Of a stretch of DNA of 64,000 nt, positions 1 to 64,000 are shown piece by piece. The translations under genes were made by a program, and so were the position numbers. This stretch comes from Rathayibacter sp. Leaf185. Its GTDB lineage: Bacteria > Actinomycetota > Actinomycetes > Actinomycetales > Microbacteriaceae. Each line of letters opens with the position of its first letter. Positions within the stretch are counted from its first letter, which is position 1. Location: assembly GCF_001423885.1 (NCBI RefSeq), contig NZ_LMPP01000001.1, positions 310,001 through 374,000 of the forward strand, written 5' to 3'. The notes under the pieces were generated by a model, which had not been told where the DNA came from, searched no databases, and saw nothing but the letters and a program-made list of their open reading frames with translations.

Positions 1-640
1 CCCGCGGCTCGGCCCTGGTAGGGGTTGTCGAGCGGGATGCGGCCGTCGCTCGGCTTGAGCGTGGCGAGTCCGAGCCAGGCGGCGGGCAGGCGGACCGAGC
101 CGCCGATGTCGGTGCCGACGTGGAAGGTGCCGAACCCGGCGGCCGCGGCGGCGCCCGCCCCTGCCGACGAGCCACCGACGGTGAGCGCGGGATCGAGCGG
201 GCTGCGGGTCACTCCGTGCGCGCTCGAGACGCCGGAGGAGAGCATCCCCCAGTCGGGCATCGTGGTCGAGCCGATGATGACGGCGCCGGCCTCGTGGAGG
301 CGCGCGACGGCGGGCGAGTCGTGCGACGGGACCGTCGCCGCGGCGGCCGCGGTGCCGGCGCGCGCGGGGAGACCGGCCCGGTACAGGTTCTCCTTGACGG
401 TCACGGGAACGCCGTCGACCGGTCCGCGCTGCTCACCGGAGCGCCAGCGCTGCTCGCTCTCGCGTGCCGCGGCGAGCGCGAGAGCGGGGTCGAGATCGCT
501 GAACGCGTTGATCGCCGGGTTCCGCACCTCGATGTCGGCGAGGATCTCCTCCGTCACCTCGACCGGGGAGAGCTCACCGGAGGCGTAGCCGGCGGCGAGA
601 CGGGCGCCACCGAAGCGGGAGGCGGTCTGGGTGGCGGGGG

Positions 641-644
<4 letters not shown>
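1..644 (-). CDS. Amidase (amidase signature family), C-terminus cut by window edge
   Basis: Only the first ~214 residues are inside the window. The amidase-signature catalytic triad is visible: Lys84 in VTVKEN, the cis-serine Ser160 in GGSSAG and the nucleophile Ser183 in TDIGGSVR. Family members hydrolyse C-N amide bonds of small or peptide-like amides in the cytoplasm; the substrate cannot be told from the sequence. The ATG at 644 overlaps the stop of the upstream ABC ATPase gene by 4 bases, so this is the last visible gene of the peptide-transport operon. The natural inference is that it hydrolyses what the transporter imports. The rest of the protein lies beyond position 1. Confidence 0.9.
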
Positions 645-2367
<1,723 letters not shown>

Positions 2368-2368
<1 letters not shown>

Positions 2369-3279
2369 CAGCGGTTCCTCATCTTCGGGTCGAAGCGGTC
2401 GCGCAGACCGTCGCCGAGCAGGTTGAAGCCGAGGACCGCGAGCGCGATCGCCAGGCCGGGCACGATCGCCAGGTAGTCGTAGGCGCCGAGGAACTGCTGC
2501 GAGTCCTGCAGCATCCGGCCCCACGAGGGGGTGGGCGGCTTGGTGCCGAGCCCCAGGAACGAGAGCCCCGCCTCCGCCAGCACCGCGATGCCGAAGTTGA
2601 CCGAGCACTGCACGACGAGCAGCCCCGAGATGTTGGGCAGGACGTGCCGGATCGCGATGGCGAAGCCCGAGCGGTTGGCGGCGCGGGCGGCGAACACGTA
2701 GTCGGTGCTCATCACCTGCAGGGTGCCGGCGCGGGCGACCCGGGCGAACGCGGGCGCCGCTCCGATGCCGAGCGCGACCATCGCGGTCGTGGTGTCGGCG
2801 CCGAAGACCGCGCCGAAGACGATCGCGAGCAGGAGGCCGGGGAACGCCATCACGACGTCGCTGCCGCCCATGATCAGGGCGCCCGTGCGCTGGGGCCGCA
2901 TACCCGCGAGGATGCCGAGCGGGACTCCGATGACCGCCGCGATGGCGACCGCCACGGTGCCCACCAGCAGGGTGATCTGCGCGCCGACCATGATCTGCGA
3001 GAGCACGTCGCGCCCGTAGCGGTCGGTGCCGAGCGGATGTGCGGCGTTCGGGAACAGCAGGCGATCGGCTGCGACGGAGCGCTCGGGGTCGTAGGGCGTC
3101 CAGACCAGCGAGACCAGGGCGGTGACGAGCACCAGGAGGATCAGCGCGGCGCCGATCCAGAGCTGGGCGTCGGCTCCGGCTCGCAAGCGCCGGAAGCGCC
3201 CCGGGACCTGCGTGATCAGCCGGGTGCGCGGCGGCACCGGCCGGCCGGGCTCGGTGCCGGGCGGGAGCGTGGCGGTCAT
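2368..3279 (-). CDS. Peptide ABC transporter permease (DppC family)
   Basis: A 303-residue integral membrane protein. A short basic cytoplasmic N-terminus leads to a first transmembrane helix (IGAALILLVLVTALVSLVW), an extracytoplasmic segment with the DppC-type LGTDRYGRDVLSQIM motif, then a BPD_transp_1 core of about five helices. The EAA-type loop, AEAGLSFLGLG with PPTPSWGRML, contacts the ATPase. It pairs with the DppB-type permease to form the channel. Its start overlaps the DppB stop by 4 bases and its stop touches the ATPase start, so the genes are translationally coupled. Confidence 0.93.
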
Positions 3280-4217
3280 GAGGCCCTCCGGAGTCGGGGA
3301 TCGAGGAGCGTGAAGGCCAGGTCGACCAGGAAGTTGATCGCGACGATCGCGACGACCAGCACCGCCACGACCGCCTGCACGGCGAGCAGATCGCGGTTGC
3401 CGACGGAGTCGACGAGATAGCTGCCGAGACCCGGGATGCTGAAGACGCGCTCGATCACGACGGCGCCGATGAAGAGGCCGGCGAGCTGCACGCCGACGAT
3501 CGTCAGGACCGGGATGCCGGCGTTGCGCAGCCCGTGCCTGACCAGCGCGGCGCCCGCGGTGAGGCCCTTCGAGCGGGCGGTGCGGAGGAAGTCCTCGCGC
3601 ATGATCTCGAGGACCGCCGAGCGGACGTACCGCGTCAGGATCGACGCCTGCACCGAGCCGAGCGCGATCGCGGGCAGGGCGATGTGCGAGAGGAACGCCG
3701 GGTCCGATGGCGGCACCCAGCCTCCGGAGGGGAACCAGCCCAGCCCGATCGCGAAGAACGCGACCAGCAGCACGCCGACCAGGAAGTTGGGGACGGCCAC
3801 GCCGATCTGCGAGATGCCCGAGATGACGACGCCTGAAGCGTGCCGCTGCCTCATGGCCGCGAGGGTGCCGAGCGGGATCGCGACGACCAGCGCGATCAGC
3901 ATCGCGACGACCACCAGGATCAGCGTCACCTGGAAGCGGTCGGAGACGATCGGCGAGATCGCCTGCCCCGTGACGGCGGAGGTGCCGAGGTCGCCGCGGA
4001 GCAGCCCGCCCAGCCAGTCGAGGTACTGCACGACGAGCGGGGCGTCCGTGCCGTTCGCGGCCCGCCAGGCGTCGAGCTGCTCCGGTGTCGCCTCGATGCC
4101 GAGGGCGACCGTCGCGGCGTCTCCCGGCATCACGCGCAGGAGGAGGAACACGACGATCGTCGAGATGAGTACGGTCGCGAGGAAGTTGCCGACGAGTGCG
4201 AGCATCCGCAGCGCCAT
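3276..4217 (-). CDS. Peptide ABC transporter permease (DppB family)
   Basis: A 313-residue membrane protein of the DppB type. The first helix (LATVLISTIVVFLLLRVMPGD) carries the family's RxxPGD motif; a periplasmic segment follows, then a five-helix permease core with the EAA loop near VRHGLRNAGIPVLTI and the terminal ERVFSIPGLGSYLVDSV segment. It forms the heteromeric channel with the next gene. It lies 79 bp downstream of the binding-protein gene, across a stem-loop that may lower permease expression relative to the binding protein. Confidence 0.93.
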   Translation of the reverse strand: MALRMLALVGNFLATVLISTIVVFLLLRVMPGDAATVALGIEATPEQLDAWRAANGTDAPLVVQYLDWLGGLLRGDLGTSAVTGQAISPIVSDRFQVTLILVVVAMLIALVVAIPLGTLAAMRQRHASGVVISGISQIGVAVPNFLVGVLLVAFFAIGLGWFPSGGWVPPSDPAFLSHIALPAIALGSVQASILTRYVRSAVLEIMREDFLRTARSKGLTAGAALVRHGLRNAGIPVLTIVGVQLAGLFIGAVVIERVFSIPGLGSYLVDSVGNRDLLAVQAVVAVLVVAIVAINFLVDLAFTLLDPRLRRAS

Positions 4218-4262
4218 GGTCGCCTCCTTTCAGTGGGGGCGTCGTTCTCGGGAGGAGCGGGA

Positions 4263-4290
4263 GGCGGCGGCGCCCGGAGGCACCGCCGCC
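4263..4290 (-). terminator. Intercistronic stem-loop between binding protein and permease genes
   Basis: GGCGGCGG and CCGCCGCC can pair as an 8-bp GC stem around a 12-nt loop, in the 79-bp gap after the binding-protein stop. There is no T-run, so it reads best as a partial terminator or mRNA-stabilising hairpin giving more binding protein than permease, as in many ABC importers. The expression effect is inference. Confidence 0.45.
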
Positions 4291-4296
4291 GGGTGG

Positions 4297-5820
4297 TCAG
4301 GACCAGGCGAGACCGGTGAGGTCGAGCGACTCCGTCACCGAGTTGCCGGCGATGCCGGTGAGACCTGCGTCGGCGATCACGATGTTGGGGAAGAGGAACA
4401 GCGGCACGGCGGGCACGTCGGTGGCGACCTCGGCGACCACGTCCTTCATGCCGGTGACCCACTCCTCCTGCGAGGCGGTGTCGGCCGCGGTGGCCCTCGT
4501 CGTCACGTCGGGGTTGTCGTAGCCGATGTAGTAGCCGGAGTCGCCGAAGTTGGCGAGGAAGTCGCGCGGCTCGACGGCGAGGATGACCGACATCTCGTAG
4601 TCGTGCCGGGTGAACACCTTGTCGAGCCAGACCGCGGGGAACTCGTCCGACGCGATCGTCGCGTCGATGCCGACCTCGGCCAGCTGCGAGACGACGACCT
4701 CGGAGACGGCGGTGGCGTAGGGGCGGGTGGGGACATCGAAGGTGATCGACAGGTCCTCGGCCCCCGCCTCGGCGAGCAGCTCGCGCGCCTTCTCGGGGTC
4801 GTAGGCGTACTCGTCGGTCAGATCCTCGTAGTACGGGTCGGTCGGGGGCACCATCGCGCCGATGAGCTCGCCGTATCCGGCCCACGCGGTGTCGATGATC
4901 GCCTGGCGGTCGAGGGCGTAGGCGATGGCCTGACGGACGCGCAGATCGTCGAACGGCGGCTTCGCGTTGTTCATCGAGAGCATGATCTCGCCGTTCGAGG
5001 TGCCCTGGATGACCTGGAACTCGTCGTTCGTCTCGAACTGGCCGACGAGGTCGGGGGCCTGCATGTTGTAGAGCATGTCGACGTCGCCGGCGCGCAGCGC
5101 GTTGGTCGAGGCGACGGCGTCGGCGAAGTAGCGGAGGGTGACGTCGGTCACGGCGGGGGCCTCGCCCCAGTAGTCCTCGCGGGCCGCCAGCGAGATGTGG
5201 TCGCCGGTCACGCGCTCGGTGACGGTGTACGGGCCGGTGCCGACGGGCGTGTTGGCGAGGTCGCCGACTCCGCTCTCGTCGAACATCAGGCCGACGCTGC
5301 CGCCCATGTCGAAGAGCCACGAGTTGCTGGGGCGGGTGAGCACGACCTTCGCCTCGGTGGGCGAGACGACGTCGACGCGGTCGAGGACCGCCATCTTGGC
5401 CTTGTTGATCGTCCAGTCGGTCGCGATGCGCTCGAGCGAGAACTTCACGTCGTCGGCGGTGAACTCGGCGCCGTTCGAGAAGGTGACGCCCTCCTCGAGC
5501 ACGAAGTCGTACTCGAGCCCGTCGTCGCTGACGGTCCACGACGTCGCGAGCTTCGGGGCGAGCTCGCCGTCCTGGTCGACGGCGACGAGGCCCTCGTAGA
5601 CGTTGTTCATCAGCGCCTGCGGGATGGCGGCGCCGGCCGTGGTGGTGAAGTCGAAGTTGGCGGGCTCGCCGGTGAGGCCGATGATCGCGGTCGGGTCGTG
5701 CGCTTCTCCGTCCGCGCCTCCGGAGCTGGCGTTGCCGGCGCCGGCACTGCAGGCGGAGAGCGCCAGGGCCGAGAGGAGGGCGGTCGCGGCGAGCGCGAGG
5801 CGGCGAGGGGTCGTGGTCAC
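4297..5820 (-). CDS. Peptide ABC transporter substrate-binding lipoprotein (SBP_bac_5)
   Basis: A 507-residue secreted protein. Residues 1-24 form a lipoprotein signal with lipobox LSAC before the lipidated cysteine. The mature part has the SBP family 5 layout: GEPANFDF near the start, ALMNNVYEGLVAVDQDGELAPKLATSW, then NVYxGL-style and FxNGAEFTADDVKFSLERI blocks. It captures peptides, or other ligands such as opines or nickel complexes, outside the membrane for the DppBC channel. It is first in the operon and faces the FCD-GntR regulator across a 173-bp control region that holds a perfect palindrome. The true ligand is unknown. Confidence 0.94.
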   Translation of the reverse strand: MTTTPRRLALAATALLSALALSACSAGAGNASSGGADGEAHDPTAIIGLTGEPANFDFTTTAGAAIPQALMNNVYEGLVAVDQDGELAPKLATSWTVSDDGLEYDFVLEEGVTFSNGAEFTADDVKFSLERIATDWTINKAKMAVLDRVDVVSPTEAKVVLTRPSNSWLFDMGGSVGLMFDESGVGDLANTPVGTGPYTVTERVTGDHISLAAREDYWGEAPAVTDVTLRYFADAVASTNALRAGDVDMLYNMQAPDLVGQFETNDEFQVIQGTSNGEIMLSMNNAKPPFDDLRVRQAIAYALDRQAIIDTAWAGYGELIGAMVPPTDPYYEDLTDEYAYDPEKARELLAEAGAEDLSITFDVPTRPYATAVSEVVVSQLAEVGIDATIASDEFPAVWLDKVFTRHDYEMSVILAVEPRDFLANFGDSGYYIGYDNPDVTTRATAADTASQEEWVTGMKDVVAEVATDVPAVPLFLFPNIVIADAGLTGIAGNSVTESLDLTGLAWS

Positions 5821-5892
5821 GGGAGCGGCTCCGAGGGGTCGGGCGGTGCAGGATCTTCGGGAGGGAGTGAAGGGTTCTTCAGGGCGATGCGG

Positions 5893-5909
5893 TACTGGTC
5901 TGACCAGTA
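5893..5909. promoter_or_regulatory. Operator-like palindrome for the FCD-GntR regulator
   Basis: TACTGGTC-T-GACCAGTA is a perfect inverted repeat with 8-bp arms around one base. Its core TGGTCTGACCA fits the TNGTNNNACNA pattern known for FadR-subfamily (FCD) GntR operators. It lies in the divergent region between the peptide-transport operon and the regulator gene, where binding could control both. Confidence 0.7.
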
Positions 5910-5993
5910 GAAGGAACGCTAGGATGGCGCCGCGACGCGGGTCAAGCGAGGAAACAAAGATGTAACGTGCCCGACCCGAGCGAGGAGGACCCC

Positions 5994-6773
5994 GTGACGA
6001 TCAGTCCGTCCAGCACCGTGAGCTTCAGCGCGGTGCAGAAGGTCAGCGCGTACGAGTCGATCGTCGAGCAGATCGAGCGGGCCGTCGAGTCCGGCGAGCT
6101 CAAGCCGGGCGACCGTCTCCCGGGCGAGCGCCAGCTGATGGCCGACTTCTCGGTCAGTCGCGCCGTCGTGCGCGAGGCGCTGCGCGTCCTCCAGGCGACC
6201 GGGCTCCTCGAGTCCAGGCCCGGCGATCCGCGCGGACCGATGATCACCGCCTACTCTCCCCGCATGCTCGAGAAGTCGATGGCCCGGCTCGCCCACCTCG
6301 AGAGCATCAGCCGCGTCGAGCTGCTGCAGTTCCGCCTCCTGCTCGAGGGGCAGTCGTGCCTGCTCGCCGCCGAGAACCGCACTGCGGAGGATCTCGCCGT
6401 GATCGAGGAGCACCTCGCCGCCCTGCACGAGGTCGCCCGCGGCGAGGCCGACGGCTTCGGTGAGCGGGTCAACCGCTTCCACGCTGCGATCCGCCGAGCC
6501 TCCGGCAATCAGCTGATCGAGGTCTGCGGCAACGTGGTCGGCGGAGTGATGGCCCACCTCGCCGACGGCCGCCTCGTCACCGAGACCGACCGCCTCGCCC
6601 GCATGCGGCAGAGCGCCGCCGACGGCGAGACTCTCGTCGACGCCCTGCGGAGGCGAGCGCCGCACGAGGCGGCCGACATCTCGCGCCGCACCATCTACCG
6701 GTACTACGCCGACGATCTCACCGCGGACGAGGTGCGCGCGCTGGCGAGCTCGATCCCGGGCGTCGGCGCCTGA
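5994..6773 (+). CDS. FadR-subfamily GntR transcriptional regulator (FCD domain)
   Basis: A 259-residue regulator. The N-terminal GntR winged helix is clear (YESIVEQIERAVESGELKPG, LPGERQLMADFSVSRAVVREALRVLQATGLLE), followed by an all-helical FCD ligand-binding domain (FRLLLEGQSCLLAAEN, HEVARGEADGF, FHAAIRRASGNQLI) with conserved metal-site-type Asp/His positions. FCD regulators usually sense organic or amino acids. I chose the GTG at 5994 because GAGGAGG sits 5 bp upstream; an in-frame GTG at 5967 has no such site. It is divergent from the peptide-transport and amidase operon, which it probably controls through the palindrome at 5893-5909. Confidence 0.9.
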   Translation: MTISPSSTVSFSAVQKVSAYESIVEQIERAVESGELKPGDRLPGERQLMADFSVSRAVVREALRVLQATGLLESRPGDPRGPMITAYSPRMLEKSMARLAHLESISRVELLQFRLLLEGQSCLLAAENRTAEDLAVIEEHLAALHEVARGEADGFGERVNRFHAAIRRASGNQLIEVCGNVVGGVMAHLADGRLVTETDRLARMRQSAADGETLVDALRRRAPHEAADISRRTIYRYYADDLTADEVRALASSIPGVGA

Positions 6774-6865
6774 TCGCGTCCCGGTAGCATCGGCCGCTCC
6801 GACAGGGAGCGGGGACGCATGCGGGAGTACACGCCGCTCGAGCAGCGGATCGACGACGCCGGCTC

Positions 6866-6994
6866 GTGTCGGCGTCGAAGCTGGTGTCGTGGTTCCTGCT
6901 GATGATCGTGTCGGTGGTGCTGGTCACGGCCGTGTATCCGCCCGCCGCTCCCGACGCCGCCGTCAAGCCCGGACCGCGGACCGCCGCGGCCTGA
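6866..6994 (+). CDS. Possible small single-helix membrane peptide (42 aa)
   Basis: From the GTG at 6866 the frame encodes SASKLVSWFLLMIVSVVLVTAVYPP and then an Ala/Pro-rich tail, that is one clear hydrophobic helix with a cytoplasmic basic residue. No ribosome site is obvious. A second frame beginning at the ATG at 6819 (MREYTPLEQRIDDAG) runs into it out of register, so a slightly longer gene may have suffered a 1-2 base indel. I know no family for it. Confidence 0.3.
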   Translation: MSASKLVSWFLLMIVSVVLVTAVYPPAAPDAAVKPGPRTAAA

Positions 6995-7007
6995 CAGGCT
7001 GTCGGCC

Positions 7008-7748
7008 GTGCCTCCCTGGTCCCTCGCCCTGCTCAGCGGCGCCATCGGCGGCGCCACCCTCCTGGTCGGCGCCGCCCTCGCGTGGTTCGTCCGCGTGCCC
7101 CCGAAGCTCACCGCTGCGATCTCGGCGTTCGGCGCGGGAGTGCTGATCTCTGCGCTCGCCTACGAGCTCGTCGAGGAGGCGGCCGACGACGGCGGCCTGC
7201 TGCCCACCGTGCTCGGCACCCTCGTCGGCGCGCTCGTCTTCGTCGGAGCCGACGCCCTGCTCACCCGCGCAGGCGCCGGCAACCGCAAGAGCTCGAAGGG
7301 CACGGGCGGAGGCGGCGGCGCGGCGATCGCGGCCGGCGCGCTGATCGACGGGATCCCCGAGTCGATCGTGCTCGGCCTCTCGGTCGCGCAGGGCGGCGCC
7401 GGAGCAGCGATCAGCGTGCCGATCGTCGCCGCCGTCGCGATCTCGAACCTGCCCGAGGGCCTCTCCTCCACCGTCGGCATGAAGACCGACGGCCGGTCGG
7501 CCCGCTACGTCTTCACGGTCTGGGGAGGCATCGCGGGCCTGTCCGCGATCGCGGCGCTCGTCGGCTTCCTCGTCTTCGCGACGGCGCCGGGAGCGGTGGT
7601 CGCGTTCGTGACGACGGTCGCCGCCGGCGCGATCCTGGCGATGATCTCGAACACGATGATCCCGGAGGCGTTCGACCGCGACGACGTGCTCACCGGGCTG
7701 TACGCCGTGCTCGGGTTCGTCACCGCCTTCACGCTGCATTCGTTGTGA
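7008..7748 (+). CDS. ZIP-like metal transporter family membrane protein
   Basis: A 246-residue protein with about eight hydrophobic helices and a glycine-rich cytoplasmic loop (KSSKGTGGGGG, near residue 100) in place of the usual His-rich loop. The two ZIP signature helices are recognisable as DGIPESIVLG and ISNLPEGLSSTVG, but both canonical metal-binding histidines (H-N-x-P-E-G and H-E-x-P-E-G) are replaced, by Asp and Ser. ZIP proteins move divalent metals into the cytoplasm; with these changes the substrate is uncertain. The start is a GTG at 7008. It is followed directly by a terminator hairpin. Confidence 0.8.
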   Translation: MPPWSLALLSGAIGGATLLVGAALAWFVRVPPKLTAAISAFGAGVLISALAYELVEEAADDGGLLPTVLGTLVGALVFVGADALLTRAGAGNRKSSKGTGGGGGAAIAAGALIDGIPESIVLGLSVAQGGAGAAISVPIVAAVAISNLPEGLSSTVGMKTDGRSARYVFTVWGGIAGLSAIAALVGFLVFATAPGAVVAFVTTVAAGAILAMISNTMIPEAFDRDDVLTGLYAVLGFVTAFTLHSL

Positions 7749-7767
7749 ACGCCGCGCAGCGGCGTTC
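7747..7767. terminator. Terminator hairpin between convergent genes
   Basis: GAACGCCGC and GCGGCGTTC form a perfect 9-bp stem with a 3-nt loop, beginning inside the stop codon of the ZIP-like gene and lying before the convergent aminotransferase stop at 7805. It can act in both directions. Confidence 0.65.
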
Positions 7768-7804
7768 CGCAGTCGGCAGAGCCGAGGCCGCTTCCCGCAG
7801 AGCG

Positions 7805-9133
7805 CTAGGCGTCCAGAGAACTCAGCGCGTCGTCGAGGATCGCCAGGCCGCGAGCGACCTCCTCCGGGGTCACGACGGCCGGCGGCACGACGTGGATGCG
7901 GTTGTCGGCGGTGAAGGGCAGGAGCCCGCGCGAGAGCAGGTCGGCCTTCAGGCGGCCGACGGCGGCGGCGGGCAGCGGCTCGCGCGTGGAGCGGTCGGTG
8001 ACGAGCTCGAGCGCCCAGAACACTCCGGAGCCGCGGACTTCGCCGATGACGTCGTGCTTCGCCTCGAGCGCCGCGAGGCCGGGGGCGAGGTGCTGCGATC
8101 CGATGGTCTTCGCATTGTCGACGATGCCCTCCTCGGCCATCGCCTCGAGCGTCGCGACGACGCTCGCCGCGGCGAGCGGGTGCCCGGAGTAGGTGAGCCC
8201 GCCGGGGAACACGCGCTCGTCGAAGTGGTGCGCGATCGGATCCGAGATGATCACGCCTCCGATCGGCACGTAGCCGGAGTTGACGCCCTTGGCGAAGGTG
8301 ATCAGGTCGGGGCGCACGTCGAACGCGTCGAAGGCGAACCACTCGCCGGTACGGCCGAACCCGGCCATCACCTCGTCGAGGATGAGCTGGATCCCGTAGC
8401 GGTCGGCGATCGCGCGGACGCCGGGGAGGTAGCCGGGCGGCGGGGTCAGGATGCCGGCGGTGCCCGGGATCGTCTCGATCAGGAACGCGGCGATCGACTC
8501 CGGACCCTCGGCCTGCACGACGCGCTCGAGGTGGTGCAGCGCGCGCTCGCACTCCTGCTCGGGGGTCTCGGCCCAGAATTCGGTGCGGTAGAGGTAGGGG
8601 CCGAAGGCGTGCACGTGTCCGCGCGCGTACTCGTTGGGGATGCGGCGCCAGTCTCCGGTCGAGACGATCGCCGCGCCGGTGTTGCCGTGGTACGAGCGGT
8701 AGAACGAGACGACCTTGTCGCGGCCGGTGTAGAGCCGCGCCATGCGGATCGCGTTCTCGTTGGCGTCGGCGCCTCCGTTGGTGAAGAAGACCTTCTCGAA
8801 GCCCTCGGGCGCCCGCTCGGTGATCAGGCGCGCCGCCTCGGCGCGGGTCTCGTTCGCGGCGGCGGGGCCGACGGTCGTGAGGATCGCGGCCTGCTCCTGG
8901 ATCGCCGCGACGACCTTCGGGTGCTGGTAGCCGATGTTGACGTTGACCAGCTGGCTCGAGAAGTCGAGGTAGCGGGTGCCGTCGACGTCCCAGACCTCGC
9001 AGCCGAGACCGCCGGCGATCGGCAGCGGGTTCAGCGACCCCTGCGCCGACCACGAGTGGAACACCCGCGAGCGGTCGGCAGCACTGACGGAGGCGTTGTC
9101 GCGGACAGAGGTCGGACTGGTCGAGAGCGTCAT
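7805..9133 (-). CDS. Class III aminotransferase (omega-amino acid:pyruvate type)
   Basis: A 442-residue PLP enzyme of full family length. It shows the class III blocks: VFFTNGGADANENAIRMA (cofactor phosphate and substrate entrance), YHGNTGAA, the ILDEVMAGFGRTG segment with the pyridine-nitrogen Asp253, and Lys282 in FAKGVNSGYVP as the Schiff-base lysine. Close relatives transfer amino groups from beta-alanine, GABA, taurine or polyamines to pyruvate or 2-oxoglutarate. Its divergent neighbour is a PucR regulator and the next gene on is mmsA, which fits beta-alanine conversion to malonate semialdehyde and then acetyl-CoA. The exact substrate is inferred from context. Confidence 0.9.
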   Translation of the reverse strand: MTLSTSPTSVRDNASVSAADRSRVFHSWSAQGSLNPLPIAGGLGCEVWDVDGTRYLDFSSQLVNVNIGYQHPKVVAAIQEQAAILTTVGPAAANETRAEAARLITERAPEGFEKVFFTNGGADANENAIRMARLYTGRDKVVSFYRSYHGNTGAAIVSTGDWRRIPNEYARGHVHAFGPYLYRTEFWAETPEQECERALHHLERVVQAEGPESIAAFLIETIPGTAGILTPPPGYLPGVRAIADRYGIQLILDEVMAGFGRTGEWFAFDAFDVRPDLITFAKGVNSGYVPIGGVIISDPIAHHFDERVFPGGLTYSGHPLAAASVVATLEAMAEEGIVDNAKTIGSQHLAPGLAALEAKHDVIGEVRGSGVFWALELVTDRSTREPLPAAAVGRLKADLLSRGLLPFTADNRIHVVPPAVVTPEEVARGLAILDDALSSLDA

Positions 9134-9230
9134 GACCCCATCGTGCCGCTCCTCGTCGATGCTGTGGCTGCCGGATCCGTCTAGTGTGCAGCTCTACGAT
9201 GGACACACCGTCACGACTGGAGTGCTGCCC

Positions 9231-10742
9231 ATGCCCGCGACCGTCCGCGATCTGCTCGCCGAGCCGGCGTTCCGGCTCCGGATCCTCGCCGGCGTGCACG
9301 ACGAGGCCGCGCTCGACGCGCCGCTGGTCTGGGCTCACTCCTCCGACCTCGTCGACCCGACTCCGTGGCTCGAATCGGGGCAGCTGCTGCTGACCGACGG
9401 GGTGCACTTCACCGGCGACGATGCTGCCGAGTTCTCGGAGGCGTACGTCGCGCGCCTGCGCGGCCGCGGCATCCGTGCGCTCGGCTTCGCGACCGAGATC
9501 GTGCACGACCAGGTGCCGGCCCGCCTCGTCGCGGCCTGCGAACGGCAGGGGCTGCCCCTGCTCGAGGTGGCCGAGCGCACCCCCTTCATGGGCATCATCC
9601 GCTTCGTCGCCGACGTCATCTCGCGCGAGCAGCGCGAGCGGCTCGAGTGGTCGCTGGAGGCGCAGCGGCGCGTCGCCAGGGCGGCACTGCGCCCCGACGG
9701 GCTCGCCGCGATCCTCTCGGAGCTGGAGCGCCAGCTCGACTGCTGGGTCGCGCTCTACGACGCGGTCGGGCAGCGCGTGCACCTGCCGACGCGGCTCGAC
9801 GTCCCGGAGGCGGCCGAGGCCTCGGTCGCCGCGGCCGTGCGTCACGCGCTCTCCCGCGGCAGCCGGGCGGGCCTCCGCCTCGACGACGGCGGCGGGGTCA
9901 CCCTGCAGACCCTGGGGCAGCGCGACCATCTGCGCGGGGTGCTCGCGGTCGGCACCGGGACTCCGCTCGACCCGGCCGGCAACGATCTGGTCGCGAGCGT
10001 GATCGGGCTCGCGAGCATCGCCCTCGAGCAGCGCCGGGCGCTCGACACCTCGCGCCGGCAGCTGCGCTCGGGTCTGCTCGAGCTGCTCGCCGCGGGCGCG
10101 TTCGACGTCGCCGCCCGCACGGCGCGGCAGCTCTGGGGCACCCTGCCCGCCGAGCCAGTGCGGGTCAGCGTCCTGAGCGAGCCCGTCCGCGGTGACTCGC
10201 TGCTCGACGAGCTCGAGGTGTTCGCCGAGGAGAACGGCGCGCGCCTCTTCTTCGCCGAGCGCGACGACGCCCTCGTGGTCGTCACCGGCGCCGACGACCT
10301 CGACCTGATCGCGGGTGTGCTCGAGCGTCACGGCGCGACCGCCGGCGCCTCCGCCCCGATCGCCTGGGCCGAGCTCGATCGGGGTCTCGCGGAGGCGCGT
10401 CGCGCGGCCGAGCGCGCCACCCCCGACCGGCCGCTGCTGCGCTTCGAAGACGTGGCCGAGCAGGGCATGCTCGGCCTGCTCGCCGCGTCCGGAGCCGAGC
10501 CGCTCGCCCGGCGGATGCTCGAGCCGCTCCTGACCCGCGACGGCGCTCTCCTGCTCGAGTCGGCCCGCGTCTGGCTCCGCCGCAACGGCGCCTGGGACCC
10601 GGCCGCCCGCGAGCTCGGCGTGCACCGCCACACCCTCCGCAACCGCATCACCGCGGTGGAGCGGGCGCTCAGCATCGATCTCGACGATTTCGGCGCGCGC
10701 ACCGAGCTCTGGACCGCGATGGCCTTCCTCCCGGACCACTGA
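9231..10742 (+). CDS. PucR-family transcriptional regulator
   Basis: A 503-residue regulator with the three PucR parts: an N-terminal PucR_N domain (TVRDLLAEPAFRLRILAG, then LLLTDGVHFTG), a central GGDEF-like/GAF-like sensing region from about 150 to 410, and a C-terminal helix-turn-helix of the PucR type (ARVWLRRNGAWDPAARELGVHRHTLRNRI). PucR-type proteins activate catabolism of purines, GABA, beta-alanine or other amines. The ATG at 9231 has GGAG 8 bp upstream; the open frame extends much further but into the divergent aminotransferase gene. It probably activates that gene, and possibly mmsA on its other side. Confidence 0.9.
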   Translation: MPATVRDLLAEPAFRLRILAGVHDEAALDAPLVWAHSSDLVDPTPWLESGQLLLTDGVHFTGDDAAEFSEAYVARLRGRGIRALGFATEIVHDQVPARLVAACERQGLPLLEVAERTPFMGIIRFVADVISREQRERLEWSLEAQRRVARAALRPDGLAAILSELERQLDCWVALYDAVGQRVHLPTRLDVPEAAEASVAAAVRHALSRGSRAGLRLDDGGGVTLQTLGQRDHLRGVLAVGTGTPLDPAGNDLVASVIGLASIALEQRRALDTSRRQLRSGLLELLAAGAFDVAARTARQLWGTLPAEPVRVSVLSEPVRGDSLLDELEVFAEENGARLFFAERDDALVVVTGADDLDLIAGVLERHGATAGASAPIAWAELDRGLAEARRAAERATPDRPLLRFEDVAEQGMLGLLAASGAEPLARRMLEPLLTRDGALLLESARVWLRRNGAWDPAARELGVHRHTLRNRITAVERALSIDLDDFGARTELWTAMAFLPDH

Positions 10743-10778
10743 TCGATCAGCGCCTCTGCGCCCCGCCCCCGACGACGG

Positions 10779-10821
10779 TGGGTCTCGATACACCGCCCGC
10801 GGCGGCTACTCGACCAGCGGG
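10779..10821. repeat. Microbacteriaceae-type dispersed intergenic palindrome
   Basis: The block beginning GGGTCTCGATACACCGCC and ending GGCGGCTACTCGACCAGC resembles REP-like intergenic elements I recall from many Microbacteriaceae genomes. CCGCC and GGCGG pair around CGC as a short hairpin. It lies in the 250-bp gap between the convergent ends of the PucR gene and mmsA, which otherwise holds no gene I can see. Only one copy is in this window. Confidence 0.5.
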
Positions 10822-12010
10822 CAGGCGAGCAGGCCTCTCGGTCTGCCCGCCGGACGTCCTTCTCAGGGCCGAGCGCAACCGGCGATCCGCGTCCTAGCGG
10901 ATCGTCGTGCGCGGACGCGAGACGCTCTGCGGAACCCGGCCACCTCGCCGAGCCGACTGCGGCCGATCGACGAGCGCAGCGAGGAGAGAGGCCTAGGAGT
11001 TCTGCGGGAAGCCGAGGTTGATGCCGCCGTGGCTGGGGTCGAGCCATCGGGACGTGATGGCCTTCTGCTGGGTGAAGAAGCGCACGCCCTCGGCGCCGTG
11101 GGCTTTCGTGTCGCCGAACAGGGACGACTTCCAGCCGCCGAACGAGAACGTCGCGACCGGGACCGGGATGGGCACGTTGATGCCGATCATCCCGACCTCG
11201 ACCTCGTTCTGGAACCGGCGGGCCGCGCCTCCGTCGTTAGTGAAGATCGCCGTCCCGTTCCCGAACGCACCGTTGTTGATCAACGCCACGCCCTCCTCGT
11301 AGGACTGCACGCGCACGATCGAGAGCACCGGTCCGAAGATCTCCTCGGTGTACACCTTCGACGTGATCGGCACGTCATCGATGAGCGTCGGCCCCAGCCA
11401 GAACCCGTTCGGATCCCCGTCGACCTCGATCCCGCGACCATCGATGACGACCTTCGCTCCGTCCTCCTCCGCGATGGCGATGTACGACGCGACCTTGTCG
11501 CGGTGCACCTGCGTCACTAGCGGCCCCATGTCGCAGCCACGGCGTCCGTCGCCGATGCGCAGCTTCGAGGCGCGCTCCTGGATCTTCGTGATGAGCTCGT
11601 CCGCGACGGGCTCCACCGCGACGACCACCGAGATGGCCATGCACCGCTCCCCCGCCGAGCCGAAACCGGCGTTGATGGCGGAGTCCGCAACGAGGTCGAG
11701 ATCGGCGTCCGGCAGCACCAGCATGTGGTTCTTCGCACCACCCAGCGCCTGCACGCGCTTGCCGTGCTTCGTCCCCGTCTCGTACACGTACTGCGCGATG
11801 GGCGTCGACCCGACGAACGAGATCGACTTCACATCCGGGTGCTCGAGCAGCCCGTCGACCGCGACCTTGTCACCGTTCAGCACCGTGAAGACGCCGTCGG
11901 GCAGGCCCGCCTCCTTCCACAGGGCACCCAGCCAGATCGCGGCGGACGGATCCTTCTCGGACGGCTTCACCACCACGCTGTTGCCCGCCGCGATCGCGAT
12001 CGGGAAGAAC

Positions 12011-12306
12011 CACATCGGCACCATCGCCGGGAAATTGAACGGGCTGATGATCCCCACGACTCCCAGCGGCTGCTTGGTCGAGTACACGTCGACGCCGGTC
12101 GAGACCTGCTCGGAGTACTCGCCCTTCAAGTGGTGCGCCAGCCCGGGCACATCGGCACCATCGCCGGGAACACATCGGCACCATCGCCGGGAAATTGAAC
12201 GGGCTGATGATCCCCACGACTCCCAGCGGCTGCTTGGTCGAGTACACGTCGACGCCGGTCGAGACCTGCTCGGAGTACTCGCCCTTCAAGTGGTGCGCCA
12301 GCCCGG
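12011..12306. repeat. Local tandem duplication 1 within mmsA
   Basis: Positions 12011-12146 recur identically at 12171-12306 (136 bp, offset 160). Between them is one G and a 23-bp partial copy of the repeat's beginning (12148-12170). Confidence 0.95.
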
Positions 12307-12383
12307 TCGCGAACTCCACCACCTCCTGCCCTCGGGTGATCTCGCCCAGAGCGTCGGACACGACCTTGCCGTGCTCGGAGGTG

Positions 12384-12649
12384 ATGATCTCGGCCAGCTC
12401 CAGCTTCTTCGCCTCCAGCAGCTCCCGGAACCTGAACACGATCTGCTGACGCTTCGCCAGCGACGTGTCCCGCCACGCCGGGAACGCGGCCTTGCGAGCG
12501 TCGTCGCGCAGGGCTATGATCTCGGCCAGCTCCAGCTTATGATCTCGGCCAGCTCCAGCTTCTTCGCCTCCAGCAGCTCCCGGAACCTGAACACGATCTG
12601 CTGACGCTTCGCCAGCGACGTGTCCCGCCACGCCGGGAACGCGGCCTTG
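12384..12649. repeat. Local tandem duplication 2 within mmsA
   Basis: Positions 12384-12494 recur identically at 12539-12649 (111 bp, offset 155). Between them are 21 bp of unrelated sequence (12495-12515) and then a 23-bp partial copy of the repeat's beginning (12516-12538). The layout mirrors duplication 1, down to the 23-bp partial copy. Confidence 0.95.
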
Positions 12650-12847
12650 GCGGACGCGACGGCCGCATCGATCTCGGCCTGGTTCGCGAGCGCGACCTCC
12701 TTCGTCACGACGCCCAGCGCCGGGTCGTAGACCGGCGACGTCCGGCCCGACGACGACGCCGACAGCGCCCCATCGATCCAGTGGCCGACGACGGCGAGGC
12801 CGTCCGTGGACGGGGAGGTGCGGGGCTCGGCGATGCTCATGGGGTCG

Positions 12848-12853
12848 ACTGTA
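12848..12853 (-). promoter_or_regulatory. Possible -10 element for a leaderless mmsA transcript
   Basis: On the minus strand TACAGT (a TANNNT hexamer) ends 7 nt before the ATG at 12840, and no ribosome-binding sequence is present. That spacing is typical of leaderless actinobacterial transcripts. No convincing -35 was found. Confidence 0.35.
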
Positions 12854-12887
12854 AGCGGCCCACCTCCCCCGACACCCGCGGATTCGT

Positions 12888-13916
12888 CTAGCTCGAACCC
12901 TCCGGGCTGGACACATCCGGCTCGAAGCGGGCCAGCGCCGCCGTGATGTTGTCGTGTCCGCCGCGCTCGTTCGCCCAGGCGACCAGCGCCTCCGCCAGCG
13001 TCACCGGGTCGCTGCCGACCCGGGCGAGCGCGTCGTGCAGCACTCGCGCCAGATCGTCGGCGGGCGACGCGTAGTTCCACAGCCCGTCCGAGCACGCGAG
13101 CACCCAGCCCGGCTCGTCGAGCACGACGGAGGCGATGGTCGGCGACTCGTCGTGCGCATCGGCCCCCAGCCACTTGGTGATCGCGTGCGCATCGGGTGCC
13201 GACTCCGCCTGCTCGCGGCTCGTGCCCGAGGCGATCTGCTCCTGCGCCCACGAGTCGTCGACGGTCAGCTGGCGGGCCTCGCCCGCGTCGGGGATCCAGT
13301 AGCTGCGGCTGTCGCCCACATTGCCGGTGACCAGCAGGGCGCCGTCGAGGATCGCCGCGGTGAAGGTGCACGACGGCGGGTTCGCCCGCTTCTCGGGCAC
13401 TGCGGCGTCGATCGCTCCGGAGGCGCGCGCCACCGCCATCTGCAGCAGCGCGCCCCAGCGGTCGGCTCCGCGCGCCTCCTCGGCGACCTCGGCCTGCAGA
13501 GCGCTGAGGGCGGCACGGGCCGCCGCGAGGGAGGCGCGGTCGGAGTCGGGGGTCGACGAGACGCCGTCGCAGACCACCAGCAGGGCGGTACGCAGAGCGC
13601 CGTCGGTGGCCACCGCCCCGAGCGCCATCGCGTCTTCGTTCGCCGCGTGGCGGATGCCGCGGTCGCAGACGCCGCCGACCAGCGGGTGCGGCGCCTCGGA
13701 CCAGTGCTCGCGCTGGGTCGGCGCCCGCTGCCCGCACTGCTCGCAGTAGCCGTCGTCGGCCACCGCTCCCCCGCAGTACACGCACGGGGTGGGCTCGGCT
13801 GCCGACGGCTCGGCCGCCCGCACGATCAGCGTGCTGCCGCAGGCCTCGCAGAAGGCGTCCCCGGCGCTCACCGGCTCGCCGCAGACCGGGCAGGCGGTCG
13901 CGAGCTCGCCGCTCAC
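12888..13916 (-). CDS. PP2C-type Ser/Thr phosphatase with two N-terminal zinc ribbons
   Basis: A 342-residue protein. Residues 9-26 (CPVCG, CEACG) and about 45-62 (CVYCGG, DGYCEQCG) are two zinc ribbons. The rest is a PP2C phosphatase: DRGIRHAANEDA, VVCDGVSS, GNVGDSRSYW, ACSDGLWNY and GGHDNITAAL carry the metal-binding aspartates. No membrane segment is present, so it should act in the cytoplasm, removing phosphate from Ser/Thr. It is the last gene of the PknG operon; its start overlaps the kinase stop by 4 bases, making it the obvious antagonist of that kinase. Its DGYCxxCG ribbon resembles the ribbon at the kinase N-terminus. Confidence 0.92.
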   Translation of the reverse strand: MSGELATACPVCGEPVSAGDAFCEACGSTLIVRAAEPSAAEPTPCVYCGGAVADDGYCEQCGQRAPTQREHWSEAPHPLVGGVCDRGIRHAANEDAMALGAVATDGALRTALLVVCDGVSSTPDSDRASLAAARAALSALQAEVAEEARGADRWGALLQMAVARASGAIDAAVPEKRANPPSCTFTAAILDGALLVTGNVGDSRSYWIPDAGEARQLTVDDSWAQEQIASGTSREQAESAPDAHAITKWLGADAHDESPTIASVVLDEPGWVLACSDGLWNYASPADDLARVLHDALARVGSDPVTLAEALVAWANERGGHDNITAALARFEPDVSSPEGSS

Positions 13917-16231
13917 GTCAGGGTCCAGCGGCGGATGTCATTGGCGCGGTCGACGAGGCGCAGCCGCTCCTCCTTCTCGCGGGTCGCGCTCGCGAGCGCC
14001 CGGTACGACGCCTCGAGGCCGTCCCGGATCGCGGCCTCGTTGGCCTCGACTCCGCCCAGCATCGCGCCCTCGGCGGGCCCGTCGCGGCGGACGAGCTCGA
14101 GCGCCGACTCGAGCACGCCCGTCGTCAGCTCGAGGCGGGCGCGCTGGTCGATCGCGACGGAGTCGATGCTCGACAGGGCCGCCGAGAGCGACGGGAGCCC
14201 GCGCCCCGATCCCGCCAGCAGCTCCGCACGGCGGCGGCGGGCGTCGACGTAGGACGAGCGCGTGGGCGTGACGATGTCGAGGGCATCGAGCGCCCCGTCG
14301 AGGTCGGCGCGGTGCTGCCGCACGCGGGCGAGGCCGAAGGCGGCCGGCGCCGTGTAGTTCGCGTCCGCTCGGGCGCAGATCACGTAGAGCGACTCCGCCA
14401 CCTCGGGCTCGCCGCTCGACTCGCAGGCCGCGGCGAGCGCCAGCTTGGGCGCGAGCTCGCCGGGCACCTGGCCGTAGACGGTGTTGAACGAGGCGCGGGC
14501 GCCGACGGAGTCGCCCCGCGCCAGCTGCGCGAGCCCGCTCATCCAGACGGCCCGCCACTCCCACGGGTCCTCGGTGAGGATCTCGCCGGTCGCGCGGGAG
14601 ACCTCGTCCCAGCGCTCGGCCTCGATCGCCGCGCGGGCGCGCGACAGCCTCACCTCGACGGTCACCGTCGGCGCCAGCGCGAGGGCGCGGAGACGGACGA
14701 TCGGGTCGGCCACGTTGACGCCGGCCAGCCACGCCTTCGCCGCATCCGACTCGTCGATCTTCAGCAGCGGCAGCGCGTCCCACGGCAGCGGCCGGTCGAC
14801 GACGTCGGCCACGGGCGCCTCGAACAGCGCCGACTCGGTGGAGTGCAGTGCGGGATGACCCGGTCCGCGGTCGGTCGCGACGACCTCGCGCAGCACGCCG
14901 AGCAGCTGCCCGCGCATCTCGTCGACGGTGGCGAAGCGGTCCTGCGGATCGGGCGCGCAGGCCTTGGCGATCAGGCGGTAGAAGGAGTCGTATCGCTGGA
15001 ACAGCGGCGTCTCGGACACGGGCGGCAGCGAGGCCACGTAGGTGGTCTGGTTGCCGCGGAAGTCGAGCACGAGCGATGCGATGGTGCGCCCGATCGTGTA
15101 CACGTCCGAGGCGATGGACGGACCGACCTCGGGCACCTCCGGAGCCTGGTAGCCGACGGTGCCGTAGATGGCCGACTCGTCGTCGTCCATCCGGCGCACG
15201 CCACCGAGGTCGATCAGCTTCACCTGGTCGCCGACCTGGATCATGTTGTCGGGCTTGAAGTCGCAGTAGAGCATCCCGTGGTCGTGCAGGTACGCGAACG
15301 CGGGCATGACCTCGAGCACGAACGCCAGCGCCTGGTCGACGGGCAGCGGGTCGGCCGATCCCCCGTTGGCGTCGAGCCGCTCCTTCAGGATCTGCTTGAG
15401 GCTCGGGCCGCCGACGTACTCCATCACGATGTAGCCGGCGCCGTCGTGCATCACGAAGTTGTAGATCTCGACGATCAGCGGGTGCTCGACCTCGGCGAGG
15501 AACTGCCGCTCGGTGATCGCCGCGGCGTACGCGTCGGGGTCGCCGGAGTTGAGCAGGCCCTTGAGCACGACGAAGCGCCCCGAGACGTTCTGGTCGCGGG
15601 CGAGGTAGATCCAGCCGAGCCCGCCGTAGGCGAGGCAGCCCGCGACCTCGTACTGGCCGCCGACGACGTCGCCCTGCTTCAGCTGCGGGGTGAACGAGAA
15701 CGGCGTGCGGCAGTTGGGGCAGAAGCCCTCGGTGCGGCCGGCCTTGCCGTCGCGGCCACGGCCGACCGCGGTGCCGCAGTTCGAGCAGAAGCGCTTGCGC
15801 TCGGGGAGCACCGCCTCCGTCATCAGCGCGGCCATCGGGTCGGCGGCGGGGCGCGAGGGCACGGTCGTGAGTCCGGCGCCCAGGCGCGGTCCGCGGAGGC
15901 GGGTCGACGTCGTGCCGACCCGTCGCGTCACCTTCGAGCCGGTCTGCGCGGTGCGCGCCGAGCCGAGCGCGGCGGTCGCGAGGCGGGCCGAGGAGGTGCG
16001 TCCGCTCCGCGCGGTCGCCGCCTCCTCGGCATCCGGGGCGGCGGAGGCGTCGGGCGTGCCCTCGACGAAGCCGGTGCCGAACGCGGCCGACGCGGTCGCG
16101 GGGGCGGCTCCCCGCGCGGTGGGCGCCGATACCGCAGCCGCCGTCTCGGGCGGCAGCCCGCAGACGTTGCAGTAGCCGTCCTCGATGACTCCGGTGCAGC
16201 CCGGGGTCGAGGTGCAGGGTGAGCCGTTCAT
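13913..16231 (-). CDS. pknG: PknG-type serine/threonine protein kinase
   Basis: A 772-residue cytoplasmic kinase with the PknG domain order. An extra zinc ribbon (C6, C12, C21, C24) and a disordered linker come first, then a rubredoxin-like domain (C149, C152, C171, C174), a kinase domain from about 194 to 450, and a TPR-like helical C-terminus. Catalytic residues are present: Lys224 in VVLK, Asp324 in YCDFKPDN, DLG 341-343 and GTVGYQAPE. In mycobacteria and corynebacteria PknG phosphorylates the FHA protein GarA/OdhI to control 2-oxoglutarate metabolism, in response to GlnH and GlnX. Both partners are encoded just upstream here. No GarA gene is in the window. Confidence 0.94.
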   Translation of the reverse strand: MNGSPCTSTPGCTGVIEDGYCNVCGLPPETAAAVSAPTARGAAPATASAAFGTGFVEGTPDASAAPDAEEAATARSGRTSSARLATAALGSARTAQTGSKVTRRVGTTSTRLRGPRLGAGLTTVPSRPAADPMAALMTEAVLPERKRFCSNCGTAVGRGRDGKAGRTEGFCPNCRTPFSFTPQLKQGDVVGGQYEVAGCLAYGGLGWIYLARDQNVSGRFVVLKGLLNSGDPDAYAAAITERQFLAEVEHPLIVEIYNFVMHDGAGYIVMEYVGGPSLKQILKERLDANGGSADPLPVDQALAFVLEVMPAFAYLHDHGMLYCDFKPDNMIQVGDQVKLIDLGGVRRMDDDESAIYGTVGYQAPEVPEVGPSIASDVYTIGRTIASLVLDFRGNQTTYVASLPPVSETPLFQRYDSFYRLIAKACAPDPQDRFATVDEMRGQLLGVLREVVATDRGPGHPALHSTESALFEAPVADVVDRPLPWDALPLLKIDESDAAKAWLAGVNVADPIVRLRALALAPTVTVEVRLSRARAAIEAERWDEVSRATGEILTEDPWEWRAVWMSGLAQLARGDSVGARASFNTVYGQVPGELAPKLALAAACESSGEPEVAESLYVICARADANYTAPAAFGLARVRQHRADLDGALDALDIVTPTRSSYVDARRRRAELLAGSGRGLPSLSAALSSIDSVAIDQRARLELTTGVLESALELVRRDGPAEGAMLGGVEANEAAIRDGLEASYRALASATREKEERLRLVDRANDIRRWTLT

Positions 16232-17373
16232 GGGGTGGCCTTCCGGTGGGGGGTGCTCGGCAGATCGCGGGTGACGACGTCGTACTGCTCGACGAGGTGG
16301 CGGGCGAGCGGCACCGGGCAGGGCACGGCGTCGAGGGCGGCGCGCACCTCCTCCTCGGCGGCGATCCCGACCGCGGAGACGGCGCGGCCGTTCGCGACGG
16401 CCCGCTCGCGAAGAGCGCGGAGGCGGAACCCGAGGGCGGCCCGCTCTCGCAGCGGCGAGGTGTACGCGGCCTCGACCGCGTCGAAGGCGCGGCTCACCGC
16501 GGTGAGGCGGGCGAGGTGCGCGTCGAGCGCCTGCCGGTTCGACGGCGGATCGCCGAGCCGCGAGACGTCGGGCACCGCGAGCCGGGGCGGGTCGGCGATC
16601 TCGCGGCGGCAGCGGGCCACGAGTTCGCGCAACGGCGCCTCGCGACGCTCCGCCGCCTCCGCCAGCTCGACGGCCCGGCGACGGTCGCGGTCGAGACCAC
16701 GGCGCTCGGAGGCGGCGATGATCAGGTCGCGCTCGAGACGGGCGGAGTCGCTCTCGAGCTGCCCGAGCGGGCCCGACACGTCGGCTCCCCGGCCCGCCTT
16801 CTCGGCCAGCGCGTCGAGGCGCGAGCGCAGCACGGCGACACGCTGCGCGGCGTCCTGGTCGACGGTTCCGCGGTTGTCGCGGGTGAGGTCGCGGCAGCGC
16901 TCGATCTCGGCGCGCACGCCGACGATCCGCCCCGCGACATCGGTGCCGCTGGGGTCGAGCTCGAGCCGCGACTTCAGCTGCCCGACGACCGCGTCGCAGA
17001 GCCGCACGGCCTCGACGAGCGAGACCGCGGCACTGGCGCCCGAGCCGGTGGAGTCGAGCCGCCCCCAGATCAGCTGCGACATCCGCTCGCGGGCGACGAC
17101 GTCGACCCGCCCCGAGTCCCAGACCAGCTCGAGCTCGGCGAGGCGGCGGGTGACCGACTCGCGCAGCGACTGCGCGAGCACCACGTCGGAGGTGTAGCTG
17201 TCGGCCTGAGGCGAGGCGAGAGCGGCCGCGTCCAGGCGCGAGAGCTCGCGGGTGGTGCGCTCGAGCCAGCGCCCGAGAGCGGCGAGGTACTCGAACAGCT
17301 CGCGCTGCGGCACGGCCTCGCCGAGGCGCCCCGGAGCGACCGGGCTCCCCTCCGCGGTTCCCGTGATGCTCAT
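16228..17373 (-). CDS. Helical/coiled-coil protein of the PknG operon, function unknown
   Basis: A 381-residue Arg/Glu/Ala-rich protein with no signal peptide or membrane helix. Long charged helical stretches dominate (LFEYLAALGRWLERTTREL, VRAEIERCRDLTRDNRG, and about 200-260). I do not recognise a family. It is locked between the binding-lipoprotein gene and pknG by 4-base overlaps at both ends, so it should be made in step with them. A scaffold or adaptor linking the membrane sensor to the kinase is a reasonable guess from position only. Confidence 0.8.
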   Translation of the reverse strand: MSITGTAEGSPVAPGRLGEAVPQRELFEYLAALGRWLERTTRELSRLDAAALASPQADSYTSDVVLAQSLRESVTRRLAELELVWDSGRVDVVARERMSQLIWGRLDSTGSGASAAVSLVEAVRLCDAVVGQLKSRLELDPSGTDVAGRIVGVRAEIERCRDLTRDNRGTVDQDAAQRVAVLRSRLDALAEKAGRGADVSGPLGQLESDSARLERDLIIAASERRGLDRDRRRAVELAEAAERREAPLRELVARCRREIADPPRLAVPDVSRLGDPPSNRQALDAHLARLTAVSRAFDAVEAAYTSPLRERAALGFRLRALRERAVANGRAVSAVGIAAEEEVRAALDAVPCPVPLARHLVEQYDVVTRDLPSTPHRKATP

Positions 17374-18332
17374 CGCCCGTAGGTCGCCGCGGGAGGCGAT
17401 GCCGCCCCGAGCTCGCCGAGCCAGCGGTCGTAGATGCTCTGCCAGCGGCCGTCGGTGCGGAGGCTCTCGAGTGCGGCGTTCACGAAGCGCACGTAGTCGG
17501 GGTCGCCGGCGGGCATGCCCAGCCCGTACGGCTCGGAGCTCAGCTGACCGCCGATCACCTTCGCGTACGGGTCCTGCGCGACGAAGCCGGCGAGGATCGT
17601 GTCGTCGCCCGCGATCGCGTCGACGGTCCCCTCCTGGAACTGCGCGAGGCACTGGGTGTGGGTGTCGGCGGCGACCGCCTCGACATCGGGGTAGTCGCTC
17701 TCGAGCCGGCTGAGCGTGGTGGTGCTGCGCGGGGCGCAGACCTTCTGATCGGCCAGACCGTCGATGCTCGTCGCTGCGTTGTCCTCGGACACCAGGACCT
17801 TCAGCCCCGCGTCGTAGTACTCGGACGAGAACGCGATGCTGCTCCAGCGGTCGCAGGTCATCGTGAGCGTGCGGGCGACCATGTCGACCTGCGGCGCCCC
17901 GTCTCCGCCGGTCAGGGCAGGCAGGCGCTGAGCGGAGGTGATCACGACGAAGGTGATCGCGTCGGGGTTCCCGAGGATCGCGCGGGCCATCTCGCGGGCG
18001 ATGTCGATGTCGAAGCCCTCGATCGCGCCGGTGAGCGGGTTGCGCGAGCTCATCAGCAGCGTGTCGGCCGAGACGCCGACTTTGAGGGTGCCGTTGGTGC
18101 GGATCTCGGCGAGCCGCGCGCTGTCGGTCACTCCGGTGGGGGCGTAGGAGGTGACAGCCGACGGCGAGCACTCGGTCGCCGCGGGCGCGGCGCTCGCAGT
18201 GGCCGTGGGTGCCGCGGTCGGAGTCGCGGTCCCGACGACCGTGCCGAGGTCGTCGGCACCTGTCGTGCAGCCGGAGACGGCGAGGGTGGCGGCCAGCACC
18301 AGGGCGGCGGCGGCGGTGCGCAGACGGTTCAT
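17370..18332 (-). CDS. glnH: GlnH-like amino-acid-binding lipoprotein (SBP_bac_3)
   Basis: A 320-residue lipoprotein. Residues 1-22 are a signal with lipobox VSGC (Cys22). The mature domain is a family 3 amino-acid-binding fold: SARLAEIRTNGTLKVGVSADTLLM, NPLTGAIEGFDIDIAREMARAI, and a C-terminal PYGLGMPAGDPDYVRFVNAALES. No ABC permease or ATPase is nearby. As in the mycobacterial glnX-glnH-pknG locus, it more likely acts as an extracellular sensor of Asp, Glu or Gln than as a transporter subunit. Its start overlaps the GlnX-like gene by 4 bases. The exact ligand is not readable from the sequence. Confidence 0.88.
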   Translation of the reverse strand: MNRLRTAAAALVLAATLAVSGCTTGADDLGTVVGTATPTAAPTATASAAPAATECSPSAVTSYAPTGVTDSARLAEIRTNGTLKVGVSADTLLMSSRNPLTGAIEGFDIDIAREMARAILGNPDAITFVVITSAQRLPALTGGDGAPQVDMVARTLTMTCDRWSSIAFSSEYYDAGLKVLVSEDNAATSIDGLADQKVCAPRSTTTLSRLESDYPDVEAVAADTHTQCLAQFQEGTVDAIAGDDTILAGFVAQDPYAKVIGGQLSSEPYGLGMPAGDPDYVRFVNAALESLRTDGRWQSIYDRWLGELGAASPPAATYGR

Positions 18333-19624
18333 CGGTACTCCTCCAGTCGCTGCGAGACCCCGCGCCAGGCGAGACCGGCCCCCACGAGGCCGGCGGCCAG
18401 CAGGATCCACGAGGCGATCGACGAGATCGCGCCCCAGGTGCCGAGAGTGGCGCGGGTGATCGCGGCGTCGTCCTCCACGGCGTCCCCGGCATCCGTCGAG
18501 AAGGCCGAGAACGCGGCGTTCGCTGAGCCGGGCTCGGTGGCCACGGCCAGCTCGACAGCGTCGTCCCACAGCCCGCCGTCATCGGCCGCGCGGATGCCGT
18601 CGTGCAGCGCGAGCCACGCATCCAGCTCGCTCACGAGCGAGCCGTCCACGATCCCCGCGTCCACCCCGTCCTGCAGCTTCTCCCGCGCCTCCCCGGCCGC
18701 CTCCTGGAACTGCGCCTCGAGCGCCGCCCCCGAGCCGCGCTTGATCAGGGTGAAGCTCTCGAGCGACTTCGCGTCCGTGGCCGCGGTGAGGGCCTGCGAG
18801 ACGGCGAGCGTCGCGCGGTAGGAGTCGCTGCGCACCGAGGCGGCGTTCGAGGCGGTCGTGCCGAACACGACTCCGCCGGCGATGCCGAGCACGAGCAGCA
18901 GCACGGTGGCCGTCGCGAGCGAGCGGTTGAGGTAGCGGTGCGTGCGGCGGGCGAGCCAGATCTGCGCGCCGACCATCAGCAGCAGCATCGCGAGCGAGCC
19001 GACGAGCAGCAGCGTGCTCCAGCGCACGGTGTCGTAGGCGCTCGCGACGCGGTCGGCACCGGTGGCGACGAGATCGTTCAGGTCGTCGAGCACGCCGTCC
19101 TCGGCGGTGAGCACGGTGGACGCCTGATCGAGGTACGCCGAGCCGACCGGGAAGCCCTGCCGGTTGTTCGCTCGGGCCTGCTCGATCAGGCCGCTGTAGG
19201 TCGTCAGGTCGCGCGCGACGGCGGCGAGGGCTTCGGCGTCGCGGGGCTCGGCGGCCGCGAGCGTCGACAGCTGCGAGGCCGCGACCTGGAGGTCGCCGGT
19301 GAACTCGGCGCGCTGATCGGCCGGCTCGAGGCCGCCGACGAGGAACGTGTTGGCCGCGATCGCGTTCGCGCCGACCAGGGTGTTGCGCACGTTCTGCACG
19401 CCGACGATCTGCGTCGACTGCTCTCGGGCCTCGGCTGCGGCGCGCGCCTGCAGCGCCCCCGCCTGCTGGGCGAAGACCCCGAACAGCACCGCCGCGACGG
19501 CGGTCAGCACGAGCAGGAGGCGGAGGGTGCGCGGAGTGGTCGAGGTCGCCCGGGCGAGCAGGGTCGGCTTCGCGGGGGGTGCGGGCGCCGGCGCGGGTGC
19601 CGGCGGCGCGGTGGCGATGCTCAT
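18329..19624 (-). CDS. glnX: GlnX-like membrane signalling protein
   Basis: A 431-residue protein with a Pro/Ala-rich cytoplasmic N-terminus and four transmembrane helices (about 34-52, 202-225, 236-256 and 399-418). They enclose two large helical extracytoplasmic loops of about 150 and 140 residues, like paired four-helix-bundle sensor domains. This is the layout of GlnX, which passes the GlnH signal to PknG across the membrane. The ATG at 19624 overlaps the AAA ATPase stop by 4 bases. Assignment rests on topology plus the neighbouring glnH and pknG genes; sequence identity to known GlnX was not tested. Confidence 0.8.
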   Translation of the reverse strand: MSIATAPPAPAPAPAPPAKPTLLARATSTTPRTLRLLLVLTAVAAVLFGVFAQQAGALQARAAAEAREQSTQIVGVQNVRNTLVGANAIAANTFLVGGLEPADQRAEFTGDLQVAASQLSTLAAAEPRDAEALAAVARDLTTYSGLIEQARANNRQGFPVGSAYLDQASTVLTAEDGVLDDLNDLVATGADRVASAYDTVRWSTLLLVGSLAMLLLMVGAQIWLARRTHRYLNRSLATATVLLLVLGIAGGVVFGTTASNAASVRSDSYRATLAVSQALTAATDAKSLESFTLIKRGSGAALEAQFQEAAGEAREKLQDGVDAGIVDGSLVSELDAWLALHDGIRAADDGGLWDDAVELAVATEPGSANAAFSAFSTDAGDAVEDDAAITRATLGTWGAISSIASWILLAAGLVGAGLAWRGVSQRLEEYR

Positions 19625-21033
19625 CTGTTCTCCTCCATGGGTGCAGCCTCTGCTTCCACGACGTCCTCCGGCACGAGGATCCGCAGCTCGTCGAGCGTCG
19701 GCTCCTCGGTGTCGCGCAGCCGCCAGGCGTGCCGGGCGATGGAGGCGTCGAGCACGTTGCGCACCCAGCGCCCGTTGCCGAACGCCTCCGTGCGCTGCTG
19801 GGCCGCGGCGAGCTCGGCGAACGCGGCGAGCGCCTCCTCGGTCGGCTCGAAATCGGCCGAGGAGGCGAGGCGCGCGAAGATCGCCGACAGCTCGTCGTCG
19901 GAGTAGTCGGCGAAGTCGATCGTGGTCGAGAAGCGGCTCGCGAGACCCGGGTTCGTGTCGAGGAAGCCCTGCATGGGTCCGGAGTAGCCGGCCACGATCA
20001 CGACCAGGTCGCCGCGGTGGTCCTCCATGTCCTTGACCAGCGTGGTGATCGCCTCCGCGCCGTACTGGTCGAGCGCGAGGGCGTAGGCCTCGTCGATGAA
20101 GAGGACGCCGCCGCGGGCCTTCGCGATGACCTCGGCGGTCTTCATCGAGGTCTGGCCGAGGTAGCCGGCGACGAGCTCGGAGCGGTCGACCTCGACGAGC
20201 ACGCCCTTCGAGAGGATGCCGAGCGAGCGGTAGATCCGCGAGACGAGCCGGGCGACGGTCGTCTTGCCGGTGCCGGGGTTGCCGGTGAAGACCAGGTGGC
20301 GGGTGAGCGTCGGCGTGGTGAGTCCGGCGGCCTGGCGGAGCGTGTCGATGCGGAGCAGCTGCGTCTGCCGCTTGATCTCGCTCTTGACCCTGTCGAGCCC
20401 GATCAGCGCGTCGAGCTCGGCGAGGAGGTCCTCGATCTTCTCGGGTGGGGGCAGCGGCTCGGGCTCCTCCTCCGCGGCCGGGGCGGCAGGAGGCGCGGCA
20501 GCGGTCGGCGGGGTGACCTCGTCCTGCGGCCCCTCGTGCTCGGTGCGGCGCAGGCGCGCGAGGATCTCGTCGACTCCGGGCACTCCCGTGGGCAGATCGG
20601 TCGGGAGCGGGGAGGGCGGCATCGGAGCACCGCGAGAACCCTGCACCGGCAGCGCCGCGAGCTGGGCGGCGGCGGCCGCGGAGGCGGAGGCGATGCCTCC
20701 GATGCCCGGATCGCCCAGTGCGCTCGCGGCCGAGACGACCTCGGTGAGCGCCCGGGCGTAGGCGCTCGCGTGCTCGGACCCGGCCGCGACCAGCGACGCG
20801 AGCAGGTCGGTCGGCGAGCTGCGCCAGCGCCGCCCGCGGGACGCCGCCGTGAAGAAGGCCTCGAGGCCGCCCGGAGTCCCGGTCTGCGCGAGCCAGTCCT
20901 GGCCCGCTCCCGTGATCGACTCGGCGACGGCGGCGGAGAGCCGACCGCCCTCCTCGCGCACGACGGCGGCGTCGAGCCCCGCCTCGGATCCGGTGAGCAC
21001 GAGCGCGTCGAGCGCGGCGGTGAGCGCGGTCAC
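19621..21033 (-). CDS. CbxX/EccA-type AAA+ ATPase
   Basis: A 470-residue protein in two parts. Residues 1-140 are Ala-rich helices; after a Pro/Glu-rich linker a CbxX-family AAA+ module starts near 205 (ELDALIGLDRVKSEIKRQ). Walker A is GNPGTGKT at 251-258 and Walker B is GVLFIDEA at 309-316. Later come the GYSGPMQGFLDTNPGLASRF block and the sensor-2 segment FGNGRWVRNVL. Relatives remodel protein complexes (CbbX on Rubisco, EccA in type VII secretion). Its start overlaps the upstream small gene by 4 bases. Within this operon it would be the energy-driven remodeller; the client is unknown. Confidence 0.9.
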   Translation of the reverse strand: MTALTAALDALVLTGSEAGLDAAVVREEGGRLSAAVAESITGAGQDWLAQTGTPGGLEAFFTAASRGRRWRSSPTDLLASLVAAGSEHASAYARALTEVVSAASALGDPGIGGIASASAAAAAQLAALPVQGSRGAPMPPSPLPTDLPTGVPGVDEILARLRRTEHEGPQDEVTPPTAAAPPAAPAAEEEPEPLPPPEKIEDLLAELDALIGLDRVKSEIKRQTQLLRIDTLRQAAGLTTPTLTRHLVFTGNPGTGKTTVARLVSRIYRSLGILSKGVLVEVDRSELVAGYLGQTSMKTAEVIAKARGGVLFIDEAYALALDQYGAEAITTLVKDMEDHRGDLVVIVAGYSGPMQGFLDTNPGLASRFSTTIDFADYSDDELSAIFARLASSADFEPTEEALAAFAELAAAQQRTEAFGNGRWVRNVLDASIARHAWRLRDTEEPTLDELRILVPEDVVEAEAAPMEENR

Positions 21034-21605
21034 GACGCCCTCGGCGGCTGGAGGGAACCGGGTGCGCTCGGGGGCTGGAGCGTGTCAGGCGCGGGCGTCG
21101 CATCGAGCCCGCTCGGCGACAGCGACGACTCCGTGAACTTCTCGGCGAGGAACTGCCCGTGGGCGATCAGCGCGGAGGCATCCTGGCGCGAGACGGCGTC
21201 GGAGATGCGGTCGAGCGTCGCCCCGAGGAGGTCGAGCTGGTCGCAGAGGATCATCAGCGAGGTCTTCCCCTTGTGGACGGCGCGGCGGTCGGCGAAGTCG
21301 CGCGGCAGGCGGAGGTAGCCCTCGACCGCCTCCGGCAGATAGCTGGTCGCGGAGGCCACCACCGTGTGCCCCTGCTGGCTCATCCCCCCGAGGCGGTCGA
21401 GCCGGGGCACCATCTCGCGCACGGTCTCATCGACGCGCCGGATGCGGGCGGCGACGATCGGCGGCACACGATCCTTCGTCTCGGCCGCGACCCGGTCGAG
21501 CGCCGCGAGGATGTCGTCGCTCGACGGCACGCGCGGGAGGGCGGGCGCGGTCTCCGCCGGGGCGGCGGGCTCATCGCCGCCGAACAGTCGGGAGAGCCAG
21601 CCCAT
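21030..21605 (-). CDS. Small helical protein coupled to telA, function unknown
   Basis: A 191-residue soluble protein beginning MGWLSRLFGGDE, whose amphipathic start may touch the membrane. The core (about 30-150) is helical and charged (VAAETKDRVPPIVAARIRR, ATLDRISDAVSRQDASAL), and the tail is Pro/Ser-rich. It starts 3 bp after the telA stop and overlaps the AAA gene by 4 bases. In other bacteria telA-type genes are often paired with a small helical xpaC-type gene; this could be a distant equivalent, but I see no decisive motif. Confidence 0.8.
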   Translation of the reverse strand: MGWLSRLFGGDEPAAPAETAPALPRVPSSDDILAALDRVAAETKDRVPPIVAARIRRVDETVREMVPRLDRLGGMSQQGHTVVASATSYLPEAVEGYLRLPRDFADRRAVHKGKTSLMILCDQLDLLGATLDRISDAVSRQDASALIAHGQFLAEKFTESSLSPSGLDATPAPDTLQPPSAPGSLQPPRAS

Positions 21606-21608
21606 CGG

Positions 21609-22811
21609 CTATCGACCGAGATCGAGCGAGGAGGCCGCGTCGATGTCGGAGTTGCTGCGGCGCGCGCGCTCGACGTAGTCGCCCGCCTTCGCGGTCTCGA
21701 CCTGCAGTACGCCGACCGTCTGGGCCATGCTGTCGAGCGCCTTGATCTTGAAGTCCGAGATCGAGTCCATCGTCTGGTAGATGTTCGCGAACGCCGCCTG
21801 CAGCTGCGGCAGGCCGACCGTGGCCGACGCCGCCTGCGACTGGATGCTCGCGGACTGCTCGGCGAGCATCCGCGAGGTGGCCTCGATCATGTTCGAGGTC
21901 GTCGTGTTGAGCGCCGTGATCTGGTCGAGCACCAGGCGCTGGTTGGCGAGCGCCTGCGCGACGATGACGGCGGTGCGCAGGGCCGAGACCGTGGTCGTGG
22001 TGGCGCGGTCGACCCCCTTGATGAGCTCGACGTTGTTCTTGATGACGACGTCGATCGCGAGGTAGCCCTGGATCGAGACGGCCAGCTGGGTCAGCAGGTC
22101 CTGGTGCTTCTGACGGGCGTAGAAGAGGACGTCCTCGCGGAGCGCCCGGGCGCGATCGGGGTCGGTCGCGTCGAGCTCGGCGATCTTCGCCGAGAGCTTC
22201 ACGTCGAGCCGCTCGGCGACGTAGATGTACTCGTTGAGACGCGTCATCGTGTCCCACAGGTTCTGCTTCTCGAGGTTGAGCGCCGCGTTGTCCTTGCGCA
22301 GCTCGTCCTGCCCGTCGTACAGCGCCTGGATGATCGCGTTGAGGTGCGACTGCGCGCTCTCGTAGCGGCGGAAGTAGTCGGTGATCTTGTTGCCGAAGGG
22401 GATGAAGCCGAGGATCTTCTTCTGGATGTTGTCCTCGGACGGGTCGAGATCCTCGACCGTGCGGCGCAGCTCGAGCAGCGTCCTGCCGATGTTCGAGCCC
22501 TCGCTCAGGCCGCCCTCCTGCAGGGCGCGCACCGGAGTCTTGAGCAGCCGGTTGGAGGAGTCGGCGGCCGAGCGGATGTCGGCGTCGCCCATCGTGCGGA
22601 TGTCGTTGGCCTTCGCCGCGAACTCGGGGCTGCGCGCCTCCGTCTGCAGCAGCGAGTTCAGGTAGCCGTCGACCTTGGCCTCGAGGCCGGGCAGCGCCTG
22701 CTCGGGCACCTTCGGCGCGATCGACGGCGCCGATGTCGTCGACACGGCCGACACGGGTGCCGGCGGCGTGAGAGAAAGGGCGTTTTGCGGCGGCTGCAGA
22801 GCCTCGGTCAT
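21609..22811 (-). CDS. TelA-family (toxic anion resistance) protein
   Basis: A 400-residue cytoplasmic, almost wholly helical protein of the TelA family. Recognisable parts are ILGFIPFGNKITDYFRRYESAQSHLNAIIQALYDGQDELRKDN, the block around LREDVLFYARQKHQDLLTQLAVSIQGYLAIDVVI, and RTAVIVAQALANQRLVLDQI (each longer than one motif, so only key words are given here). TelA relatives are linked to tellurite and envelope stress, but their chemistry is unknown. The ATG at 22811 has GAGGA about 6 bp upstream, while the open frame continues about 40 codons further without support. It is the first gene of the eight-gene PknG operon. Confidence 0.9.
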   Translation of the reverse strand: MTEALQPPQNALSLTPPAPVSAVSTTSAPSIAPKVPEQALPGLEAKVDGYLNSLLQTEARSPEFAAKANDIRTMGDADIRSAADSSNRLLKTPVRALQEGGLSEGSNIGRTLLELRRTVEDLDPSEDNIQKKILGFIPFGNKITDYFRRYESAQSHLNAIIQALYDGQDELRKDNAALNLEKQNLWDTMTRLNEYIYVAERLDVKLSAKIAELDATDPDRARALREDVLFYARQKHQDLLTQLAVSIQGYLAIDVVIKNNVELIKGVDRATTTTVSALRTAVIVAQALANQRLVLDQITALNTTTSNMIEATSRMLAEQSASIQSQAASATVGLPQLQAAFANIYQTMDSISDFKIKALDSMAQTVGVLQVETAKAGDYVERARRSNSDIDAASSLDLGR

Positions 22812-22866
22812 CGGGATCCTCACCGTTTCCTGGCGCTCGGCGCCGACTGCGGATGAACGTCGAGAC

Positions 22867-22872
22867 AGTGTA
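22867..22872 (-). promoter_or_regulatory. Candidate -10 of the eight-gene PknG operon
   Basis: TACACT on the minus strand fits TANNNT and lies about 56 bp before the telA start, in the only gap upstream of the operon (22812-22899). No good -35 was found, so an alternative sigma factor or activator may be needed. Confidence 0.3.
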
Positions 22873-22899
22873 TCCCGAGGCGTTGTGCGGGAGCCCCGG

Positions 22900-23805
22900 T
22901 CACCGGCGGCGCAGAGTGGCGACCGCGACACCTCCGAGCGCGATCGCGCCTCCGATCAGGGCGGCGAGCGGCGGAGTCTCGGCGAGCACCAGCCACGAGA
23001 GCAGCACGACGACCGCGGGCACGGCGTAGGTCGTCGCCGCCGTGCGCCCCGCGCTGGTGCGGGCGAGCACGTAGCCCCAGGTGGTGAAGGCGATCGCCGT
23101 CGGGAACACGCCGAGGTACAGGACCGCGAGCACGGAGGAGAGCGGGGCCGCGGCGAGGTCGCCGATCAGCTCCGGCGCGAACGGCAGGCAGGCGACGGTC
23201 GCCGCGAGGCAGCCGATCCAGGTCATGGTCGGTGCGTCGATCCGCCCGAGCAGCCGCTTCTGGAGGGTCGCGGCACCGCCGTAGAGGACGGCCGCGGTGA
23301 GCGCCAGCGCCACCCCGATCGCGTCGAACTGCCCGGTGGAGGTCGAGATCGCGATGACCGCGACTCCGATGAGCGCCACGAGCATGCCGCCGAGCAGTCG
23401 CCGCGGGAAGCCCTCGCCGAGGAGGAGTCCGGCCAGCACCGCGGTGATCATCGGCGCGATGTTGACGATCAGGGCGGCCGTGCCCGCGTCGACGTGACGC
23501 TCGGCGGCGTTGAGAGCGAGGTTGTAGAGGCCGAACCAGGCGACGCCCCAGACGATCACGAGGGCGAGGAGGCGGCCTCGCGGGAGCGGCCTGCGCGTCG
23601 ACGCGGGCCTGCGCGCGGTGAGCACGAGGTGCACGATCGTGAGCGCGACCGAGCCGACGGCGATCCGTCCGAGAGTCAGTGCGCCCGCGCCGAAGTCCTC
23701 GCCGGCGATGCGGATGCCGACGAACGCGGAGGCCCAGAGGAGGACGGTGGTGGCGATGGCGAGCCAGAGGAGTGTGGAGCCGCGGCGGGTGGTGGTGCTG
23801 GTCAC
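22900..23805 (-). CDS. EamA/DMT-family exporter
   Basis: A 301-residue membrane protein with ten hydrophobic helices in two EamA repeats (first from about 12 to 140, second from about 155 to 298). The second repeat contains LYLGVFPTAIAFTTWGYVL and TYAVPAVVVLLSWLVL ETPP motifs typical of drug/metabolite transporters. It probably exports a small metabolite. I chose the GTG at 23805, preceded by AGGAG, though the spacing is very short. It is on the same strand as and upstream of telA, separated by 88 bp, and is probably an independent gene. Confidence 0.88.
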   Translation of the reverse strand: MTSTTTRRGSTLLWLAIATTVLLWASAFVGIRIAGEDFGAGALTLGRIAVGSVALTIVHLVLTARRPASTRRPLPRGRLLALVIVWGVAWFGLYNLALNAAERHVDAGTAALIVNIAPMITAVLAGLLLGEGFPRRLLGGMLVALIGVAVIAISTSTGQFDAIGVALALTAAVLYGGAATLQKRLLGRIDAPTMTWIGCLAATVACLPFAPELIGDLAAAPLSSVLAVLYLGVFPTAIAFTTWGYVLARTSAGRTAATTYAVPAVVVLLSWLVLAETPPLAALIGGAIALGGVAVATLRRR

Positions 23806-23880
23806 GCTCCTATGGTCTCGTGCCGTGGCGAGTCCGTTGCGCGCCCGCCCAGGTGTCCTCGCAGCAGCACGGAGCACGAT

Positions 23881-24657
23881 GTGGCGGTGACCCCCGTCGA
23901 TCCGGTGCCCCTCGTCGATCCAGTGCCCCTCGTCGATCCCGTGACCCGCACTGCGCCCGCGCTCGGCGGGCCGCGCATCCTCCGCCAGCGCTGGACCGAG
24001 GCGTCCTTCCTGCACTGGCGCGTGGACCCGTCTCTCGTCGCGCCGCACCTCCCCCGCGGAGTGCGCCCCGACGAGTACGACGGCTCGTCGTGGGTCGGCC
24101 TGATCCCCTTCCGCCTGTCGCGGACGGCGTTCCTCGGCGGCCCGCGGGTGCCGTGGCTCGGCACCTTCCCCGAGGTCAACGTGCGGCTCTACTCCGTCGA
24201 CGCGCAGGGGCGCCGCGGAGTGGTGTTCGTCTCTCTCGAGGCCTCGCACCTGCTGCCCGTCCTCACCGCGCAGGCCGTCTTCGGGCTCCCCTACCGCTGG
24301 GCGCGCATGAGCATCGAGCACCGCCACAGCGCCGTGATCTACGAGACCTCCCGCCTCCGCGACCCCGCGGCCCGATCGCGCATCGTGGTGCGGCCCACGC
24401 CGGGCACCGATGCGTCGGAGGATCCGCTCGCCTCGTTCCTCACCTCGCGCTGGGCCTACCACGAGAGCCACCTGGGCTCGACCTGGTACGGCCGCAACCT
24501 GCACCGGCCGTGGCCGCTGCAGCGCGCGTCGCTGCTCGCGCTCGACGACGGGCTGCTCGACGCGGCGGGCTTCCCGGGGCTGGCGGCGCGGGCACCCGAC
24601 TCGGTGCTGTACTCGCCGGGCGTCGAGACGGTGTTCACGGTGCCGCGGAGGGTGTGA
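23881..24657 (+). CDS. DUF2071 (YqjF-like) family protein
   Basis: A 258-residue soluble protein matching DUF2071: RQRWTEASFLHWRVDPSLV, HLPRGVRPDEYDGSSWVGLIPF, FPEVNVRLYSVD and YHESHLGSTWYGRNLH are family landmarks. The function of the family is unknown. The N-terminus holds an odd short repeat, VDPVPLVDPVPLVDPV, coded by near-identical 21-bp units. The GTG at 23881 has GGAG 6 bp upstream. It is divergent from the EamA gene. Confidence 0.88.
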   Translation: MAVTPVDPVPLVDPVPLVDPVTRTAPALGGPRILRQRWTEASFLHWRVDPSLVAPHLPRGVRPDEYDGSSWVGLIPFRLSRTAFLGGPRVPWLGTFPEVNVRLYSVDAQGRRGVVFVSLEASHLLPVLTAQAVFGLPYRWARMSIEHRHSAVIYETSRLRDPAARSRIVVRPTPGTDASEDPLASFLTSRWAYHESHLGSTWYGRNLHRPWPLQRASLLALDDGLLDAAGFPGLAARAPDSVLYSPGVETVFTVPRRV

Positions 24658-24758
24658 CGCGGCGACTCGGCACACCCGGAGGGGGTCGTGATTCGGCCGA
24701 CTTATCAGCGACTATTCGACTGGGCTTCACTACTTCGCCCCACTCGACGAGGAGCACC

Positions 24759-25849
24759 GTGGAATTGACTGAACGTCTGATCGCGCTTGCGAACAAGGTC
24801 ACCCAGCAGCGGGACATCATCCTGACCGAGGAGGCGACGAAGAACGCTTTCGTCATGCCCTTCATCTCGACGATCCTCGGCTACGACGTGTTCAATCCCC
24901 TCGAGGTGGTCCCGGAGTTCGTCGCTGATGTCGGGGTCAAGAAGGGCGAGAAGATCGACTATGCGATCGTCCACAACGGCGATGTCCAGATGCTGGTCGA
25001 GTGCAAGAAGTCGAGCGAACTGCTCCGGATCGAGCACGCGTCGCAACTCTTCCGCTACTTCGCCGTGACGAACGCGCGCATCGCCATTCTCACGAACGGC
25101 GAGCAGTACCACTTCTACACAGACCTCGACGCTCCGAATCGCATGGATGCGAAGCCGTTCCTCGTGCTCGACCTGATGGACATCGATGAGACCCTCATTC
25201 CCGAGCTGTTGAAGCTCACCAAGGAGGTGTTCGATCTCGACTCGATCATCAATGCGGCCGGTGAGCTCAAGTACATCGGACAGATCAAACGCGAGCTCGG
25301 GGGTCAGTTCTCCGCTCCGACCGACGAGTGGATCAAGTTCTTCACCACCCGCGTCTACGACGGTGCATACACGCAGAAGGTCAGAGAGCAGTTCACAGCC
25401 CTGGTCTCGAAGGCGGCCAAGCAGTTCCTGAACGAGCAGGTGAACGAGCGTCTCAAGACTGCGCTCGGCGCCCCAACTTCCCTCGGACTGAGGCGATCGC
25501 TGCCGAGCAGGCCGTCACGAGCCAAGCCGTCGTCGAGGAGGAACTCGAGGATCAGAGTGATATCGAGACGACGCTCGAAGAACTGGAAGGGTTCCAGATC
25601 ATCAAGGCGATCGCCTGCAGCGAGGTCAAGGTGAGCAGAATCGCTCAGCGCGACGCGAAATCGTACTTCGCTGTCATCCTCGACGACAACAATCGCAAGC
25701 CTGTCGCTCGACTTCACTTCAACAGGAAGCAGAAGTACCTCGGGACGTTCGACATCGAGAAGAACGAGACGAGGCACGCCATCGCCACTCTCGATGAGAT
25801 CTACGAGCACGCTCAGACGATCCGGGAGACGGTACGGGCTTATGTGTAG
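24759..25849 (+). pseudogene. HsdR-N-like PD-(D/E)xK nuclease, frameshifted
   Basis: The GTG at 24759 follows GAGGAG. The first ~237 residues contain a type I restriction enzyme R-subunit N-terminal domain with a PD-(D/E)xK-like core: Asp in GEKIDYAIVHNGD, then LVECKKSSE. The frame then goes wrong at the C-run 25471-25474, and a clean continuation (PNFPRTEAIAAEQ through ETVRAYV) runs to 25849 in another frame. One extra C restores a 363-residue protein. The codon use is less GC-rich than its neighbours, suggesting transfer. There is no hsdM or hsdS nearby, so it is a solitary defence-type or orphan nuclease. The indel may be real or a sequencing error. Confidence 0.75.
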
Positions 25850-26041
25850 TGACCCTCGGCAACCGCAGGCACCTGAGGTGACAGGCACCGACTCCGTACA
25901 GGCCACGGCTGCGAGCTCGAGGCGGTGCGCTGAGAAGGCGTGAGCTCTTCGTCGTCCTCCACAGGGTCGGCTTCGCGGGATCGTCCACCGGTCGGGCTCT
26001 CCGGACGGTCTGGTGTCGGTGGTCTGTGGTGTCATCCTCGT

Positions 26042-27490
26042 ATGGTTCTTCTGGATGTGGATGCGAGGCCGCCGGGCGGTGTGTCGGTGCGCGAGTGCTT
26101 CGACGACGCGCTCGTGTCGGCGGTCGGTGCGGCCTGCGCGGTCGACGCGTTCCTGTCGCGGGCGCAGGCGCAGCGCTACGAGCTGGTCGAGCTCGCGCGG
26201 CTGGCGGCGGTGGCGCTGCCCGAGGCGCTCGTCGATCCCAGCGTGCAGAGGCACGTCGAGGTGATGGAGGCGGCGCAGCGCGCGCTGGTCGCGGAGATCG
26301 CGACGGGCATGCGGACGACGGAGGCCGACGCGGCGGCGCTGATCTCGGAGAGCGCGCTGCTCGTGAACGAGCTGCCCGACACCTTGACAGCGCTGCGGGA
26401 GGGGCGCTGCACTCCCGAGCACGTACGAGTGATCGTCAAGGCCGCGTGGGACGTCCCCGCGGCGGTCCGCGGACGCCTCGACGAGGAGGCGGCGGTGCTG
26501 GCGGCGGCGTTCACCGCCGGGCAGGTGCAGCGGCGGCTGCGTGCGGTCCGGGAGCGGCTGCATCCGGAGTCGGCGACGGCACGTCACCGGCGCTGCGCGG
26601 AACGCCGAGGGGTGTGGCTCGGCGGGGAGGCGGACGGGATGGCGACGCTTCACCTCCACCTGCCCGCCCCGGAGGCGCACGGCGCGTTCGACCGGCTCGA
26701 TCGGGCCGCCCGCTCACTCGCTCAGGCGCCCGAGGAGGTGCGGACTGTGAGCCAGTTGCGGGCCGACGTCGCGGCGGCGCTCCTCCTCGACGGAGAGACA
26801 TCGTCCGACGATGCGCACCGCACCACCACCGTGTCCGTCCCGGCGGGGATCCGACCACGCGTGTCGGTCACGGTTCCCGTGCTGACGCTCCTCGGGCGCT
26901 CGGAGGAGCCGGGCACCCTCGACGGGTACGGGCCGATCGACCCCGAGACCGCGCGCCGGCTCGCGGCCGACGCCCCCTCGTTCACCCGGATCCTCACGCA
27001 CCCCGAGACCGGGGCGGTGCTGTCCGTCGGCCGCGACTCCTACCGCGTGCCCGCGGATCTGCGGCGCCACCTGCAGCACCGCGACGGGACCTGCCGCTTC
27101 CCGGGCTGCGTCCGCTCCGCGGTGGACAGCGACGTCGACCACAGCGTCGAGTGGCAGGACGGCGGCGCGACCGACGCGGACAACCTCGCTCACCTCTGCC
27201 GGCACCACCACCGCCTCCGCCACACGACCACCTGGACGCTCCGGCATCGGCCCGGAGGCGTTCTGGAATGGACGAGCCCCACCGGCCGGCGACACGTCAC
27301 GCTCCCGGCCGAGCCCGAGCCGCCGTTCGCTCGGGAGCGAGGAGGGGAACGAGAACCGGACGGAGCACCGGAACGAGAACCCGACCCGGGCAGAGGACGA
27401 GAACGAGGTCCGGACCGAGAACGAGAATCCGGTCGAGGCGGGGTCTTCGCTCCGGCTCGGTTTCGAGGAGGGCCACCGCCGCCGTTCTGA
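26042..27490 (+). CDS. DUF222/13E12-repeat HNH endonuclease family protein
   Basis: A 482-residue protein of the actinobacterial 13E12 family. The N-terminal DUF222 helical domain spans about 20-330 (LARLAAVALPEAL, LPDTLTALREGRCTPEHVRVI). An HNH domain follows (HRDGTCRFPGC, DVDHSVEW, DNLAHLCRHHHRLRH) with zinc cysteines and catalytic His. The last ~60 residues are an Arg/Glu/Pro-rich low-complexity tail coded by a purine-rich repeat tract. Family members are abundant in actinobacteria and may be mobile or DNA-processing proteins; the role is unproven. The ATG at 26042 lacks a good ribosome site, and an earlier in-frame start at 25940 is possible. Confidence 0.85.
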   Translation: MVLLDVDARPPGGVSVRECFDDALVSAVGAACAVDAFLSRAQAQRYELVELARLAAVALPEALVDPSVQRHVEVMEAAQRALVAEIATGMRTTEADAAALISESALLVNELPDTLTALREGRCTPEHVRVIVKAAWDVPAAVRGRLDEEAAVLAAAFTAGQVQRRLRAVRERLHPESATARHRRCAERRGVWLGGEADGMATLHLHLPAPEAHGAFDRLDRAARSLAQAPEEVRTVSQLRADVAAALLLDGETSSDDAHRTTTVSVPAGIRPRVSVTVPVLTLLGRSEEPGTLDGYGPIDPETARRLAADAPSFTRILTHPETGAVLSVGRDSYRVPADLRRHLQHRDGTCRFPGCVRSAVDSDVDHSVEWQDGGATDADNLAHLCRHHHRLRHTTTWTLRHRPGGVLEWTSPTGRRHVTLPAEPEPPFARERGGEREPDGAPEREPDPGRGRERGPDRERESGRGGVFAPARFRGGPPPPF

Positions 27491-27660
27491 CGGGGCGAAG
27501 CGCTTCCCGGCGCCTCCGCGAGCTCGGAGCGAGGATCGAAGCGATGACGGAACCGGGAACAGTAACCGAGAACAGGAGCCGGAACAGGAGCCGGAGTCGG
27601 CGAAGGAGGAGAGGAGATGCAGATCGAGACAGCGCGCAGATCGAGACAGCGCGGCAGATC
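27330..27660 (+). repeat. Purine-rich low-complexity tract across the HNH gene 3' end
   Basis: GA-rich degenerate units related to GAACGAGAACCCGA run through the HNH gene tail and past its stop at 27490. Further on are a tandem GAACAGGAGCCG pair (about 27570-27593) and a tandem 17-bp unit, CAGATCGAGACAGCGCG, at 27620-27636 and 27637-27653. This is replication-slippage-prone sequence. Confidence 0.7.
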
Positions 27661-27893
27661 GAGGTCGAGCTCGAAGGCTGGTCGTCGGGCTGCTGCGGGC
27701 GACCCTTCCGCCGTGTCTGGCCGCCCGCGCTCCAGGACGCACCCCGTCCGTCCGCCGATGTCGTCGCCGGTCTGCAGCGAGCAGCCCTCGGCCACGGATC
27801 TGCGTCAAGGGGGTCCTGTGCGGTTCGGGCGACGGCGTAGCGTTCCCACTTCGGCCTGGTGACGGCGGGCGACGATACGAGAGGGAGAACCAC
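27491..27893. other. 403-bp stretch without a recognisable gene
   Basis: Between the HNH gene and the HAD gene there is repeat-rich DNA (to about 27660) and then ordinary GC-rich sequence. An 81-codon frame from the ATG at 27617, after GGAGGAGAGGAG, gives only an Arg/Ser-rich peptide with no resemblance to anything I know. The promoter of the HAD gene should lie in the last 150 bp. Confidence 0.5.
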
Positions 27894-28598
27894 ATGACGG
27901 CAGACGCCGGCAGCAGCAGCACGAGCAGCACGACCGCCGTGCTCTTCGACATCGACGGAACGCTCGCCGACTCCAACTTCTTGCACATCGAGGCCTGGGC
28001 ACGGGCGTTCTGGCAGTGCGATCTCGAGGTCGCGGCCTGGCGCATCCAGCGCGCGATCGGCGCCGACGCGGGCGAGCTGCTCGGCCTGCTCCTCGATGAC
28101 GACGTCGACGACGCGACCAGGACGCAGCTGAAGGCGCTGCACGCGAAGAACTACGCCGAGCTGTCGGTGCGCATCGAGCCACTGCCGGGGGCACGCGAGC
28201 TGATCGCGGCGATCGCCGGCCGCGGCGCCCGGGTGGTGCTCGCGACCTCTGCTCCGCAGGAGGAGCTCGAGGTGCTGCTGCGGGTGCTCGACCTCGGCGA
28301 CGGCATCGTGCACGCGATCACGAGCGGCGAGGACGTCGAGACGGCGAAGCCGAGCCCCGACCTGATCGGCATCGCCCTCGAGCGCGCGGGGGTCACGACC
28401 GACCACGCGATCATGATCGGAGACGCGACGTGGGACGTGATCGCCGCCGAGCGAGCCGGGCTCGCCACGGTCGCGGTGATGTCCGGCGGGACCGGCGAGC
28501 GCGAGCTGCGCGAGGCGGGCGCAGTCGCGGTCTACGAGGACGCCGCGGCGATCCTCACCGATCTCGACTCGGGGCCGCTGGCGAGCCTCCTGAACTGA
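27894..28598 (+). CDS. HAD-superfamily phosphatase (beta-phosphoglucomutase/phosphoglycolate phosphatase-like)
   Basis: A 234-residue cytoplasmic hydrolase. HAD motif I is FDIDGT (nucleophile Asp19, acid/base Asp21); motif II is in VLATSAP; motif III Lys is in ETAKPSPD; motif IV is MIGDATWD. A helical C1 cap lies between motifs I and II (about 28-90), as in the phosphoglycolate/beta-phosphoglucomutase group. It would dephosphorylate a small sugar- or acid-phosphate; the substrate is not evident. The ATG at 27894 follows GAGAGGGAG. It is convergent with the copper cluster. Confidence 0.88.
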   Translation: MTADAGSSSTSSTTAVLFDIDGTLADSNFLHIEAWARAFWQCDLEVAAWRIQRAIGADAGELLGLLLDDDVDDATRTQLKALHAKNYAELSVRIEPLPGARELIAAIAGRGARVVLATSAPQEELEVLLRVLDLGDGIVHAITSGEDVETAKPSPDLIGIALERAGVTTDHAIMIGDATWDVIAAERAGLATVAVMSGGTGERELREAGAVAVYEDAAAILTDLDSGPLASLLN

Positions 28599-28636
28599 GC
28601 CCGCACGAACGAGCAGCGTTCAGGAGGCCCGCGCCG

Positions 28637-29251
28637 TCAGCCCTGTCGGCGGCGGAGTACCAGCAGCGTGACTCCCACGGCCGCGACGACGGCGACGAGC
28701 GCACCGCCGATCCACAGGACGTCGCCCAGCAGTGCGGGATCGGCGGCCGACGCGCTCTCGGACTCGTCGGAGGTCGTCGCCGACTGGTTCGACACGTCGA
28801 CCGTGCCGTTGCAGTCCGGCACCGACTCCGAGCCCTCGGCCAGCGTCGCGTCGGCGCCGGGCTGCCAGTCGAACGAGTACTGACCCGAGACCGGGTGGCC
28901 GTCGGTCGAGACGACCTGCCAGGTCACGTCGTACGACCCTGCCGCGCCGAGCTCGAGTGGCATGGACGCCTCCGGACCGCGCACCGTGACGCAGCCGTCG
29001 CCGTAGAAGAGCCCATCGGGACCGACGACGCGCAGCGCCGCCGCCGAGCCGTCGGTGCCGAGCACGAGGAGGTCGTCGTTGGTCGTGAGCATCAGCGTCC
29101 CGGGCTGCTCGGTGACCGTGGAGTCCTCCGCGGGCGTGGTCGAGACGAGGTAGTTGTGGGCGCTCGCGGGCGCCGCCACGGCGATCGAGCCGAGGAGCCC
29201 GATCGCGGCGGCGAGGAGGAGACGCCCGGCCCGTCGGGGGCTGCGGGTCAC
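28637..29251 (-). CDS. CopC-domain copper-binding protein with C-terminal membrane anchor
   Basis: A 204-residue exported protein. The signal peptide ends at ASA, leaving His at the mature N-terminus (HNYLVSTTPAEDSTV), and a second ligand motif, STDGHPVSGQYSF, follows, which is the CopC Cu(II) site arrangement. A Ser/Glu linker leads to a C-terminal helix (VLWIGGALVAVVAAVGVTLLVL) with basic RRRQ, anchoring it on the outer face of the membrane. The GTG start at 29251 overlaps the YcnI stop by 4 bases. It is probably the copper-handling partner of YcnI. Confidence 0.9.
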   Translation of the reverse strand: MTRSPRRAGRLLLAAAIGLLGSIAVAAPASAHNYLVSTTPAEDSTVTEQPGTLMLTTNDDLLVLGTDGSAAALRVVGPDGLFYGDGCVTVRGPEASMPLELGAAGSYDVTWQVVSTDGHPVSGQYSFDWQPGADATLAEGSESVPDCNGTVDVSNQSATTSDESESASAADPALLGDVLWIGGALVAVVAAVGVTLLVLRRRQG

Positions 29252-30015
29252 GCGGACGCCTTCGGGCCGCGGCGACGCGAAGCGAGGGCCACGGCGACAC
29301 CCACGGCTCCGACGACGAGGCCGCCGACACCCAGGACGCGCGCGACGACGTCATCACCGGAGGGGGCTGCTGCGCTGGTGGCGGACGCGGCGGTCGTCAC
29401 CGAGTCGTCGCCGTCGCCGTCGTCATCGCCGCCGTGATGGCCGGCGCCCTCCTCCGCAGCGGTCACGACGACGACCGGAGCGGGGAGCTCAGGCTCGTCC
29501 TGGCCCTCGACGGTGGGCTGGTCCCACGCGGTCGAGCCGGTCTCGCAGGTCTGCAGCACAGGGAACTCGAGGGTCTGACCCTCGGCGTCCTCGGGGATCT
29601 GCAGCTGCAGCGAGACGGTGTCGCGGTACCCGTCGGCCAACGGGGTCTTCGCGGTGTAGACCACATCGGAGACGCGCTCGGTCGCGGTGTTGCCGTGCGA
29701 GTCGGTCACGGGATCGGCGATCGCGACCTCGTTCTTGACGACGTCCCAGTTGGGGTTGACGGTCGGGCTGACGGAGTTGACGCCGTCGGGCATCGTGATC
29801 GTCAGCCCGGTGGTGGGCGAGCCGTCGCAGCCGTGCGCGAGCGAGAACGTGACGATGGTGTACGAGCCGGCGGCGGTGCTGCTCGCGGCAGCGGTGACGT
29901 GCGCGTTCGCCGCGGCGGGCGCCGAGAGGGCCAGAGCGAGGGCGCCCGCGGCGGCGAGGGTGCCGCCTCCGACGAGGCGCAGGCGGGAGGAGCGGGAGGA
30001 GGAAGACGTGGTCAT
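29248..30015 (-). CDS. YcnI-family (DUF1775) copper-binding membrane protein
   Basis: A 255-residue protein. The signal peptide cleaves at ANA-His, giving the N-terminal His that, with a Trp (here NPNWDVVKNE), forms the mono-histidine copper site known for YcnI. The DUF1775 domain runs to about 165, including GCDGSPTTGLTITMPDGV and YRDTVSLQLQIPEDAEG. A His/Asp-rich linker (GAGHHGGDDDGDGDD) and a C-terminal helix follow. The ATG at 30015 was chosen over the longer frame because the signal peptide begins there. It is the middle gene of the copper cluster. Confidence 0.9.
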   Translation of the reverse strand: MTTSSSSRSSRLRLVGGGTLAAAGALALALSAPAAANAHVTAAASSTAAGSYTIVTFSLAHGCDGSPTTGLTITMPDGVNSVSPTVNPNWDVVKNEVAIADPVTDSHGNTATERVSDVVYTAKTPLADGYRDTVSLQLQIPEDAEGQTLEFPVLQTCETGSTAWDQPTVEGQDEPELPAPVVVVTAAEEGAGHHGGDDDGDGDDSVTTAASATSAAAPSGDDVVARVLGVGGLVVGAVGVAVALASRRRGPKASA

Positions 30016-30119
30016 GTGCGGAGTCCTTTGAAGACGGCGGATCGCCGGGAGCGAGGACGCAGCGCGGAGTCGCGGTGCGCGCGGGAACGCCGACCGGAGT
30101 CGTCCCACGCGGGGCGACG

Positions 30120-30740
30120 TCAGACGGCGAGCAGAGCCCGCGCGGGTGGCCCGCGGTGCCGCAGGAGGGAGAGGACCGCGTCGAGGGCGCGGGGGGCGCG
30201 CGGCTCGGGGGTGCCGACGAGGGCGACGGCCGCTCCGGAGGGGGCGAGCAGTGCGGAGGCGCGCGCGACGATCCGGACCACGATGCGCAGGATCTCGGCA
30301 CCGAGGGTCCAGAAGAGGCGCTCGCCGTGGCGGAGCGCCGCGACCGTGAGCAGTGCCGCGATCAGGTGCGCGCCGAGCATGGCCGGCGAGTGCGCGGCGT
30401 GCCCGCCCCCGGCCGCGATCAGCTCGACGGTGCCACCGTCGTGGAAGTGCGCGCCGGTGGCGGTCGTCCCGGCCACGCTGACGGCTCCGCTGCCCCCCGT
30501 CGCGAGGAAGAGCCCGTGGTAGGCGAGCTGGCTCAGCAGCACCGAGACGGCGAGGCGCGGCAGCGAGAGGCGCCGACCCGAGAGGAGCACGCAGACGACG
30601 GCCGAGAAGGCGATCGCGAGAGCGAGGATCGGCAGCGCGGGCGCCTCGGCACCGGCGAGCGTGTGGGAGGCGGCGGCGGTGGCGGTCGCGGCGACGGCGG
30701 CGACGGAGCCCCGTGCCACCCGTGCGCCTCGCGTCTGCAC
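30120..30740 (-). CDS. Multi-helix membrane protein, first gene of the copper cluster
   Basis: A 206-residue protein with about five hydrophobic helices and His-containing loops (SQLAYHGLFLATGG, GAHFHDGGTVEL, GGGHAAHSPAMLGAHLIA). It has no named family that I can recall, although similar small membrane proteins often stand with YcnI and CopC genes in actinobacteria. The His clusters suggest metal contact. It lies 104 bp upstream of YcnI on the same strand and is probably co-transcribed with it. Confidence 0.8.
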   Translation of the reverse strand: MQTRGARVARGSVAAVAATATAAASHTLAGAEAPALPILALAIAFSAVVCVLLSGRRLSLPRLAVSVLLSQLAYHGLFLATGGSGAVSVAGTTATGAHFHDGGTVELIAAGGGHAAHSPAMLGAHLIAALLTVAALRHGERLFWTLGAEILRIVVRIVARASALLAPSGAAVALVGTPEPRAPRALDAVLSLLRHRGPPARALLAV

Positions 30741-30852
30741 CTGCTCGTCTCCCCGGGAGTGATGGCCCGAGTGCGCACCGTGCGCAGGCCTTCTCCCAGG
30801 GTAATCGATGCGTGCGGCCCCGGAATCCGCGTCATGACGGGCAGGACGGCCG

Positions 30853-30869
30853 CGTTACGAAGCCGTTAC
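30853..30869. promoter_or_regulatory. Direct repeat CGTTAC in the copper/fasciclin divergent region
   Basis: CGTTAC occurs at 30853-30858 and 30864-30869, an 11-bp period that is one helix turn, as many response regulators use. It lies in the 256-bp gap between the divergent copper cluster and the fasciclin gene. No clear sigma promoter is seen nearby. Confidence 0.3.
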
Positions 30870-30996
30870 CTAGAAGAACGAATCAATTCCAAACCCCCTC
30901 AGGGAGGGCTCCGAAGACATGTCAACGGCCGCGAAACGGTCCACACAGTTCAGGTCCTCCGCCCCCGTGGAGACCGTCTCACGAAGGAGAAACCCC

Positions 30997-31671
30997 ATGC
31001 GATCCACCAAGCGCACCATGTTCGCCGCATTCGCCCTGCTGGGCACCGCCACCCTCGGCCTCACCGCCTGCTCGAGCGGCAGCGGGAGCACCACCGAGTC
31101 CTCCGACGCCGCCACCGAGATGTCGACGCCGATGGCGACCTCGTCCGAGATGGCGACCATGGACCCGGCCGCCAACCTCGTCGGCTCCGGCTGCGCCGCC
31201 TACGCCGAGCAGGTCCCGGACGGCTCCGGCTCGGTCGCCGGCATGGCCCTCGACCCGGTGGCCACCGCCGCGTCGAACAACCCGCTGCTGACCACCCTGA
31301 CCGCTGCGGTCTCGGGTGCCCTCAACCCCGACGTCAACCTCGTCGACACGCTGAACGGCAGCGAGTTCACCGTCTTCGCCCCCGTCGACGACGCGTTCGC
31401 GAAGCTCGACGCCGCGACCCTCGAGACGCTGAAGACCCCCGAGGGCGCTGCGACGCTCTCGTCGATCCTCACCTACCACGTCGTCCCCGGCCAGATCGCC
31501 CCTGACGACATCGACGGCACGCACACCACCGTCCAGGGCGGCGACGTCACCGTCACCGGTTCCGGCGACGACATCAAGGTGAACGACGCCTCGGTCATCT
31601 GCGGAGGCGTCCAGACCGCCAACGCGACCGTCTACCTCATCGACACCGTTCTGACCCCCCCGGCCAGCTAG
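30997..31671 (+). CDS. Fasciclin-domain lipoprotein (MPT70/MPT83-like)
   Basis: A 224-residue lipoprotein. The signal ends in lipobox LTAC, followed by a Ser/Thr/Met-rich linker ([17 protein letters not shown]). One fasciclin (FAS1) domain runs from about 85: [39 protein letters not shown] and the closing [18 protein letters not shown]1 domains mediate adhesion or protein contact outside the cell. The ATG at 30997 has GAAGGAGA 6 bp upstream; an earlier frame start at 30919 is not needed. A strong terminator follows. The Met-rich linker next to a copper cluster is suggestive but unproven. Confidence 0.92.
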
Positions 31672-31690
31672 TCACTGAGAACCACCACCA

Positions 31691-31730
31691 CGCCGAAGGG
31701 CGGGCGCCTGCGGGCGTCCGCCCTTCGGCG
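31691..31730 (+). terminator. Strong hairpin terminator after the fasciclin gene
   Basis: CGCCGAAGGGCGG (31691-31703) pairs perfectly with CCGCCCTTCGGCG (31718-31730), giving a 13-bp stem and a 14-nt loop 19 bp after the stop codon. There is no long T-run, which is usual in this group. Confidence 0.85.
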
Positions 31731-31769
31731 TTCGCGCGTGGTGCTCCCGCCGGGTGCTTCACTGGAGCG

Positions 31770-33056
31770 ATGACCGATCACGCCGACCACATCGCCGATT
31801 TCGCCGCGTTCCTCACCGCCTCACCCTCCTCGTTCCACGCCGCGGCGGAGACGGCGCGTCGGCTCGAGGCGGCCGGCTTCACCGGGCTCGACGAGACGGA
31901 GGCCTGGCCCGCCTCCCCCGGTCGCTACCACGTCGTCCGCGACGGCGCCGTCATCGCCTGGCACCTCCCCGCCGGCGCCGACGCCGTGACGCCGTTCCGC
32001 ATCCTCGGGGCGCACACCGATTCGCCCGGCTTCACGCTCAAGCCGCATCCGACGATCGAGTCGAAGGGCTGGCTGCAGGCCGGGGTCGAGATCTACGGCG
32101 GACCGCTCCTGAACTCCTGGCTCGACCGCGAGCTCGAGCTCGCGGGGCGCCTCGTGACCCGGGACGGGAGCGAGGTGCTCGTGCGCACGGGTCCGTTCCT
32201 GCGCATCCCGCAACTCGCCGTCCACCTCGACCGCGGAGTTAACGACGGACTGAAGCTCGACCGGCAGAAGCACACGGTGCCGGTCTACGGCGTGGGGGCT
32301 GCGACCGACGACGACCTGCTCGGGATGCTGGCGGCGAGGGCCGGGCTCGACGGCGCCTCCGACATCGTCGGATTCGACCTCGTCACCGCCGACACCCAGC
32401 CGCCCGCGCGCTTCGGCCTCGATGAGGCGCTCTTCGCCGCCGGCCGGATGGACGACCTCAGCTCGGTCCACGCAGGGCTCGTCGCGCTGCTCTCGGCGAG
32501 CGCCGAGGACGCGGCACCGGGCCACATCAGCGTGCTCGCCGCCTTCGATCACGAGGAGCTCGGGTCGGCGACGCGATCGGGCGCGAGCGGCCCCTTCCTC
32601 GAGGACGTGCTGAACCGGATCGGTGCGGCGCTCGGAGCGGGCATCGACGACCACGCCCGGGCGATCGCGGGATCCTGGTGCCTGTCGGCCGACGCCGGTC
32701 ACTCCGTGCACCCCAACTACTCCGAGAAGCACGACCCGGTGAACCAGCCGGTCGCGGGCAAGGGACCGCTGCTGAAGATCAACGCCTCGCAGCGCTACGC
32801 GACGGACGCGAAGGGCACCGCACTCTGGGCGGGCGTCTGCGCGCGAGCCGGGGTCGAGTACCAGGAGTTCGTCTCGAACAACACCGTCCCGTGCGGCTCG
32901 ACGATCGGCCCGCTCACCGCGACGCGGCTCGGGATCCGCACCGTGGACGTCGGCGTGCCGCTTCTCTCGATGCACTCGGCGCGGGAACTCGCGCACGTCG
33001 GCGACCTGGTGGCGCTGATGAAGGCGATCGAGGAGTTCTTCGCCGCGTCGGAGTGA
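31770..33056 (+). CDS. M18-family metalloaminopeptidase (aspartyl aminopeptidase type)
   Basis: A 428-residue cytoplasmic peptidase. The M18 zinc residues are visible: His82 and Asp84 in LGAHTDSPG, FDHEELGS in the middle (catalytic Glu and metal ligand), a conserved YSEKHDPVNQP region, and the C-terminal MHSARELAHVGD that supplies the last His. Members trim N-terminal acidic or neutral residues from peptides, as large oligomers. The ATG at 31770 follows GGAG closely. It stands alone between a terminator and the PAP2 gene. Confidence 0.92.
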   Translation: MTDHADHIADFAAFLTASPSSFHAAAETARRLEAAGFTGLDETEAWPASPGRYHVVRDGAVIAWHLPAGADAVTPFRILGAHTDSPGFTLKPHPTIESKGWLQAGVEIYGGPLLNSWLDRELELAGRLVTRDGSEVLVRTGPFLRIPQLAVHLDRGVNDGLKLDRQKHTVPVYGVGAATDDDLLGMLAARAGLDGASDIVGFDLVTADTQPPARFGLDEALFAAGRMDDLSSVHAGLVALLSASAEDAAPGHISVLAAFDHEELGSATRSGASGPFLEDVLNRIGAALGAGIDDHARAIAGSWCLSADAGHSVHPNYSEKHDPVNQPVAGKGPLLKINASQRYATDAKGTALWAGVCARAGVEYQEFVSNNTVPCGSTIGPLTATRLGIRTVDVGVPLLSMHSARELAHVGDLVALMKAIEEFFAASE

Positions 33057-33104
33057 GCGGGGCAAGCCCTCGCCGCGATGTCGTGCCGGCTCTACGGTGA
33101 CCGG

Positions 33105-33866
33105 ATGCACACCCTCACGCGCCGCGCGCGCTTCCACCGGCGCTTCATCGTCGAGGAGCGGATGATGCCGGCTGCGGCGCGGCGGCGGCTGAACACGACC
33201 GCTCTCGCGCTGATCATCGTCGGGCTCCTCGCCTTCGCGGGCCTGACCGTGCAGGTGATGACCCGATCCGGGCTGGCGTCGCTGGACATCTCGGTGGCCG
33301 AGTGGTTCCGCGAGCGCCGCTTCGCGGAGGGCACCGTCGTGATGGACACGCTCGCCACTGTGTTCGGGCCGGTCTACCTGCCCGTGATCATCGCCGTGGT
33401 GCTGGTGCTGTGGATCGCACTCGCCCGGCACCTGTGGCGACCGGTCCTGCTCGCGCTCTTCATGCTCGTCGGCGTGATCAGCGTGCAGCTCGCGGCGCAC
33501 CTCGTCGAGCGCTCGCGCCCGCCGATCGCCACGATGCTGCTCGGCCCCGATCTGACCTTCTCCTACCCGTCCGGGCACGTGATGGGGGTCTGCGACTTCT
33601 TCCTGATCACGACGTTCCTGCTCGCCTCGCGCCGATCCTCACCCGTCTGGGCGATCGGAGGCTACGCGCTCGCTCTCGGCATGATCGTCGGCCAGATCGT
33701 CAGCCGCCTCTACCTCGGCTACCACTGGCTGACCGACACCCTGGCGTCGTTCTCGCTGTCGCTGGTGATGCTCGGCTCGGTGATCGCGATCGACACCTGG
33801 CGGACGGCGCGGGTCGCTGAGGACTCGCGCCGTCCGTCGCCGGTGACTACTCCGCCGGCGCGCTGA
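33105..33866 (+). CDS. PAP2-family membrane phosphatase
   Basis: About 253 residues with six helices. All three phosphatase motifs of the PAP2 superfamily are present: VERSRPP (KxxxxxxRP type), YPSGHVMG and SRLYLGYHWLTD with the catalytic His. It would remove phosphate from lipid phosphates such as undecaprenyl pyrophosphate or phosphatidate on the outer face. The start is uncertain: the ATG at 33105 is plausible, but GAGGAG 6 bp before the ATG at 33165 would give 233 residues. Its 3' end overlaps the convergent helicase gene by 20 bp. Confidence 0.88.
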   Translation: MHTLTRRARFHRRFIVEERMMPAAARRRLNTTALALIIVGLLAFAGLTVQVMTRSGLASLDISVAEWFRERRFAEGTVVMDTLATVFGPVYLPVIIAVVLVLWIALARHLWRPVLLALFMLVGVISVQLAAHLVERSRPPIATMLLGPDLTFSYPSGHVMGVCDFFLITTFLLASRRSSPVWAIGGYALALGMIVGQIVSRLYLGYHWLTDTLASFSLSLVMLGSVIAIDTWRTARVAEDSRRPSPVTTPPAR

Positions 33867-35916
33867 TCTCGGCCAGCACGCGGTCGCCCGGGAACGCGGA
33901 GACCATGTCGGCCTCGATCTCGGCGCGCTCGAGGAGCTCCTCCATGCGGTGGCGGCGGTTGCGCGTGATGAGCGTCACGACCGTGCCCTTCTTGCCCGCG
34001 CGGCCGGTGCGACCGGAGCGGTGCAGGTAGGTCTTGTACTCGTCGGGCGCGTCGGCCTGGATGACCAGGTCGATGTCGTCGACGTGGATGCCGCGCGCCG
34101 CGACGTCGGTCGCGACGAGGACGTCGACGCGACCGCTCGTGAGCAGTGCGAGGTTGCGCGTGCGGCGCGACTGGTTGAGGTCGCCGTGCAGGCTCGTCGC
34201 GGGGATGTCGGCGTGCTCGAGCTGCTCGGCGAGCTGCTCGGCGAAGGCGCGGGTGCGGGCGAAGATCAGCGTCTTGCCGGCGCGCGCAGCGAGCTCCTCG
34301 ATGATCCGGCCCTTGTCGCGGTGCTCGATGAGCAGGACGCGGTGGTCGATGGTCGAGGACGCCTGGTCCTCCCCCGCGACCTCGTGCACGCTCGGCTTCA
34401 CGAGGAACTCCTCGACGAGCGTCGCGACGCCCTTGTCGAGGGTGGCCGAGAACAAAAGGCGCTGGCCACCGCGAGCGGTGCCCCGGAGGATCCGCTGCAC
34501 CGGCTCGAGGAAGCCGAGGTCGCACATGTGGTCGGCCTCGTCGAGGACGGTGATCGTGATGCTCGAGAGGTCGAGACGACCCTGCTCGACGAGGTCCTCG
34601 AGACGGCCGGGCGTCGCGATGATGATGTCGACCCCGCGCTGGAGGGCGCCGACCTGCTTGTACTGAGGGACGCCTCCGTAGATCGTGGCCGTGAAGAGGC
34701 CGACCGAGCGGGCGATGGGCTGGATCGTGCGGTCGATCTGCATCGCCAGCTCGCGGGTCGGCGCGAGGATGAGGGCACGCGGGGCGCGGCCGGGCTTGCG
34801 GCCCTTGGCGCCGTCGTTCTCCATCAGGCGCTCGACGACGGGGGCGCCGAACGCGATCGTCTTGCCCGAGCCGGTCTTGCCGCGGCCGAGGACGTCCTTG
34901 CCGGCGAGCACCTCGGGGATGGTCGCGGCCTGGATCGGGAACGGCGCGGCCGCTCCCATGCCGGTCAGCTGACGGACGATGTTGGCGCCGAGGCCGAGGT
35001 CGCCGAAGGTGACGCCCTCGACGTCGACCGCCAGGGTCGAGGTCGCCTCGAGGCGCTCGAGCACGACGTCGTCGGCCTGGTGGCTCGGGCGCGCGGTGCG
35101 GCTGGGGTAGAAGTCGGAGCCGGAGTCGCGACGCGACGGCTTGTCGTGGCGGTCGAAGCTGCGGGTCGGGCGGTCGCCGCGGTCGTGCGAGCGGGCGGGG
35201 CGGGAGTCGCGGTCGAAGGAGCGGGCGGGACGGGAGTCGCGGTCGAAGCTGCGCGCGGGGCGCTCGGTGCGGTCGTAGCTGCGCGCGGGGCGCTCGTCGC
35301 GGTCGTTCGAGCGAGCGGGGCGGGCGTCTCGGTCGTAGGAACGGGCCGGACGGTCGTCGCGATCGTTCGATCGGGCGGGACGAGCGTCGCGGTCGTAGCT
35401 GCGGGAAGGGCGGTCGTCGCGGTCGTTCGAGCGAGCAGGGCGGGCGTCGCGGTCGTAGGAACGGGCAGGGCGCTCGGTGCGGTCGTAGCTGCGAGCGGGG
35501 CGGTCGCTGCGGTCGTACGAGCGAGCAGGACGGTCGTCGCGGTCGTTCGAGCGAGCCGGACGCTCGTCGCGGTCGTAGCCGCGGGCCGGACGGTCGGTGC
35601 GGTCGAAGCTGCGCGCCGGGCGGGCGTCGCGGTCGAACGAACGCGCCGGGCGCTCGTCGCGGTCGTACGAACGCGTCGGGCGGTCGCTGCGCTCGGATGC
35701 GCGCTCTGCACGCTCGTCGGCGTTCCAGCGCGCCTTCTTCGGCGCGTTCTCGTCGACGGGGCGGTAGCCGCGGTGGCCCTCGCTGCGCGCGCCGGGCTTC
35801 GCCGCGGGGAAGCGCGAGCGGCCTCCGAGCTGCGACTTGCCGCTGGACGGGCCGAAGCGGTTGGGCTCGAAGTTCTTGGCGGGGCGACCGCCGGCGGGCT
35901 TCTTGTTCTTGGGCAT
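33847..35916 (-). CDS. DEAD-box RNA helicase with an N-terminal decapeptide-repeat region
   Basis: A 689-residue protein. Residues 1-76 are basic. Residues 77-256 are 18 consecutive 10-residue units of the form DxRPARSxDR, certainly disordered. The helicase core (about 285-670) has the Q motif, motif I GKTGSGKT, PTRELA, TPGR, VLDEADHM, FSATLD, ARGIHVDDIDLV and HRSGRTGRAG. It should unwind RNA in cold adaptation, ribosome assembly or decay. RGG/RD-rich arms in such helicases bind RNA and can drive condensates; in this group they are usually at the C-terminus, so the N-terminal place is unusual. The 286-bp leader upstream (35917-36202) contains no gene. Confidence 0.94.
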   Translation of the reverse strand: MPKNKKPAGGRPAKNFEPNRFGPSSGKSQLGGRSRFPAAKPGARSEGHRGYRPVDENAPKKARWNADERAERASERSDRPTRSYDRDERPARSFDRDARPARSFDRTDRPARGYDRDERPARSNDRDDRPARSYDRSDRPARSYDRTERPARSYDRDARPARSNDRDDRPSRSYDRDARPARSNDRDDRPARSYDRDARPARSNDRDERPARSYDRTERPARSFDRDSRPARSFDRDSRPARSHDRGDRPTRSFDRHDKPSRRDSGSDFYPSRTARPSHQADDVVLERLEATSTLAVDVEGVTFGDLGLGANIVRQLTGMGAAAPFPIQAATIPEVLAGKDVLGRGKTGSGKTIAFGAPVVERLMENDGAKGRKPGRAPRALILAPTRELAMQIDRTIQPIARSVGLFTATIYGGVPQYKQVGALQRGVDIIIATPGRLEDLVEQGRLDLSSITITVLDEADHMCDLGFLEPVQRILRGTARGGQRLLFSATLDKGVATLVEEFLVKPSVHEVAGEDQASSTIDHRVLLIEHRDKGRIIEELAARAGKTLIFARTRAFAEQLAEQLEHADIPATSLHGDLNQSRRTRNLALLTSGRVDVLVATDVAARGIHVDDIDLVIQADAPDEYKTYLHRSGRTGRAGKKGTVVTLITRNRRHRMEELLERAEIEADMVSAFPGDRVLAEISAPAE
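35149..35688. repeat. 30-bp tandem repeat array, 18 units, inside the helicase gene
   Basis: Eighteen in-frame 30-bp units encode variants of DERPARSYDR; a degenerate nineteenth (HDKPSRRDSG) closes the array. Units differ mainly at the first two and eighth residues (D/T/S/G; E/A/D/S; Y/F/N/H), with alternating pairs that suggest block duplications. Confidence 0.95.
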
Positions 35917-36202
35917 GACTGCTGCTTTCCTGGGTTCAGGTCGTGCGCGAGCAGGCTGCGGCGATCAGCACCCTCGTGGGGGCGTTCGAGCGCAGGCCTG
36001 CGAGAACCCGGGATGCCGACACTCAGGAGCGCTGAGCGGGAGGCGAGGACCGGGGCCGATTCACACATGTGATTTATCCGACGACGACTGTCGTGGATCC
36101 GGCCCGCTTGACTGACAAACCCATCCGCGCGTCAGCGCACGGAGTCAAGAGCCGACCGCGGAAGTCTACAGGGCGGCGAGGCTGCTGGCTAGGGCGCGCG
36201 CG
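35917..36202. other. 286-bp intergenic leader of the helicase gene
   Basis: No gene is visible. It holds the AT-richer segment GTGATTTATCC (about 36066-36076) and a small inverted repeat ACGAC-T-GTCGT just beside it. A long 5' untranslated region, as for cold-induced helicases, is possible. Ribosome binding for the helicase is weak (AGGAAAG, rather far). Confidence 0.45.
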
Positions 36203-36760
36203 CTACTCCGACGCCCGCCGCGCTCGGTACGCCGCCACGTTCGCCCGGTTGCCGCAGTTGCCGGTGTCGCAGTAGCGCTTCGAGCGGTTGCGCGAGAGGT
36301 CGACGAGCACGGCCTCGCAGTCATCGGCGGCGCAGATCCTGATGCGGTCGCGCTCGTCGCCGCGGACGACGTCGACGAACGCCATCGCCGCCTCGACGAC
36401 GATGCGGGTGGCGAGCGGGCTCTCGTCGCGGGTCGCGTGCAGGTGCCAGCCGTAGATGCCGTGCCTGACCAGCTGCGGCAGGGCCGGCGCGTCCTCCAGC
36501 ATCCCGTTCACGATGGCGACGAGATCCTCCTCCGCCCGGCTGAGCCAGAGCGAGCGCAGCGGCGCCCGGACGCCGCGCACCGCCTCGAGCTCGCCGGGGG
36601 TGTGCTCGCGGCTGCCGGTGTAGCGGTTGTCGCTCACGAAGTCCTCGAGCTGCTCGAGGGCGGCCAGTTCGTCCTCGCCCGAGTGCGAGAGCTCGGGGAG
36701 GGTGTTGACGAGCACGGCGGTCGCGGTGAGGGCCGCCTCGACGTCATGAGCGAAGACCAT
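36203..36760 (-). CDS. CGNR zinc-finger regulator (ABATE domain)
   Basis: A 185-residue protein. The N-terminal ABATE-type helical ligand domain (LVNTLPEL, LEQLEDFVSDNRYTG) is followed by a C-terminal CGNR zinc finger: RICAADDCEAVLVD, SRNRSKRYCDTGNCGNRANV, with four zinc cysteines. Such proteins are putative transcription factors. The ATG at 36760 has AGGAG 5 bp upstream. It is divergent from an EamA exporter gene; the inverted repeat at 36787-36813 lies exactly between, so it may sense a metabolite and control that exporter. Confidence 0.9.
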   Translation of the reverse strand: MVFAHDVEAALTATAVLVNTLPELSHSGEDELAALEQLEDFVSDNRYTGSREHTPGELEAVRGVRAPLRSLWLSRAEEDLVAIVNGMLEDAPALPQLVRHGIYGWHLHATRDESPLATRIVVEAAMAFVDVVRGDERDRIRICAADDCEAVLVDLSRNRSKRYCDTGNCGNRANVAAYRARRASE

Positions 36761-36786
36761 GTTGACTCCTGACAGCGCGGACAATT

Positions 36787-36813
36787 AGTGTCACGAGCAT
36801 AACGGCTGACACT
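36787..36813. promoter_or_regulatory. Inverted repeat between CGNR regulator and EamA exporter
   Basis: AGTGTCA (36787-36793) and TGACACT (36807-36813) are perfect 7-bp arms with a 13-bp spacer, a centre-to-centre distance of two helix turns. It fills the 70-bp divergent promoter region. Confidence 0.6.
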
Positions 36814-36830
36814 CCTGAAGGGAGCCGCTC

Positions 36831-37793
36831 GTGACGACCTCCGCACCTCCGCGCCGTCTCGGCTCCGGCCTCGTCCTCGCGCTCGCAGCAGCCGCCGCCT
36901 TCGGGCTCGGCGGCCCCTTCGTGAAGCCGCTTCTCGAGGCGGGCTGGACCCCCGCCGCGGCCGTGCTCTGGCGCGCGGGAGGCGCCGCGCTGATCCTCGC
37001 CATCCCCGCCATGCTCTCGCTCCGCGGCCGCTGGCACGTGCTGCGCCGCAACCTCGGCACGATCGCGCTCTACGGAGTCTTCGCCGTCATCGCCGCGCAG
37101 CTCTGCTTCTACAGCGCGATCGAGCACATGTCGGTCGGCGTCGCCCTGCTGATCGAGTACCTCGCACCCGTGTTCCTCGTGCTCTTCGCCTGGGCGCGCA
37201 CCAGGAGGCACCCCGGCCGCTTCACCCTCGGCGGCTCGGCGCTCGCCCTGCTCGGGCTGGTGCTGGTGCTGGATCTGTCGGGCCAGGCCACCCCCGAGCT
37301 GGTCGGCATCGCCTGGGCGCTCACCGCCTCCCTCGGCCTCTGCGTCTACTACGTGATCGCCGGGCGGATCGACCCCGAGCTGCCGCCGATCGCGCTCACC
37401 GCCGGAGCGATGACGGTCGGTGCCGCGCTGCTGCTGGTGCTGGGCGCCGTGGGGATCACGCCACTGCGGGCGAGCTTCGGCGATGTCGTCTTCGTCGGCG
37501 CAGAGGTGTCGTGGCTGCTGCCCGCCGCCGTCATCCTCGGCATGTCGACCGTGACCGCCTACCTGCTGGGCATCGCGGGCGGATCGCGCCTCGGCACCCG
37601 GATCGCCTCCTTCGTCGGCCTCACCGAGGTGCTGTTCTCGATCGTCGCGGCATGGGCGCTCCTGGGCGAGCTCCCGGCACCGATCCAGTTCGCGGGCGGG
37701 GCGCTGATCCTCGTCGGCGTGGTGCTGGTCCGGCTGCAGGCGGAGGCGCCGATCGAGGAGCCGGCGCCCGCGGTCCCGCAGTACACCCCCTGA
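36831..37793 (+). CDS. EamA/DMT-family exporter (RhaT/YdcZ-like superfamily)
   Basis: A 320-residue protein with ten helices in two EamA halves. Landmarks are AAAFGLGGPFVKPLLEAG WTPAA, LCFYSAIEHMSVGVALLIEYLAPVFLV and in the second half GGSRLGTRIASFVGLTEVLFSIVAAWALLGE. It resembles inner-membrane amino-acid or metabolite exporters. The GTG at 36831 follows GAAGGGAG. Its divergent CGNR neighbour and the shared inverted repeat suggest controlled expression. The cargo is unknown. Confidence 0.9.
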   Translation: MTTSAPPRRLGSGLVLALAAAAAFGLGGPFVKPLLEAGWTPAAAVLWRAGGAALILAIPAMLSLRGRWHVLRRNLGTIALYGVFAVIAAQLCFYSAIEHMSVGVALLIEYLAPVFLVLFAWARTRRHPGRFTLGGSALALLGLVLVLDLSGQATPELVGIAWALTASLGLCVYYVIAGRIDPELPPIALTAGAMTVGAALLLVLGAVGITPLRASFGDVVFVGAEVSWLLPAAVILGMSTVTAYLLGIAGGSRLGTRIASFVGLTEVLFSIVAAWALLGELPAPIQFAGGALILVGVVLVRLQAEAPIEEPAPAVPQYTP

Positions 37794-37846
37794 GCAGGGG
37801 GTTGCTCTAGGCCCGGGGAGCGCTTTCGCATACGCTCATCTCACCC

Positions 37847-38821
37847 ATGCGCGAGCCTCTCCGACCCACGCGATCCTTCGCCCTCTCTGCGGCGATCCTG
37901 GCGCTCACCGCGGGAGTCCTCACCGGATGCTCCAGCGCTCCCGTCTCGGAGCCGGTCGCGCAGGCGGCGGGGGCCGCGCCGGTCGCCCAGTACGCGGACA
38001 TCCCCGTCGAGGCCGACCTCGTCTACGACGACTCGACGGGCCAGGCGGTCGACGTGTGCTCGCCGGTCGACGCCGGCTCCACGGACCTTCCCGCGGTGCT
38101 CGTCGTGCACGGCGGCAGCTGGGCGCGCGGCGACAAGGCCGACGCGAACTGGCGCCCGCTCTGCCAGTGGCTCGCCTCCGAGGGGTTCGTCGCCGTCTCG
38201 GTGAACTACCGCCTCGCTCCGGACGCCGTCTTCCCCACCCAGATCGACGACGTCTCGGCGGCGCTCGACTGGATCCTCGAGCCCGCCCAGACCGAGCGCT
38301 TCGGCATCGACCCCGAGCGGGTGGCGGCGTTCGGCGGATCCGCCGGCGGAAACCTGGTCTCGCTGCTCGGCACGCGGGAGGCGACCGCTTCGCGACTCGC
38401 GGCGGTCGTCGACCTCAGCGGCCCCTCCGATCTGACCGCCGCGGGCCTCGCCGACGACGACCCGGTCGTGGGAGTCGCCGGCGCCGTGCGCACCTACCTC
38501 GACTGCGCCGATCTGGCCGACTGCCCGGCCGCGACTGACGCATCGCCGCTCTCGCACGTCGACGGCAGCGAGCCCGCCTTCTTCATCGCGCACTCCGCGG
38601 AGGAGCGCATCGCGCTCTCGCAGTCGAGCGCGTTCGCCGAGGCACTCGAGGCCGCGGGCGCGAGCGTCGAGTTCGTCGTGGTGCCCGGCGCGATGCACTC
38701 GATCGCCATGCTCGACGACTCGCTGCGCGCCACGATCGTCGAGTTCCTGCACGCCCAGCTCGACGTGCCCGCGGAGCAGACACTGTCGCTCGAGGCGGAG
38801 CCGGCGGACCCGGCGTCGTGA
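37847..38821 (+). CDS. Secreted alpha/beta-hydrolase lipoprotein (esterase, HSL/BD-FAE type)
   Basis: A 324-residue lipoprotein with lipobox LTGC near residue 28. The alpha/beta-hydrolase fold shows the oxyanion HGGSW motif, nucleophile Ser in GGSAGGN, and a likely catalytic His in GAMHSIAM. VNYRLAP and FPTQIDDV are typical of the hormone-sensitive lipase group, which hydrolyses acyl or carboxyl esters. A TANNNT hexamer (37831-37836) ends 10 nt before the ATG and no ribosome site is seen, so the transcript may be leaderless. The next gene overlaps it by 4 bases. Confidence 0.9.
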   Translation: MREPLRPTRSFALSAAILALTAGVLTGCSSAPVSEPVAQAAGAAPVAQYADIPVEADLVYDDSTGQAVDVCSPVDAGSTDLPAVLVVHGGSWARGDKADANWRPLCQWLASEGFVAVSVNYRLAPDAVFPTQIDDVSAALDWILEPAQTERFGIDPERVAAFGGSAGGNLVSLLGTREATASRLAAVVDLSGPSDLTAAGLADDDPVVGVAGAVRTYLDCADLADCPAATDASPLSHVDGSEPAFFIAHSAEERIALSQSSAFAEALEAAGASVEFVVVPGAMHSIAMLDDSLRATIVEFLHAQLDVPAEQTLSLEAEPADPAS

Positions 38822-39219
38822 CCGGCGGGATCGTCGTCCGGCTCGAGCGCGGTGACTCGCCGGATCTCGCACCGCTGCTCGTGCCGACACCACCGCCGCA
38901 CGCCCGCGTGTTCGCTGCCCGCGACTCCGCCGGCCGCCTGCTCGGGGCGCTCGCGCTCGCTCCCGGGCCCGACGACTTCGCCGAACTGCTCTCGGCGGTC
39001 GTGCTGCCCGAGGCGCGGCGCTCCGGAGTCGCCCGACGCCTGCTCGGCGCCGCCGAGGCCTGGGCGAGGGTCCAGAGGATCCGCACGCTGCGGTTCCGGG
39101 CGGATGCAGGAGCGACCGACGCCCTCACCACCGCTCCCTCCCTGGGATTCGTCGAGATCGACGGATTCGGCGCCTACGTCGGCGACGACTCGAGCGTCTG
39201 CTTCGCCAAGGGGATCTGA
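38818..39219 (+). CDS. GNAT-family N-acetyltransferase
   Basis: A 133-residue protein with the GNAT core: LGALALAPGPDDFAELLSAVVLPEARRSGVARRLLGAAEAWA contains the acetyl-CoA pyrophosphate loop (R-x-x-G-V-A-R), and SLGFVEIDGFGAYVGDDS is the usual C-terminal strand (only key parts cited). It transfers an acetyl group from acetyl-CoA to an unknown amine. The GTG start overlaps the esterase stop by 4 bases, so the two are co-translated. Confidence 0.85.
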   Translation: MTGGIVVRLERGDSPDLAPLLVPTPPPHARVFAARDSAGRLLGALALAPGPDDFAELLSAVVLPEARRSGVARRLLGAAEAWARVQRIRTLRFRADAGATDALTTAPSLGFVEIDGFGAYVGDDSSVCFAKGI

Positions 39220-39238
39220 CCCGCCACCGACCGAGCGG

Positions 39239-39547
39239 TCACCTCCGCAGCAGCGCGGTCACGGCTGCGGCACTGAGCACGACGACGACCAGCGGCGCGC
39301 GCAGCAGTGCAGCCGTTGCTCCCGCCGCGACTCCGACCGCGCGGGAGGCCGGGGCCGGCTCGGTGCCGTCGGCGAGCGCCGAGACCAGCGCGACCGCGAC
39401 GAGCAGCACGACGGTGCCGCGATCGAGGAGGCGCCCGGTCGCCTCGCCGAGATCGATCCGGCCCGCGAGAGCGGCACCGCCCGTGCGCAGGGCGAAGCTC
39501 CCGACGGCGAGGACCACGATGCCGAGCGTGACCGCGGCGGTGCTCAT
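39239..39547 (-). CDS. azlD: AzlD-family branched-chain amino acid export subunit
   Basis: A 102-residue protein with four hydrophobic helices, the small partner of AzlC. It begins TLGIVVLAVGSFALRTGGAAL, where the RxGG motif is typical of AzlD. Its start overlaps the azlC stop by 4 bases. AzlCD pairs export branched-chain or related amino acids. Confidence 0.85.
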   Translation of the reverse strand: MSTAAVTLGIVVLAVGSFALRTGGAALAGRIDLGEATGRLLDRGTVVLLVAVALVSALADGTEPAPASRAVGVAAGATAALLRAPLVVVVLSAAAVTALLRR

Positions 39548-40227
39548 GCGCGGCGCCCGGCGACGACGAGGCCGGCGAGCGCCAGCACGGGCGCGAGGCC
39601 GAGGGGAGCGATCGGCAGCACCGCGAGCGCGACCACTCCCCCGGCCGACGCGGCGGCGGCGGTGCGCGCGTTCCTCAGCGAGGGCATCGCGAGGGCGAGC
39701 AGCACCGCGGGGAACACGGCGTCGAGGCCGAGCACGGCGGGATCGGCGACGGCGTCGTCGAGGAGGGCCCCCACGAGGGCGCCGAGCGGCCAGGCCAGTG
39801 CGACGGCCGCTCCGGAGACCCAGAACAGCGCGCGGCGACGCTCCCGGGTCTCCCCCGACATCGCCAGCGCGACCGTCTCGTCGTTCGCGAGGTGCGCTCC
39901 GAGGAGGCGGAGCACACCGCGCGGGAGGAAGGTGCCGACCGTCATCCCGTAGGGCAGGGCGCGGGCGTTCACGAGCAGCGCGGCGAACGCGGCGGCGAGT
40001 GGCGCGCCTCCGGCGGCGATGACGCCCACGAAGAGGATCTCGGCGGAGGCGCCGAACACGGCCACGGCGAGCAGCAGGATCTGCCAGAGCGGGAAGCCCA
40101 CGCCCGCCGCACTGAGGCCGTAGGAGACGCCGACGACGGCGACGGAGATGCTCACGAGTGCGATCGCGCGGCGGTCATCGGGTCTCAGTGTTCGAACGAG
40201 CGAACGTGCGGCGCTTATGGTGGACAT
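39544..40227 (-). CDS. azlC: AzlC-family branched-chain amino acid exporter
   Basis: A 227-residue membrane protein with about six helices. AzlC landmarks are VSYGLSAAGVGFPLWQILLLA, FGASAEILFVGVIAAGG, LLVNARALPYGM and HLANDETVALAM. It forms the LIV-E type exporter with AzlD. The gene is divergent from an XRE-cupin regulator; its first codons and the gap contain two copies of GTTCG-N6-CGAAC, so that regulator probably controls it. Confidence 0.9.
   Translation of the reverse strand: MSTISAARSLVRTLRPDDRRAIALVSISVAVVGVSYGLSAAGVGFPLWQILLLAVAVFGASAEILFVGVIAAGGAPLAAAFAALLVNARALPYGMTVGTFLPRGVLRLLGAHLANDETVALAMSGETRERRRALFWVSGAAVALAWPLGALVGALLDDAVADPAVLGLDAVFPAVLLALAMPSLRNARTAAAASAGGVVALAVLPIAPLGLAPVLALAGLVVAGRRA
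40190..40205. promoter_or_regulatory. Operator-like site 1, GTTCG-N6-CGAAC
   Basis: GTTCG (40190-40194) and CGAAC (40201-40205) form a 5-bp inverted repeat with 6-bp spacing, inside the first codons of azlC. Same half-sites and spacing as site 2. Confidence 0.55.
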
Positions 40228-40253
40228 GCCGCAAGCGTGCCGGTGTTCCTGGT

Positions 40254-40269
40254 GTTCGTCAAGACGAAC
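40254..40269. promoter_or_regulatory. Operator-like site 2, GTTCGTC-AA-GACGAAC
   Basis: A perfect inverted repeat with 7-bp arms and a 2-bp centre, 11 bp before the regulator start codon at 40281 and 64 bp from site 1 (about six helix turns, so both are on the same face). Suits an autorepressing XRE dimer. Confidence 0.65.
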
Positions 40270-40280
40270 GCTCGATCAGA

Positions 40281-40844
40281 ATGGCGAACGACATGACCGA
40301 CTCCCCCCGCGACCTCGTCGCCTCCGCCCTCCGCCGCGAGCGCGGTCGGCTCGGACTGAGCATCTCCGAGATCGCCCGGCGCGCAGGGATCGCCAAGTCG
40401 ACCCTCTCGCAGCTGGAGGCCGGCGAGGGCAACCCCAGCCTCGAGACGCTCTGGGCGCTCGGCGGGGCCCTCGGCGTCCCGTTCTCGCACCTCGTCGAGC
40501 CGCCGCGGCGGACCGTCCAGCTGATCCGCGCCGGCGAGGGGCCCCGCATCGCCTCCGCCACCGCCGACTACGTCGCCACCCTGCTGAGCGCCTGCCCGCC
40601 CGGAGCCCGCCGCGACGTCTACCTCGTCGCCGGCGAGCCGGGCACGGCCCGCGACTCCGCCCCTCACGCGCGCGGCACCGTCGAGCACGTCGTGCTCTCG
40701 ACCGGTCGCGCCCACGTCGGACCGGCCGATGCTCCGGTCGAGCTCGGGCCGGGCGACTACCTCTCGTACCCGGGCGACGAGCAGCACGTCTACGACGCCC
40801 TCGAGCCGGGCACGACGGCGGTGCTGGTGTCCGAGCACGTCTGA
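40281..40844 (+). CDS. XRE-cupin transcriptional regulator of the AzlCD pair
   Basis: A 187-residue protein. The XRE helix-turn-helix occupies about 9-66 (RERGRLGLSISEIARRAGIAKSTLSQLEAGEGNPSLETLWALG). A small cupin domain follows (PGDYLSYPGDEQHVYDAL), likely binding an amino acid. The ATG at 40281 was chosen because MANDMTDS opens the domain and GTTCGTC-N2-GACGAAC lies just upstream; there is no ribosome site, so the message may be leaderless. XRE-cupin regulators are commonly paired with AzlCD exporters. Half of each motif is quoted here only as far as needed. Confidence 0.88.
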   Translation: MANDMTDSPRDLVASALRRERGRLGLSISEIARRAGIAKSTLSQLEAGEGNPSLETLWALGGALGVPFSHLVEPPRRTVQLIRAGEGPRIASATADYVATLLSACPPGARRDVYLVAGEPGTARDSAPHARGTVEHVVLSTGRAHVGPADAPVELGPGDYLSYPGDEQHVYDALEPGTTAVLVSEHV

Positions 40845-40850
40845 GGCGTC

Positions 40851-41315
40851 TCAGTCGAGAGCGCACGCCTCCGACTGCGACAGCGCACGCTCGATGCGCT
40901 CGCGGTGATCCGCAGCCATCTCCGGCAGCGCGTCGAGGGCGAACCAGCCGACCTCGCTCGACTCCTCGTCGGCGACGTGCGCCTCGCCCGAGAGGTAGCG
41001 GGCCCGCACGGTGTGGTCGAGGTACTGCGCGCGGTCGCCGTTCGGGTACCGCATCGGCGCGAGGGTGTGCACCCAGACCAGGCGCTCGACCTCGATGACG
41101 ACGCCCGTCTCCTCCAGCGCCTCGCGCACCGCGGTCCCGGCCACCGTCTCACCCGGGTCGATGACGCCGGTCACCGGAGTCCAGGCGCCGGTATCGGCGC
41201 GGCGCACGAGCAGCACCTGCTCCCCGCGGAGGATCACCGCGGTGACGCCCGTCAACCAGAGCAGCTCGGTCCCGATCCGCTCGCGCAGCCGCAGGATGAA
41301 CCCGGGGGTCGCCAC
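40851..41315 (-). CDS. Nudix hydrolase
   Basis: A 154-residue protein with a complete Nudix box (GVIDPGETVAGTAVREALEETG), GX5EX7REUXEEXG, binding Mg2+ for pyrophosphate cleavage. The N-terminal segment LRERIGTELLWLTGVTAVI is typical of actinobacterial Nudix proteins. The substrate (nucleotide sugar, oxidised nucleotide) is unknown. The GTG at 41315 lies 6 bp after the stop of the Dabb gene, so the two are probably coupled. The longer open frame upstream overlaps the Dabb gene and is not real. Confidence 0.88.
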   Translation of the reverse strand: MATPGFILRLRERIGTELLWLTGVTAVILRGEQVLLVRRADTGAWTPVTGVIDPGETVAGTAVREALEETGVVIEVERLVWVHTLAPMRYPNGDRAQYLDHTVRARYLSGEAHVADEESSEVGWFALDALPEMAADHRERIERALSQSEACALD

Positions 41316-41320
41316 CGTCG

Positions 41321-41827
41321 TCAGCCCAGGCGCGGCGGTGCCGTCAGCAGCTCGGGCCGGAAGTCGAACGCGACGACTCCCGCGGTGTCGAGGAACGGCC
41401 CGACGAACGCCTTGAAGGCGTCGTGCGCCGGATCGAACAGGCCGGGTGCGTCGACGGCCGGGCGGCCGACGTAGTAGTTGAGGTCGCCCTCCGACGCGAA
41501 GGTCAGCAGGAACGCCCGGTCGAAGCCCTCGCCGGCACCCTCGGTGCTGAGCTGCGGGCCCGTCTCGAGCGAGACGATGTACGGCCTGCCGTCGCGCACG
41601 CACTCGTCGGCGAGCGACACGAAGCGGGCGATGACCTCGTCGACCTCGGAGATCAGCGCGGTCGGGCGGAAGCGGAAGAGGACGACGTGCCGCAGGGTGC
41701 CGGGGCGGAAGTCGGGATCGACGTAGCGCTCCGGGCTCACCTCGGCCAGCACCGCCTCTGCCCGCTCGGGGCCGCTCTTCCAGCGGTAGCCGATGGTGGA
41801 CGTGTCGGCCGTGCTCGTGCGACTCAT
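41321..41827 (-). CDS. Dabb-domain (stress-responsive dimeric alpha+beta barrel) protein
   Basis: A 168-residue protein. From about residue 43 it is a Dabb ferredoxin-like barrel: LRHVVLFRFRPTALISEVDEVIARFVSLA, RPYIVSLETGPQLSTEG and FDRAFLLTFASEGDLNYYV (key parts only). Dabb proteins are small dimers with varied or unknown roles in stress and polyketide chemistry. An extra ~40-residue N-terminus is present. Its start overlaps the RND exporter stop by 4 bases, which ties it to that transporter. Confidence 0.8.
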   Translation of the reverse strand: MSRTSTADTSTIGYRWKSGPERAEAVLAEVSPERYVDPDFRPGTLRHVVLFRFRPTALISEVDEVIARFVSLADECVRDGRPYIVSLETGPQLSTEGAGEGFDRAFLLTFASEGDLNYYVGRPAVDAPGLFDPAHDAFKAFVGPFLDTAGVVAFDFRPELLTAPPRLG

Positions 41828-44800
41828 TCCGATGCCCTCTCGGCGCGAGCGGCACGCCGCCGCTCACGATACCCCTCGACCAGGTTGTAGACGACGGGCA
41901 GCACGACCAGGGTCAGCACGGTCGAGGACACGAGTCCGCCGATCACGACGATCGCCAGCGGCTGCGAGATGAAGCCGCCGTGCCCGGTGATGCCGAGCGC
42001 CATCGGCAGCAGGGCGAAGATCGTCGCCAGGGCCGTCATCAGGATGGGGCGGAGCCTGCGCTCGGTGCCGTGCAGCAGCGCCTCCTTCACCGCCATCCCG
42101 CGCTCGCGGTACTGGTTCACCAGGTCGACGAGCACGATCGCGTTCGTCACCACGATGCCGATCAGCATCAGCACGCCGATCAGCGACGGCACGCCCAGCG
42201 GCACGCCCGTGATCACCTGCAGCGCGATCGCCCCGGTCGCCGCGAACGGGACCGAGACCAGCAGGAGCAGGGGCTGCAGCAGCGAGCGGAAGGTCGCGAC
42301 CATCACGACGTAGACGATCAGGATCGCCACCAGCAGCGCGATCCCGAGCTGCGAGAAGGCGTCGCTCTGGTCGGCGGTGACTCCGCCGAGCGACGCCGAG
42401 ACACCCGCGGGCAGATCGGTGTCGTCGATCGCCGACTGCACCGCGACGTTCGCGGAGGCGAGGTCGTCGCCCTCGGGAGTCACGGTGATGGTGGCGGTGC
42501 GCTGTCCGCGCTCGGTGGTGATGCTGGCAGGGCCGTTCGTCTGCTCGACGGTCGCGAGGGTCGACAGCGCGACCTCGCCGGTGAGCGTCGGGATCGGCAG
42601 GGCCGACAGCTCGTCGAGCGTCGCCGGAGGCTGCGCATCGGCGAGGTAGATCGAGAGCGTCCGGTCGTCGATCACCACGCTGCCGACCTGGGTCGGCTGG
42701 AGGGCGTTGCCGACGAGCGTCCCGACGGCGACCTCGCTGAGCCCCGCCTCCGCCGCCGCGGCACGATCGACGCGCACGGCGATGTAGGGCAGGGACGAGG
42801 AGAGGTTGCTCTCGGCCTGGCTGATCCCGTCGGTGCCGCGCAGGGCCGCGAGCAGAGTGTCGTTCGCGCCCTCGAGATCGCTCTGCGACGCGCTCGAGAG
42901 GTCGACCTCGATGTCCGAGGAGGCTCCGAAGCCGGAGGACGCTGCGACGCTGATGTCGTCGGGCGAGGCGATCGCGCCGAGCGCGTCGCGGACATCGGAC
43001 TGCACGACCTCCTGATCGGCCGACTCGTCGGTGGTGACCGAGTAGCGGATGGAGGTGCCGCCCCCGCCGCCGCCGAAGGCGCTCTGCAGACCGCCGCCCG
43101 ACGAGCCGATCGAGAGCTGCACGGTCTCGACGCCGCCGACGTCGAGGATCGCGGTGCTCGCCTGCTGCGCCGTGGCGTCCTGCGCGTCGAGGCTCTGCCC
43201 GACCGGGACGGTCTGGGTGACGGTGAAGGTGTTCTGGCCGCTCGCGCCGAGGAAGTTCGTCTTCATCAGCGGGTACAGCGCGCCGGTGCCGACCAGCACG
43301 AGCAGGGCGAGCAGCACGGTCGCGACCGAGTGGCGCAGGGTCCAGCCGATGATCGGACCGTAGACGCGCTGCAGGGCGGAGGCCCGGCGGGGAGCGGCGT
43401 GCGCGCCGTGGCGAGGCGTGGTCTGCTCGACGGTCTCGCCCGCCGCGCTGCGCTCCTCGGCGAGCGCGGCCTGGGCGGCCTCGCGCACTCCGGCGCGCTT
43501 GGAGGGGCGGAGGAACCAGTACGCCAGCACCGGCACGATCGTCAGCGCGACGATCAGGGAGGCGAGCAGCGCGATCGTCACGGTCAGCGCGAACGGCCGG
43601 AACAGCTCGCCCGTCGTGCCGCCGACGAACGAGATCGGCAGGAACACGGCGACGGTCGTGATCGTCGACGCGGTGATCGCTCCGGCGACCTCGCGGACGG
43701 CGACCGCGATCGTGGCCGCGCGCTCCTCCCCCGCGTCGAGGTGCCGCTTGATGTTCTCGATCACCACGATGGAGTCGTCGACCACGCGGCCGATCGCGAT
43801 CGTCAGGGCGCCGAGCGTGAGGATGTTGAGGGTGTAGCCGGCGACCTGCAGCCCGATGAAGGTGATCAGCACCGAGGTCGGGATCGAGATCGCCGTGACC
43901 AGGGTCGAGCGCACCGACAGGAGGAACACGAGGATCACCAGCACTGCGAAGACGAGGCCGAGCGCCCCCTCCTGCGCGAGCGACTCGATCGAGTCCTGGA
44001 TGTAGGGGGCCTGGTCGAAGACGGAGGTGAACGTCGCTCCGTCGCCGAGCGACGCCTCGAGGTCGGGCAGCAGCGCCGCGACGCCGGTCGAGACGTCGAC
44101 GGTGTTCGCGGCGGGGAGCTTGGTGATCGAGAGGGTGAGCGCGGGCTGGCCGTTGACGCGCGAGATCGAGGTGATCGGGGCGTCGGTCACGGCGACGGTG
44201 GCGACGGCTCCGATGGTCGTGGGGGTGGTGGGGGCGAGCGGCGAGACGGTCTGCGGGAGCAGCGGGAGGGCGGCGATGTCCTCCGTCGAGCCGAGCTTCA
44301 CACCCGACTGCACCGAGAACGTCGAGCCGTCCTGGGTGATCTCGCCGCCGGCGACCAGCACGCCGTTCTGCTGCAGGGCGCTGCGGATGTCGGCGACCGT
44401 GAGCCCGGCCGCGGCGAGCTGCGCGTCGTCGGGAGTGATCGTGACGCGCTGGGCGCTCTCGCCGACGAGAGCGACCTCGCGCACTCCGTCGACCTTCTCG
44501 AGATCGGGGATGACGGAGCTGCGCAGCTCGCTCGCGAGCGCCTTGGCGTCCCCGTCGCTCGACACTGCGAGCTGCAGCACCGGCAGGTCGTCGAACGAGC
44601 CGGTGACGACCTGCGGATCGACGCCCTCGGGCAGCGTGCTCTTGATGCGGTTGATCGCCTGCAGGATCTTCTGCTCGGCGGTCGCGAGATCGGTGCCGTA
44701 GACGAACGAGGCCGAGATCAGCGACGAGTTGGTCGACGAGGTCGCGCTGGTCGTCTCGAGCCCCGGCACGCCCTGGATCGCGGTCTCGATCGGCGTCGAG

Positions 44801-44991
44801 ACGTCGTCGTTGACCACCTCCGGCGCGGCTCCCGGATAGCTCGAGATCACGGCGAGCTGCGGGAACGAGATCGACGGAGCGAGCTCCTGCTTGAGACCGG
44901 TGAGGGCCACGCCTCCGAACACGGCGACGACGACGGTGACGAGGGCGATGAGAGCCCGGTTCTTCATGCTCAGGACGGCGAGGAGATGCAC
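41824..44991 (-). CDS. RND-superfamily efflux permease (AcrB/HAE1-like, ACR_tran)
   Basis: A 1055-residue inner-membrane pump. It has the RND plan: TM1 (LIALVTVVVAVFGGVALTG), a large extracytoplasmic loop starting QELAPSISFPQLAVISSYPGAAPEVV, TM2-6 with the DDSIVVIENIKRHLDAG motif (TM4, proton relay Asp pair), a Ser/Gly-rich second loop (GSSGGGLQSAFGGGGGG) and TM7-12. It uses the proton gradient to export drugs, lipids or surfactants; in Gram-positives the SwrC/YerP group is closest. No outer-membrane channel or adaptor gene is present. The GTG start at 44991 lies 57 bp after the MocR gene on the same strand. Confidence 0.93.
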   Translation of the reverse strand: MHLLAVLSMKNRALIALVTVVVAVFGGVALTGLKQELAPSISFPQLAVISSYPGAAPEVVNDDVSTPIETAIQGVPGLETTSATSSTNSSLISASFVYGTDLATAEQKILQAINRIKSTLPEGVDPQVVTGSFDDLPVLQLAVSSDGDAKALASELRSSVIPDLEKVDGVREVALVGESAQRVTITPDDAQLAAAGLTVADIRSALQQNGVLVAGGEITQDGSTFSVQSGVKLGSTEDIAALPLLPQTVSPLAPTTPTTIGAVATVAVTDAPITSISRVNGQPALTLSITKLPAANTVDVSTGVAALLPDLEASLGDGATFTSVFDQAPYIQDSIESLAQEGALGLVFAVLVILVFLLSVRSTLVTAISIPTSVLITFIGLQVAGYTLNILTLGALTIAIGRVVDDSIVVIENIKRHLDAGEERAATIAVAVREVAGAITASTITTVAVFLPISFVGGTTGELFRPFALTVTIALLASLIVALTIVPVLAYWFLRPSKRAGVREAAQAALAEERSAAGETVEQTTPRHGAHAAPRRASALQRVYGPIIGWTLRHSVATVLLALLVLVGTGALYPLMKTNFLGASGQNTFTVTQTVPVGQSLDAQDATAQQASTAILDVGGVETVQLSIGSSGGGLQSAFGGGGGGTSIRYSVTTDESADQEVVQSDVRDALGAIASPDDISVAASSGFGASSDIEVDLSSASQSDLEGANDTLLAALRGTDGISQAESNLSSSLPYIAVRVDRAAAAEAGLSEVAVGTLVGNALQPTQVGSVVIDDRTLSIYLADAQPPATLDELSALPIPTLTGEVALSTLATVEQTNGPASITTERGQRTATITVTPEGDDLASANVAVQSAIDDTDLPAGVSASLGGVTADQSDAFSQLGIALLVAILIVYVVMVATFRSLLQPLLLLVSVPFAATGAIALQVITGVPLGVPSLIGVLMLIGIVVTNAIVLVDLVNQYRERGMAVKEALLHGTERRLRPILMTALATIFALLPMALGITGHGGFISQPLAIVVIGGLVSSTVLTLVVLPVVYNLVEGYRERRRAARAERASE

Positions 44992-45048
44992 CCTAGGAGT
45001 CTTCCATCAGCCTGCTGAGTATTCGTCGTCCCGCGGGATGATCGGCGA

Positions 45049-46485
45049 CTAGACCACGTCGGCGAGGTACCCGACCTCCGCCGCCGGGTGCCGGGCGACC
45101 TGCGCCCAGGCCTCGGCGAGCGCTTCCACGGCGCGGTCGGTCACCTCGGGCGAGTAGCCGATCGGGATGCGGAGGAAGCGCTCGAAGGCTCCGTCGATCC
45201 CGAACCGCGGCCCGGCGGTGATCAGCAGGCCCGCGGTGCGCGCGGCGAGCGCCAGCTGCGAGCTCGCGGGGCGGCCGAGTCCGACCCAGGTCGAGAGGCC
45301 GCCCGAGACACGCGGCACGCTCCACTCCGGGATCGCGCGGGCGAGCGACGCCTCGAGGTGGTCGCGGCCGGCCCGCAGCTGGGCGCGGCGCAGCTCGAGC
45401 ACGCCGTCCATCCTCCCCAGCATGTCGGCGACCAGCAGCTGCTCGAGGATCGGGCTGCCGAGATCCCCGGCGCTGCGCGCGGCGACGAGCTTGCGGATGA
45501 CGCTGCGCTCGGCCCGGATCCAGCCGATGCGGATGCCTCCCCACAGCGTCTTGCCGACCGAGCCGATCGAGAGCACCGTCCCCTCCGGCCCGTAGGCGGC
45601 GAACGGCAGCGGGGACATCCGCCGGTCGATGTCGAGCTCGGCCGTCGTCTCGTCGGCGATGATCAGGGTGCCCTGGCGGGCCGCGGCGGCGATGGTGCGC
45701 TCGCGCAGCTCCGGAGCCATCGAGCGGCCGGTCGGGTTGTGGAAGTCGGGCATCAGGTACGCGAGCGAGGGGCTCGTGCCGCGGAGCGCGGCGAGCAGGC
45801 CCTCGCCGTCCCAGCCGTCGGCGCCGTCGACGTTGACCGGCACGAGCCGGGCGCCCGCGAGCCGCAGCGCCTCGTAGGCGTGCGGATAGGTGGGCGCCTC
45901 GATCAGCGCGCGGTCGCCTCGGGCGAGGAGGGTCCGGGCGACGAGGGCGATGGCGTGCTGGGCGCCGATCGTCACCATGATCTGGCCGGGCTCGGTGCGC
46001 AGGCCCCGCTGCGTGTAGCGGTCGGCGATCGCGCGCCGGAGGATCGGCAGGCCGACGGTGTCGTAGGAGCCGGAGTCGAAGTGGTCCGACATCCGCTCGG
46101 CCGCGCGGGCGTAGGCCCCGGCGAGCTCGGGCACCGCGGGGAGCGCCGCCTTGGTGAAGTCGAGGAAGTCGGGCGCCAGCGACGGCACGGCGTGGATGGC
46201 GGCCCCCGGCAGGCGCGTCACGCTGCCGGAGCCGCGGACGCTGACGAGGTAGCCGCTCTCGCGCAGCTCCTTGTAGGCGGCGGCGACCGTCGTCCGGCTG
46301 ACGCCGAGCCGCGTCGACAGCTCGCGCTCGGCGGGGAGGCGGCTGTCGGTGGGGATCCTGCCGTCGATGCTCAGGAGGCGGATCCGGTCGGCGAGCGCGA
46401 GATAGGCGGGTCGCGTGCCGCGCTGCTCGCGCCAGTCGCCGAGGAGGGTCTGCAGGGCGCGCACGCCGAAGTGGACATCAGCCAT
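45049..46485 (-). CDS. MocR-family PLP-dependent regulator (YczR-like)
   Basis: A 478-residue regulator fusing a GntR winged helix (about 25-90; LPAERELSTRLGVSRTTVAAAYKEL) to a fold-type I aminotransferase domain. PLP-binding residues are kept: Asn250 in HNPTG, Asp278 in ADET and Lys312 in SVGKTLWGG. MocR proteins use PLP or PLP-amine adducts as effectors. The pairing with a divergent YczE membrane protein gene is the YczR-YczE arrangement seen in many bacteria. TACCTT ends 6 nt before the ATG, so the message is probably leaderless, and half-sites over that promoter suggest autoregulation. Confidence 0.92.
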   Translation of the reverse strand: MADVHFGVRALQTLLGDWREQRGTRPAYLALADRIRLLSIDGRIPTDSRLPAERELSTRLGVSRTTVAAAYKELRESGYLVSVRGSGSVTRLPGAAIHAVPSLAPDFLDFTKAALPAVPELAGAYARAAERMSDHFDSGSYDTVGLPILRRAIADRYTQRGLRTEPGQIMVTIGAQHAIALVARTLLARGDRALIEAPTYPHAYEALRLAGARLVPVNVDGADGWDGEGLLAALRGTSPSLAYLMPDFHNPTGRSMAPELRERTIAAAARQGTLIIADETTAELDIDRRMSPLPFAAYGPEGTVLSIGSVGKTLWGGIRIGWIRAERSVIRKLVAARSAGDLGSPILEQLLVADMLGRMDGVLELRRAQLRAGRDHLEASLARAIPEWSVPRVSGGLSTWVGLGRPASSQLALAARTAGLLITAGPRFGIDGAFERFLRIPIGYSPEVTDRAVEALAEAWAQVARHPAAEVGYLADVV

Positions 46486-46487
46486 GC

Positions 46488-46528
46488 GTCCAAGGTAGCC
46501 GGATTGGACCGCGCGGGGAAGGCCAATC
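46488..46528. promoter_or_regulatory. Half-site cluster for the MocR regulator
   Basis: GTCCAA (46488-46493), GATTGGAC (46502-46509) and GGCCAATC (46521-46528) are three related half-sites. GTCCAA/TTGGAC and GATTGG/CCAATC are each perfect 6-bp inverted pairs sharing the middle element, filling the 61-bp divergent region. Confidence 0.6.
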
Positions 46529-46546
46529 ATCGAGTGTGATGGGGCC

Positions 46547-47176
46547 ATGACCACCACCGTCCCGATGCCCGTCGCCGCCCCCTCGCTCAGCCAGTGGCGC
46601 TGGCGACCCGTGCCGCGGCTGCTGATCGGGCTTGTGCTGTACGGCTTCGCCGACGCGATGATGATCCGCGCGGGCATCGGAGTGGATCCGTGGACCGTCT
46701 TCTCGCAGGGCCTCTCGCGCCAGACCGGACTGGGGATCGGACTGCTCACCAACGTGATCGGCCTGCTCGTGCTGCTGCTGTGGATCCCTCTGCGGCAGCG
46801 GCCGGGACTCGGAACGGTGCTGAACGTGCTCGTCGTCGGAACGATGATCGACGTCGGGATCGCCGTGCTGCCGGCTCCGGAGCTGTGGTGGACTCGCGCG
46901 CTGCTGTTCGCCGGTGGACTGCTGCTCCTCGCCGTCGCCAGCGGGATCTACATCGGCGCGCGCCTCGGGCCGGGCCCGCGCGACGGACTGATGACCGGGC
47001 TGCACGCGCGCACCGGGCTGCCGATCTGGATCGCCCGCTCCGGCGTCGAGGTGACCGTGCTGCTCGTCGGCTGGGCGCTCGGCGGCGACGTCGGGCTCGG
47101 CACCCTGCTCTTCGCCGCCCTGATCGGGCCGCTCTGCTCGGTGACGCTGCCGCTGTTCGGGGTTCGGCGGCACTGA
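46547..47176 (+). CDS. YczE-family membrane protein
   Basis: A 209-residue protein with about five helices, starting RWRPVPRLLIGLVLYGFADAMMIRAGIGVDPWTVFSQG (key words only), matching the YczE/YyaS group. The ARLGPGPRDGLMTGL motif near 145 is characteristic. The function is not established; the divergent MocR partner suggests a role linked to vitamin B6 or amine uptake. A tandem CTGAGGCA-like run follows its stop, then a terminator shared with dctA. Confidence 0.87.
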   Translation: MTTTVPMPVAAPSLSQWRWRPVPRLLIGLVLYGFADAMMIRAGIGVDPWTVFSQGLSRQTGLGIGLLTNVIGLLVLLLWIPLRQRPGLGTVLNVLVVGTMIDVGIAVLPAPELWWTRALLFAGGLLLLAVASGIYIGARLGPGPRDGLMTGLHARTGLPIWIARSGVEVTVLLVGWALGGDVGLGTLLFAALIGPLCSVTLPLFGVRRH

Positions 47177-47208
47177 GGGACTGAGGCACTGAGGCACTGG
47201 GGCACGGC

Positions 47209-47242
47209 GAACGCCCCGCCCGAGGATGCGAGCGGGGCGTTC
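47209..47242. terminator. Bidirectional terminator between yczE and dctA
   Basis: GAACGCCCCGC (47209-47219) and GCGGGGCGTTC (47232-47242) pair perfectly over 11 bp with a 12-nt loop, between convergent stops at 47176 and 47256. Confidence 0.85.
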
Positions 47243-47255
47243 GAGGACGTGCGGC

Positions 47256-48674
47256 CTAGCGCTTGGCGGCGAGCTCGGCGCGGGTGCGGCCGGCCTCCTC
47301 CGAGTCCTGGATCGAGGCGATGCCCTCGGTGATCGAGGTGCCGGAGGCGGGAGCGCCGTGCCCGTCGGAACCGTGGTCGTCGGCGCCGAGCGTGGTCTCG
47401 TCGAACGGCAGGCGGCCGCCGAGCACCTCGCGGACCTGGACCATGTCGATCTGCTTGGTCCAGGTGCCGACCAGCAGGGTGGCGACCGCATTGCCGGTGA
47501 AGTTCGTGACCGCGCGGGCCTCCGACATGAACCGGTCGATGCCGACGATGACACCGACTCCGTTGACCAGGTCGGGGCGGAAGGACTGCAGGCCGCCGGC
47601 GAGGGTGGCGAGGCCGGCGCCGGTGACTCCGGCAGCACCCTTCGACGCGACCATCATGAAGAGGAGGAGGCCGATCTGCTCCGGGATCGACATCGGCGCA
47701 CCGGTGGCGGAGGCGATGAACAGCGACGCCATCGTGAGGTAGATCGCCGTGCCGTCGAGGTTGAACGAGTAGCCGGTCGGGACGGTGATGCCGACGACGG
47801 GCTTCGAGACGCCGAGGTGCTCCATCTTGGCGATCAGGCGGGGCAGAGCGGCCTCTGAGGAGGAGGTGCCGACGATCAGGAGGTACTCGCGGGCCAGGTA
47901 CTTCATCAGCGAGAAGATGTTGACGCCGGTGACCAGGCGCAGCAGCAGCCCGAGGATGACGATCACGAAGATCGCGCAGGTGAGGTAGAAGCCGATCATC
48001 AGGGTGGCGAGGGCGACGACCGCGCCCCAGCCGGTCTTGCCGACGACGGCCGCGATCGCACCGAAGGCGCCGATCGGGGCGACCCAGAGCACCATCGAGA
48101 GGATGCGGAACACGAGCACCTGGAGCTGCTTGATCGCTCCGAGGATCGGCTGGCCCTTGGCGCCCATCTTCTGCAGCGCGAAGCCGACGAGGAGGGCGAC
48201 GAAGAGGGTCTGCAGGATGCTGCCGTCGACCAGCGACGAGAAGAGGGAGGTGGGGATGATGCCGAGGATGAACTCGGACGTCGTCTCGGCCTTCAGGTCG
48301 CTCGTGTCGTAGACGGCGCTCGAGATGTCGAGGCCCTCACCCGGGTGCAGGATGTTGCCGACCACGAGGCCGATGCCCAGCGCGAAGGTCGACATCACGA
48401 TGAAGTAGCCGAGCGCCAGGCCGCCGACCTTGCCGACCGTGGCCGCCTTCGCGATGGATCCGATGCCGATCACGATCGTGCAGAAGATGATCGGCGCGAT
48501 CATCATCTTGATCAGGCCGACGAAGGCCTTGCCGACGGGCTCGAGCGTCGCGGCGAAGGCGGGGGCGACGAGTCCCACGATGATGCCCGCGACCACGGCG
48601 ATGATGACCGCGATGTACAGCCAGTGGTTGCGGTCGATCCGCCTGCGGGTGGTGCTTCCGGGCGTCTTTGCCAT
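47256..48674 (-). CDS. dctA: C4-dicarboxylate/glutamate symporter (DctA family)
   Basis: A 472-residue carrier of the dicarboxylate/amino acid:cation symporter family, full length. Family motifs are present: the serine-rich hairpin GTSSSEAALPR, PTGYSFNLDGTAIY, and GVTGAGLATLAGGL near the second hairpin. It takes up succinate, fumarate, malate or glutamate with protons or sodium. The ATG at 48674 has AGGA 8 bp upstream, better supported than upstream starts. It is divergent from a CitA/DcuS-type kinase and response regulator, its expected controllers. Confidence 0.93.
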   Translation of the reverse strand: MAKTPGSTTRRRIDRNHWLYIAVIIAVVAGIIVGLVAPAFAATLEPVGKAFVGLIKMMIAPIIFCTIVIGIGSIAKAATVGKVGGLALGYFIVMSTFALGIGLVVGNILHPGEGLDISSAVYDTSDLKAETTSEFILGIIPTSLFSSLVDGSILQTLFVALLVGFALQKMGAKGQPILGAIKQLQVLVFRILSMVLWVAPIGAFGAIAAVVGKTGWGAVVALATLMIGFYLTCAIFVIVILGLLLRLVTGVNIFSLMKYLAREYLLIVGTSSSEAALPRLIAKMEHLGVSKPVVGITVPTGYSFNLDGTAIYLTMASLFIASATGAPMSIPEQIGLLLFMMVASKGAAGVTGAGLATLAGGLQSFRPDLVNGVGVIVGIDRFMSEARAVTNFTGNAVATLLVGTWTKQIDMVQVREVLGGRLPFDETTLGADDHGSDGHGAPASGTSITEGIASIQDSEEAGRTRAELAAKR

Positions 48675-48796
48675 GAGCGTGTCCTGTCTCTTCATCGAGG
48701 CGGCCGAGCGGGGGCTCCGGCACAGGACGATGGTGGACGCGCCGCGACGGGGGTCGGAGGTTGCGTTCATACTGTTCACGGAACGAGGAGGTCCGG

Positions 48797-50392
48797 ATGT
48801 CGGGAGCCGCTCCCCGCGGGAGCATCGCCGCGCGGCTCTTCGTGATCCAGCTCCTCTGCATCCTCCTGGTCGGTGCCGCGGCCGTGGTCGTCCTCGCGAT
48901 CGACGCCCGCGGGCGCTCGGGCGAGGAGGCCGCCCAGCGGAGCCTGGTCGTGGCGCGCACCGTCGCCGACAACCCTTTCGTCGTCGAGGCGACGCAGGAG
49001 GCGAACCCGTCGGCGTCGCTGCAGCCGTACGCCGAGGAGATCATGGCCGACACCGGCATCGACTTCCTCACGATCATGAACCCCGATCGCACCCGCTACA
49101 CCCACCGCGACCGCGACCAGATCGGCCTGCCCTTCATCGGGACGATCGAGCCGGCGCTCGAGGGGCGCACGTTCACCGAGACGTACACCGGCACGCTCGG
49201 TCCGTCGGTGCGCGCGGTCGCGCCGATCCTCGACTCCGGTGGGGCCGTCGTCGCCCTCGTCTCGGCGGGCGTGACGCTCTCGGCGGTCGACGCCTCCTTC
49301 ATCTCGCGGGTGCAGTTCGTGGCGTGGGGCGTGCTCGGCGCGGTCGCGCTCGGCGGGTTCGGCTCGTGGCTGCTCGCGCGGTACCTGCGCCGCGTGACGG
49401 GCGGGCGTGGGCCGGAGCAGATGAGCCAGGTGTTCGCGTACTACGAGTCGGTGCTGCACTCGGTCCGCGAGGGGCTGCTGCTGGTCGACGACCGCGGGCG
49501 ACTGGTGCTCGCCAACGACCACGCGCTCGAGCTGCTCGGGCTCGAGGGCGTGCGGACGCCGATCCCCGTCGCCGAGCTCGACATCCCGGAGGCGCTGCGC
49601 GAGCTGCTCCAGGCCGACGAGCCGGTCGCCGACCGCCTGGTCGTGGCCCACGAGTGCATCCTCGTCGTCAACGAGCGGCCGGCCGCCTCGCCGGGCGCAC
49701 GACCGCTCGGCACCGTCACGACCCTCCGCGATCGCACCGAGCTGCAGCGGGTGAGCGGGGAGCTCGAGTCGATGCGCACCCTGTCGGACGCGCTGCGCTC
49801 GCAGACCCACGAGTTCTCGAACCGGCTGCACACGATCGCGTCGCTGATCGAGCTGGGCCGCTCCGACGAGGCGCTCGCCTTCGCCGCGGGCGAGCTGAAC
49901 CTCAGCCAGCGGCTCGCCGACCGGGTGCTGAGCTCGGTGCAGGAGCCGGTGATCGCGGCGCTGCTGCTCGGCAAGGCGGCGCAGGCCCGCGAGCGCGGCG
50001 TCGAACTGCACCTCGAGACGCATCTCGAGCCGGGGACGCAGGGCTTCGAACCGGGTGATCTGGTGACCGTGCTCGGCAACCTGATCGACAACGCGCTCGA
50101 CGCGGCCGCCTCCTCCGCCGGCGACCGCGAGCCGTGGGTCGAGGTGTACCTGGGGCTCGCCGACTCCGACCTCGTGCTGCAGGTCTCGGACAGCGGACCG
50201 GGCGTCGCGGAGGCCGCCGACGTCTTCGCGCGCGGCTACTCGACGAAGGAGTCGGACGCGTTCGGCCGCGGGATCGGGCTGGCGCTCGTGCAGCAGGTGG
50301 TGCAGCGGCTCGGTGGGAGCATCGAGGTGTCGCGGCACGTGGGCGCGGTGTTCACGGTGCAGCTGCCGCTGCGCGAGGAGGTGCGGCCGTGA
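48797..50392 (+). CDS. Sensor histidine kinase, CitA/DcuS family
   Basis: A 531-residue kinase. TM1 is at about 13-35, an extracytoplasmic PASTA-free PAS-type (sCache) sensor with TGIDFLTIMNPDRTRYTHRD runs to about 175, TM2 is near 178-200, then a cytoplasmic PAS, and a histidine kinase core. The phospho-acceptor is His338 in THEFSNRLHTIASL; the ATP site has NLIDNALDAA, DSGPGV and GRGIGLALV. In this family the sensor binds C4-dicarboxylates or citrate. GAGGAGG lies 5 bp before the ATG. It overlaps the response regulator by 4 bases and faces dctA. Confidence 0.93.
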   Translation: MSGAAPRGSIAARLFVIQLLCILLVGAAAVVVLAIDARGRSGEEAAQRSLVVARTVADNPFVVEATQEANPSASLQPYAEEIMADTGIDFLTIMNPDRTRYTHRDRDQIGLPFIGTIEPALEGRTFTETYTGTLGPSVRAVAPILDSGGAVVALVSAGVTLSAVDASFISRVQFVAWGVLGAVALGGFGSWLLARYLRRVTGGRGPEQMSQVFAYYESVLHSVREGLLLVDDRGRLVLANDHALELLGLEGVRTPIPVAELDIPEALRELLQADEPVADRLVVAHECILVVNERPAASPGARPLGTVTTLRDRTELQRVSGELESMRTLSDALRSQTHEFSNRLHTIASLIELGRSDEALAFAAGELNLSQRLADRVLSSVQEPVIAALLLGKAAQARERGVELHLETHLEPGTQGFEPGDLVTVLGNLIDNALDAAASSAGDREPWVEVYLGLADSDLVLQVSDSGPGVAEAADVFARGYSTKESDAFGRGIGLALVQQVVQRLGGSIEVSRHVGAVFTVQLPLREEVRP

Positions 50393-51057
50393 GCATCCGG
50401 GTGCTCGTCGTCGAGGACGAGCCGCTGACGGCGAGCGCCCACGCCGACTACGTGCGCCGGGTCGACGGCTTCGAGGTGGCCGCGGTGGCGGGCAGCGGGG
50501 CGGAGGCGATCCGCGCGCTGCGGGCGGATCCCGCGATCGCGCTCATCCTCCTCGACATGAACCTGCCCGACATGGGCGGGCTCGACCTCTGCCGGGCGGT
50601 CCGCACGGCGGGCCTCGACGTCGACGTGATCGCGATCACGGCCGTGCGCGATGCGGCCGTCGTGCGCGCCTCCGTCTCGGCCGGGATCGTGCAGTACCTG
50701 ATCAAGCCGTTCGTCTTCAGCGTGTTCGCGGCGAAGCTGGCGAGCTACCGCTCCTATCGCGAGCGGATGCACGGGGCGGACGTCGCGAGCCAGCACGAGG
50801 TCGACGGCGCCTTCGCGGCGCTGCGGACCTCGAACGCGCCGGGCCTGGCGAAGGGGCTCTCGGCCGAGACGCTCGAGGCGGTGACCGGACTGCTCGGCCC
50901 GGTCGGGCTCTCGGCGGGCGAGCTCGCCTCCCGCCTCGACATCTCGCGGGTGACGGCCCGGCGCTATCTCGAGCACCTCGCCGACTCCGGCGCCGCCGAG
51001 CGGGCGCCGCGGTACGGGTCCCCCGGGCGGCCGGAGCTGGAGTACCGACGGCGGTAG
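50389..51057 (+). CDS. Response regulator, CitB/DcuR family
   Basis: A 222-residue regulator. The receiver domain has the acidic pair at 10-11 (VVEDEP), phospho-acceptor Asp56 in LILLDMNLPDMGG, and Lys in YLIKPF. The C-terminal helix-turn-helix (GLSAGELASRLDISRVTARRYLEHL) is the CitB type. With the kinase it should activate dctA when dicarboxylates are present. The GTG start overlaps the kinase stop by 4 bases. Its stop abuts the convergent oxidoreductase stop with no base between. Confidence 0.93.
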   Translation: MSIRVLVVEDEPLTASAHADYVRRVDGFEVAAVAGSGAEAIRALRADPAIALILLDMNLPDMGGLDLCRAVRTAGLDVDVIAITAVRDAAVVRASVSAGIVQYLIKPFVFSVFAAKLASYRSYRERMHGADVASQHEVDGAFAALRTSNAPGLAKGLSAETLEAVTGLLGPVGLSAGELASRLDISRVTARRYLEHLADSGAAERAPRYGSPGRPELEYRRR

Positions 51058-52008
51058 TCAGGCCGTTTCCCGCGCCGACGCGATCTCCTCCTCGATCTCC
51101 TCCTCGATGAGGTCGTAGTTGATCGCGGCGCCGACGCGGAGGCCGTCGGCGGCGGACGCCATCACCTGCGCCATCGGCTCGACGAGGGAGCCGGCGGCGA
51201 AGACGCGCGGCACTCCGGTGCGGCCCATCGGGTCGACGGCGAGGTGGCGGGCGGCCCCGGAGGGGTGGTCGACGAGCTCGAGACCGAGACCGTCGGGCAG
51301 CACCGCCTCGACGCGCGGGCCGACGACGACCGCGTCGAGGGCGTGCAGGCGGCCGTCGATCCGGACGCCGACGACGCGGTCGTCGTCGACGACGACGCTC
51401 TCGACCGCGCCGGGGATCAGCTCGATACCGCGGGCGGCGAGGGCCACCGCCTCCTCCGCCGAGGGCTCGAACACGCCGTTCTGCAGGATCGACGTGCGGT
51501 CGCTCAGCTGGCGGAACATCTGCGCCTGGTGACCCGAGAAGGAGCTGCCGAGCACCCCGATCCGCTGCCCGCGGACCTCGTAGCCGTGGCAGTACGGGCA
51601 GTGCAGCACGTCGCGCCCCCAGCGCTCGGCGAGGCCGGGGATCGCGGGCAGGTGGTCGCGGACGCCGGTGGCGAGCAGGAGGCGGCGGGCACGGAGCACG
51701 GTGCCGTCGGCCAGCGTGGCGGAGACGCCGTCCACCCGAGCGGAGGCGGTGGTCACCCGGCCCTCGACGACGCGGGCGCCGTAGCCCTCTGCTTCCAGGC
51801 GGCCGAGGCGCGCGAGCTCGGTCGGCGGCGTTCCGTCGCGGGTGAGCACGTTGTGCGCGCCGGGCGAGGGGGCGTTGCGGGGCGGGCCGCCGTCGACGAC
51901 GAGCACGTCGCGGAGGCTGCGGCCGAGGGCGGTGGCGGCGGCGAGCCCGGCGAAGGAGGCGCCGACGATCAGGACGTCGACGGGAGCGGTGGTGTCGGTG
52001 GAGGTCAT
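51058..52008 (-). CDS. Thioredoxin-reductase-like FAD/NAD(P) oxidoreductase
   Basis: A 316-residue flavoprotein. It has an FAD dinucleotide fold (DVLIVGASFAGLAAATALGR), a NAD(P) fold (GQRIGVLGSSFSGH) and a CPYC redox-like motif in HCPYCHGYEVRG, as in the thioredoxin-reductase-like family that lacks a thioredoxin partner. The C-terminal AAGSLVEPMAQVMASAADG is the FAD-closing motif. It likely reduces a small disulfide or quinone-like substrate, unknown here. Divergent from an XRE-cupin regulator 72 bp away that probably controls it. Confidence 0.9.
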   Translation of the reverse strand: MTSTDTTAPVDVLIVGASFAGLAAATALGRSLRDVLVVDGGPPRNAPSPGAHNVLTRDGTPPTELARLGRLEAEGYGARVVEGRVTTASARVDGVSATLADGTVLRARRLLLATGVRDHLPAIPGLAERWGRDVLHCPYCHGYEVRGQRIGVLGSSFSGHQAQMFRQLSDRTSILQNGVFEPSAEEAVALAARGIELIPGAVESVVVDDDRVVGVRIDGRLHALDAVVVGPRVEAVLPDGLGLELVDHPSGAARHLAVDPMGRTGVPRVFAAGSLVEPMAQVMASAADGLRVGAAINYDLIEEEIEEEIASARETA

Positions 52009-52080
52009 GACCTGATGGTGCGCGAGACGGCATCCGAGAGCGAGGATCCGTGCCGGAACAGCATGTGGCAGGCTCGAGGC

Positions 52081-52671
52081 ATGGATCCCGTGCAGTCACC
52101 CTCCGACGACGAGATCGTGGCGGCCGTCGGGCCGAGACTGCGACGACTCCGTACGCGCCGTGATCGCACGCTCGCGTCGCTGGCGGCCGAGACGGGCATC
52201 TCGGCGAGCACGCTCTCGCGCCTCGAGAGCGGTGGGCGGCGCGCCACCCTCGAACTGCTGCTGCCGATCGCGCGGGCCCTCGGCGTTCCGCTCGACGAGC
52301 TGGTCGGAGCGGCGCCCGAGGATCCGCGCGTGCACGGCCGCCCGTTCACCCGGCACGGGATGGTGATCCAGCCGCTGAGCCGGGATGCGGGCGCGCTGCA
52401 GGCCTTCAAGACCACGATCCCCGCGGGCCCGGTGCCCGACCCCGAGCAGCAGCGGACCCACGAGGGCTTCGAGTGGCTCTACGTGATCAGCGGACGCCTG
52501 CGCCTGAAGCTCGGCGACCACGATCTGGTGCTGCCGCCGGGCGAGGCGGCCGAGTTCGACACCCGGGTCCCGCACTGGTTCGGACGGGCCGACGAGCGCG
52601 CCGTCGAGTTCCTCAGCCTGTTCGGGCGCCAGGGCGAGCGGATGCACGTGCGCGCGTCGACCGCTCGCTGA
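52081..52671 (+). CDS. XRE-cupin transcriptional regulator
   Basis: A 196-residue protein. The N-terminal XRE helix-turn-helix (LASLAAETGISASTLSRLESGGRRATLELLLPIA, key part) is followed by a cupin_2 domain (HEGFEWLYVISGRLRLKLGDHDLVLPPGEAAEFD) with His/Glu metal-type residues. Such regulators usually sense small organics and control a neighbouring gene; here the divergent flavin oxidoreductase is the best candidate. The ATG at 52081 begins MDPVQSPSD; no strong ribosome site is present. Its stop lies 4 bp from the convergent FBP gene stop. Confidence 0.9.
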   Translation: MDPVQSPSDDEIVAAVGPRLRRLRTRRDRTLASLAAETGISASTLSRLESGGRRATLELLLPIARALGVPLDELVGAAPEDPRVHGRPFTRHGMVIQPLSRDAGALQAFKTTIPAGPVPDPEQQRTHEGFEWLYVISGRLRLKLGDHDLVLPPGEAAEFDTRVPHWFGRADERAVEFLSLFGRQGERMHVRASTAR

Positions 52672-52675
52672 GGCG

Positions 52676-53167
52676 TCAGGACCCTGCCAGCACCTCGCGG
52701 ACGAAGCCGGTGGCCTTGCGCTGCAGCGTCGCGATCCGCTCGGCCTTCGCCGCCTCCACGTCGAAGCCGACGTAGGCGACGGAGGGGCGGGTGCGGACGT
52801 TGACCGAGCACTCGAAGTTCGCGCAGATCAGCGTGCCGATCGTGTCGCCCGCCCGGCCCGCGGACCCGGCCTTCTTCGCGCCGAAGAACACGACGTCGTT
52901 GGGCAGGCGGATGTCGCGGCACCACGAGCACTGCGCGCGCGAGCGGGGGTTCGCGTCGGCCTGCCGGAGGACGACGCCGACGAGGCGCTCCTCGAGCGGG
53001 ACGACGACGTAGGCGCGGCGGCCGATCTTGCGATCGCGCCAGCCGAAGTGGTCGATCGCCGCCCAGTCGAGCGTGTCGAAGCCGGTCGGCAGAGAGAGGT
53101 CCGAGACCTCCTTGCGGGAGGCGTTCACGAAGGAGTCGCGGATGGTCTGTTCGGTCAGGGGGAGCAT
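52676..53167 (-). CDS. FBP-domain (EF-G-binding, FusB-like treble clef) protein
   Basis: A 163-residue protein. The C-terminal half carries the FBP_C zinc treble-clef: QCSWCRDIRL and ICANFECSVNVRTRPS contain the four metal cysteines. In staphylococci the matching domain of FusB binds EF-G and frees stalled ribosomes, giving fusidic acid resistance; in actinobacteria it is widespread and its role is less clear. The 206-bp leader upstream holds a 15-codon reading frame and two hairpins that look like an attenuator. Confidence 0.88.
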   Translation of the reverse strand: MLPLTEQTIRDSFVNASRKEVSDLSLPTGFDTLDWAAIDHFGWRDRKIGRRAYVVVPLEERLVGVVLRQADANPRSRAQCSWCRDIRLPNDVVFFGAKKAGSAGRAGDTIGTLICANFECSVNVRTRPSVAYVGFDVEAAKAERIATLQRKATGFVREVLAGS

Positions 53168-53269
53168 GGGAGCACCGTTTCTAGGGGGCCCGGCGAGGCG
53201 GGCGGATCCGGAGGGGTGAAGGCGCGACGGAAGAGGCCGACGTCACGCCGGCTTCCGAAGGCGCCGCTG

Positions 53270-53294
53270 CCCGGTCGTCCGTGGACGGACCGGG
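53270..53294 (-). terminator. Hairpin in the FBP gene leader
   Basis: CCCGGTC pairs with GACCGGG and, past a one-base bulge, GTC with GAC: a ~10-bp stem between the short leader frame (53303-53350) and the FBP gene (start 53167). It could terminate or mask, depending on leader translation. Confidence 0.45.
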
Positions 53295-53302
53295 AGCGGC
53301 TG

Positions 53303-53350
53303 CTACCTGACGACGGCGGTGCGACCGCCGACGACCTCCTGGATGCTCAT
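53303..53350 (-). CDS. Possible 15-residue leader peptide upstream of the FBP gene
   Basis: The ATG at 53350 opens MSIQEVVGGRTAVVR and stops with TAG at 53303. GGAGG lies immediately before the start, rather close. A GGCGGT-GCG-ACCGCC hairpin (53315-53329) sits inside the frame. Leader peptides with hairpins control fusB and other ribosome-protection genes; the match in layout is why I list it. Translation is unproven. Confidence 0.35.
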   Translation of the reverse strand: MSIQEVVGGRTAVVR

Positions 53351-53373
53351 TCCTCCAGCCTAGGCGCTGAGCC

Positions 53374-54801
53374 TCAGCCCAGGTGGGCCACGGCCTCCTT
53401 CGGAGCCGCGGCGAGGAACTCCTCCTTCTTGATGCGGATCATCGAGAAGGCGATGACGGAGGCGAGCACCAGGCCGACCGCCGCCGCGACGAACACCGCG
53501 GAGTAGCCGTCGACGAAGGCGACGGGCGAGCCCTGCTCCCCCGCGACTCCGGCGTAGATCGTGGTGAAGATCGAGAGGCCGATCGAGCCGCCGATCTGCA
53601 TCGCGGCGTTCGCGGTCGCTCCGGCGGCGCCGGCGTCGTGCGCGGCGACACCGGTCAGAGCCACGTTCTGCACGGGCACGAAGATCATCGCCATGCCGAT
53701 GCCGAGCAGGATCAGCGCGGGCAGCACCTGCACGAGGTAGGAGCCGTCGGGCGTGATGCGGCTGAGGTAGACGAGGCCGACGGCCGCGATCAGCGGACCG
53801 ACGATCATCAGGACGCGCGGTCCGACGCTCGGGAGGAGCTTGGTCGCGATTCCCGCGACGACCATGATCGTGACGGTCATCGGGAGGTTGGCGAGTCCCG
53901 CCTCGAGCGGGGCGAGGCCCAGCACCAGCTGCAGGTGCAGCGTGAGGTAGAGGGTCGAGCCGATCATGACGCTGCCGACGATCGCCTGGATGAGGAACGC
54001 GCCTCCGCGGACCCGGTCGGCGACGATGCGCAGCGGCAGCAGGGGGTGGTCGGAGCGCGCCTGGATGCGGACGAAGAGCGCCAGCAGCAGGACGCCGGCG
54101 AGGAGGAAGCCGAGGGTGTCGACGCGCAGCCAGCCCTGCTCGGCCAGGGTGAAGCCGTAGACGACGCTGGCGAGGCCGAGCGCGACCGTGATCGTGCCGG
54201 CGACGTCGAAGCGGTTGCGCCCCTCGGCGCGGCTCTCGGTGACGAGCAGCGCGCCGGCGATGGCACCGACGATCACGACGGGGACATTGACCAGGAGGCA
54301 CCAGCGCCAGTCGGCGAACTCGGTGAGGAGCCCCCCGAGGACGAGGCCGACGGCGGCACCCGCTCCGGCGACCGCGCCGAAGACCGCGAACGCGGTGTTG
54401 CGCTCGCGCCCGCCGGGGAACGACACGGTGAGCAGCGCGAGCGCGGCCGGAGCGAGCAGTGCGGCGAACGCGCCCTGCAGGCCTCGTGCGGCGATGAGCT
54501 CGGTGCCGGAGGAGGCGATCCCGCCCCAGGCCGACGCGGCGCCGAAGCCGATCATGCCGATCAGGTAGGTGCGCTTGCGGCCGGTGTAGTCGGCGATGCG
54601 GCCGCCGAGGAGCAGGAGCGCGCCGAACGCGAGGGCATAGGCGGTGACGACCCACTGGCGCTCGACGTCGGTCAGGCCGAGGTCCTGCTGCGCGGCGGGC
54701 AGGGCGATCGTGACGATGGTGCCGTCGAGGACGACGACGAGCTGGGTCATGGCGAGGATCACGAGGACCCACCAGCGGCGGGAGGAGGAGGGCGCGGGCA
54801 T
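53374..54801 (-). CDS. MFS drug exporter (DHA2/EmrB-like, 14 helices)
   Basis: A 475-residue transporter. The first helix VLVILAMTQLVVVLDGTIVTIALP with the D-x-T motif, GGRIADYTGRKRTYL as the MFS motif A, and RGLQGAFAALLAPAAL mark the DHA2 group. It exports drugs or metabolites by proton antiport. The ATG at 54801 follows AAAGG; the open frame upstream crosses the divergent regulator promoter and has no homology. The divergent TetR gene 131 bp away is the probable repressor. Confidence 0.92.
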   Translation of the reverse strand: MPAPSSSRRWWVLVILAMTQLVVVLDGTIVTIALPAAQQDLGLTDVERQWVVTAYALAFGALLLLGGRIADYTGRKRTYLIGMIGFGAASAWGGIASSGTELIAARGLQGAFAALLAPAALALLTVSFPGGRERNTAFAVFGAVAGAGAAVGLVLGGLLTEFADWRWCLLVNVPVVIVGAIAGALLVTESRAEGRNRFDVAGTITVALGLASVVYGFTLAEQGWLRVDTLGFLLAGVLLLALFVRIQARSDHPLLPLRIVADRVRGGAFLIQAIVGSVMIGSTLYLTLHLQLVLGLAPLEAGLANLPMTVTIMVVAGIATKLLPSVGPRVLMIVGPLIAAVGLVYLSRITPDGSYLVQVLPALILLGIGMAMIFVPVQNVALTGVAAHDAGAAGATANAAMQIGGSIGLSIFTTIYAGVAGEQGSPVAFVDGYSAVFVAAAVGLVLASVIAFSMIRIKKEEFLAAAPKEAVAHLG

Positions 54802-54875
54802 TGCAGGCCTTTCGACGCGGAGGGAGCGGGACCGGCGGGTCCGGATCCGAGCCGCGACGTCGAGGCTGAACCACC

Positions 54876-54887
54876 CCAACTGGTTGG
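54876..54887. promoter_or_regulatory. Palindrome in the TetR/MFS divergent region
   Basis: CCAAC-TG-GTTGG is an inverted repeat with 5-bp arms, followed by another GTTGG. It lies between the exporter start (54801) and the TetR start (54933). A candidate TetR operator only. Confidence 0.4.
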
Positions 54888-54932
54888 TTGGGCATCGACG
54901 AGTGTATCGTTCGAACGCCCGGAGGTGTGAGC

Positions 54933-55505
54933 GTGGATCAGACGAACATCGAGAAGTCCTCTGCACGCGAGCGGATCCTGCGCGCCGCGACCGCCGAGTT
55001 CGCGGCCCACGGCTTCGCCGGCGCGCGGGTCGACCGGGTCGCCGCCTCGGCCGGGCTCAACAAGGAGCGGCTCTACGCCTACTACGGCGGCAAGCGCGGA
55101 CTCTTCGTCTCGACGGTCGTCGAAGCGCTGAAGGCGCTCGACGAGACCCTGCTCTCGAAGGCGGCCGACCTGCCCGACCTCGCCGGGCGCATGTTCGACC
55201 ACGTCTGGGAGCACCCGGAGTTCCTCCGCCTGCTCACCTGGGCGCGCCTCGAGGGCTCGGGCTTCTGGGAGGAGGCCGGCGAGCGGCTCGGCAGCACGCC
55301 GGCCCCCGAGGCGCGGGTGCTCGAGTGGCAGCGCTCCGGAGTCGTCGACCCGAGCTGGGCGGCCGACGACGTCTTCATCGCGCTGCTCGGGCTGTGCGAG
55401 ATCTGGCACCTGACGCCGTTCGCCGAGCGCGGTGGCGAGAGCACGCGCGCGCGGCGCCGGGCGTTCGTGGTGCACGTGGCGGGAGTGCTGGGTGCGCCGG
55501 CCTGA
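54933..55505 (+). CDS. TetR-family repressor
   Basis: A 190-residue regulator. The N-terminal TetR helix-turn-helix is clear (ARERILRAATAEFAAHGFAGARVDRVAASAGLNKERLYAYYGGKRGLF, key words). The C-terminal ligand domain is of the TetR_C type with FLRLLTWARLEG. The GTG at 54933 has GGAGG 7 bp upstream; a GTG two codons earlier is too close to it. It probably represses the divergent MFS exporter until a drug binds. Confidence 0.9.
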   Translation: MDQTNIEKSSARERILRAATAEFAAHGFAGARVDRVAASAGLNKERLYAYYGGKRGLFVSTVVEALKALDETLLSKAADLPDLAGRMFDHVWEHPEFLRLLTWARLEGSGFWEEAGERLGSTPAPEARVLEWQRSGVVDPSWAADDVFIALLGLCEIWHLTPFAERGGESTRARRRAFVVHVAGVLGAPA

Positions 55506-55508
55506 CAC

Positions 55509-55955
55509 TCAGGCCGAGGTCAGCCGCTCCAGGTAGCCGGCGAAGGCGCGGAGGTCCGGCTCGGGCCAGGACTCGAGAGCATCCTGCATCTGCCGGCGCT
55601 GCAGGCCGCCGAGGTCGGCCATCCGCGCGCGGCCCTCCGCCGTGAGGGCGAGGAACCGTGCGCGCCCGTCGGCCGGGTCGGCGGTCATCTCGACCAGGCC
55701 CAGGCGGCAGAGCTGGCGGGCCTGGCGGCTGATCGCGCTGCGGTCGACCCCCAGACGGTCCGCCGCGGCGCTGGAGTGGACCGGCCCGCAGCGCTCGAGC
55801 ATCCGGAGGAGCCGGAGCCCGAACGGCGGCAGCGACGGATCGATCGCCGCCGCCGCGTCGCGGACCGCGGCCCGCACCTGGACGGCGAGCGCCGTGATCT
55901 GCTCCTCGACCTCGAGCAGGGCACTCGTCGGAGCCGAAGCCGGCGCGGTCGGCAT
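55509..55955 (-). CDS. MarR-family regulator
   Basis: A 148-residue winged-helix protein: HSSAAADRLGVDRSAISRQARQLCRLGLVEMTADPADGRARFLALTAEG carries the recognition helix and the wing with the conserved D-x-R motif (key parts only). It follows the MFS exporter gene with a one-base overlap (TGATG), so the two are co-expressed. The perfect inverted repeat at 57757-57772, upstream of the exporter, is a likely binding site, making an autoregulated MarR/exporter operon. Confidence 0.9.
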   Translation of the reverse strand: MPTAPASAPTSALLEVEEQITALAVQVRAAVRDAAAAIDPSLPPFGLRLLRMLERCGPVHSSAAADRLGVDRSAISRQARQLCRLGLVEMTADPADGRARFLALTAEGRARMADLGGLQRRQMQDALESWPEPDLRAFAGYLERLTSA

Positions 55956-57724
55956 CAGCGCTGCTCGACCACGTCGATCGAGCCGGTCGGTCGGGGCTGA
56001 GCGGCGGGCGCCGCGTGGCGGGCGTGCGCCACGTGGCGCGCCTCCGAGTGCGTCGCCTGGTCGGTGGCCTGCGACTGGCCGACGGGACGCAGCCCCGCCT
56101 GTCCGTCGGAGGCGCCGATCAGCGCGTCCTCGGCGGCCTCGACCGGGGTCGCCTTCAGCTGCACGGCGTTCTTGGTGCCGAGGTCGACGTTGGGCAGCAG
56201 GGCCACGGCGATCAGGGTGACGACGGCCAGCGGAATGCTGAAGAGGAAGACATCGCCGACTCCGATGCCGTAGGCACCCTCGACGACGACGCGGACGGCG
56301 TCGGGCAGGGTCGAGACCTGCGGGATGGTTCCGCTGCCGAGCGCCTGTGCGGCCACGGCCTGATCGGCAGGAGCGAGTCCCGCGATGCCGCTCGCGGTGC
56401 GGTCGGCGATGACGGTGCCGAGGATCGAGCCGAGGACCGAGACGCCGATGGTGCCGCCGAGGCTGCGGAAGAAGGTGACCGCGCTGGTCGCGACTCCGAG
56501 GTTCTTGACCTCGATCGAGTTCTGCACCACGAGCACCAGGTTCTGCATCAGCATGCCCAGGCCCGCACCGAGGACCGCCATCGAGACGCCGACGTACACG
56601 AAGCTCGTGTCGTAGCGCAGCTGGCTCAGGAGGACCGTGCCGATGATCGAGAAGGAGGCGCCGGTGATCATGATCGCCTTCCACTTGCCGGTCCGCGAGA
56701 TGATCCCTCCGAAGATCGTCGAGGCGATCAGGAGGCCCGCCATCAGCGGGATCGTCAGCAGGCCCGACTGGGTCGGAGTCGCGCCGCGCGAGAGCTGCAT
56801 GTACTGCGCGAGGAACACGGCGGTGCCGAAGAGCGAGACGCCGACCGAGATGCTCGCGACGACCGCGAGGCTGAAGGTGCGGTTCTTGAACATGCCCATC
56901 GGGATGATCGGCTCGGCGACCGTGAGCTCGGTGATGACGGCGGCGACGAGCAGGACGACGGATCCGCCGACCATGACCGCGGTCTCCCACGAGGCCCACT
57001 CGAAGTTCTTGCCCGCCAGCGACACCCAGATCAGCAGCAGCGAGACGCCGCCGGCGATGAGCACGGCACCGAGGTAGTCGATCCTGACGGTGCGCTTGGG
57101 GTGCGCGGGGAGGCGGAGGGTCACCTGCAGCAGGATGATCGCGACGATCGCGACAGGAAGCGCGATGAAGAAGTTCCAGCGCCAGCCGAACGCGTCGGTG
57201 ACCACGCCGCCGAGGAGCGGTCCGCCGACGGTGCCGATGGCCATCACTCCGCCGAACAGGCCGGCGTACTTGCCGCGCTCACGGGGGCTGATGATGTCGG
57301 CCATGATGATCTGGCTCAGCGCCGCGAGGCCGCCCGCGCCGAGGCCCTGGAAGACGCGGAACACGATGAGCATGTTCGTGTCCTGCGAGAAGCCGGCGGC
57401 CGCGGATCCGATCACGAAGATCGCGAGGGCGAGCTGGATGAGCAGCTTGCGGTTGAAGAGGTCGGCGAACTTGCCCCAGAGCGGAGTCGAGACCGTGGTC
57501 GCGAGCAGGGTCGCGGTGACGACCCAGGTGTACGCGTTCTGGTCGCCCTCGAGGTCCGAGATGATCAGCGGCAGCGAGGTCGACACGACCGTGCCCGCGA
57601 GGATCGAGACGAACATCCCCAGCAGCAGGCCGCTGAGGGATTCGAGCACCTGGCGGTGCGACATGGACCCGTCGGGACCGGCGGGGGTGCGCTGCACGGT
57701 GGCGGCGCGTTCTGGGCGGGACAT
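55955..57724 (-). CDS. MFS drug exporter, DHA2 family (14 helices)
   Basis: A 589-residue exporter. LSGLLLGMFVSILAGTVVSTSLPLI opens the first helix; LWGKFADLFNRKLL is motif A; RVFQGLGAGGLAALSQIIMADI and the motif C GVMAIGTVGGPLLGGV are typical of DHA2 pumps. A long hydrophilic tail of about 70 residues after helix 14 is unusual and rich in Ala/His. It probably exports drugs. GAGGAG sits 4-5 bp before the ATG at 57724. The downstream MarR gene overlaps it. Confidence 0.93.
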   Translation of the reverse strand: MSRPERAATVQRTPAGPDGSMSHRQVLESLSGLLLGMFVSILAGTVVSTSLPLIISDLEGDQNAYTWVVTATLLATTVSTPLWGKFADLFNRKLLIQLALAIFVIGSAAAGFSQDTNMLIVFRVFQGLGAGGLAALSQIIMADIISPRERGKYAGLFGGVMAIGTVGGPLLGGVVTDAFGWRWNFFIALPVAIVAIILLQVTLRLPAHPKRTVRIDYLGAVLIAGGVSLLLIWVSLAGKNFEWASWETAVMVGGSVVLLVAAVITELTVAEPIIPMGMFKNRTFSLAVVASISVGVSLFGTAVFLAQYMQLSRGATPTQSGLLTIPLMAGLLIASTIFGGIISRTGKWKAIMITGASFSIIGTVLLSQLRYDTSFVYVGVSMAVLGAGLGMLMQNLVLVVQNSIEVKNLGVATSAVTFFRSLGGTIGVSVLGSILGTVIADRTASGIAGLAPADQAVAAQALGSGTIPQVSTLPDAVRVVVEGAYGIGVGDVFLFSIPLAVVTLIAVALLPNVDLGTKNAVQLKATPVEAAEDALIGASDGQAGLRPVGQSQATDQATHSEARHVAHARHAAPAAQPRPTGSIDVVEQR

Positions 57725-57756
57725 TCTGCTCCTCGAGACGATGCGGTCGCGTACTG

Positions 57757-57772
57757 GTTGACCTGCGTCAAC
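57757..57772. promoter_or_regulatory. MarR operator-like inverted repeat
   Basis: GTTGAC-CTGC-GTCAAC is a perfect inverted repeat with 6-bp arms, 32 bp upstream of the exporter start. Another half-site, TTGACC, follows at 57775-57780. The size fits MarR dimer sites, and the AT-rich CTATATAG beside it may be the -10 region. Confidence 0.6.
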
Positions 57773-57829
57773 TATTGACCGAGAGCAACTATATAGCCAA
57801 GCGTGGCTGTTTGGCGAGGGTCGCGGGAA

Positions 57830-58300
57830 TCAGCGGGTGGCGCTGCGGCGGCGGAGCAGCACGATCGCCGTGATGACCGCGGCGATCAGCACCGCGACCA
57901 CGGCGACCCCGAGCGGAGACCCGGCCGCGGCGCCGACGACGGCCCAGAGCACGGCGAAGCCGACGGTCGCGTAGATCAGCGCCCACGCCGCGCAACCGGG
58001 GAGCATCGCGAGCAGGTAGACGACCCAGCGCATCCGCGCCGCTCCCGCCGCCGCGTTGAGCACCGTCTGGAACCCCACCGTCAGGAAGCTCAGGGTGACC
58101 GCCGGGGCGCCGTACCGGGCGAGCAGCGCCGACCCTCGCCGCATCGGCGGCGACTCGAGCCAGCGGCCCCAGCGACGGGAGGCGGCTCCGGTCACGATCG
58201 CGCGCGCCAGCCAGTAGGTGGCCTGAGCGCGGAGGAACACGATGACGAACAGCGCCGCCAGCAGCTCCACGAAGCCCAGCTCGTCGAGGAAGGCGGGCAC
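57830..58300 (-). CDS. DedA/VTT-domain membrane protein
   Basis: A 156-residue membrane protein with about four hydrophobic segments. FLRAQATYWLARAIVTGA, SLLARYGAPAVTLSFLTVGFQTVLNAAAG and RWVVYLLAMLPGCAAWALIYATVGF fit the DedA (VTT) fold, though the usual F/Y-x-x-R-x-x-P-x-x-R motif is reduced to a weaker form. DedA proteins are linked to lipid scrambling and membrane homeostasis; it is short for the family (usually ~200). Its role here is unknown. Confidence 0.8.
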   Translation of the reverse strand: MPAFLDELGFVELLAALFVIVFLRAQATYWLARAIVTGAASRRWGRWLESPPMRRGSALLARYGAPAVTLSFLTVGFQTVLNAAAGAARMRWVVYLLAMLPGCAAWALIYATVGFAVLWAVVGAAAGSPLGVAVVAVLIAAVITAIVLLRRRSATR

Positions 58301-58374
58301 GCGGGCTCCCTCCGGCTCGGACTGGTGTCTGAGGCAAGGCTACCCTTGCCTGCGCGCGCCGATCCTCGCGAGCC

Positions 58375-58971
58375 CTACTTCACGTACTCGCCCGGGATGC
58401 CGAGCTTCTCGATGTCCTCGCCCGTCCCGAAGGCGATTCCGTCTCCCGTCGGCCCGTCGAACACGACCGTGTAGACATCCCAGACCTTGGCGGGAGAGCC
58501 GGCGAGCGCACCGTAGTTCTCGACGGGACTGTGGACCGTGAGCACCCACATCGGCCGATCGCCGGCGATCTGCGTGTCTCCGCCGAGGCCGGGAGAGAAC
58601 TTCTGCAGGTCGCCGTACGCGAGGCTCGCCGCGAAGACGGGAGCGTCGGGCGTGGGGTAGGTACTGAGGCCACGGGCCGAGGTGAGGAGAGTCGACACGG
58701 GGACGAGGGGTTCAGCCGTGTCGTACGGCTGAAGAGCCGGGAAGTTCTTCACCCGTTCCGCGTAGGCGTCTTCGGTAGGGATCGTCGGTGCCTCCGGCTC
58801 GGAGTGAGTGGTCGGCTCAGGATCACTCGCGACGTCTCCGCCGGCCTGCGCTGAAGGGACTCCGGTGACGATGACGAAGACTGCAGTTGCGCCCACGCTC
58901 AGGCCGCCGACCAGCAGCAGGACGACCGCTGCTCGGATCGCGTTTCTCTGTGCGTTCTGAGTCTTCGTCAC
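58375..58971 (-). CDS. Membrane-anchored secreted protein, function unknown
   Basis: About 198 residues: a single N-terminal helix (AVVLLLVGGLSVGATAVFVIVTGV) acting as an anchor, a Pro/Glu/Thr linker, then a ~130-residue exported domain (SLAYGDLQKFSPGLGG, PMWVLTVHSPVE, DVYTVVFDGPTGDGIAFGTG). I do not recognise the family. The start is unsure: GTG at 58971 or TTG at 58983. Codon use is slightly less extreme than its neighbours. It is divergent from the Lrp gene. Confidence 0.75.
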   Translation of the reverse strand: MTKTQNAQRNAIRAAVVLLLVGGLSVGATAVFVIVTGVPSAQAGGDVASDPEPTTHSEPEAPTIPTEDAYAERVKNFPALQPYDTAEPLVPVSTLLTSARGLSTYPTPDAPVFAASLAYGDLQKFSPGLGGDTQIAGDRPMWVLTVHSPVENYGALAGSPAKVWDVYTVVFDGPTGDGIAFGTGEDIEKLGIPGEYVK

Positions 58972-59096
58972 AACGGAACTCAACCGTCGATCTGCTCAGC
59001 GCAGGGTGTCCGACGGCTTCCGCTGTGCTGAGGAATCCCACAGATCGACCGTGGAGCGACGCGCTCGAGGAACGCGAGCCCGCGTCGCGCCGCCCC

Positions 59097-59102
59097 TATC
59101 CT
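59097..59102 (+). promoter_or_regulatory. -10 element for a leaderless Lrp transcript
   Basis: TATCCT (TANNNT) ends 6 nt before the ATG at 59109 and there is no ribosome-binding sequence, the usual signature of leaderless transcription in actinobacteria. Confidence 0.5.
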
Positions 59103-59108
59103 CGACGC

Positions 59109-59546
59109 ATGGACAACATCGATCGGAAGATCCTCGATCTGCTGCGCCTGAACGCCCGCGCGGGCTACGGCGACATCGGCGGAGTCGTGGGCCTGTCCGC
59201 CTCCGCCGTGAAGCGCCGGGTCGACCGCCTCGTGGCCGACGGCGTGATCCGCGGCTTCACGATCAAGGTCGACCCTGCGGTCGACGGCATGAGCACCGAG
59301 GCCTACGTCGAGCTGTTCTGCCGCGGCACGGTCGCGCCCGACGAGCTGCGCCGCATCCTCTCGGCCGTGCCCGAAGTGGTCTACGCCGGCACCGTCACGG
59401 GCTCGGCCGACGCGATCGTGCACATCCGCTCGCGCGACATCCCCAGCCTCGAGCTCGCCCTCGAGAAGGTGCGCATCGCGCCCAACGTCGACCACACCCG
59501 CTCGGCGATCGTGCTGTCGCGGCTGGTGCAGCGCGGGGAGTCGTAG
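59109..59546 (+). CDS. Lrp/AsnC-family regulator
   Basis: A 145-residue regulator. The helix-turn-helix occupies about 1-60 (DRKILDLLRLNARAGYGDIGGVVGLSASAVKRRVDRLVADGVI, key words) and the RAM/AsnC effector domain about 68-140 (STEAYVELFCRG, GTVTGSADAIVHIRSRDI). Lrp proteins respond to amino acids. It is convergent, 7 bp apart, with the flavin oxidase of a polyamine-type uptake cluster and may regulate it. Confidence 0.92.
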   Translation: MDNIDRKILDLLRLNARAGYGDIGGVVGLSASAVKRRVDRLVADGVIRGFTIKVDPAVDGMSTEAYVELFCRGTVAPDELRRILSAVPEVVYAGTVTGSADAIVHIRSRDIPSLELALEKVRIAPNVDHTRSAIVLSRLVQRGES

Positions 59547-59553
59547 GGCACCC

Positions 59554-60951
59554 TCAGTGCGAGCGCCCCGCGACCACGTCGGCGAGGCTCGCGAGCGGTG
59601 ACGTCGTCGGGCGGCCCCGCTCCTCCGCGCGGTCGGCGAGGCCGTAGGCGGTGTAGAGCGTGTTCACCGCGAGCCAGCGCAGCGGTTCCGGCTCCCAGCG
59701 GCGCACGCGGTGATCGACCCACGGCAGCTCGGTGAGCGGGGTCCGCTCCCCCGAGCCGAGCTCCTCCAGGACCAGATCCCGGAGGGTCCGCCCCGCCAGG
59801 TTCGTCGCCGTCACGCCGGTCCCGACGAAGCCGCCCGCCCAGCCGAGGCCGGTGGTGCGGTCGAGGCCGACCGTCGCGTGCCAGTCGCGGGGCACGCCGA
59901 GCACGCCCGACCAGACGTGCTCGATGCCGACTCCGCGCAGCACCGGGAAGAAGCGCTCGAGGATCTCGCGCAGCATCCCGACCGTGCGCGGGTCGGTCGC
60001 GCCGTCATCGTCGATCCCGGAGCCGAAGCGGTAGGGCACGCCGCGCCCCCCGATCGCGATGCGGTCGTCGGCGGTGCGCTGCGCGTACATGTAGGCGTGC
60101 GCGAAGTCGCCGAGCGTCTCGCGGCCCGCCCAGCCGATCTCGTCCCAGACCTCGGGTCCGAGCGGCTCGGTCGCGATCAGCGACGAGTTCATCGGCAGCC
60201 ACTCGCGCTCGTGGCCGGCGAGCCGGGCGGTGAAGCCCTCGGTCGCGCGGAGGACGAACCGGGCGCGGACGCTCCCCCGCGCGGTCACGGCGGCTCCCGC
60301 CCGGATCTCGTCGACCCGGGTGTCCTCGTAGATCTCGACCCCGAGCGCCTCGACCGCGCGGGCGAGCCCCGCGGCGAGCTTCGCCGGGTGGATGCGCGCG
60401 CAGTGCGGGTGCCACATGCCCGCCGAGGTACCGCTCACCGCGATCCGCGCCGACGCCTCCCGCGCGTCGAGCAGCTCGACGTCGGTGTGCGCCCGGGCGC
60501 GCGCCGCCGCGACCGTCGCCTCGAGCCGGGCCTTCTGCGCGGCGCCCCGGGCGACCTGGTACTCGCCGCCCTTCACGATGTCGGCGTCGATGCCCTCGGC
60601 GAGCGCCACCGCGATCACCTCGTCGACGGTCTCGTTCACCGCGAGCTGGAAGCGGTCGACCATCTCGGATCCGTGGCTCTTCGCGTACGAGGAGACGCCT
60701 CCGGTGATCTCGTTGGTCAGCCAGCCGCCGTTGCGGCCGGAGGCGCCGAAGCCCGCGAAGCGCTGCTCGAGGATCGCGATGCGCAGCTCGGGGGCCGCCT
60801 TCGTGAGGTAGTACGCGGTCCAGAGGCCGGTGTAGCCGGCGCCGACGATGCAGACGTCGACGTCGAGCGAGCCGGGGAGGGACGGTCGCGGCGCGGGGCG
60901 GCCGAGGGAGGACCACCAGAACGAGACGTCGCCGTTCGTGAGATCCGTCAC
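59554..60951 (-). CDS. FAD-dependent amine/amino-acid oxidase (DAO family, PuuB-like)
   Basis: A 465-residue flavoenzyme. The Rossmann site is VCIVGAGYTGLWTAYYLT near residue 36, then EQRFAGFGASGRNGGWLTNE, and the C-terminal GWAGGFVGTGVTATNLAGRTL closes the FAD site. This fits the DAO group that oxidises gamma-glutamylputrescine or related amines with oxygen. The GTG at 60951 overlaps the binding-protein stop by 4 bases. The cluster with a polyamine-type binding protein suggests it oxidises an imported polyamine; this is inference. Confidence 0.9.
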   Translation of the reverse strand: MTDLTNGDVSFWWSSLGRPAPRPSLPGSLDVDVCIVGAGYTGLWTAYYLTKAAPELRIAILEQRFAGFGASGRNGGWLTNEITGGVSSYAKSHGSEMVDRFQLAVNETVDEVIAVALAEGIDADIVKGGEYQVARGAAQKARLEATVAAARARAHTDVELLDAREASARIAVSGTSAGMWHPHCARIHPAKLAAGLARAVEALGVEIYEDTRVDEIRAGAAVTARGSVRARFVLRATEGFTARLAGHEREWLPMNSSLIATEPLGPEVWDEIGWAGRETLGDFAHAYMYAQRTADDRIAIGGRGVPYRFGSGIDDDGATDPRTVGMLREILERFFPVLRGVGIEHVWSGVLGVPRDWHATVGLDRTTGLGWAGGFVGTGVTATNLAGRTLRDLVLEELGSGERTPLTELPWVDHRVRRWEPEPLRWLAVNTLYTAYGLADRAEERGRPTTSPLASLADVVAGRSH

Positions 60952-62093
60952 TGCCCGGCCTTCGCCTTGATCTCGTCGAAGATCGCGATCACGTCCTGCG
61001 TCGCGGTCGTCATCTGGCTGTAGACGAGCTTCGACATCCGCTCGTCGTCGATGAAGATCAGGTCGGGGCGCTCGACGCCCGCCGCGGTCGCTGCCTCCTC
61101 GATGCCCTCGACGCCGGTGTTGTAGCCGATGTACGTCAGCTCCTTCAGCGACGCCTCGGGGTCGAGCACGTAGTCGATGAAGGCGTACGCGGCGTCCTCG
61201 TTCTCGGCGCCCTCGACGATCGCCCAGTTGTCCTGCCAGAGGTTCGCGCCCTCCGACGGCCAGACGAAGCGGTAGCGCTCCGGGTCGGGGTTGCTCAGGA
61301 TGCCGAGCCGCGCATCGCCGTTCCACGCGTGCATCAGCGTGCGCGCCGACGCGCTGATCGACTGGCTCGAGTACGACTCGAAGGCCTGCACGTGCTGGGC
61401 GATGTTGTCGAGGTAGAAGCTGCGGAAGGCGGCGAGGTCGTCCGGATCCGTCGTGTTCGGGTCGATCCCGTTCGCGAAGAAGTAGGTGTACGAGACCTCG
61501 CCCTGGTCCTCCATCAGCGAGAAGCTGCCCGAGGCCTCGTTCTGCGCGGCGTCCAGGAAGTCGGCCCACGACGTCAGCTCACGGGTGATCACGCTGGTGT
61601 CGTAGACGTAGCCGGTCGAGCCCCAGTCCTTGCAGACGCTGTACGTGTTCCCCGGGTCGAACGGGGTGTCGACGACGGCCGAGCTGAGCTTCGAGAAGTT
61701 GGGGATGCGCGAGAGGTCGAGCTCCTTGAGGAGCCCGGCTGCGCCCATCTCGGCGACGTACGAGTGCGTGGGCACGCAGATGTCGTAGCCGCTGGTGCCG
61801 CGCGCGGTGCTGAGCTTCGCCGCGAGCTCGGAGTTGGAGCTGTAGGAGTCGACGATCACCGACGAGCCCTCGGCGGCCGTGAAGTCGGTGAGGGTCGCCG
61901 GATCGTCGTACTCGCCCCAGGTGTAGATGCTGAGGCTGCCGCTACCCCCGGAGTCACCGCCCGCCGGGCTCGCGCACGCCGCGAGACCGAGCGCCGCGGC
62001 CGCAGCGGCCGACCCGCCGAGGAACGTGCGGCGCGCGAGGCGCGCGTCGAGGGCGGAGGGGACGAGCGCGCGCAGGGGTCGTGAGGAGGACAT
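60948..62093 (-). CDS. Polyamine-type ABC substrate-binding lipoprotein with Tat signal (PotD/F-like)
   Basis: A 381-residue exported protein. Its N-terminus has a twin-arginine motif (ARRTFLGG) and a lipobox LAAC, so it is probably exported folded by Tat and lipidated. The binding domain begins LSIYTWGEYDDPATLTDF, the classic PotD/SBP_bac_8 start, and has NEDAAYAFIDYVLDPEASL near the end. It captures spermidine/putrescine or a similar amine. No permease or ATPase is in view; they may lie upstream beyond the window end or elsewhere. It overlaps the flavin oxidase gene. Confidence 0.92.
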   Translation of the reverse strand: MSSSRPLRALVPSALDARLARRTFLGGSAAAAAALGLAACASPAGGDSGGSGSLSIYTWGEYDDPATLTDFTAAEGSSVIVDSYSSNSELAAKLSTARGTSGYDICVPTHSYVAEMGAAGLLKELDLSRIPNFSKLSSAVVDTPFDPGNTYSVCKDWGSTGYVYDTSVITRELTSWADFLDAAQNEASGSFSLMEDQGEVSYTYFFANGIDPNTTDPDDLAAFRSFYLDNIAQHVQAFESYSSQSISASARTLMHAWNGDARLGILSNPDPERYRFVWPSEGANLWQDNWAIVEGAENEDAAYAFIDYVLDPEASLKELTYIGYNTGVEGIEEAATAAGVERPDLIFIDDERMSKLVYSQMTTATQDVIAIFDEIKAKAGQ

Positions 62094-62131
62094 CGCTTCT
62101 CTTCTCTGTAGGCGGTGCAGGAGGTGCGGGG

Positions 62132-63748
62132 TCAGCGTCGGTGCACGATCTCTCCACCGACGATCGTCACGCTGACGCGGGCCAGCCCGATCTCGCTCGC
62201 CGGCCGCTCGAACGGGTCGCGGTCGAGCACGACGAGATCGGCGGCGAGGCCGGGCGCGAGGGCACCGGAGGCGTCCTCGTCGTGGTTGAGGTAGGCCGTA
62301 CCCGCGGTGTGCGCGACCAGGGCGTCGGCGAGCGAGAGCGCCTGCTCACCGAGGAACGGACGGCGGAAGCTCCCCTCCGGATCGACGTTGGCGCGGTTGA
62401 CGGCCGTGTGCACGATCTCGAGCGGGTCGGCGGTGCTGACCGGCCAGTCGCTCCCGGAGGCGAGGGCCGCGCCCGCGCGCGACAGCGACCCGAACGGGTA
62501 CTGCCGCCGCGCCCGCTCCGCGCCGAGGAACGGGATCGTCAGCTCGTCCATCTGCTTCTCGTGCCGTGCCCACAGCGGCTGCATGTTGGCCACCACGCCG
62601 AGCTCGGCGAAGCGCGGCACGTCGTCGGGGTGGATCACCTGGATGTGCGCGAGCGTGTGCCGGCGGTCGGAGTCCCCGTTGGCGGCGCGGGCGGCGGCGA
62701 TCGCGTCGAGCGCCTCCCGCACGGCACGGTCGCCGAGCGCGTGGTAGTGGATCTGGAAGCCCAGCGCGTCGAGCCGGATCGAGATCTCCTGCAGCGAGGT
62801 CGGGTCGACGAAGCTCTTGCCCGCGTTGTGGGTGGGGCAGCCGCACTCGTCGAGGTAGGGCTCGAGCATTCCCGCCGTGAAGTTCTCGGCGACGCCGTCC
62901 TGCATGATCTTGACGCTCGTCGCACGGAATCCCGCGGCCGCCGCCCGCTCGCGCTTGGCGACCAGCTCGTCGATCTGCTCGAGCCCGCGGCCTCGGTCCC
63001 ACCACAGCGCGCCGACGACGCGGGCCTTCAGCGCTCCGGAGGCCGTCAGGCGCAGGTAGGAGTCGAGCGTGTCGGGCACGTCGTTGGTCGCGCCGACGAT
63101 CGCGTCCTGCCAGCCAGTGACGCCCCAGGCGAAGAGGCGCTCCTGCGCGACCAGCAGAGCCTCGTCGAGGTCGTCCTCGGTGGGGAGCTCGATGTGGCGG
63201 GCGACGATCTGCATCGCCCCCTCCTGCAGCGTGCCGAGCGCCCGGCCGTCGCTGTCGCGCTCGATGCGGCCGTCGGAGGGGTCGGGCGTCGAGTCGTCGA
63301 TGCCGCCGATCGCGAGCGCGCGGGAGTTGACCCAGGCGCCGTGCCCGTCGCGGTTGGGGAAGTAGGCGGGGCGATCGGGCACGATCTCGTCGAGCTCGGC
63401 CGCGGTGGCGATCCCGCCGGGGAACGAGTCCATCGACCAGCCCCCGCCGACGATCCAGTCGAGCTCGGGATGCGCCGCCGCGTAGGCCGCGATCGCCCCG
63501 CGGTACTCGTCGCGGGTCGTGAACGGGGTGAGATCGCACGACAGGATGTCCAGGCCCGCGTGGTGCGGATGCACGTGGCTGTCCTGGAAGCCGGGCAGCA
63601 CGAGTCCGCCGGCGGCGTCGAGCGTCTCGACGTCCTCCGGTGCCTCGCCGCCGATCGAGGCGATGCGGCCGTCGACGAGCAGCACCGGCTCCTCGACGAC
63701 GCCGGCCGGGGTGAGCACGTGGCCGCCGGTGATGAGAAGTGAGGTCAT
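62132..63748 (-). CDS. YtcJ-like amidohydrolase family protein
   Basis: A 538-residue metal-dependent hydrolase (amidohydrolase_3). The metal-binding HxH is His58-Val-His60 in QDSHVHPHHAG; further His residues are in THNAGKSF, IHYHALGDRAVREAL and HIQVIHPDDV. The C-terminus returns to a composite beta domain (DASGALAPGLAADLVVLDRDP). The YtcJ group cleaves amides or cyclic imides of unknown identity. Its ATG at 63748 overlaps the previous amidohydrolase by 4 bases, and 38 bp separate it from the binding-protein gene: one operon. Confidence 0.92.
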   Translation of the reverse strand: MTSLLITGGHVLTPAGVVEEPVLLVDGRIASIGGEAPEDVETLDAAGGLVLPGFQDSHVHPHHAGLDILSCDLTPFTTRDEYRGAIAAYAAAHPELDWIVGGGWSMDSFPGGIATAAELDEIVPDRPAYFPNRDGHGAWVNSRALAIGGIDDSTPDPSDGRIERDSDGRALGTLQEGAMQIVARHIELPTEDDLDEALLVAQERLFAWGVTGWQDAIVGATNDVPDTLDSYLRLTASGALKARVVGALWWDRGRGLEQIDELVAKRERAAAAGFRATSVKIMQDGVAENFTAGMLEPYLDECGCPTHNAGKSFVDPTSLQEISIRLDALGFQIHYHALGDRAVREALDAIAAARAANGDSDRRHTLAHIQVIHPDDVPRFAELGVVANMQPLWARHEKQMDELTIPFLGAERARRQYPFGSLSRAGAALASGSDWPVSTADPLEIVHTAVNRANVDPEGSFRRPFLGEQALSLADALVAHTAGTAYLNHDEDASGALAPGLAADLVVLDRDPFERPASEIGLARVSVTIVGGEIVHRR

Positions 63749-64000
63749 GAGGTGGTCCTCTCGGGGGCGGTGTGGACGCGGGTTCCCGCGACGAAGGTCT
63801 CGAGCACGCGGGTCTGCCCGATCTCCAGCGGATCGAGGGCGAACGGGTCGCGGTCCAGCACGACGAGATCCGCCTCCTTGCCCACCTCGATCGAGCCGCT
63901 GACCGCCTCGACGCCGTTCACCCAGGCGGAGCCGGCGGTGTACGCGGTGAGCGCCGTCGCGAGGTCGATCCGCTGCTCCGGGAGGAACACGTCGTACTTC
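63745..64000 (-). CDS. Second YtcJ-like amidohydrolase, 5' end outside the window
   Basis: Only the last ~85 residues are present: FLPEQRIDLATALTAYTAGSAWVN, GSIEVGKEADLVVLDRDPFAL and a C-terminal strand (key words). They match the end of the neighbouring amidohydrolase, so this is a paralogue in tandem. The frame continues past position 64000, so the apparent GTG at 63990 is not the real start. It is probably the most upstream visible gene of the amine-uptake operon. Confidence 0.85.
   Translation of the reverse strand, partial: KYDVFLPEQRIDLATALTAYTAGSAWVNGVEAVSGSIEVGKEADLVVLDRDPFALDPLEIGQTRVLETFVAGTRVHTAPERTTS

What the first reader, a model, noticed from the sequence alone, without database searches (positions are those of the whole stretch)
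12888..22811. Eight-gene PknG-GlnHX operon that also encodes TelA, a CbxX AAA ATPase, a coiled-coil protein and a PP2C phosphatase
All eight genes run on one strand with 4-base overlaps at six junctions and a 3-bp gap at the other. The sensing core (GlnX, GlnH, PknG) matches the mycobacterial and corynebacterial nutrient-sensing kinase system. Here it is translationally coupled to a phosphatase, a remodelling ATPase, a TelA protein and two proteins of unknown family. This looks like a self-contained extracellular amino-acid or stress signal pathway in which TelA and the AAA ATPase could be effectors or targets of PknG. I know the PknG-GlnH-GlnX link from the literature; I do not know of the eight-part version being studied as one system.
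Basis: partly seen in the sequence, partly recalled or inferred. Interest (0 to 1): 0.82.

Follow-up and report, generated by a model that had tools for sequence, protein, structure and literature searches.

The report
Amino-acid-sensing kinase operon, usually ten genes
A bacterial operon joins a known amino-acid-sensing kinase to a phosphatase, a stress-resistance protein, an ATP-driven remodelling enzyme and several partners; the same gene order recurs in many soil bacteria, usually with two further genes that look like the on/off switch of this pathway.

Summary
In detail: eight genes, one strand, six 4-base overlaps, one 3-base gap. All ten stand in this order in 87 of 116 loci, 74 of 100 without near-copies; most exceptions are contig ends. 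In this genome (near Rathayibacter) the last two lie just outside the window, 14.4 kb beyond PP2C, with other genes between. So the unit is ten genes, split here. The FHA protein's best solved relatives are archaeal ArnA; the vWA protein's is 4FX5, a reported structural match of the ArnB paralog. Best mechanism, inferred: GlnH/GlnX set PknG activity; PknG and PP2C write and erase phosphothreonine on a conserved vWA tail; the FHA protein reads it; TelA-P191 and the AAA ATPase are the output. Ligand, substrate and output are untested. The three-gene mycobacterial form looks like a reduced version. New variant of a known kind.

The parts
21609..22811 (-). telA (400 aa), TelA family PF05816; first gene of the operon
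   Evidence: 305.8 bits, E 4.5e-91; the one TelA match in the genome
21030..21605 (-). P191 (191 aa): TelA-partner family, all-helical; no Pfam or NCBIfam match
   Evidence: profile match to a family found beside TelA in other actinobacteria, probability 99.6%, E 1.5e-24; model pLDDT 84, no PDB match at E<=0.001
19621..21033 (-). CbxX/SpoVK/EccA-like AAA+ ATPase (470 aa)
   Evidence: best PDB CbbX 3zuh E 2.4e-55, then EccA1; below the equivalog cut-offs of SpoVK, EccA and CbbX
18329..19624 (-). glnX (431 aa): four hydrophobic segments, GlnX family
   Evidence: (NF058618 256.7 bits, cut-off 250)
17370..18332 (-). glnH (320 aa): predicted lipoprotein, solute-binding protein family 3
   Evidence: lipobox; best PDB GlnH 6h2t E 3.1e-59; pocket residues
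16228..17373 (-). CC (381 aa): helical family between glnH and pknG; no Pfam match over cut-off, no NCBIfam match
   Evidence: model pLDDT 91, all-helical, no PDB match at E<=0.001
13913..16231 (-). pknG (772 aa): N-terminal Cys4 ribbon, rubredoxin-like domain, kinase, TPR
   Evidence: PknG 2pzi E 3.8e-138; catalytic motifs present
12888..13916 (-). PP2C phosphatase (342 aa) with N-terminal double zinc ribbon
   Evidence: PP2C motifs present
1..12887 (.). in-window part of the 14.4-kb stretch (C1:308442-322887) between PP2C and the outlying vWA and FHA genes: ABC transporter, regulators, aminotransferase, aldehyde dehydrogenase (named by eye from translations, no family search). Not part of the system; vWA and FHA lie beyond window position 1
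   Evidence: gap 0.2-14.6 kb in 10 relatives where it could be measured

Best explanation
This is a ten-gene amino-acid-sensing phosphorylation system, split in this genome by 14.4 kb of other genes after the eighth gene. SHOWN by sequence: composition, conserved order, key motifs in kinase, phosphatase and AAA ATPase, and the two outlying genes. INFERRED: the lipoprotein GlnH binds an amino acid outside the cell; the membrane protein GlnX passes this to the TPR domain of PknG, with CC as a helical scaffold. PknG phosphorylates the conserved Thr-rich C-terminal tail of the vWA protein (STKT(T/S/V)R), PP2C removes the phosphate, and the zinc-ribbon/FHA protein binds the phosphorylated tail, an ArnA/ArnB-like loose-to-tight switch. 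The switch controls a membrane-side machine of TelA, its partner P191 and the CbxX-like AAA ATPase, tuning envelope or stress tolerance to amino-acid supply. The zinc ribbons on PknG, PP2C and FHA may help them assemble. A branch to GarA may coexist.
For: Order: all ten genes in one order in 26/31, 5/5 and 56/80 loci; the genes present keep the order in 116/116, which is weak for loci cut to a few genes. Without near-copies 74 of 100; with room on the contig, vWA and FHA follow PP2C in 84 of 86 distinct loci, and TelA and P191 precede AAA in 80 of 80. Co-occurrence in 297 genomes of the order: CC with PknG 32/32, p 7e-40; CC with TelA 31/32, p 2e-16 (related genomes make p optimistic). Loss: four PknG loci (L067, L069, L070, L071) nest inside the ten-gene clade (SH-aLRT 100; 100/100) and show no TelA, P191, AAA, CC or vWA nearby but keep GlnX, GlnH and PknG; GlnH and PknG are then -106 to 116 bases apart, no room for CC. 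Motifs: vWA tail 104 of 108, MIDAS 100 of 108; FHA SRRH 81 of 104, NGT 94 of 104; two C..CG ribbons 101 of 104 (near-copies included). FHA best PDB hits: chain C of 8s05 (E 3e-8), the entry of the ArnAB complex, and ArnA 5a8i (9e-8). vWA best hit 4fx5, E 1e-115, described as a structural match of the ArnB paralog (PMC6509490, passage). ArnA binds the phosphorylated C-terminal domain of ArnB in a nutrient-dependent way (PMC6509490, PMC12852372: abstracts and passages). GlnX-GlnH-PknG link: PMC6069109, PMC9769921 (passages).
Against: No experiment. The FHA match to ArnA is modest (E about 1e-7 to 1e-8) and rests mostly on the FHA fold; a plant FHA protein, GarA, TB39.8 and OdhI follow more weakly. 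The tail motif could be conserved for another reason. In Sulfolobus itself, mutation of single ArnB phosphosites did not affect motility, and no ArnB peptide with falling phosphorylation was found on starvation (PMC6509490); PMC12852372 says ArnB-like architectures are mostly not in multi-phosphorylation processes. In this genus the vWA-FHA pair is often several kb away, so tight linkage is not essential, and in L205 no vWA was seen within 15 kb of PP2C. L154 and L178 lack vWA and FHA although there is room. Seven of 80 named loci, and L025, lack a detectable GlnH between GlnX and CC. TelA occurs in 64 of 265 CC-negative genomes, so it has other roles. No link from the switch to TelA or AAA is shown.
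Confidence: 0.45

Rival explanations
1. Canonical metabolic switch only: GlnH-GlnX-PknG phosphorylates the stand-alone GarA/OdhI homologue and so controls the 2-oxoglutarate node; the other genes are carried along for expression or act elsewhere.
For: PknG, GlnX and GlnH match the studied system; the genome has an FHA protein that by eye is GarA-like, with an N-terminal TDTTLTF stretch (L063; no GarA-specific model was run); reduced loci keep glnX, glnH and pknG; the function is established in Corynebacterium and mycobacteria (PMC6069109, PMC9769921, passages).
Against: Passenger genes would hardly keep one order with tight junctions over so many families nor be missing together in the reduced loci; the operon carries its own FHA protein and phosphatase.
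Confidence: 0.25
2. Ter-like stress or conflict system: TelA, vWA and AAA form a sub-membrane structure against xenobiotics, envelope damage or phage, and the kinase cascade senses that threat rather than nutrients.
For: TelA and a vWA protein (TerF) are named as sub-membrane parts of Ter systems (PMC7824862, passage); a Listeria telA mutant is 4-fold more sensitive to nisin and 2-fold to tellurite, and telA sits beside an XpaC-like gene (PMC12791056, PMC11765107, passages); a TelA-partner gene is conserved; PknG's kinase domain matches the defence kinase family PD-T4-6 (E 1.5e-36), as kinase domains may.
Against: No TerD in the genome, and no Ter family other than TelA among the Pfam hits of the eight genes or of this genome's FHA and vWA genes; other PADLOC hits are weak ATPase and solute-binding matches; CC has no match in 50,697 phage records; the input is a solute-binding protein that keeps amino-acid backbone residues.
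Confidence: 0.2
3. One reading: PknG phosphorylates TelA, the AAA ATPase or CC directly, and PP2C reverses it; vWA and FHA are accessory.
For: Tight junctions of these genes with pknG and joint absence from the reduced loci.
Against: Phospho-motifs in TelA, AAA and CC were not sought; an FHA protein with a conserved Thr-rich partner tail is present and better placed. Phosphorylation of TelA or AAA cannot be excluded by sequence.
Confidence: 0.1

Closest known systems
GlnX-GlnH-PknG operon of mycobacteria and Corynebacterium (PMC6069109, PMC9769921, PMC8546545; passages read)
   Same: Same three families in the same order; TPR domain, and the rubredoxin domain that Corynebacterium lacks; membrane transducer; lipoprotein sensor.
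   Different: Seven further genes, including its own phosphatase, FHA and vWA proteins; GlnH Trp232 replaced by His in 79 of 99 loci; GlnX below the equivalog cut-off (81 against 780 bits).
ArnA-ArnB phospho-switch of Sulfolobus (PMC6509490, PMC12852372; abstracts and passages read)
   Same: Zinc-finger + FHA protein paired with a vWA protein, with a kinase and a phosphatase, in nutrient signalling; FHA best solved relatives are ArnA; vWA homologue 4FX5 is a structural match of the ArnB paralog.
   Different: Archaeal, controls the archaellum; phosphatase is PP2A-like; no GlnH/GlnX, TelA or AAA described there; the phospho-region is a helical bundle in ArnB, here a short C-terminal tail is proposed.
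TelA-XpaC pair of Firmicutes (Listeria lmo1967-lmo1966; PMC12791056, passage read)
   Same: TelA encoded next to a partner gene.
   Different: P191 gives no detectable match to XpaC; here the pair is followed by AAA and the kinase genes.
CbbX, EccA and SpoVK AAA+ ATPases
   Same: Same AAA core; best PDB matches CbbX and EccA1.
   Different: Below each family's cut-off: SpoVK 257 of 423, EccA 234 of 467, CbbX 229 of 459 bits.

Membership tests
GlnX-GlnH-PknG sensing system | PknG with kinase, rubredoxin and PknG_TPR domains | tested here: met
   all three over cut-off; motifs
GlnX-GlnH-PknG sensing system | GlnX family membrane protein | tested here: met
   NF058618 256.7 bits, cut-off 250; four hydrophobic segments
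GlnX-GlnH-PknG sensing system | GlnX equivalog of the PknG-activating protein (NF041460) | tested here: not met
   81 bits, cut-off 780
GlnX-GlnH-PknG sensing system | Asp/Glu-specific GlnH pocket | tested here: inconclusive
   window keeps Arg147, Thr162, Arg169, Asp250; Ser164 is Thr, Trp232 is His, Lys161 is Arg; Thr162 kept in 26 of 99 ten-gene loci (residue list from PMC6069109, placed by alignment)
GlnX-GlnH-PknG sensing system | GarA/OdhI FHA substrate in the genome | tested here: inconclusive
   FHA protein present, GarA-like by eye; phosphorylation by PknG not testable
GlnX-GlnH-PknG sensing system | amino-acid-dependent PknG activity | not testable with these tools
   needs an experiment
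ArnA-ArnB phospho-switch | zinc-ribbon + FHA protein related to ArnA | tested here: met
   8s05 chain C E 2.9e-8 and 5a8i E 9.1e-8, best two of 15 hits (8S05 is the ArnAB entry); zinc ribbon and FHA over cut-off
ArnA-ArnB phospho-switch | vWA protein with ArnB-like three-domain architecture | tested here: inconclusive
   by homology to 4fx5 (E 1e-115); own structure not modelled
ArnA-ArnB phospho-switch | phosphorylation-dependent FHA binding of the vWA C-terminus | not testable with these tools
   conserved Thr-rich tail only
ArnA-ArnB phospho-switch | PP2A-type phosphatase partner | tested here: not met
   the linked phosphatase is PP2C
Ter stress system | TelA | tested here: met
Ter stress system | TerD protein | tested here: not met
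   no PF02342 in the genome
TelA-XpaC pair | partner matches PF10112 | tested here: not met
   no PF10112 among 19 P191 members at E<=10
CbbX / EccA / SpoVK | score over the equivalog cut-off | tested here: not met

The most novel reading that the evidence does not exclude
The mycobacterial GlnX-GlnH-PknG trio is a stripped form of an older actinobacterial signalling machine whose direct output is an ArnA/ArnB-like FHA-vWA phospho-switch that drives a TelA-P191 plus CbxX-like AAA membrane-remodelling complex. If so, one nutrient-responsive zinc-FHA / vWA / kinase / phosphatase module is shared by Bacteria and Archaea, and PknG has a second, non-metabolic arm in many Actinobacteria.
Probability: 0.3. 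Interest if true: 0.82.

Novelty: new variant of a known kind. Interest (0 to 1): 0.62.

Why it matters
PknG is studied as a three-gene nutrient sensor acting on GarA/OdhI. A ten-gene operon in many soil actinobacteria supplies candidate missing parts: a dedicated phosphatase, an FHA reader, a vWA substrate, a scaffold and an effector side (TelA, AAA). It makes the question of what else PknG does directly testable, offers a setting for TelA, and gives a bacterial system for testing ArnA/ArnB-like switches. The two ArnA-ArnB papers I consulted do not contain the word PknG (PMC6509490; PMC12852372).

Tried and rejected
XpaC as the identity of P191: unproven; 19 members give no PF10112 match and hhalign against one XpaC-like TelA neighbour (L075, PF10112 29.4 bits, cut-off 29.8) is negative, though that was one sequence only. 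S. coelicolor SCO4775-4779 as the known counterpart: rejected, it is five separately transcribed kinase genes (passages). Fold searches of P191 and CC: no PDB match at E<=0.001. Anti-phage system: see the second rival. Promoter/terminator scan: uninformative (one promoter-like site on the other strand, no terminator). Script faults: searches stopped with errors (58 redone as 60, 74 as 75; 40 printed most of what was wanted). My pattern for the PknG N-terminal Cys4 ribbon was badly made (1 of 116), while alignment A1 shows those cysteines invariant in 16 of 16 rows. The stored table behind keeps only the first matched stretch of each ORF, so lost 31 of 77 tree rows; one search repeats the tree with all 77 (quick method, SH-aLRT only; three long branches are flagged as unsure). 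The search for duplicate loci was faulty and was redone. PMC4104200 (Ter systems, 2012) is not held, so an earlier mention of this neighbourhood there cannot be excluded.
Full report
WHAT IS THERE. The window holds eight minus-strand genes at 12888-22811 exactly as described: TelA, a 191-aa protein (P191), a CbxX-like AAA ATPase, GlnX, GlnH, a coiled-coil protein (CC), PknG and a PP2C phosphatase with zinc ribbons. Six junctions overlap by four bases and one has a 3-base gap. Pfam and NCBIfam confirm the named families; P191 has no match and CC none over a cut-off. PknG keeps its kinase motifs, rubredoxin domain and TPR domain, and its best solved relative is PknG 2pzi. The organism is near Rathayibacter: the closest named PknG is 93% identical in its best segment, from Rathayibacter sp. 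VKM Ac-2630 (records of the window's own or a very near genome may be left out there).

THE OPERON IS USUALLY TEN GENES. I fetched neighbourhoods of up to 20 kb. Calling genes around PP2C showed two further families next to it: one with a von Willebrand A domain and VWA_3_C, and one with an FHA domain, in two of the three members scanned with zinc ribbons as well. With ten profiles, all ten genes stand in one order in 26 of 31 loci from the CC-positive genomes of the order, 5 of 5 loci from other orders (found through PknG_TPR and picked from longer hit lists), and 56 of 80 named loci. In 116 of 116 the genes that are present keep that order, a weak statement for contigs cut to a few genes. 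Sixteen of the 116 are near-copies of another (several are the same genome under a name and a handle); without them it is 74 of 100. Where the contig leaves room, vWA and FHA follow PP2C in 84 of 86 distinct loci (exceptions L178, and L151 whose contig ends after vWA), and TelA and P191 precede AAA in 80 of 80. Of the five misses among the 31, four are cut by contig ends and L025 lacks GlnH. Real departures among the 80 are GlnH missing between GlnX and CC (L154, L177, L179, L182, L183, L184, L186) and vWA and FHA missing despite room (L154 with 2.7 kb, L178).

THE TWO MISSING GENES ARE JUST OUTSIDE THE WINDOW. In the window's own genome the vWA gene lies at C1:307167-308441 and the FHA gene at C1:306289-307170, same strand, while the window begins at C1:310001. 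Between PP2C and vWA lie 14.4 kb of other genes, by eye an amidase, an oligopeptide-type ABC transporter, two regulators, an aminotransferase, an aldehyde dehydrogenase and others, with similar G+C (0.717 against 0.736 for vWA-FHA). All 15 genomes examined in the genus have CC. I fetched 13 of the 14 others; the gap could be measured in 10: 178 and 909 bases, and 6.4, 6.8, 7.2, 8.1, 9.4, 11.4, 11.8 and 14.6 kb. In two the contig ended, and in one (L205) no vWA was seen in the 15 kb after PP2C. One insertion that changed later and several insertions were not told apart. In those ten the pair stays on the same strand.

DISTRIBUTION AND HISTORY. In 297 genomes of the order, PknG_TPR is over cut-off in 35, CC matches in 32 and TelA in 95. 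CC and PknG occur together in 32 of 32; CC and TelA in 31 of 32, the exception being an incomplete assembly with the locus cut. In those samples no other genome of the window's family matched CC or TelA, and one matched PknG_TPR only below cut-off; Agreia, of the same family, has the operon (L108). CC-like genes at weak but significant scores (28-48 bits) also occur in a seven-gene type (glnX, glnH, CC, pknG, PP2C, vWA, FHA): complete in that order in L044, L046, L048, L054, L057, L091, L102 and L104, and with glnX-glnH moved to the end in L050, L099, L100 and L101; other loci lack one or more parts. Of 11 loci of family f6 (L088-L098, taken to be mycolic-acid bacteria), 10 show none of the seven extra families (three show PknG alone); L091, one of four PknG copies in its genome, is of the seven-gene type. 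A PknG tree of 77 rows (midpoint root, SH-aLRT) puts all 33 ten-gene rows and four reduced loci (L067, L069, L070, L071) in one group (100), with 46 of the 77 rows, gave 100/100. The reduced loci keep GlnX, GlnH and PknG; no TelA, P191, AAA, CC or vWA was seen next to them; FHA remains in two and PP2C in two; GlnH and PknG are -106 to 116 bases apart, so CC is truly gone. G841 has an unlinked TelA, and L071 is a second copy in a genome with a complete operon. L091 is sister to the ten f6 three-gene rows (99), which favours reduction of a larger operon there; two other three-gene rows (L059, L060) branch elsewhere. The window groups with VKM Ac-2855 and Agreia and next with Oerskovia of another family (96-100), which fits horizontal gain or wide loss in Microbacteriaceae; I did not separate these.

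PARTS OF UNKNOWN FAMILY. P191 is related to a family found next to TelA in 10 of 15 fetched TelA loci without PknG (one of the ten picked by eye; hhalign probability 99.6%, E 1.5e-24), so it is a TelA partner; a link to XpaC was not shown. Its model is a helical bundle (pLDDT 84) without a PDB match at E<=0.001. CC is predicted all-helical (pLDDT 91), also without a match.

MECHANISM. Sensor lipoprotein, membrane protein, kinase, phosphatase, FHA protein and vWA protein carry their key motifs. The vWA protein ends in a conserved tail with STKT(T/S/V)R in 104 of 108 (tails listed). Its best solved relative is 4fx5 (E 1e-115), which Hoffmann et al. describe as a structural match of the ArnB paralog (PMC6509490). 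The FHA protein's best solved relatives are chain C of 8s05, the ArnAB complex, and ArnA 5a8i. In Sulfolobus, ArnA binds the phosphorylated C-terminal domain of ArnB; the complex is tight in rich medium and lost on starvation (PMC6509490, PMC12852372; abstracts and passages), although single-site mutants kept function and no ArnB peptide with falling phosphorylation was found. I therefore propose that PknG writes and PP2C erases phosphothreonine on the vWA tail, that the FHA protein reads it, and that this pair sets the activity of TelA-P191 and the AAA ATPase. The step from the switch to TelA and AAA is inference from linkage. TelA is tied to envelope stress in Listeria (passages in PMC12791056 and PMC11765107).

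WHAT GLNH SENSES. In the ten-gene type Arg169 and Asp250, which hold the amino-acid backbone, and Arg147, which contacts the ligand side chain, are kept in 98 of 99, but Trp232 is His in 79 of 99 and Thr162 varies (positions from PMC6069109, placed by alignment to an f6 locus). An amino acid is likely; Asp/Glu specificity is open.

KNOWN OR NEW. The sensing core is known. Searches for PknG with TelA and tellurite (0 papers), TelA with CbxX, PP2C and TerD (0 with three of the four), PknG with von Willebrand and Streptomyces (one paper, PMC1262709, where PknG occurs only in a reference), PknG/FHA/von Willebrand/Actinobacteria/operon (19 listed, of which I read parts of four, those on the PknG trio and ArnA-ArnB, besides PMC1262709) and TelA/FHA/AAA (one listing, by its title a type VII secretion paper, not opened) found no description of this operon in the held library. 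PMC6069109 says the PknG operon is conserved in the Actinomycetales, citing STRING, so others may have seen extra genes; a 2012 paper on Ter systems could not be read.

Noticed in passing
window 1-12887 and C1:308442-309999 (left of the window): Variable stretch inside the operon: the PP2C-vWA gap is 178 bases to 14.6 kb in 10 other genomes of the genus where it could be measured, and 14.4 kb here, filled with catabolic and transport genes (named by eye).
   Followed up: partly
window 12011-12649: Two direct repeats (136 bases at 100%, 116 bases at 98%, spacing 160 and 155) inside the aldehyde dehydrogenase gene, whose reading frame is in pieces there. Real duplication or assembly artefact not told apart.
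   Followed up: partly
L179, L182, L183, L184, L186, L177, L025, L154: Ten-gene-type operons without detectable GlnH, most with a weak GlnX, as if the sensor part had been lost or swapped; several are Propionibacteriaceae by record title.
   Followed up: partly
L050, L061, L099-L101, L106: Loci with rearranged order: kinase part first (CC before pknG in five of the six) and glnX-glnH at the end.
   Followed up: no
C1:304879-305931 (left of the window): A second Ser/Thr kinase gene on the opposite strand next to the FHA gene; a kinase match at a similar place also appears in L107, L153 and several genus loci.
   Followed up: no
L068, L073, L076-L080, L084-L086: TelA without PknG is followed by one to three P191-like genes in 10 of 15 fetched loci; seven of these proteins were scanned and none reaches a Pfam cut-off.
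   Followed up: partly
L074: TelA directly followed by the AAA gene, without P191 or a kinase gene of the system in the 20 kb: a possible two-gene remnant or precursor.
   Followed up: no
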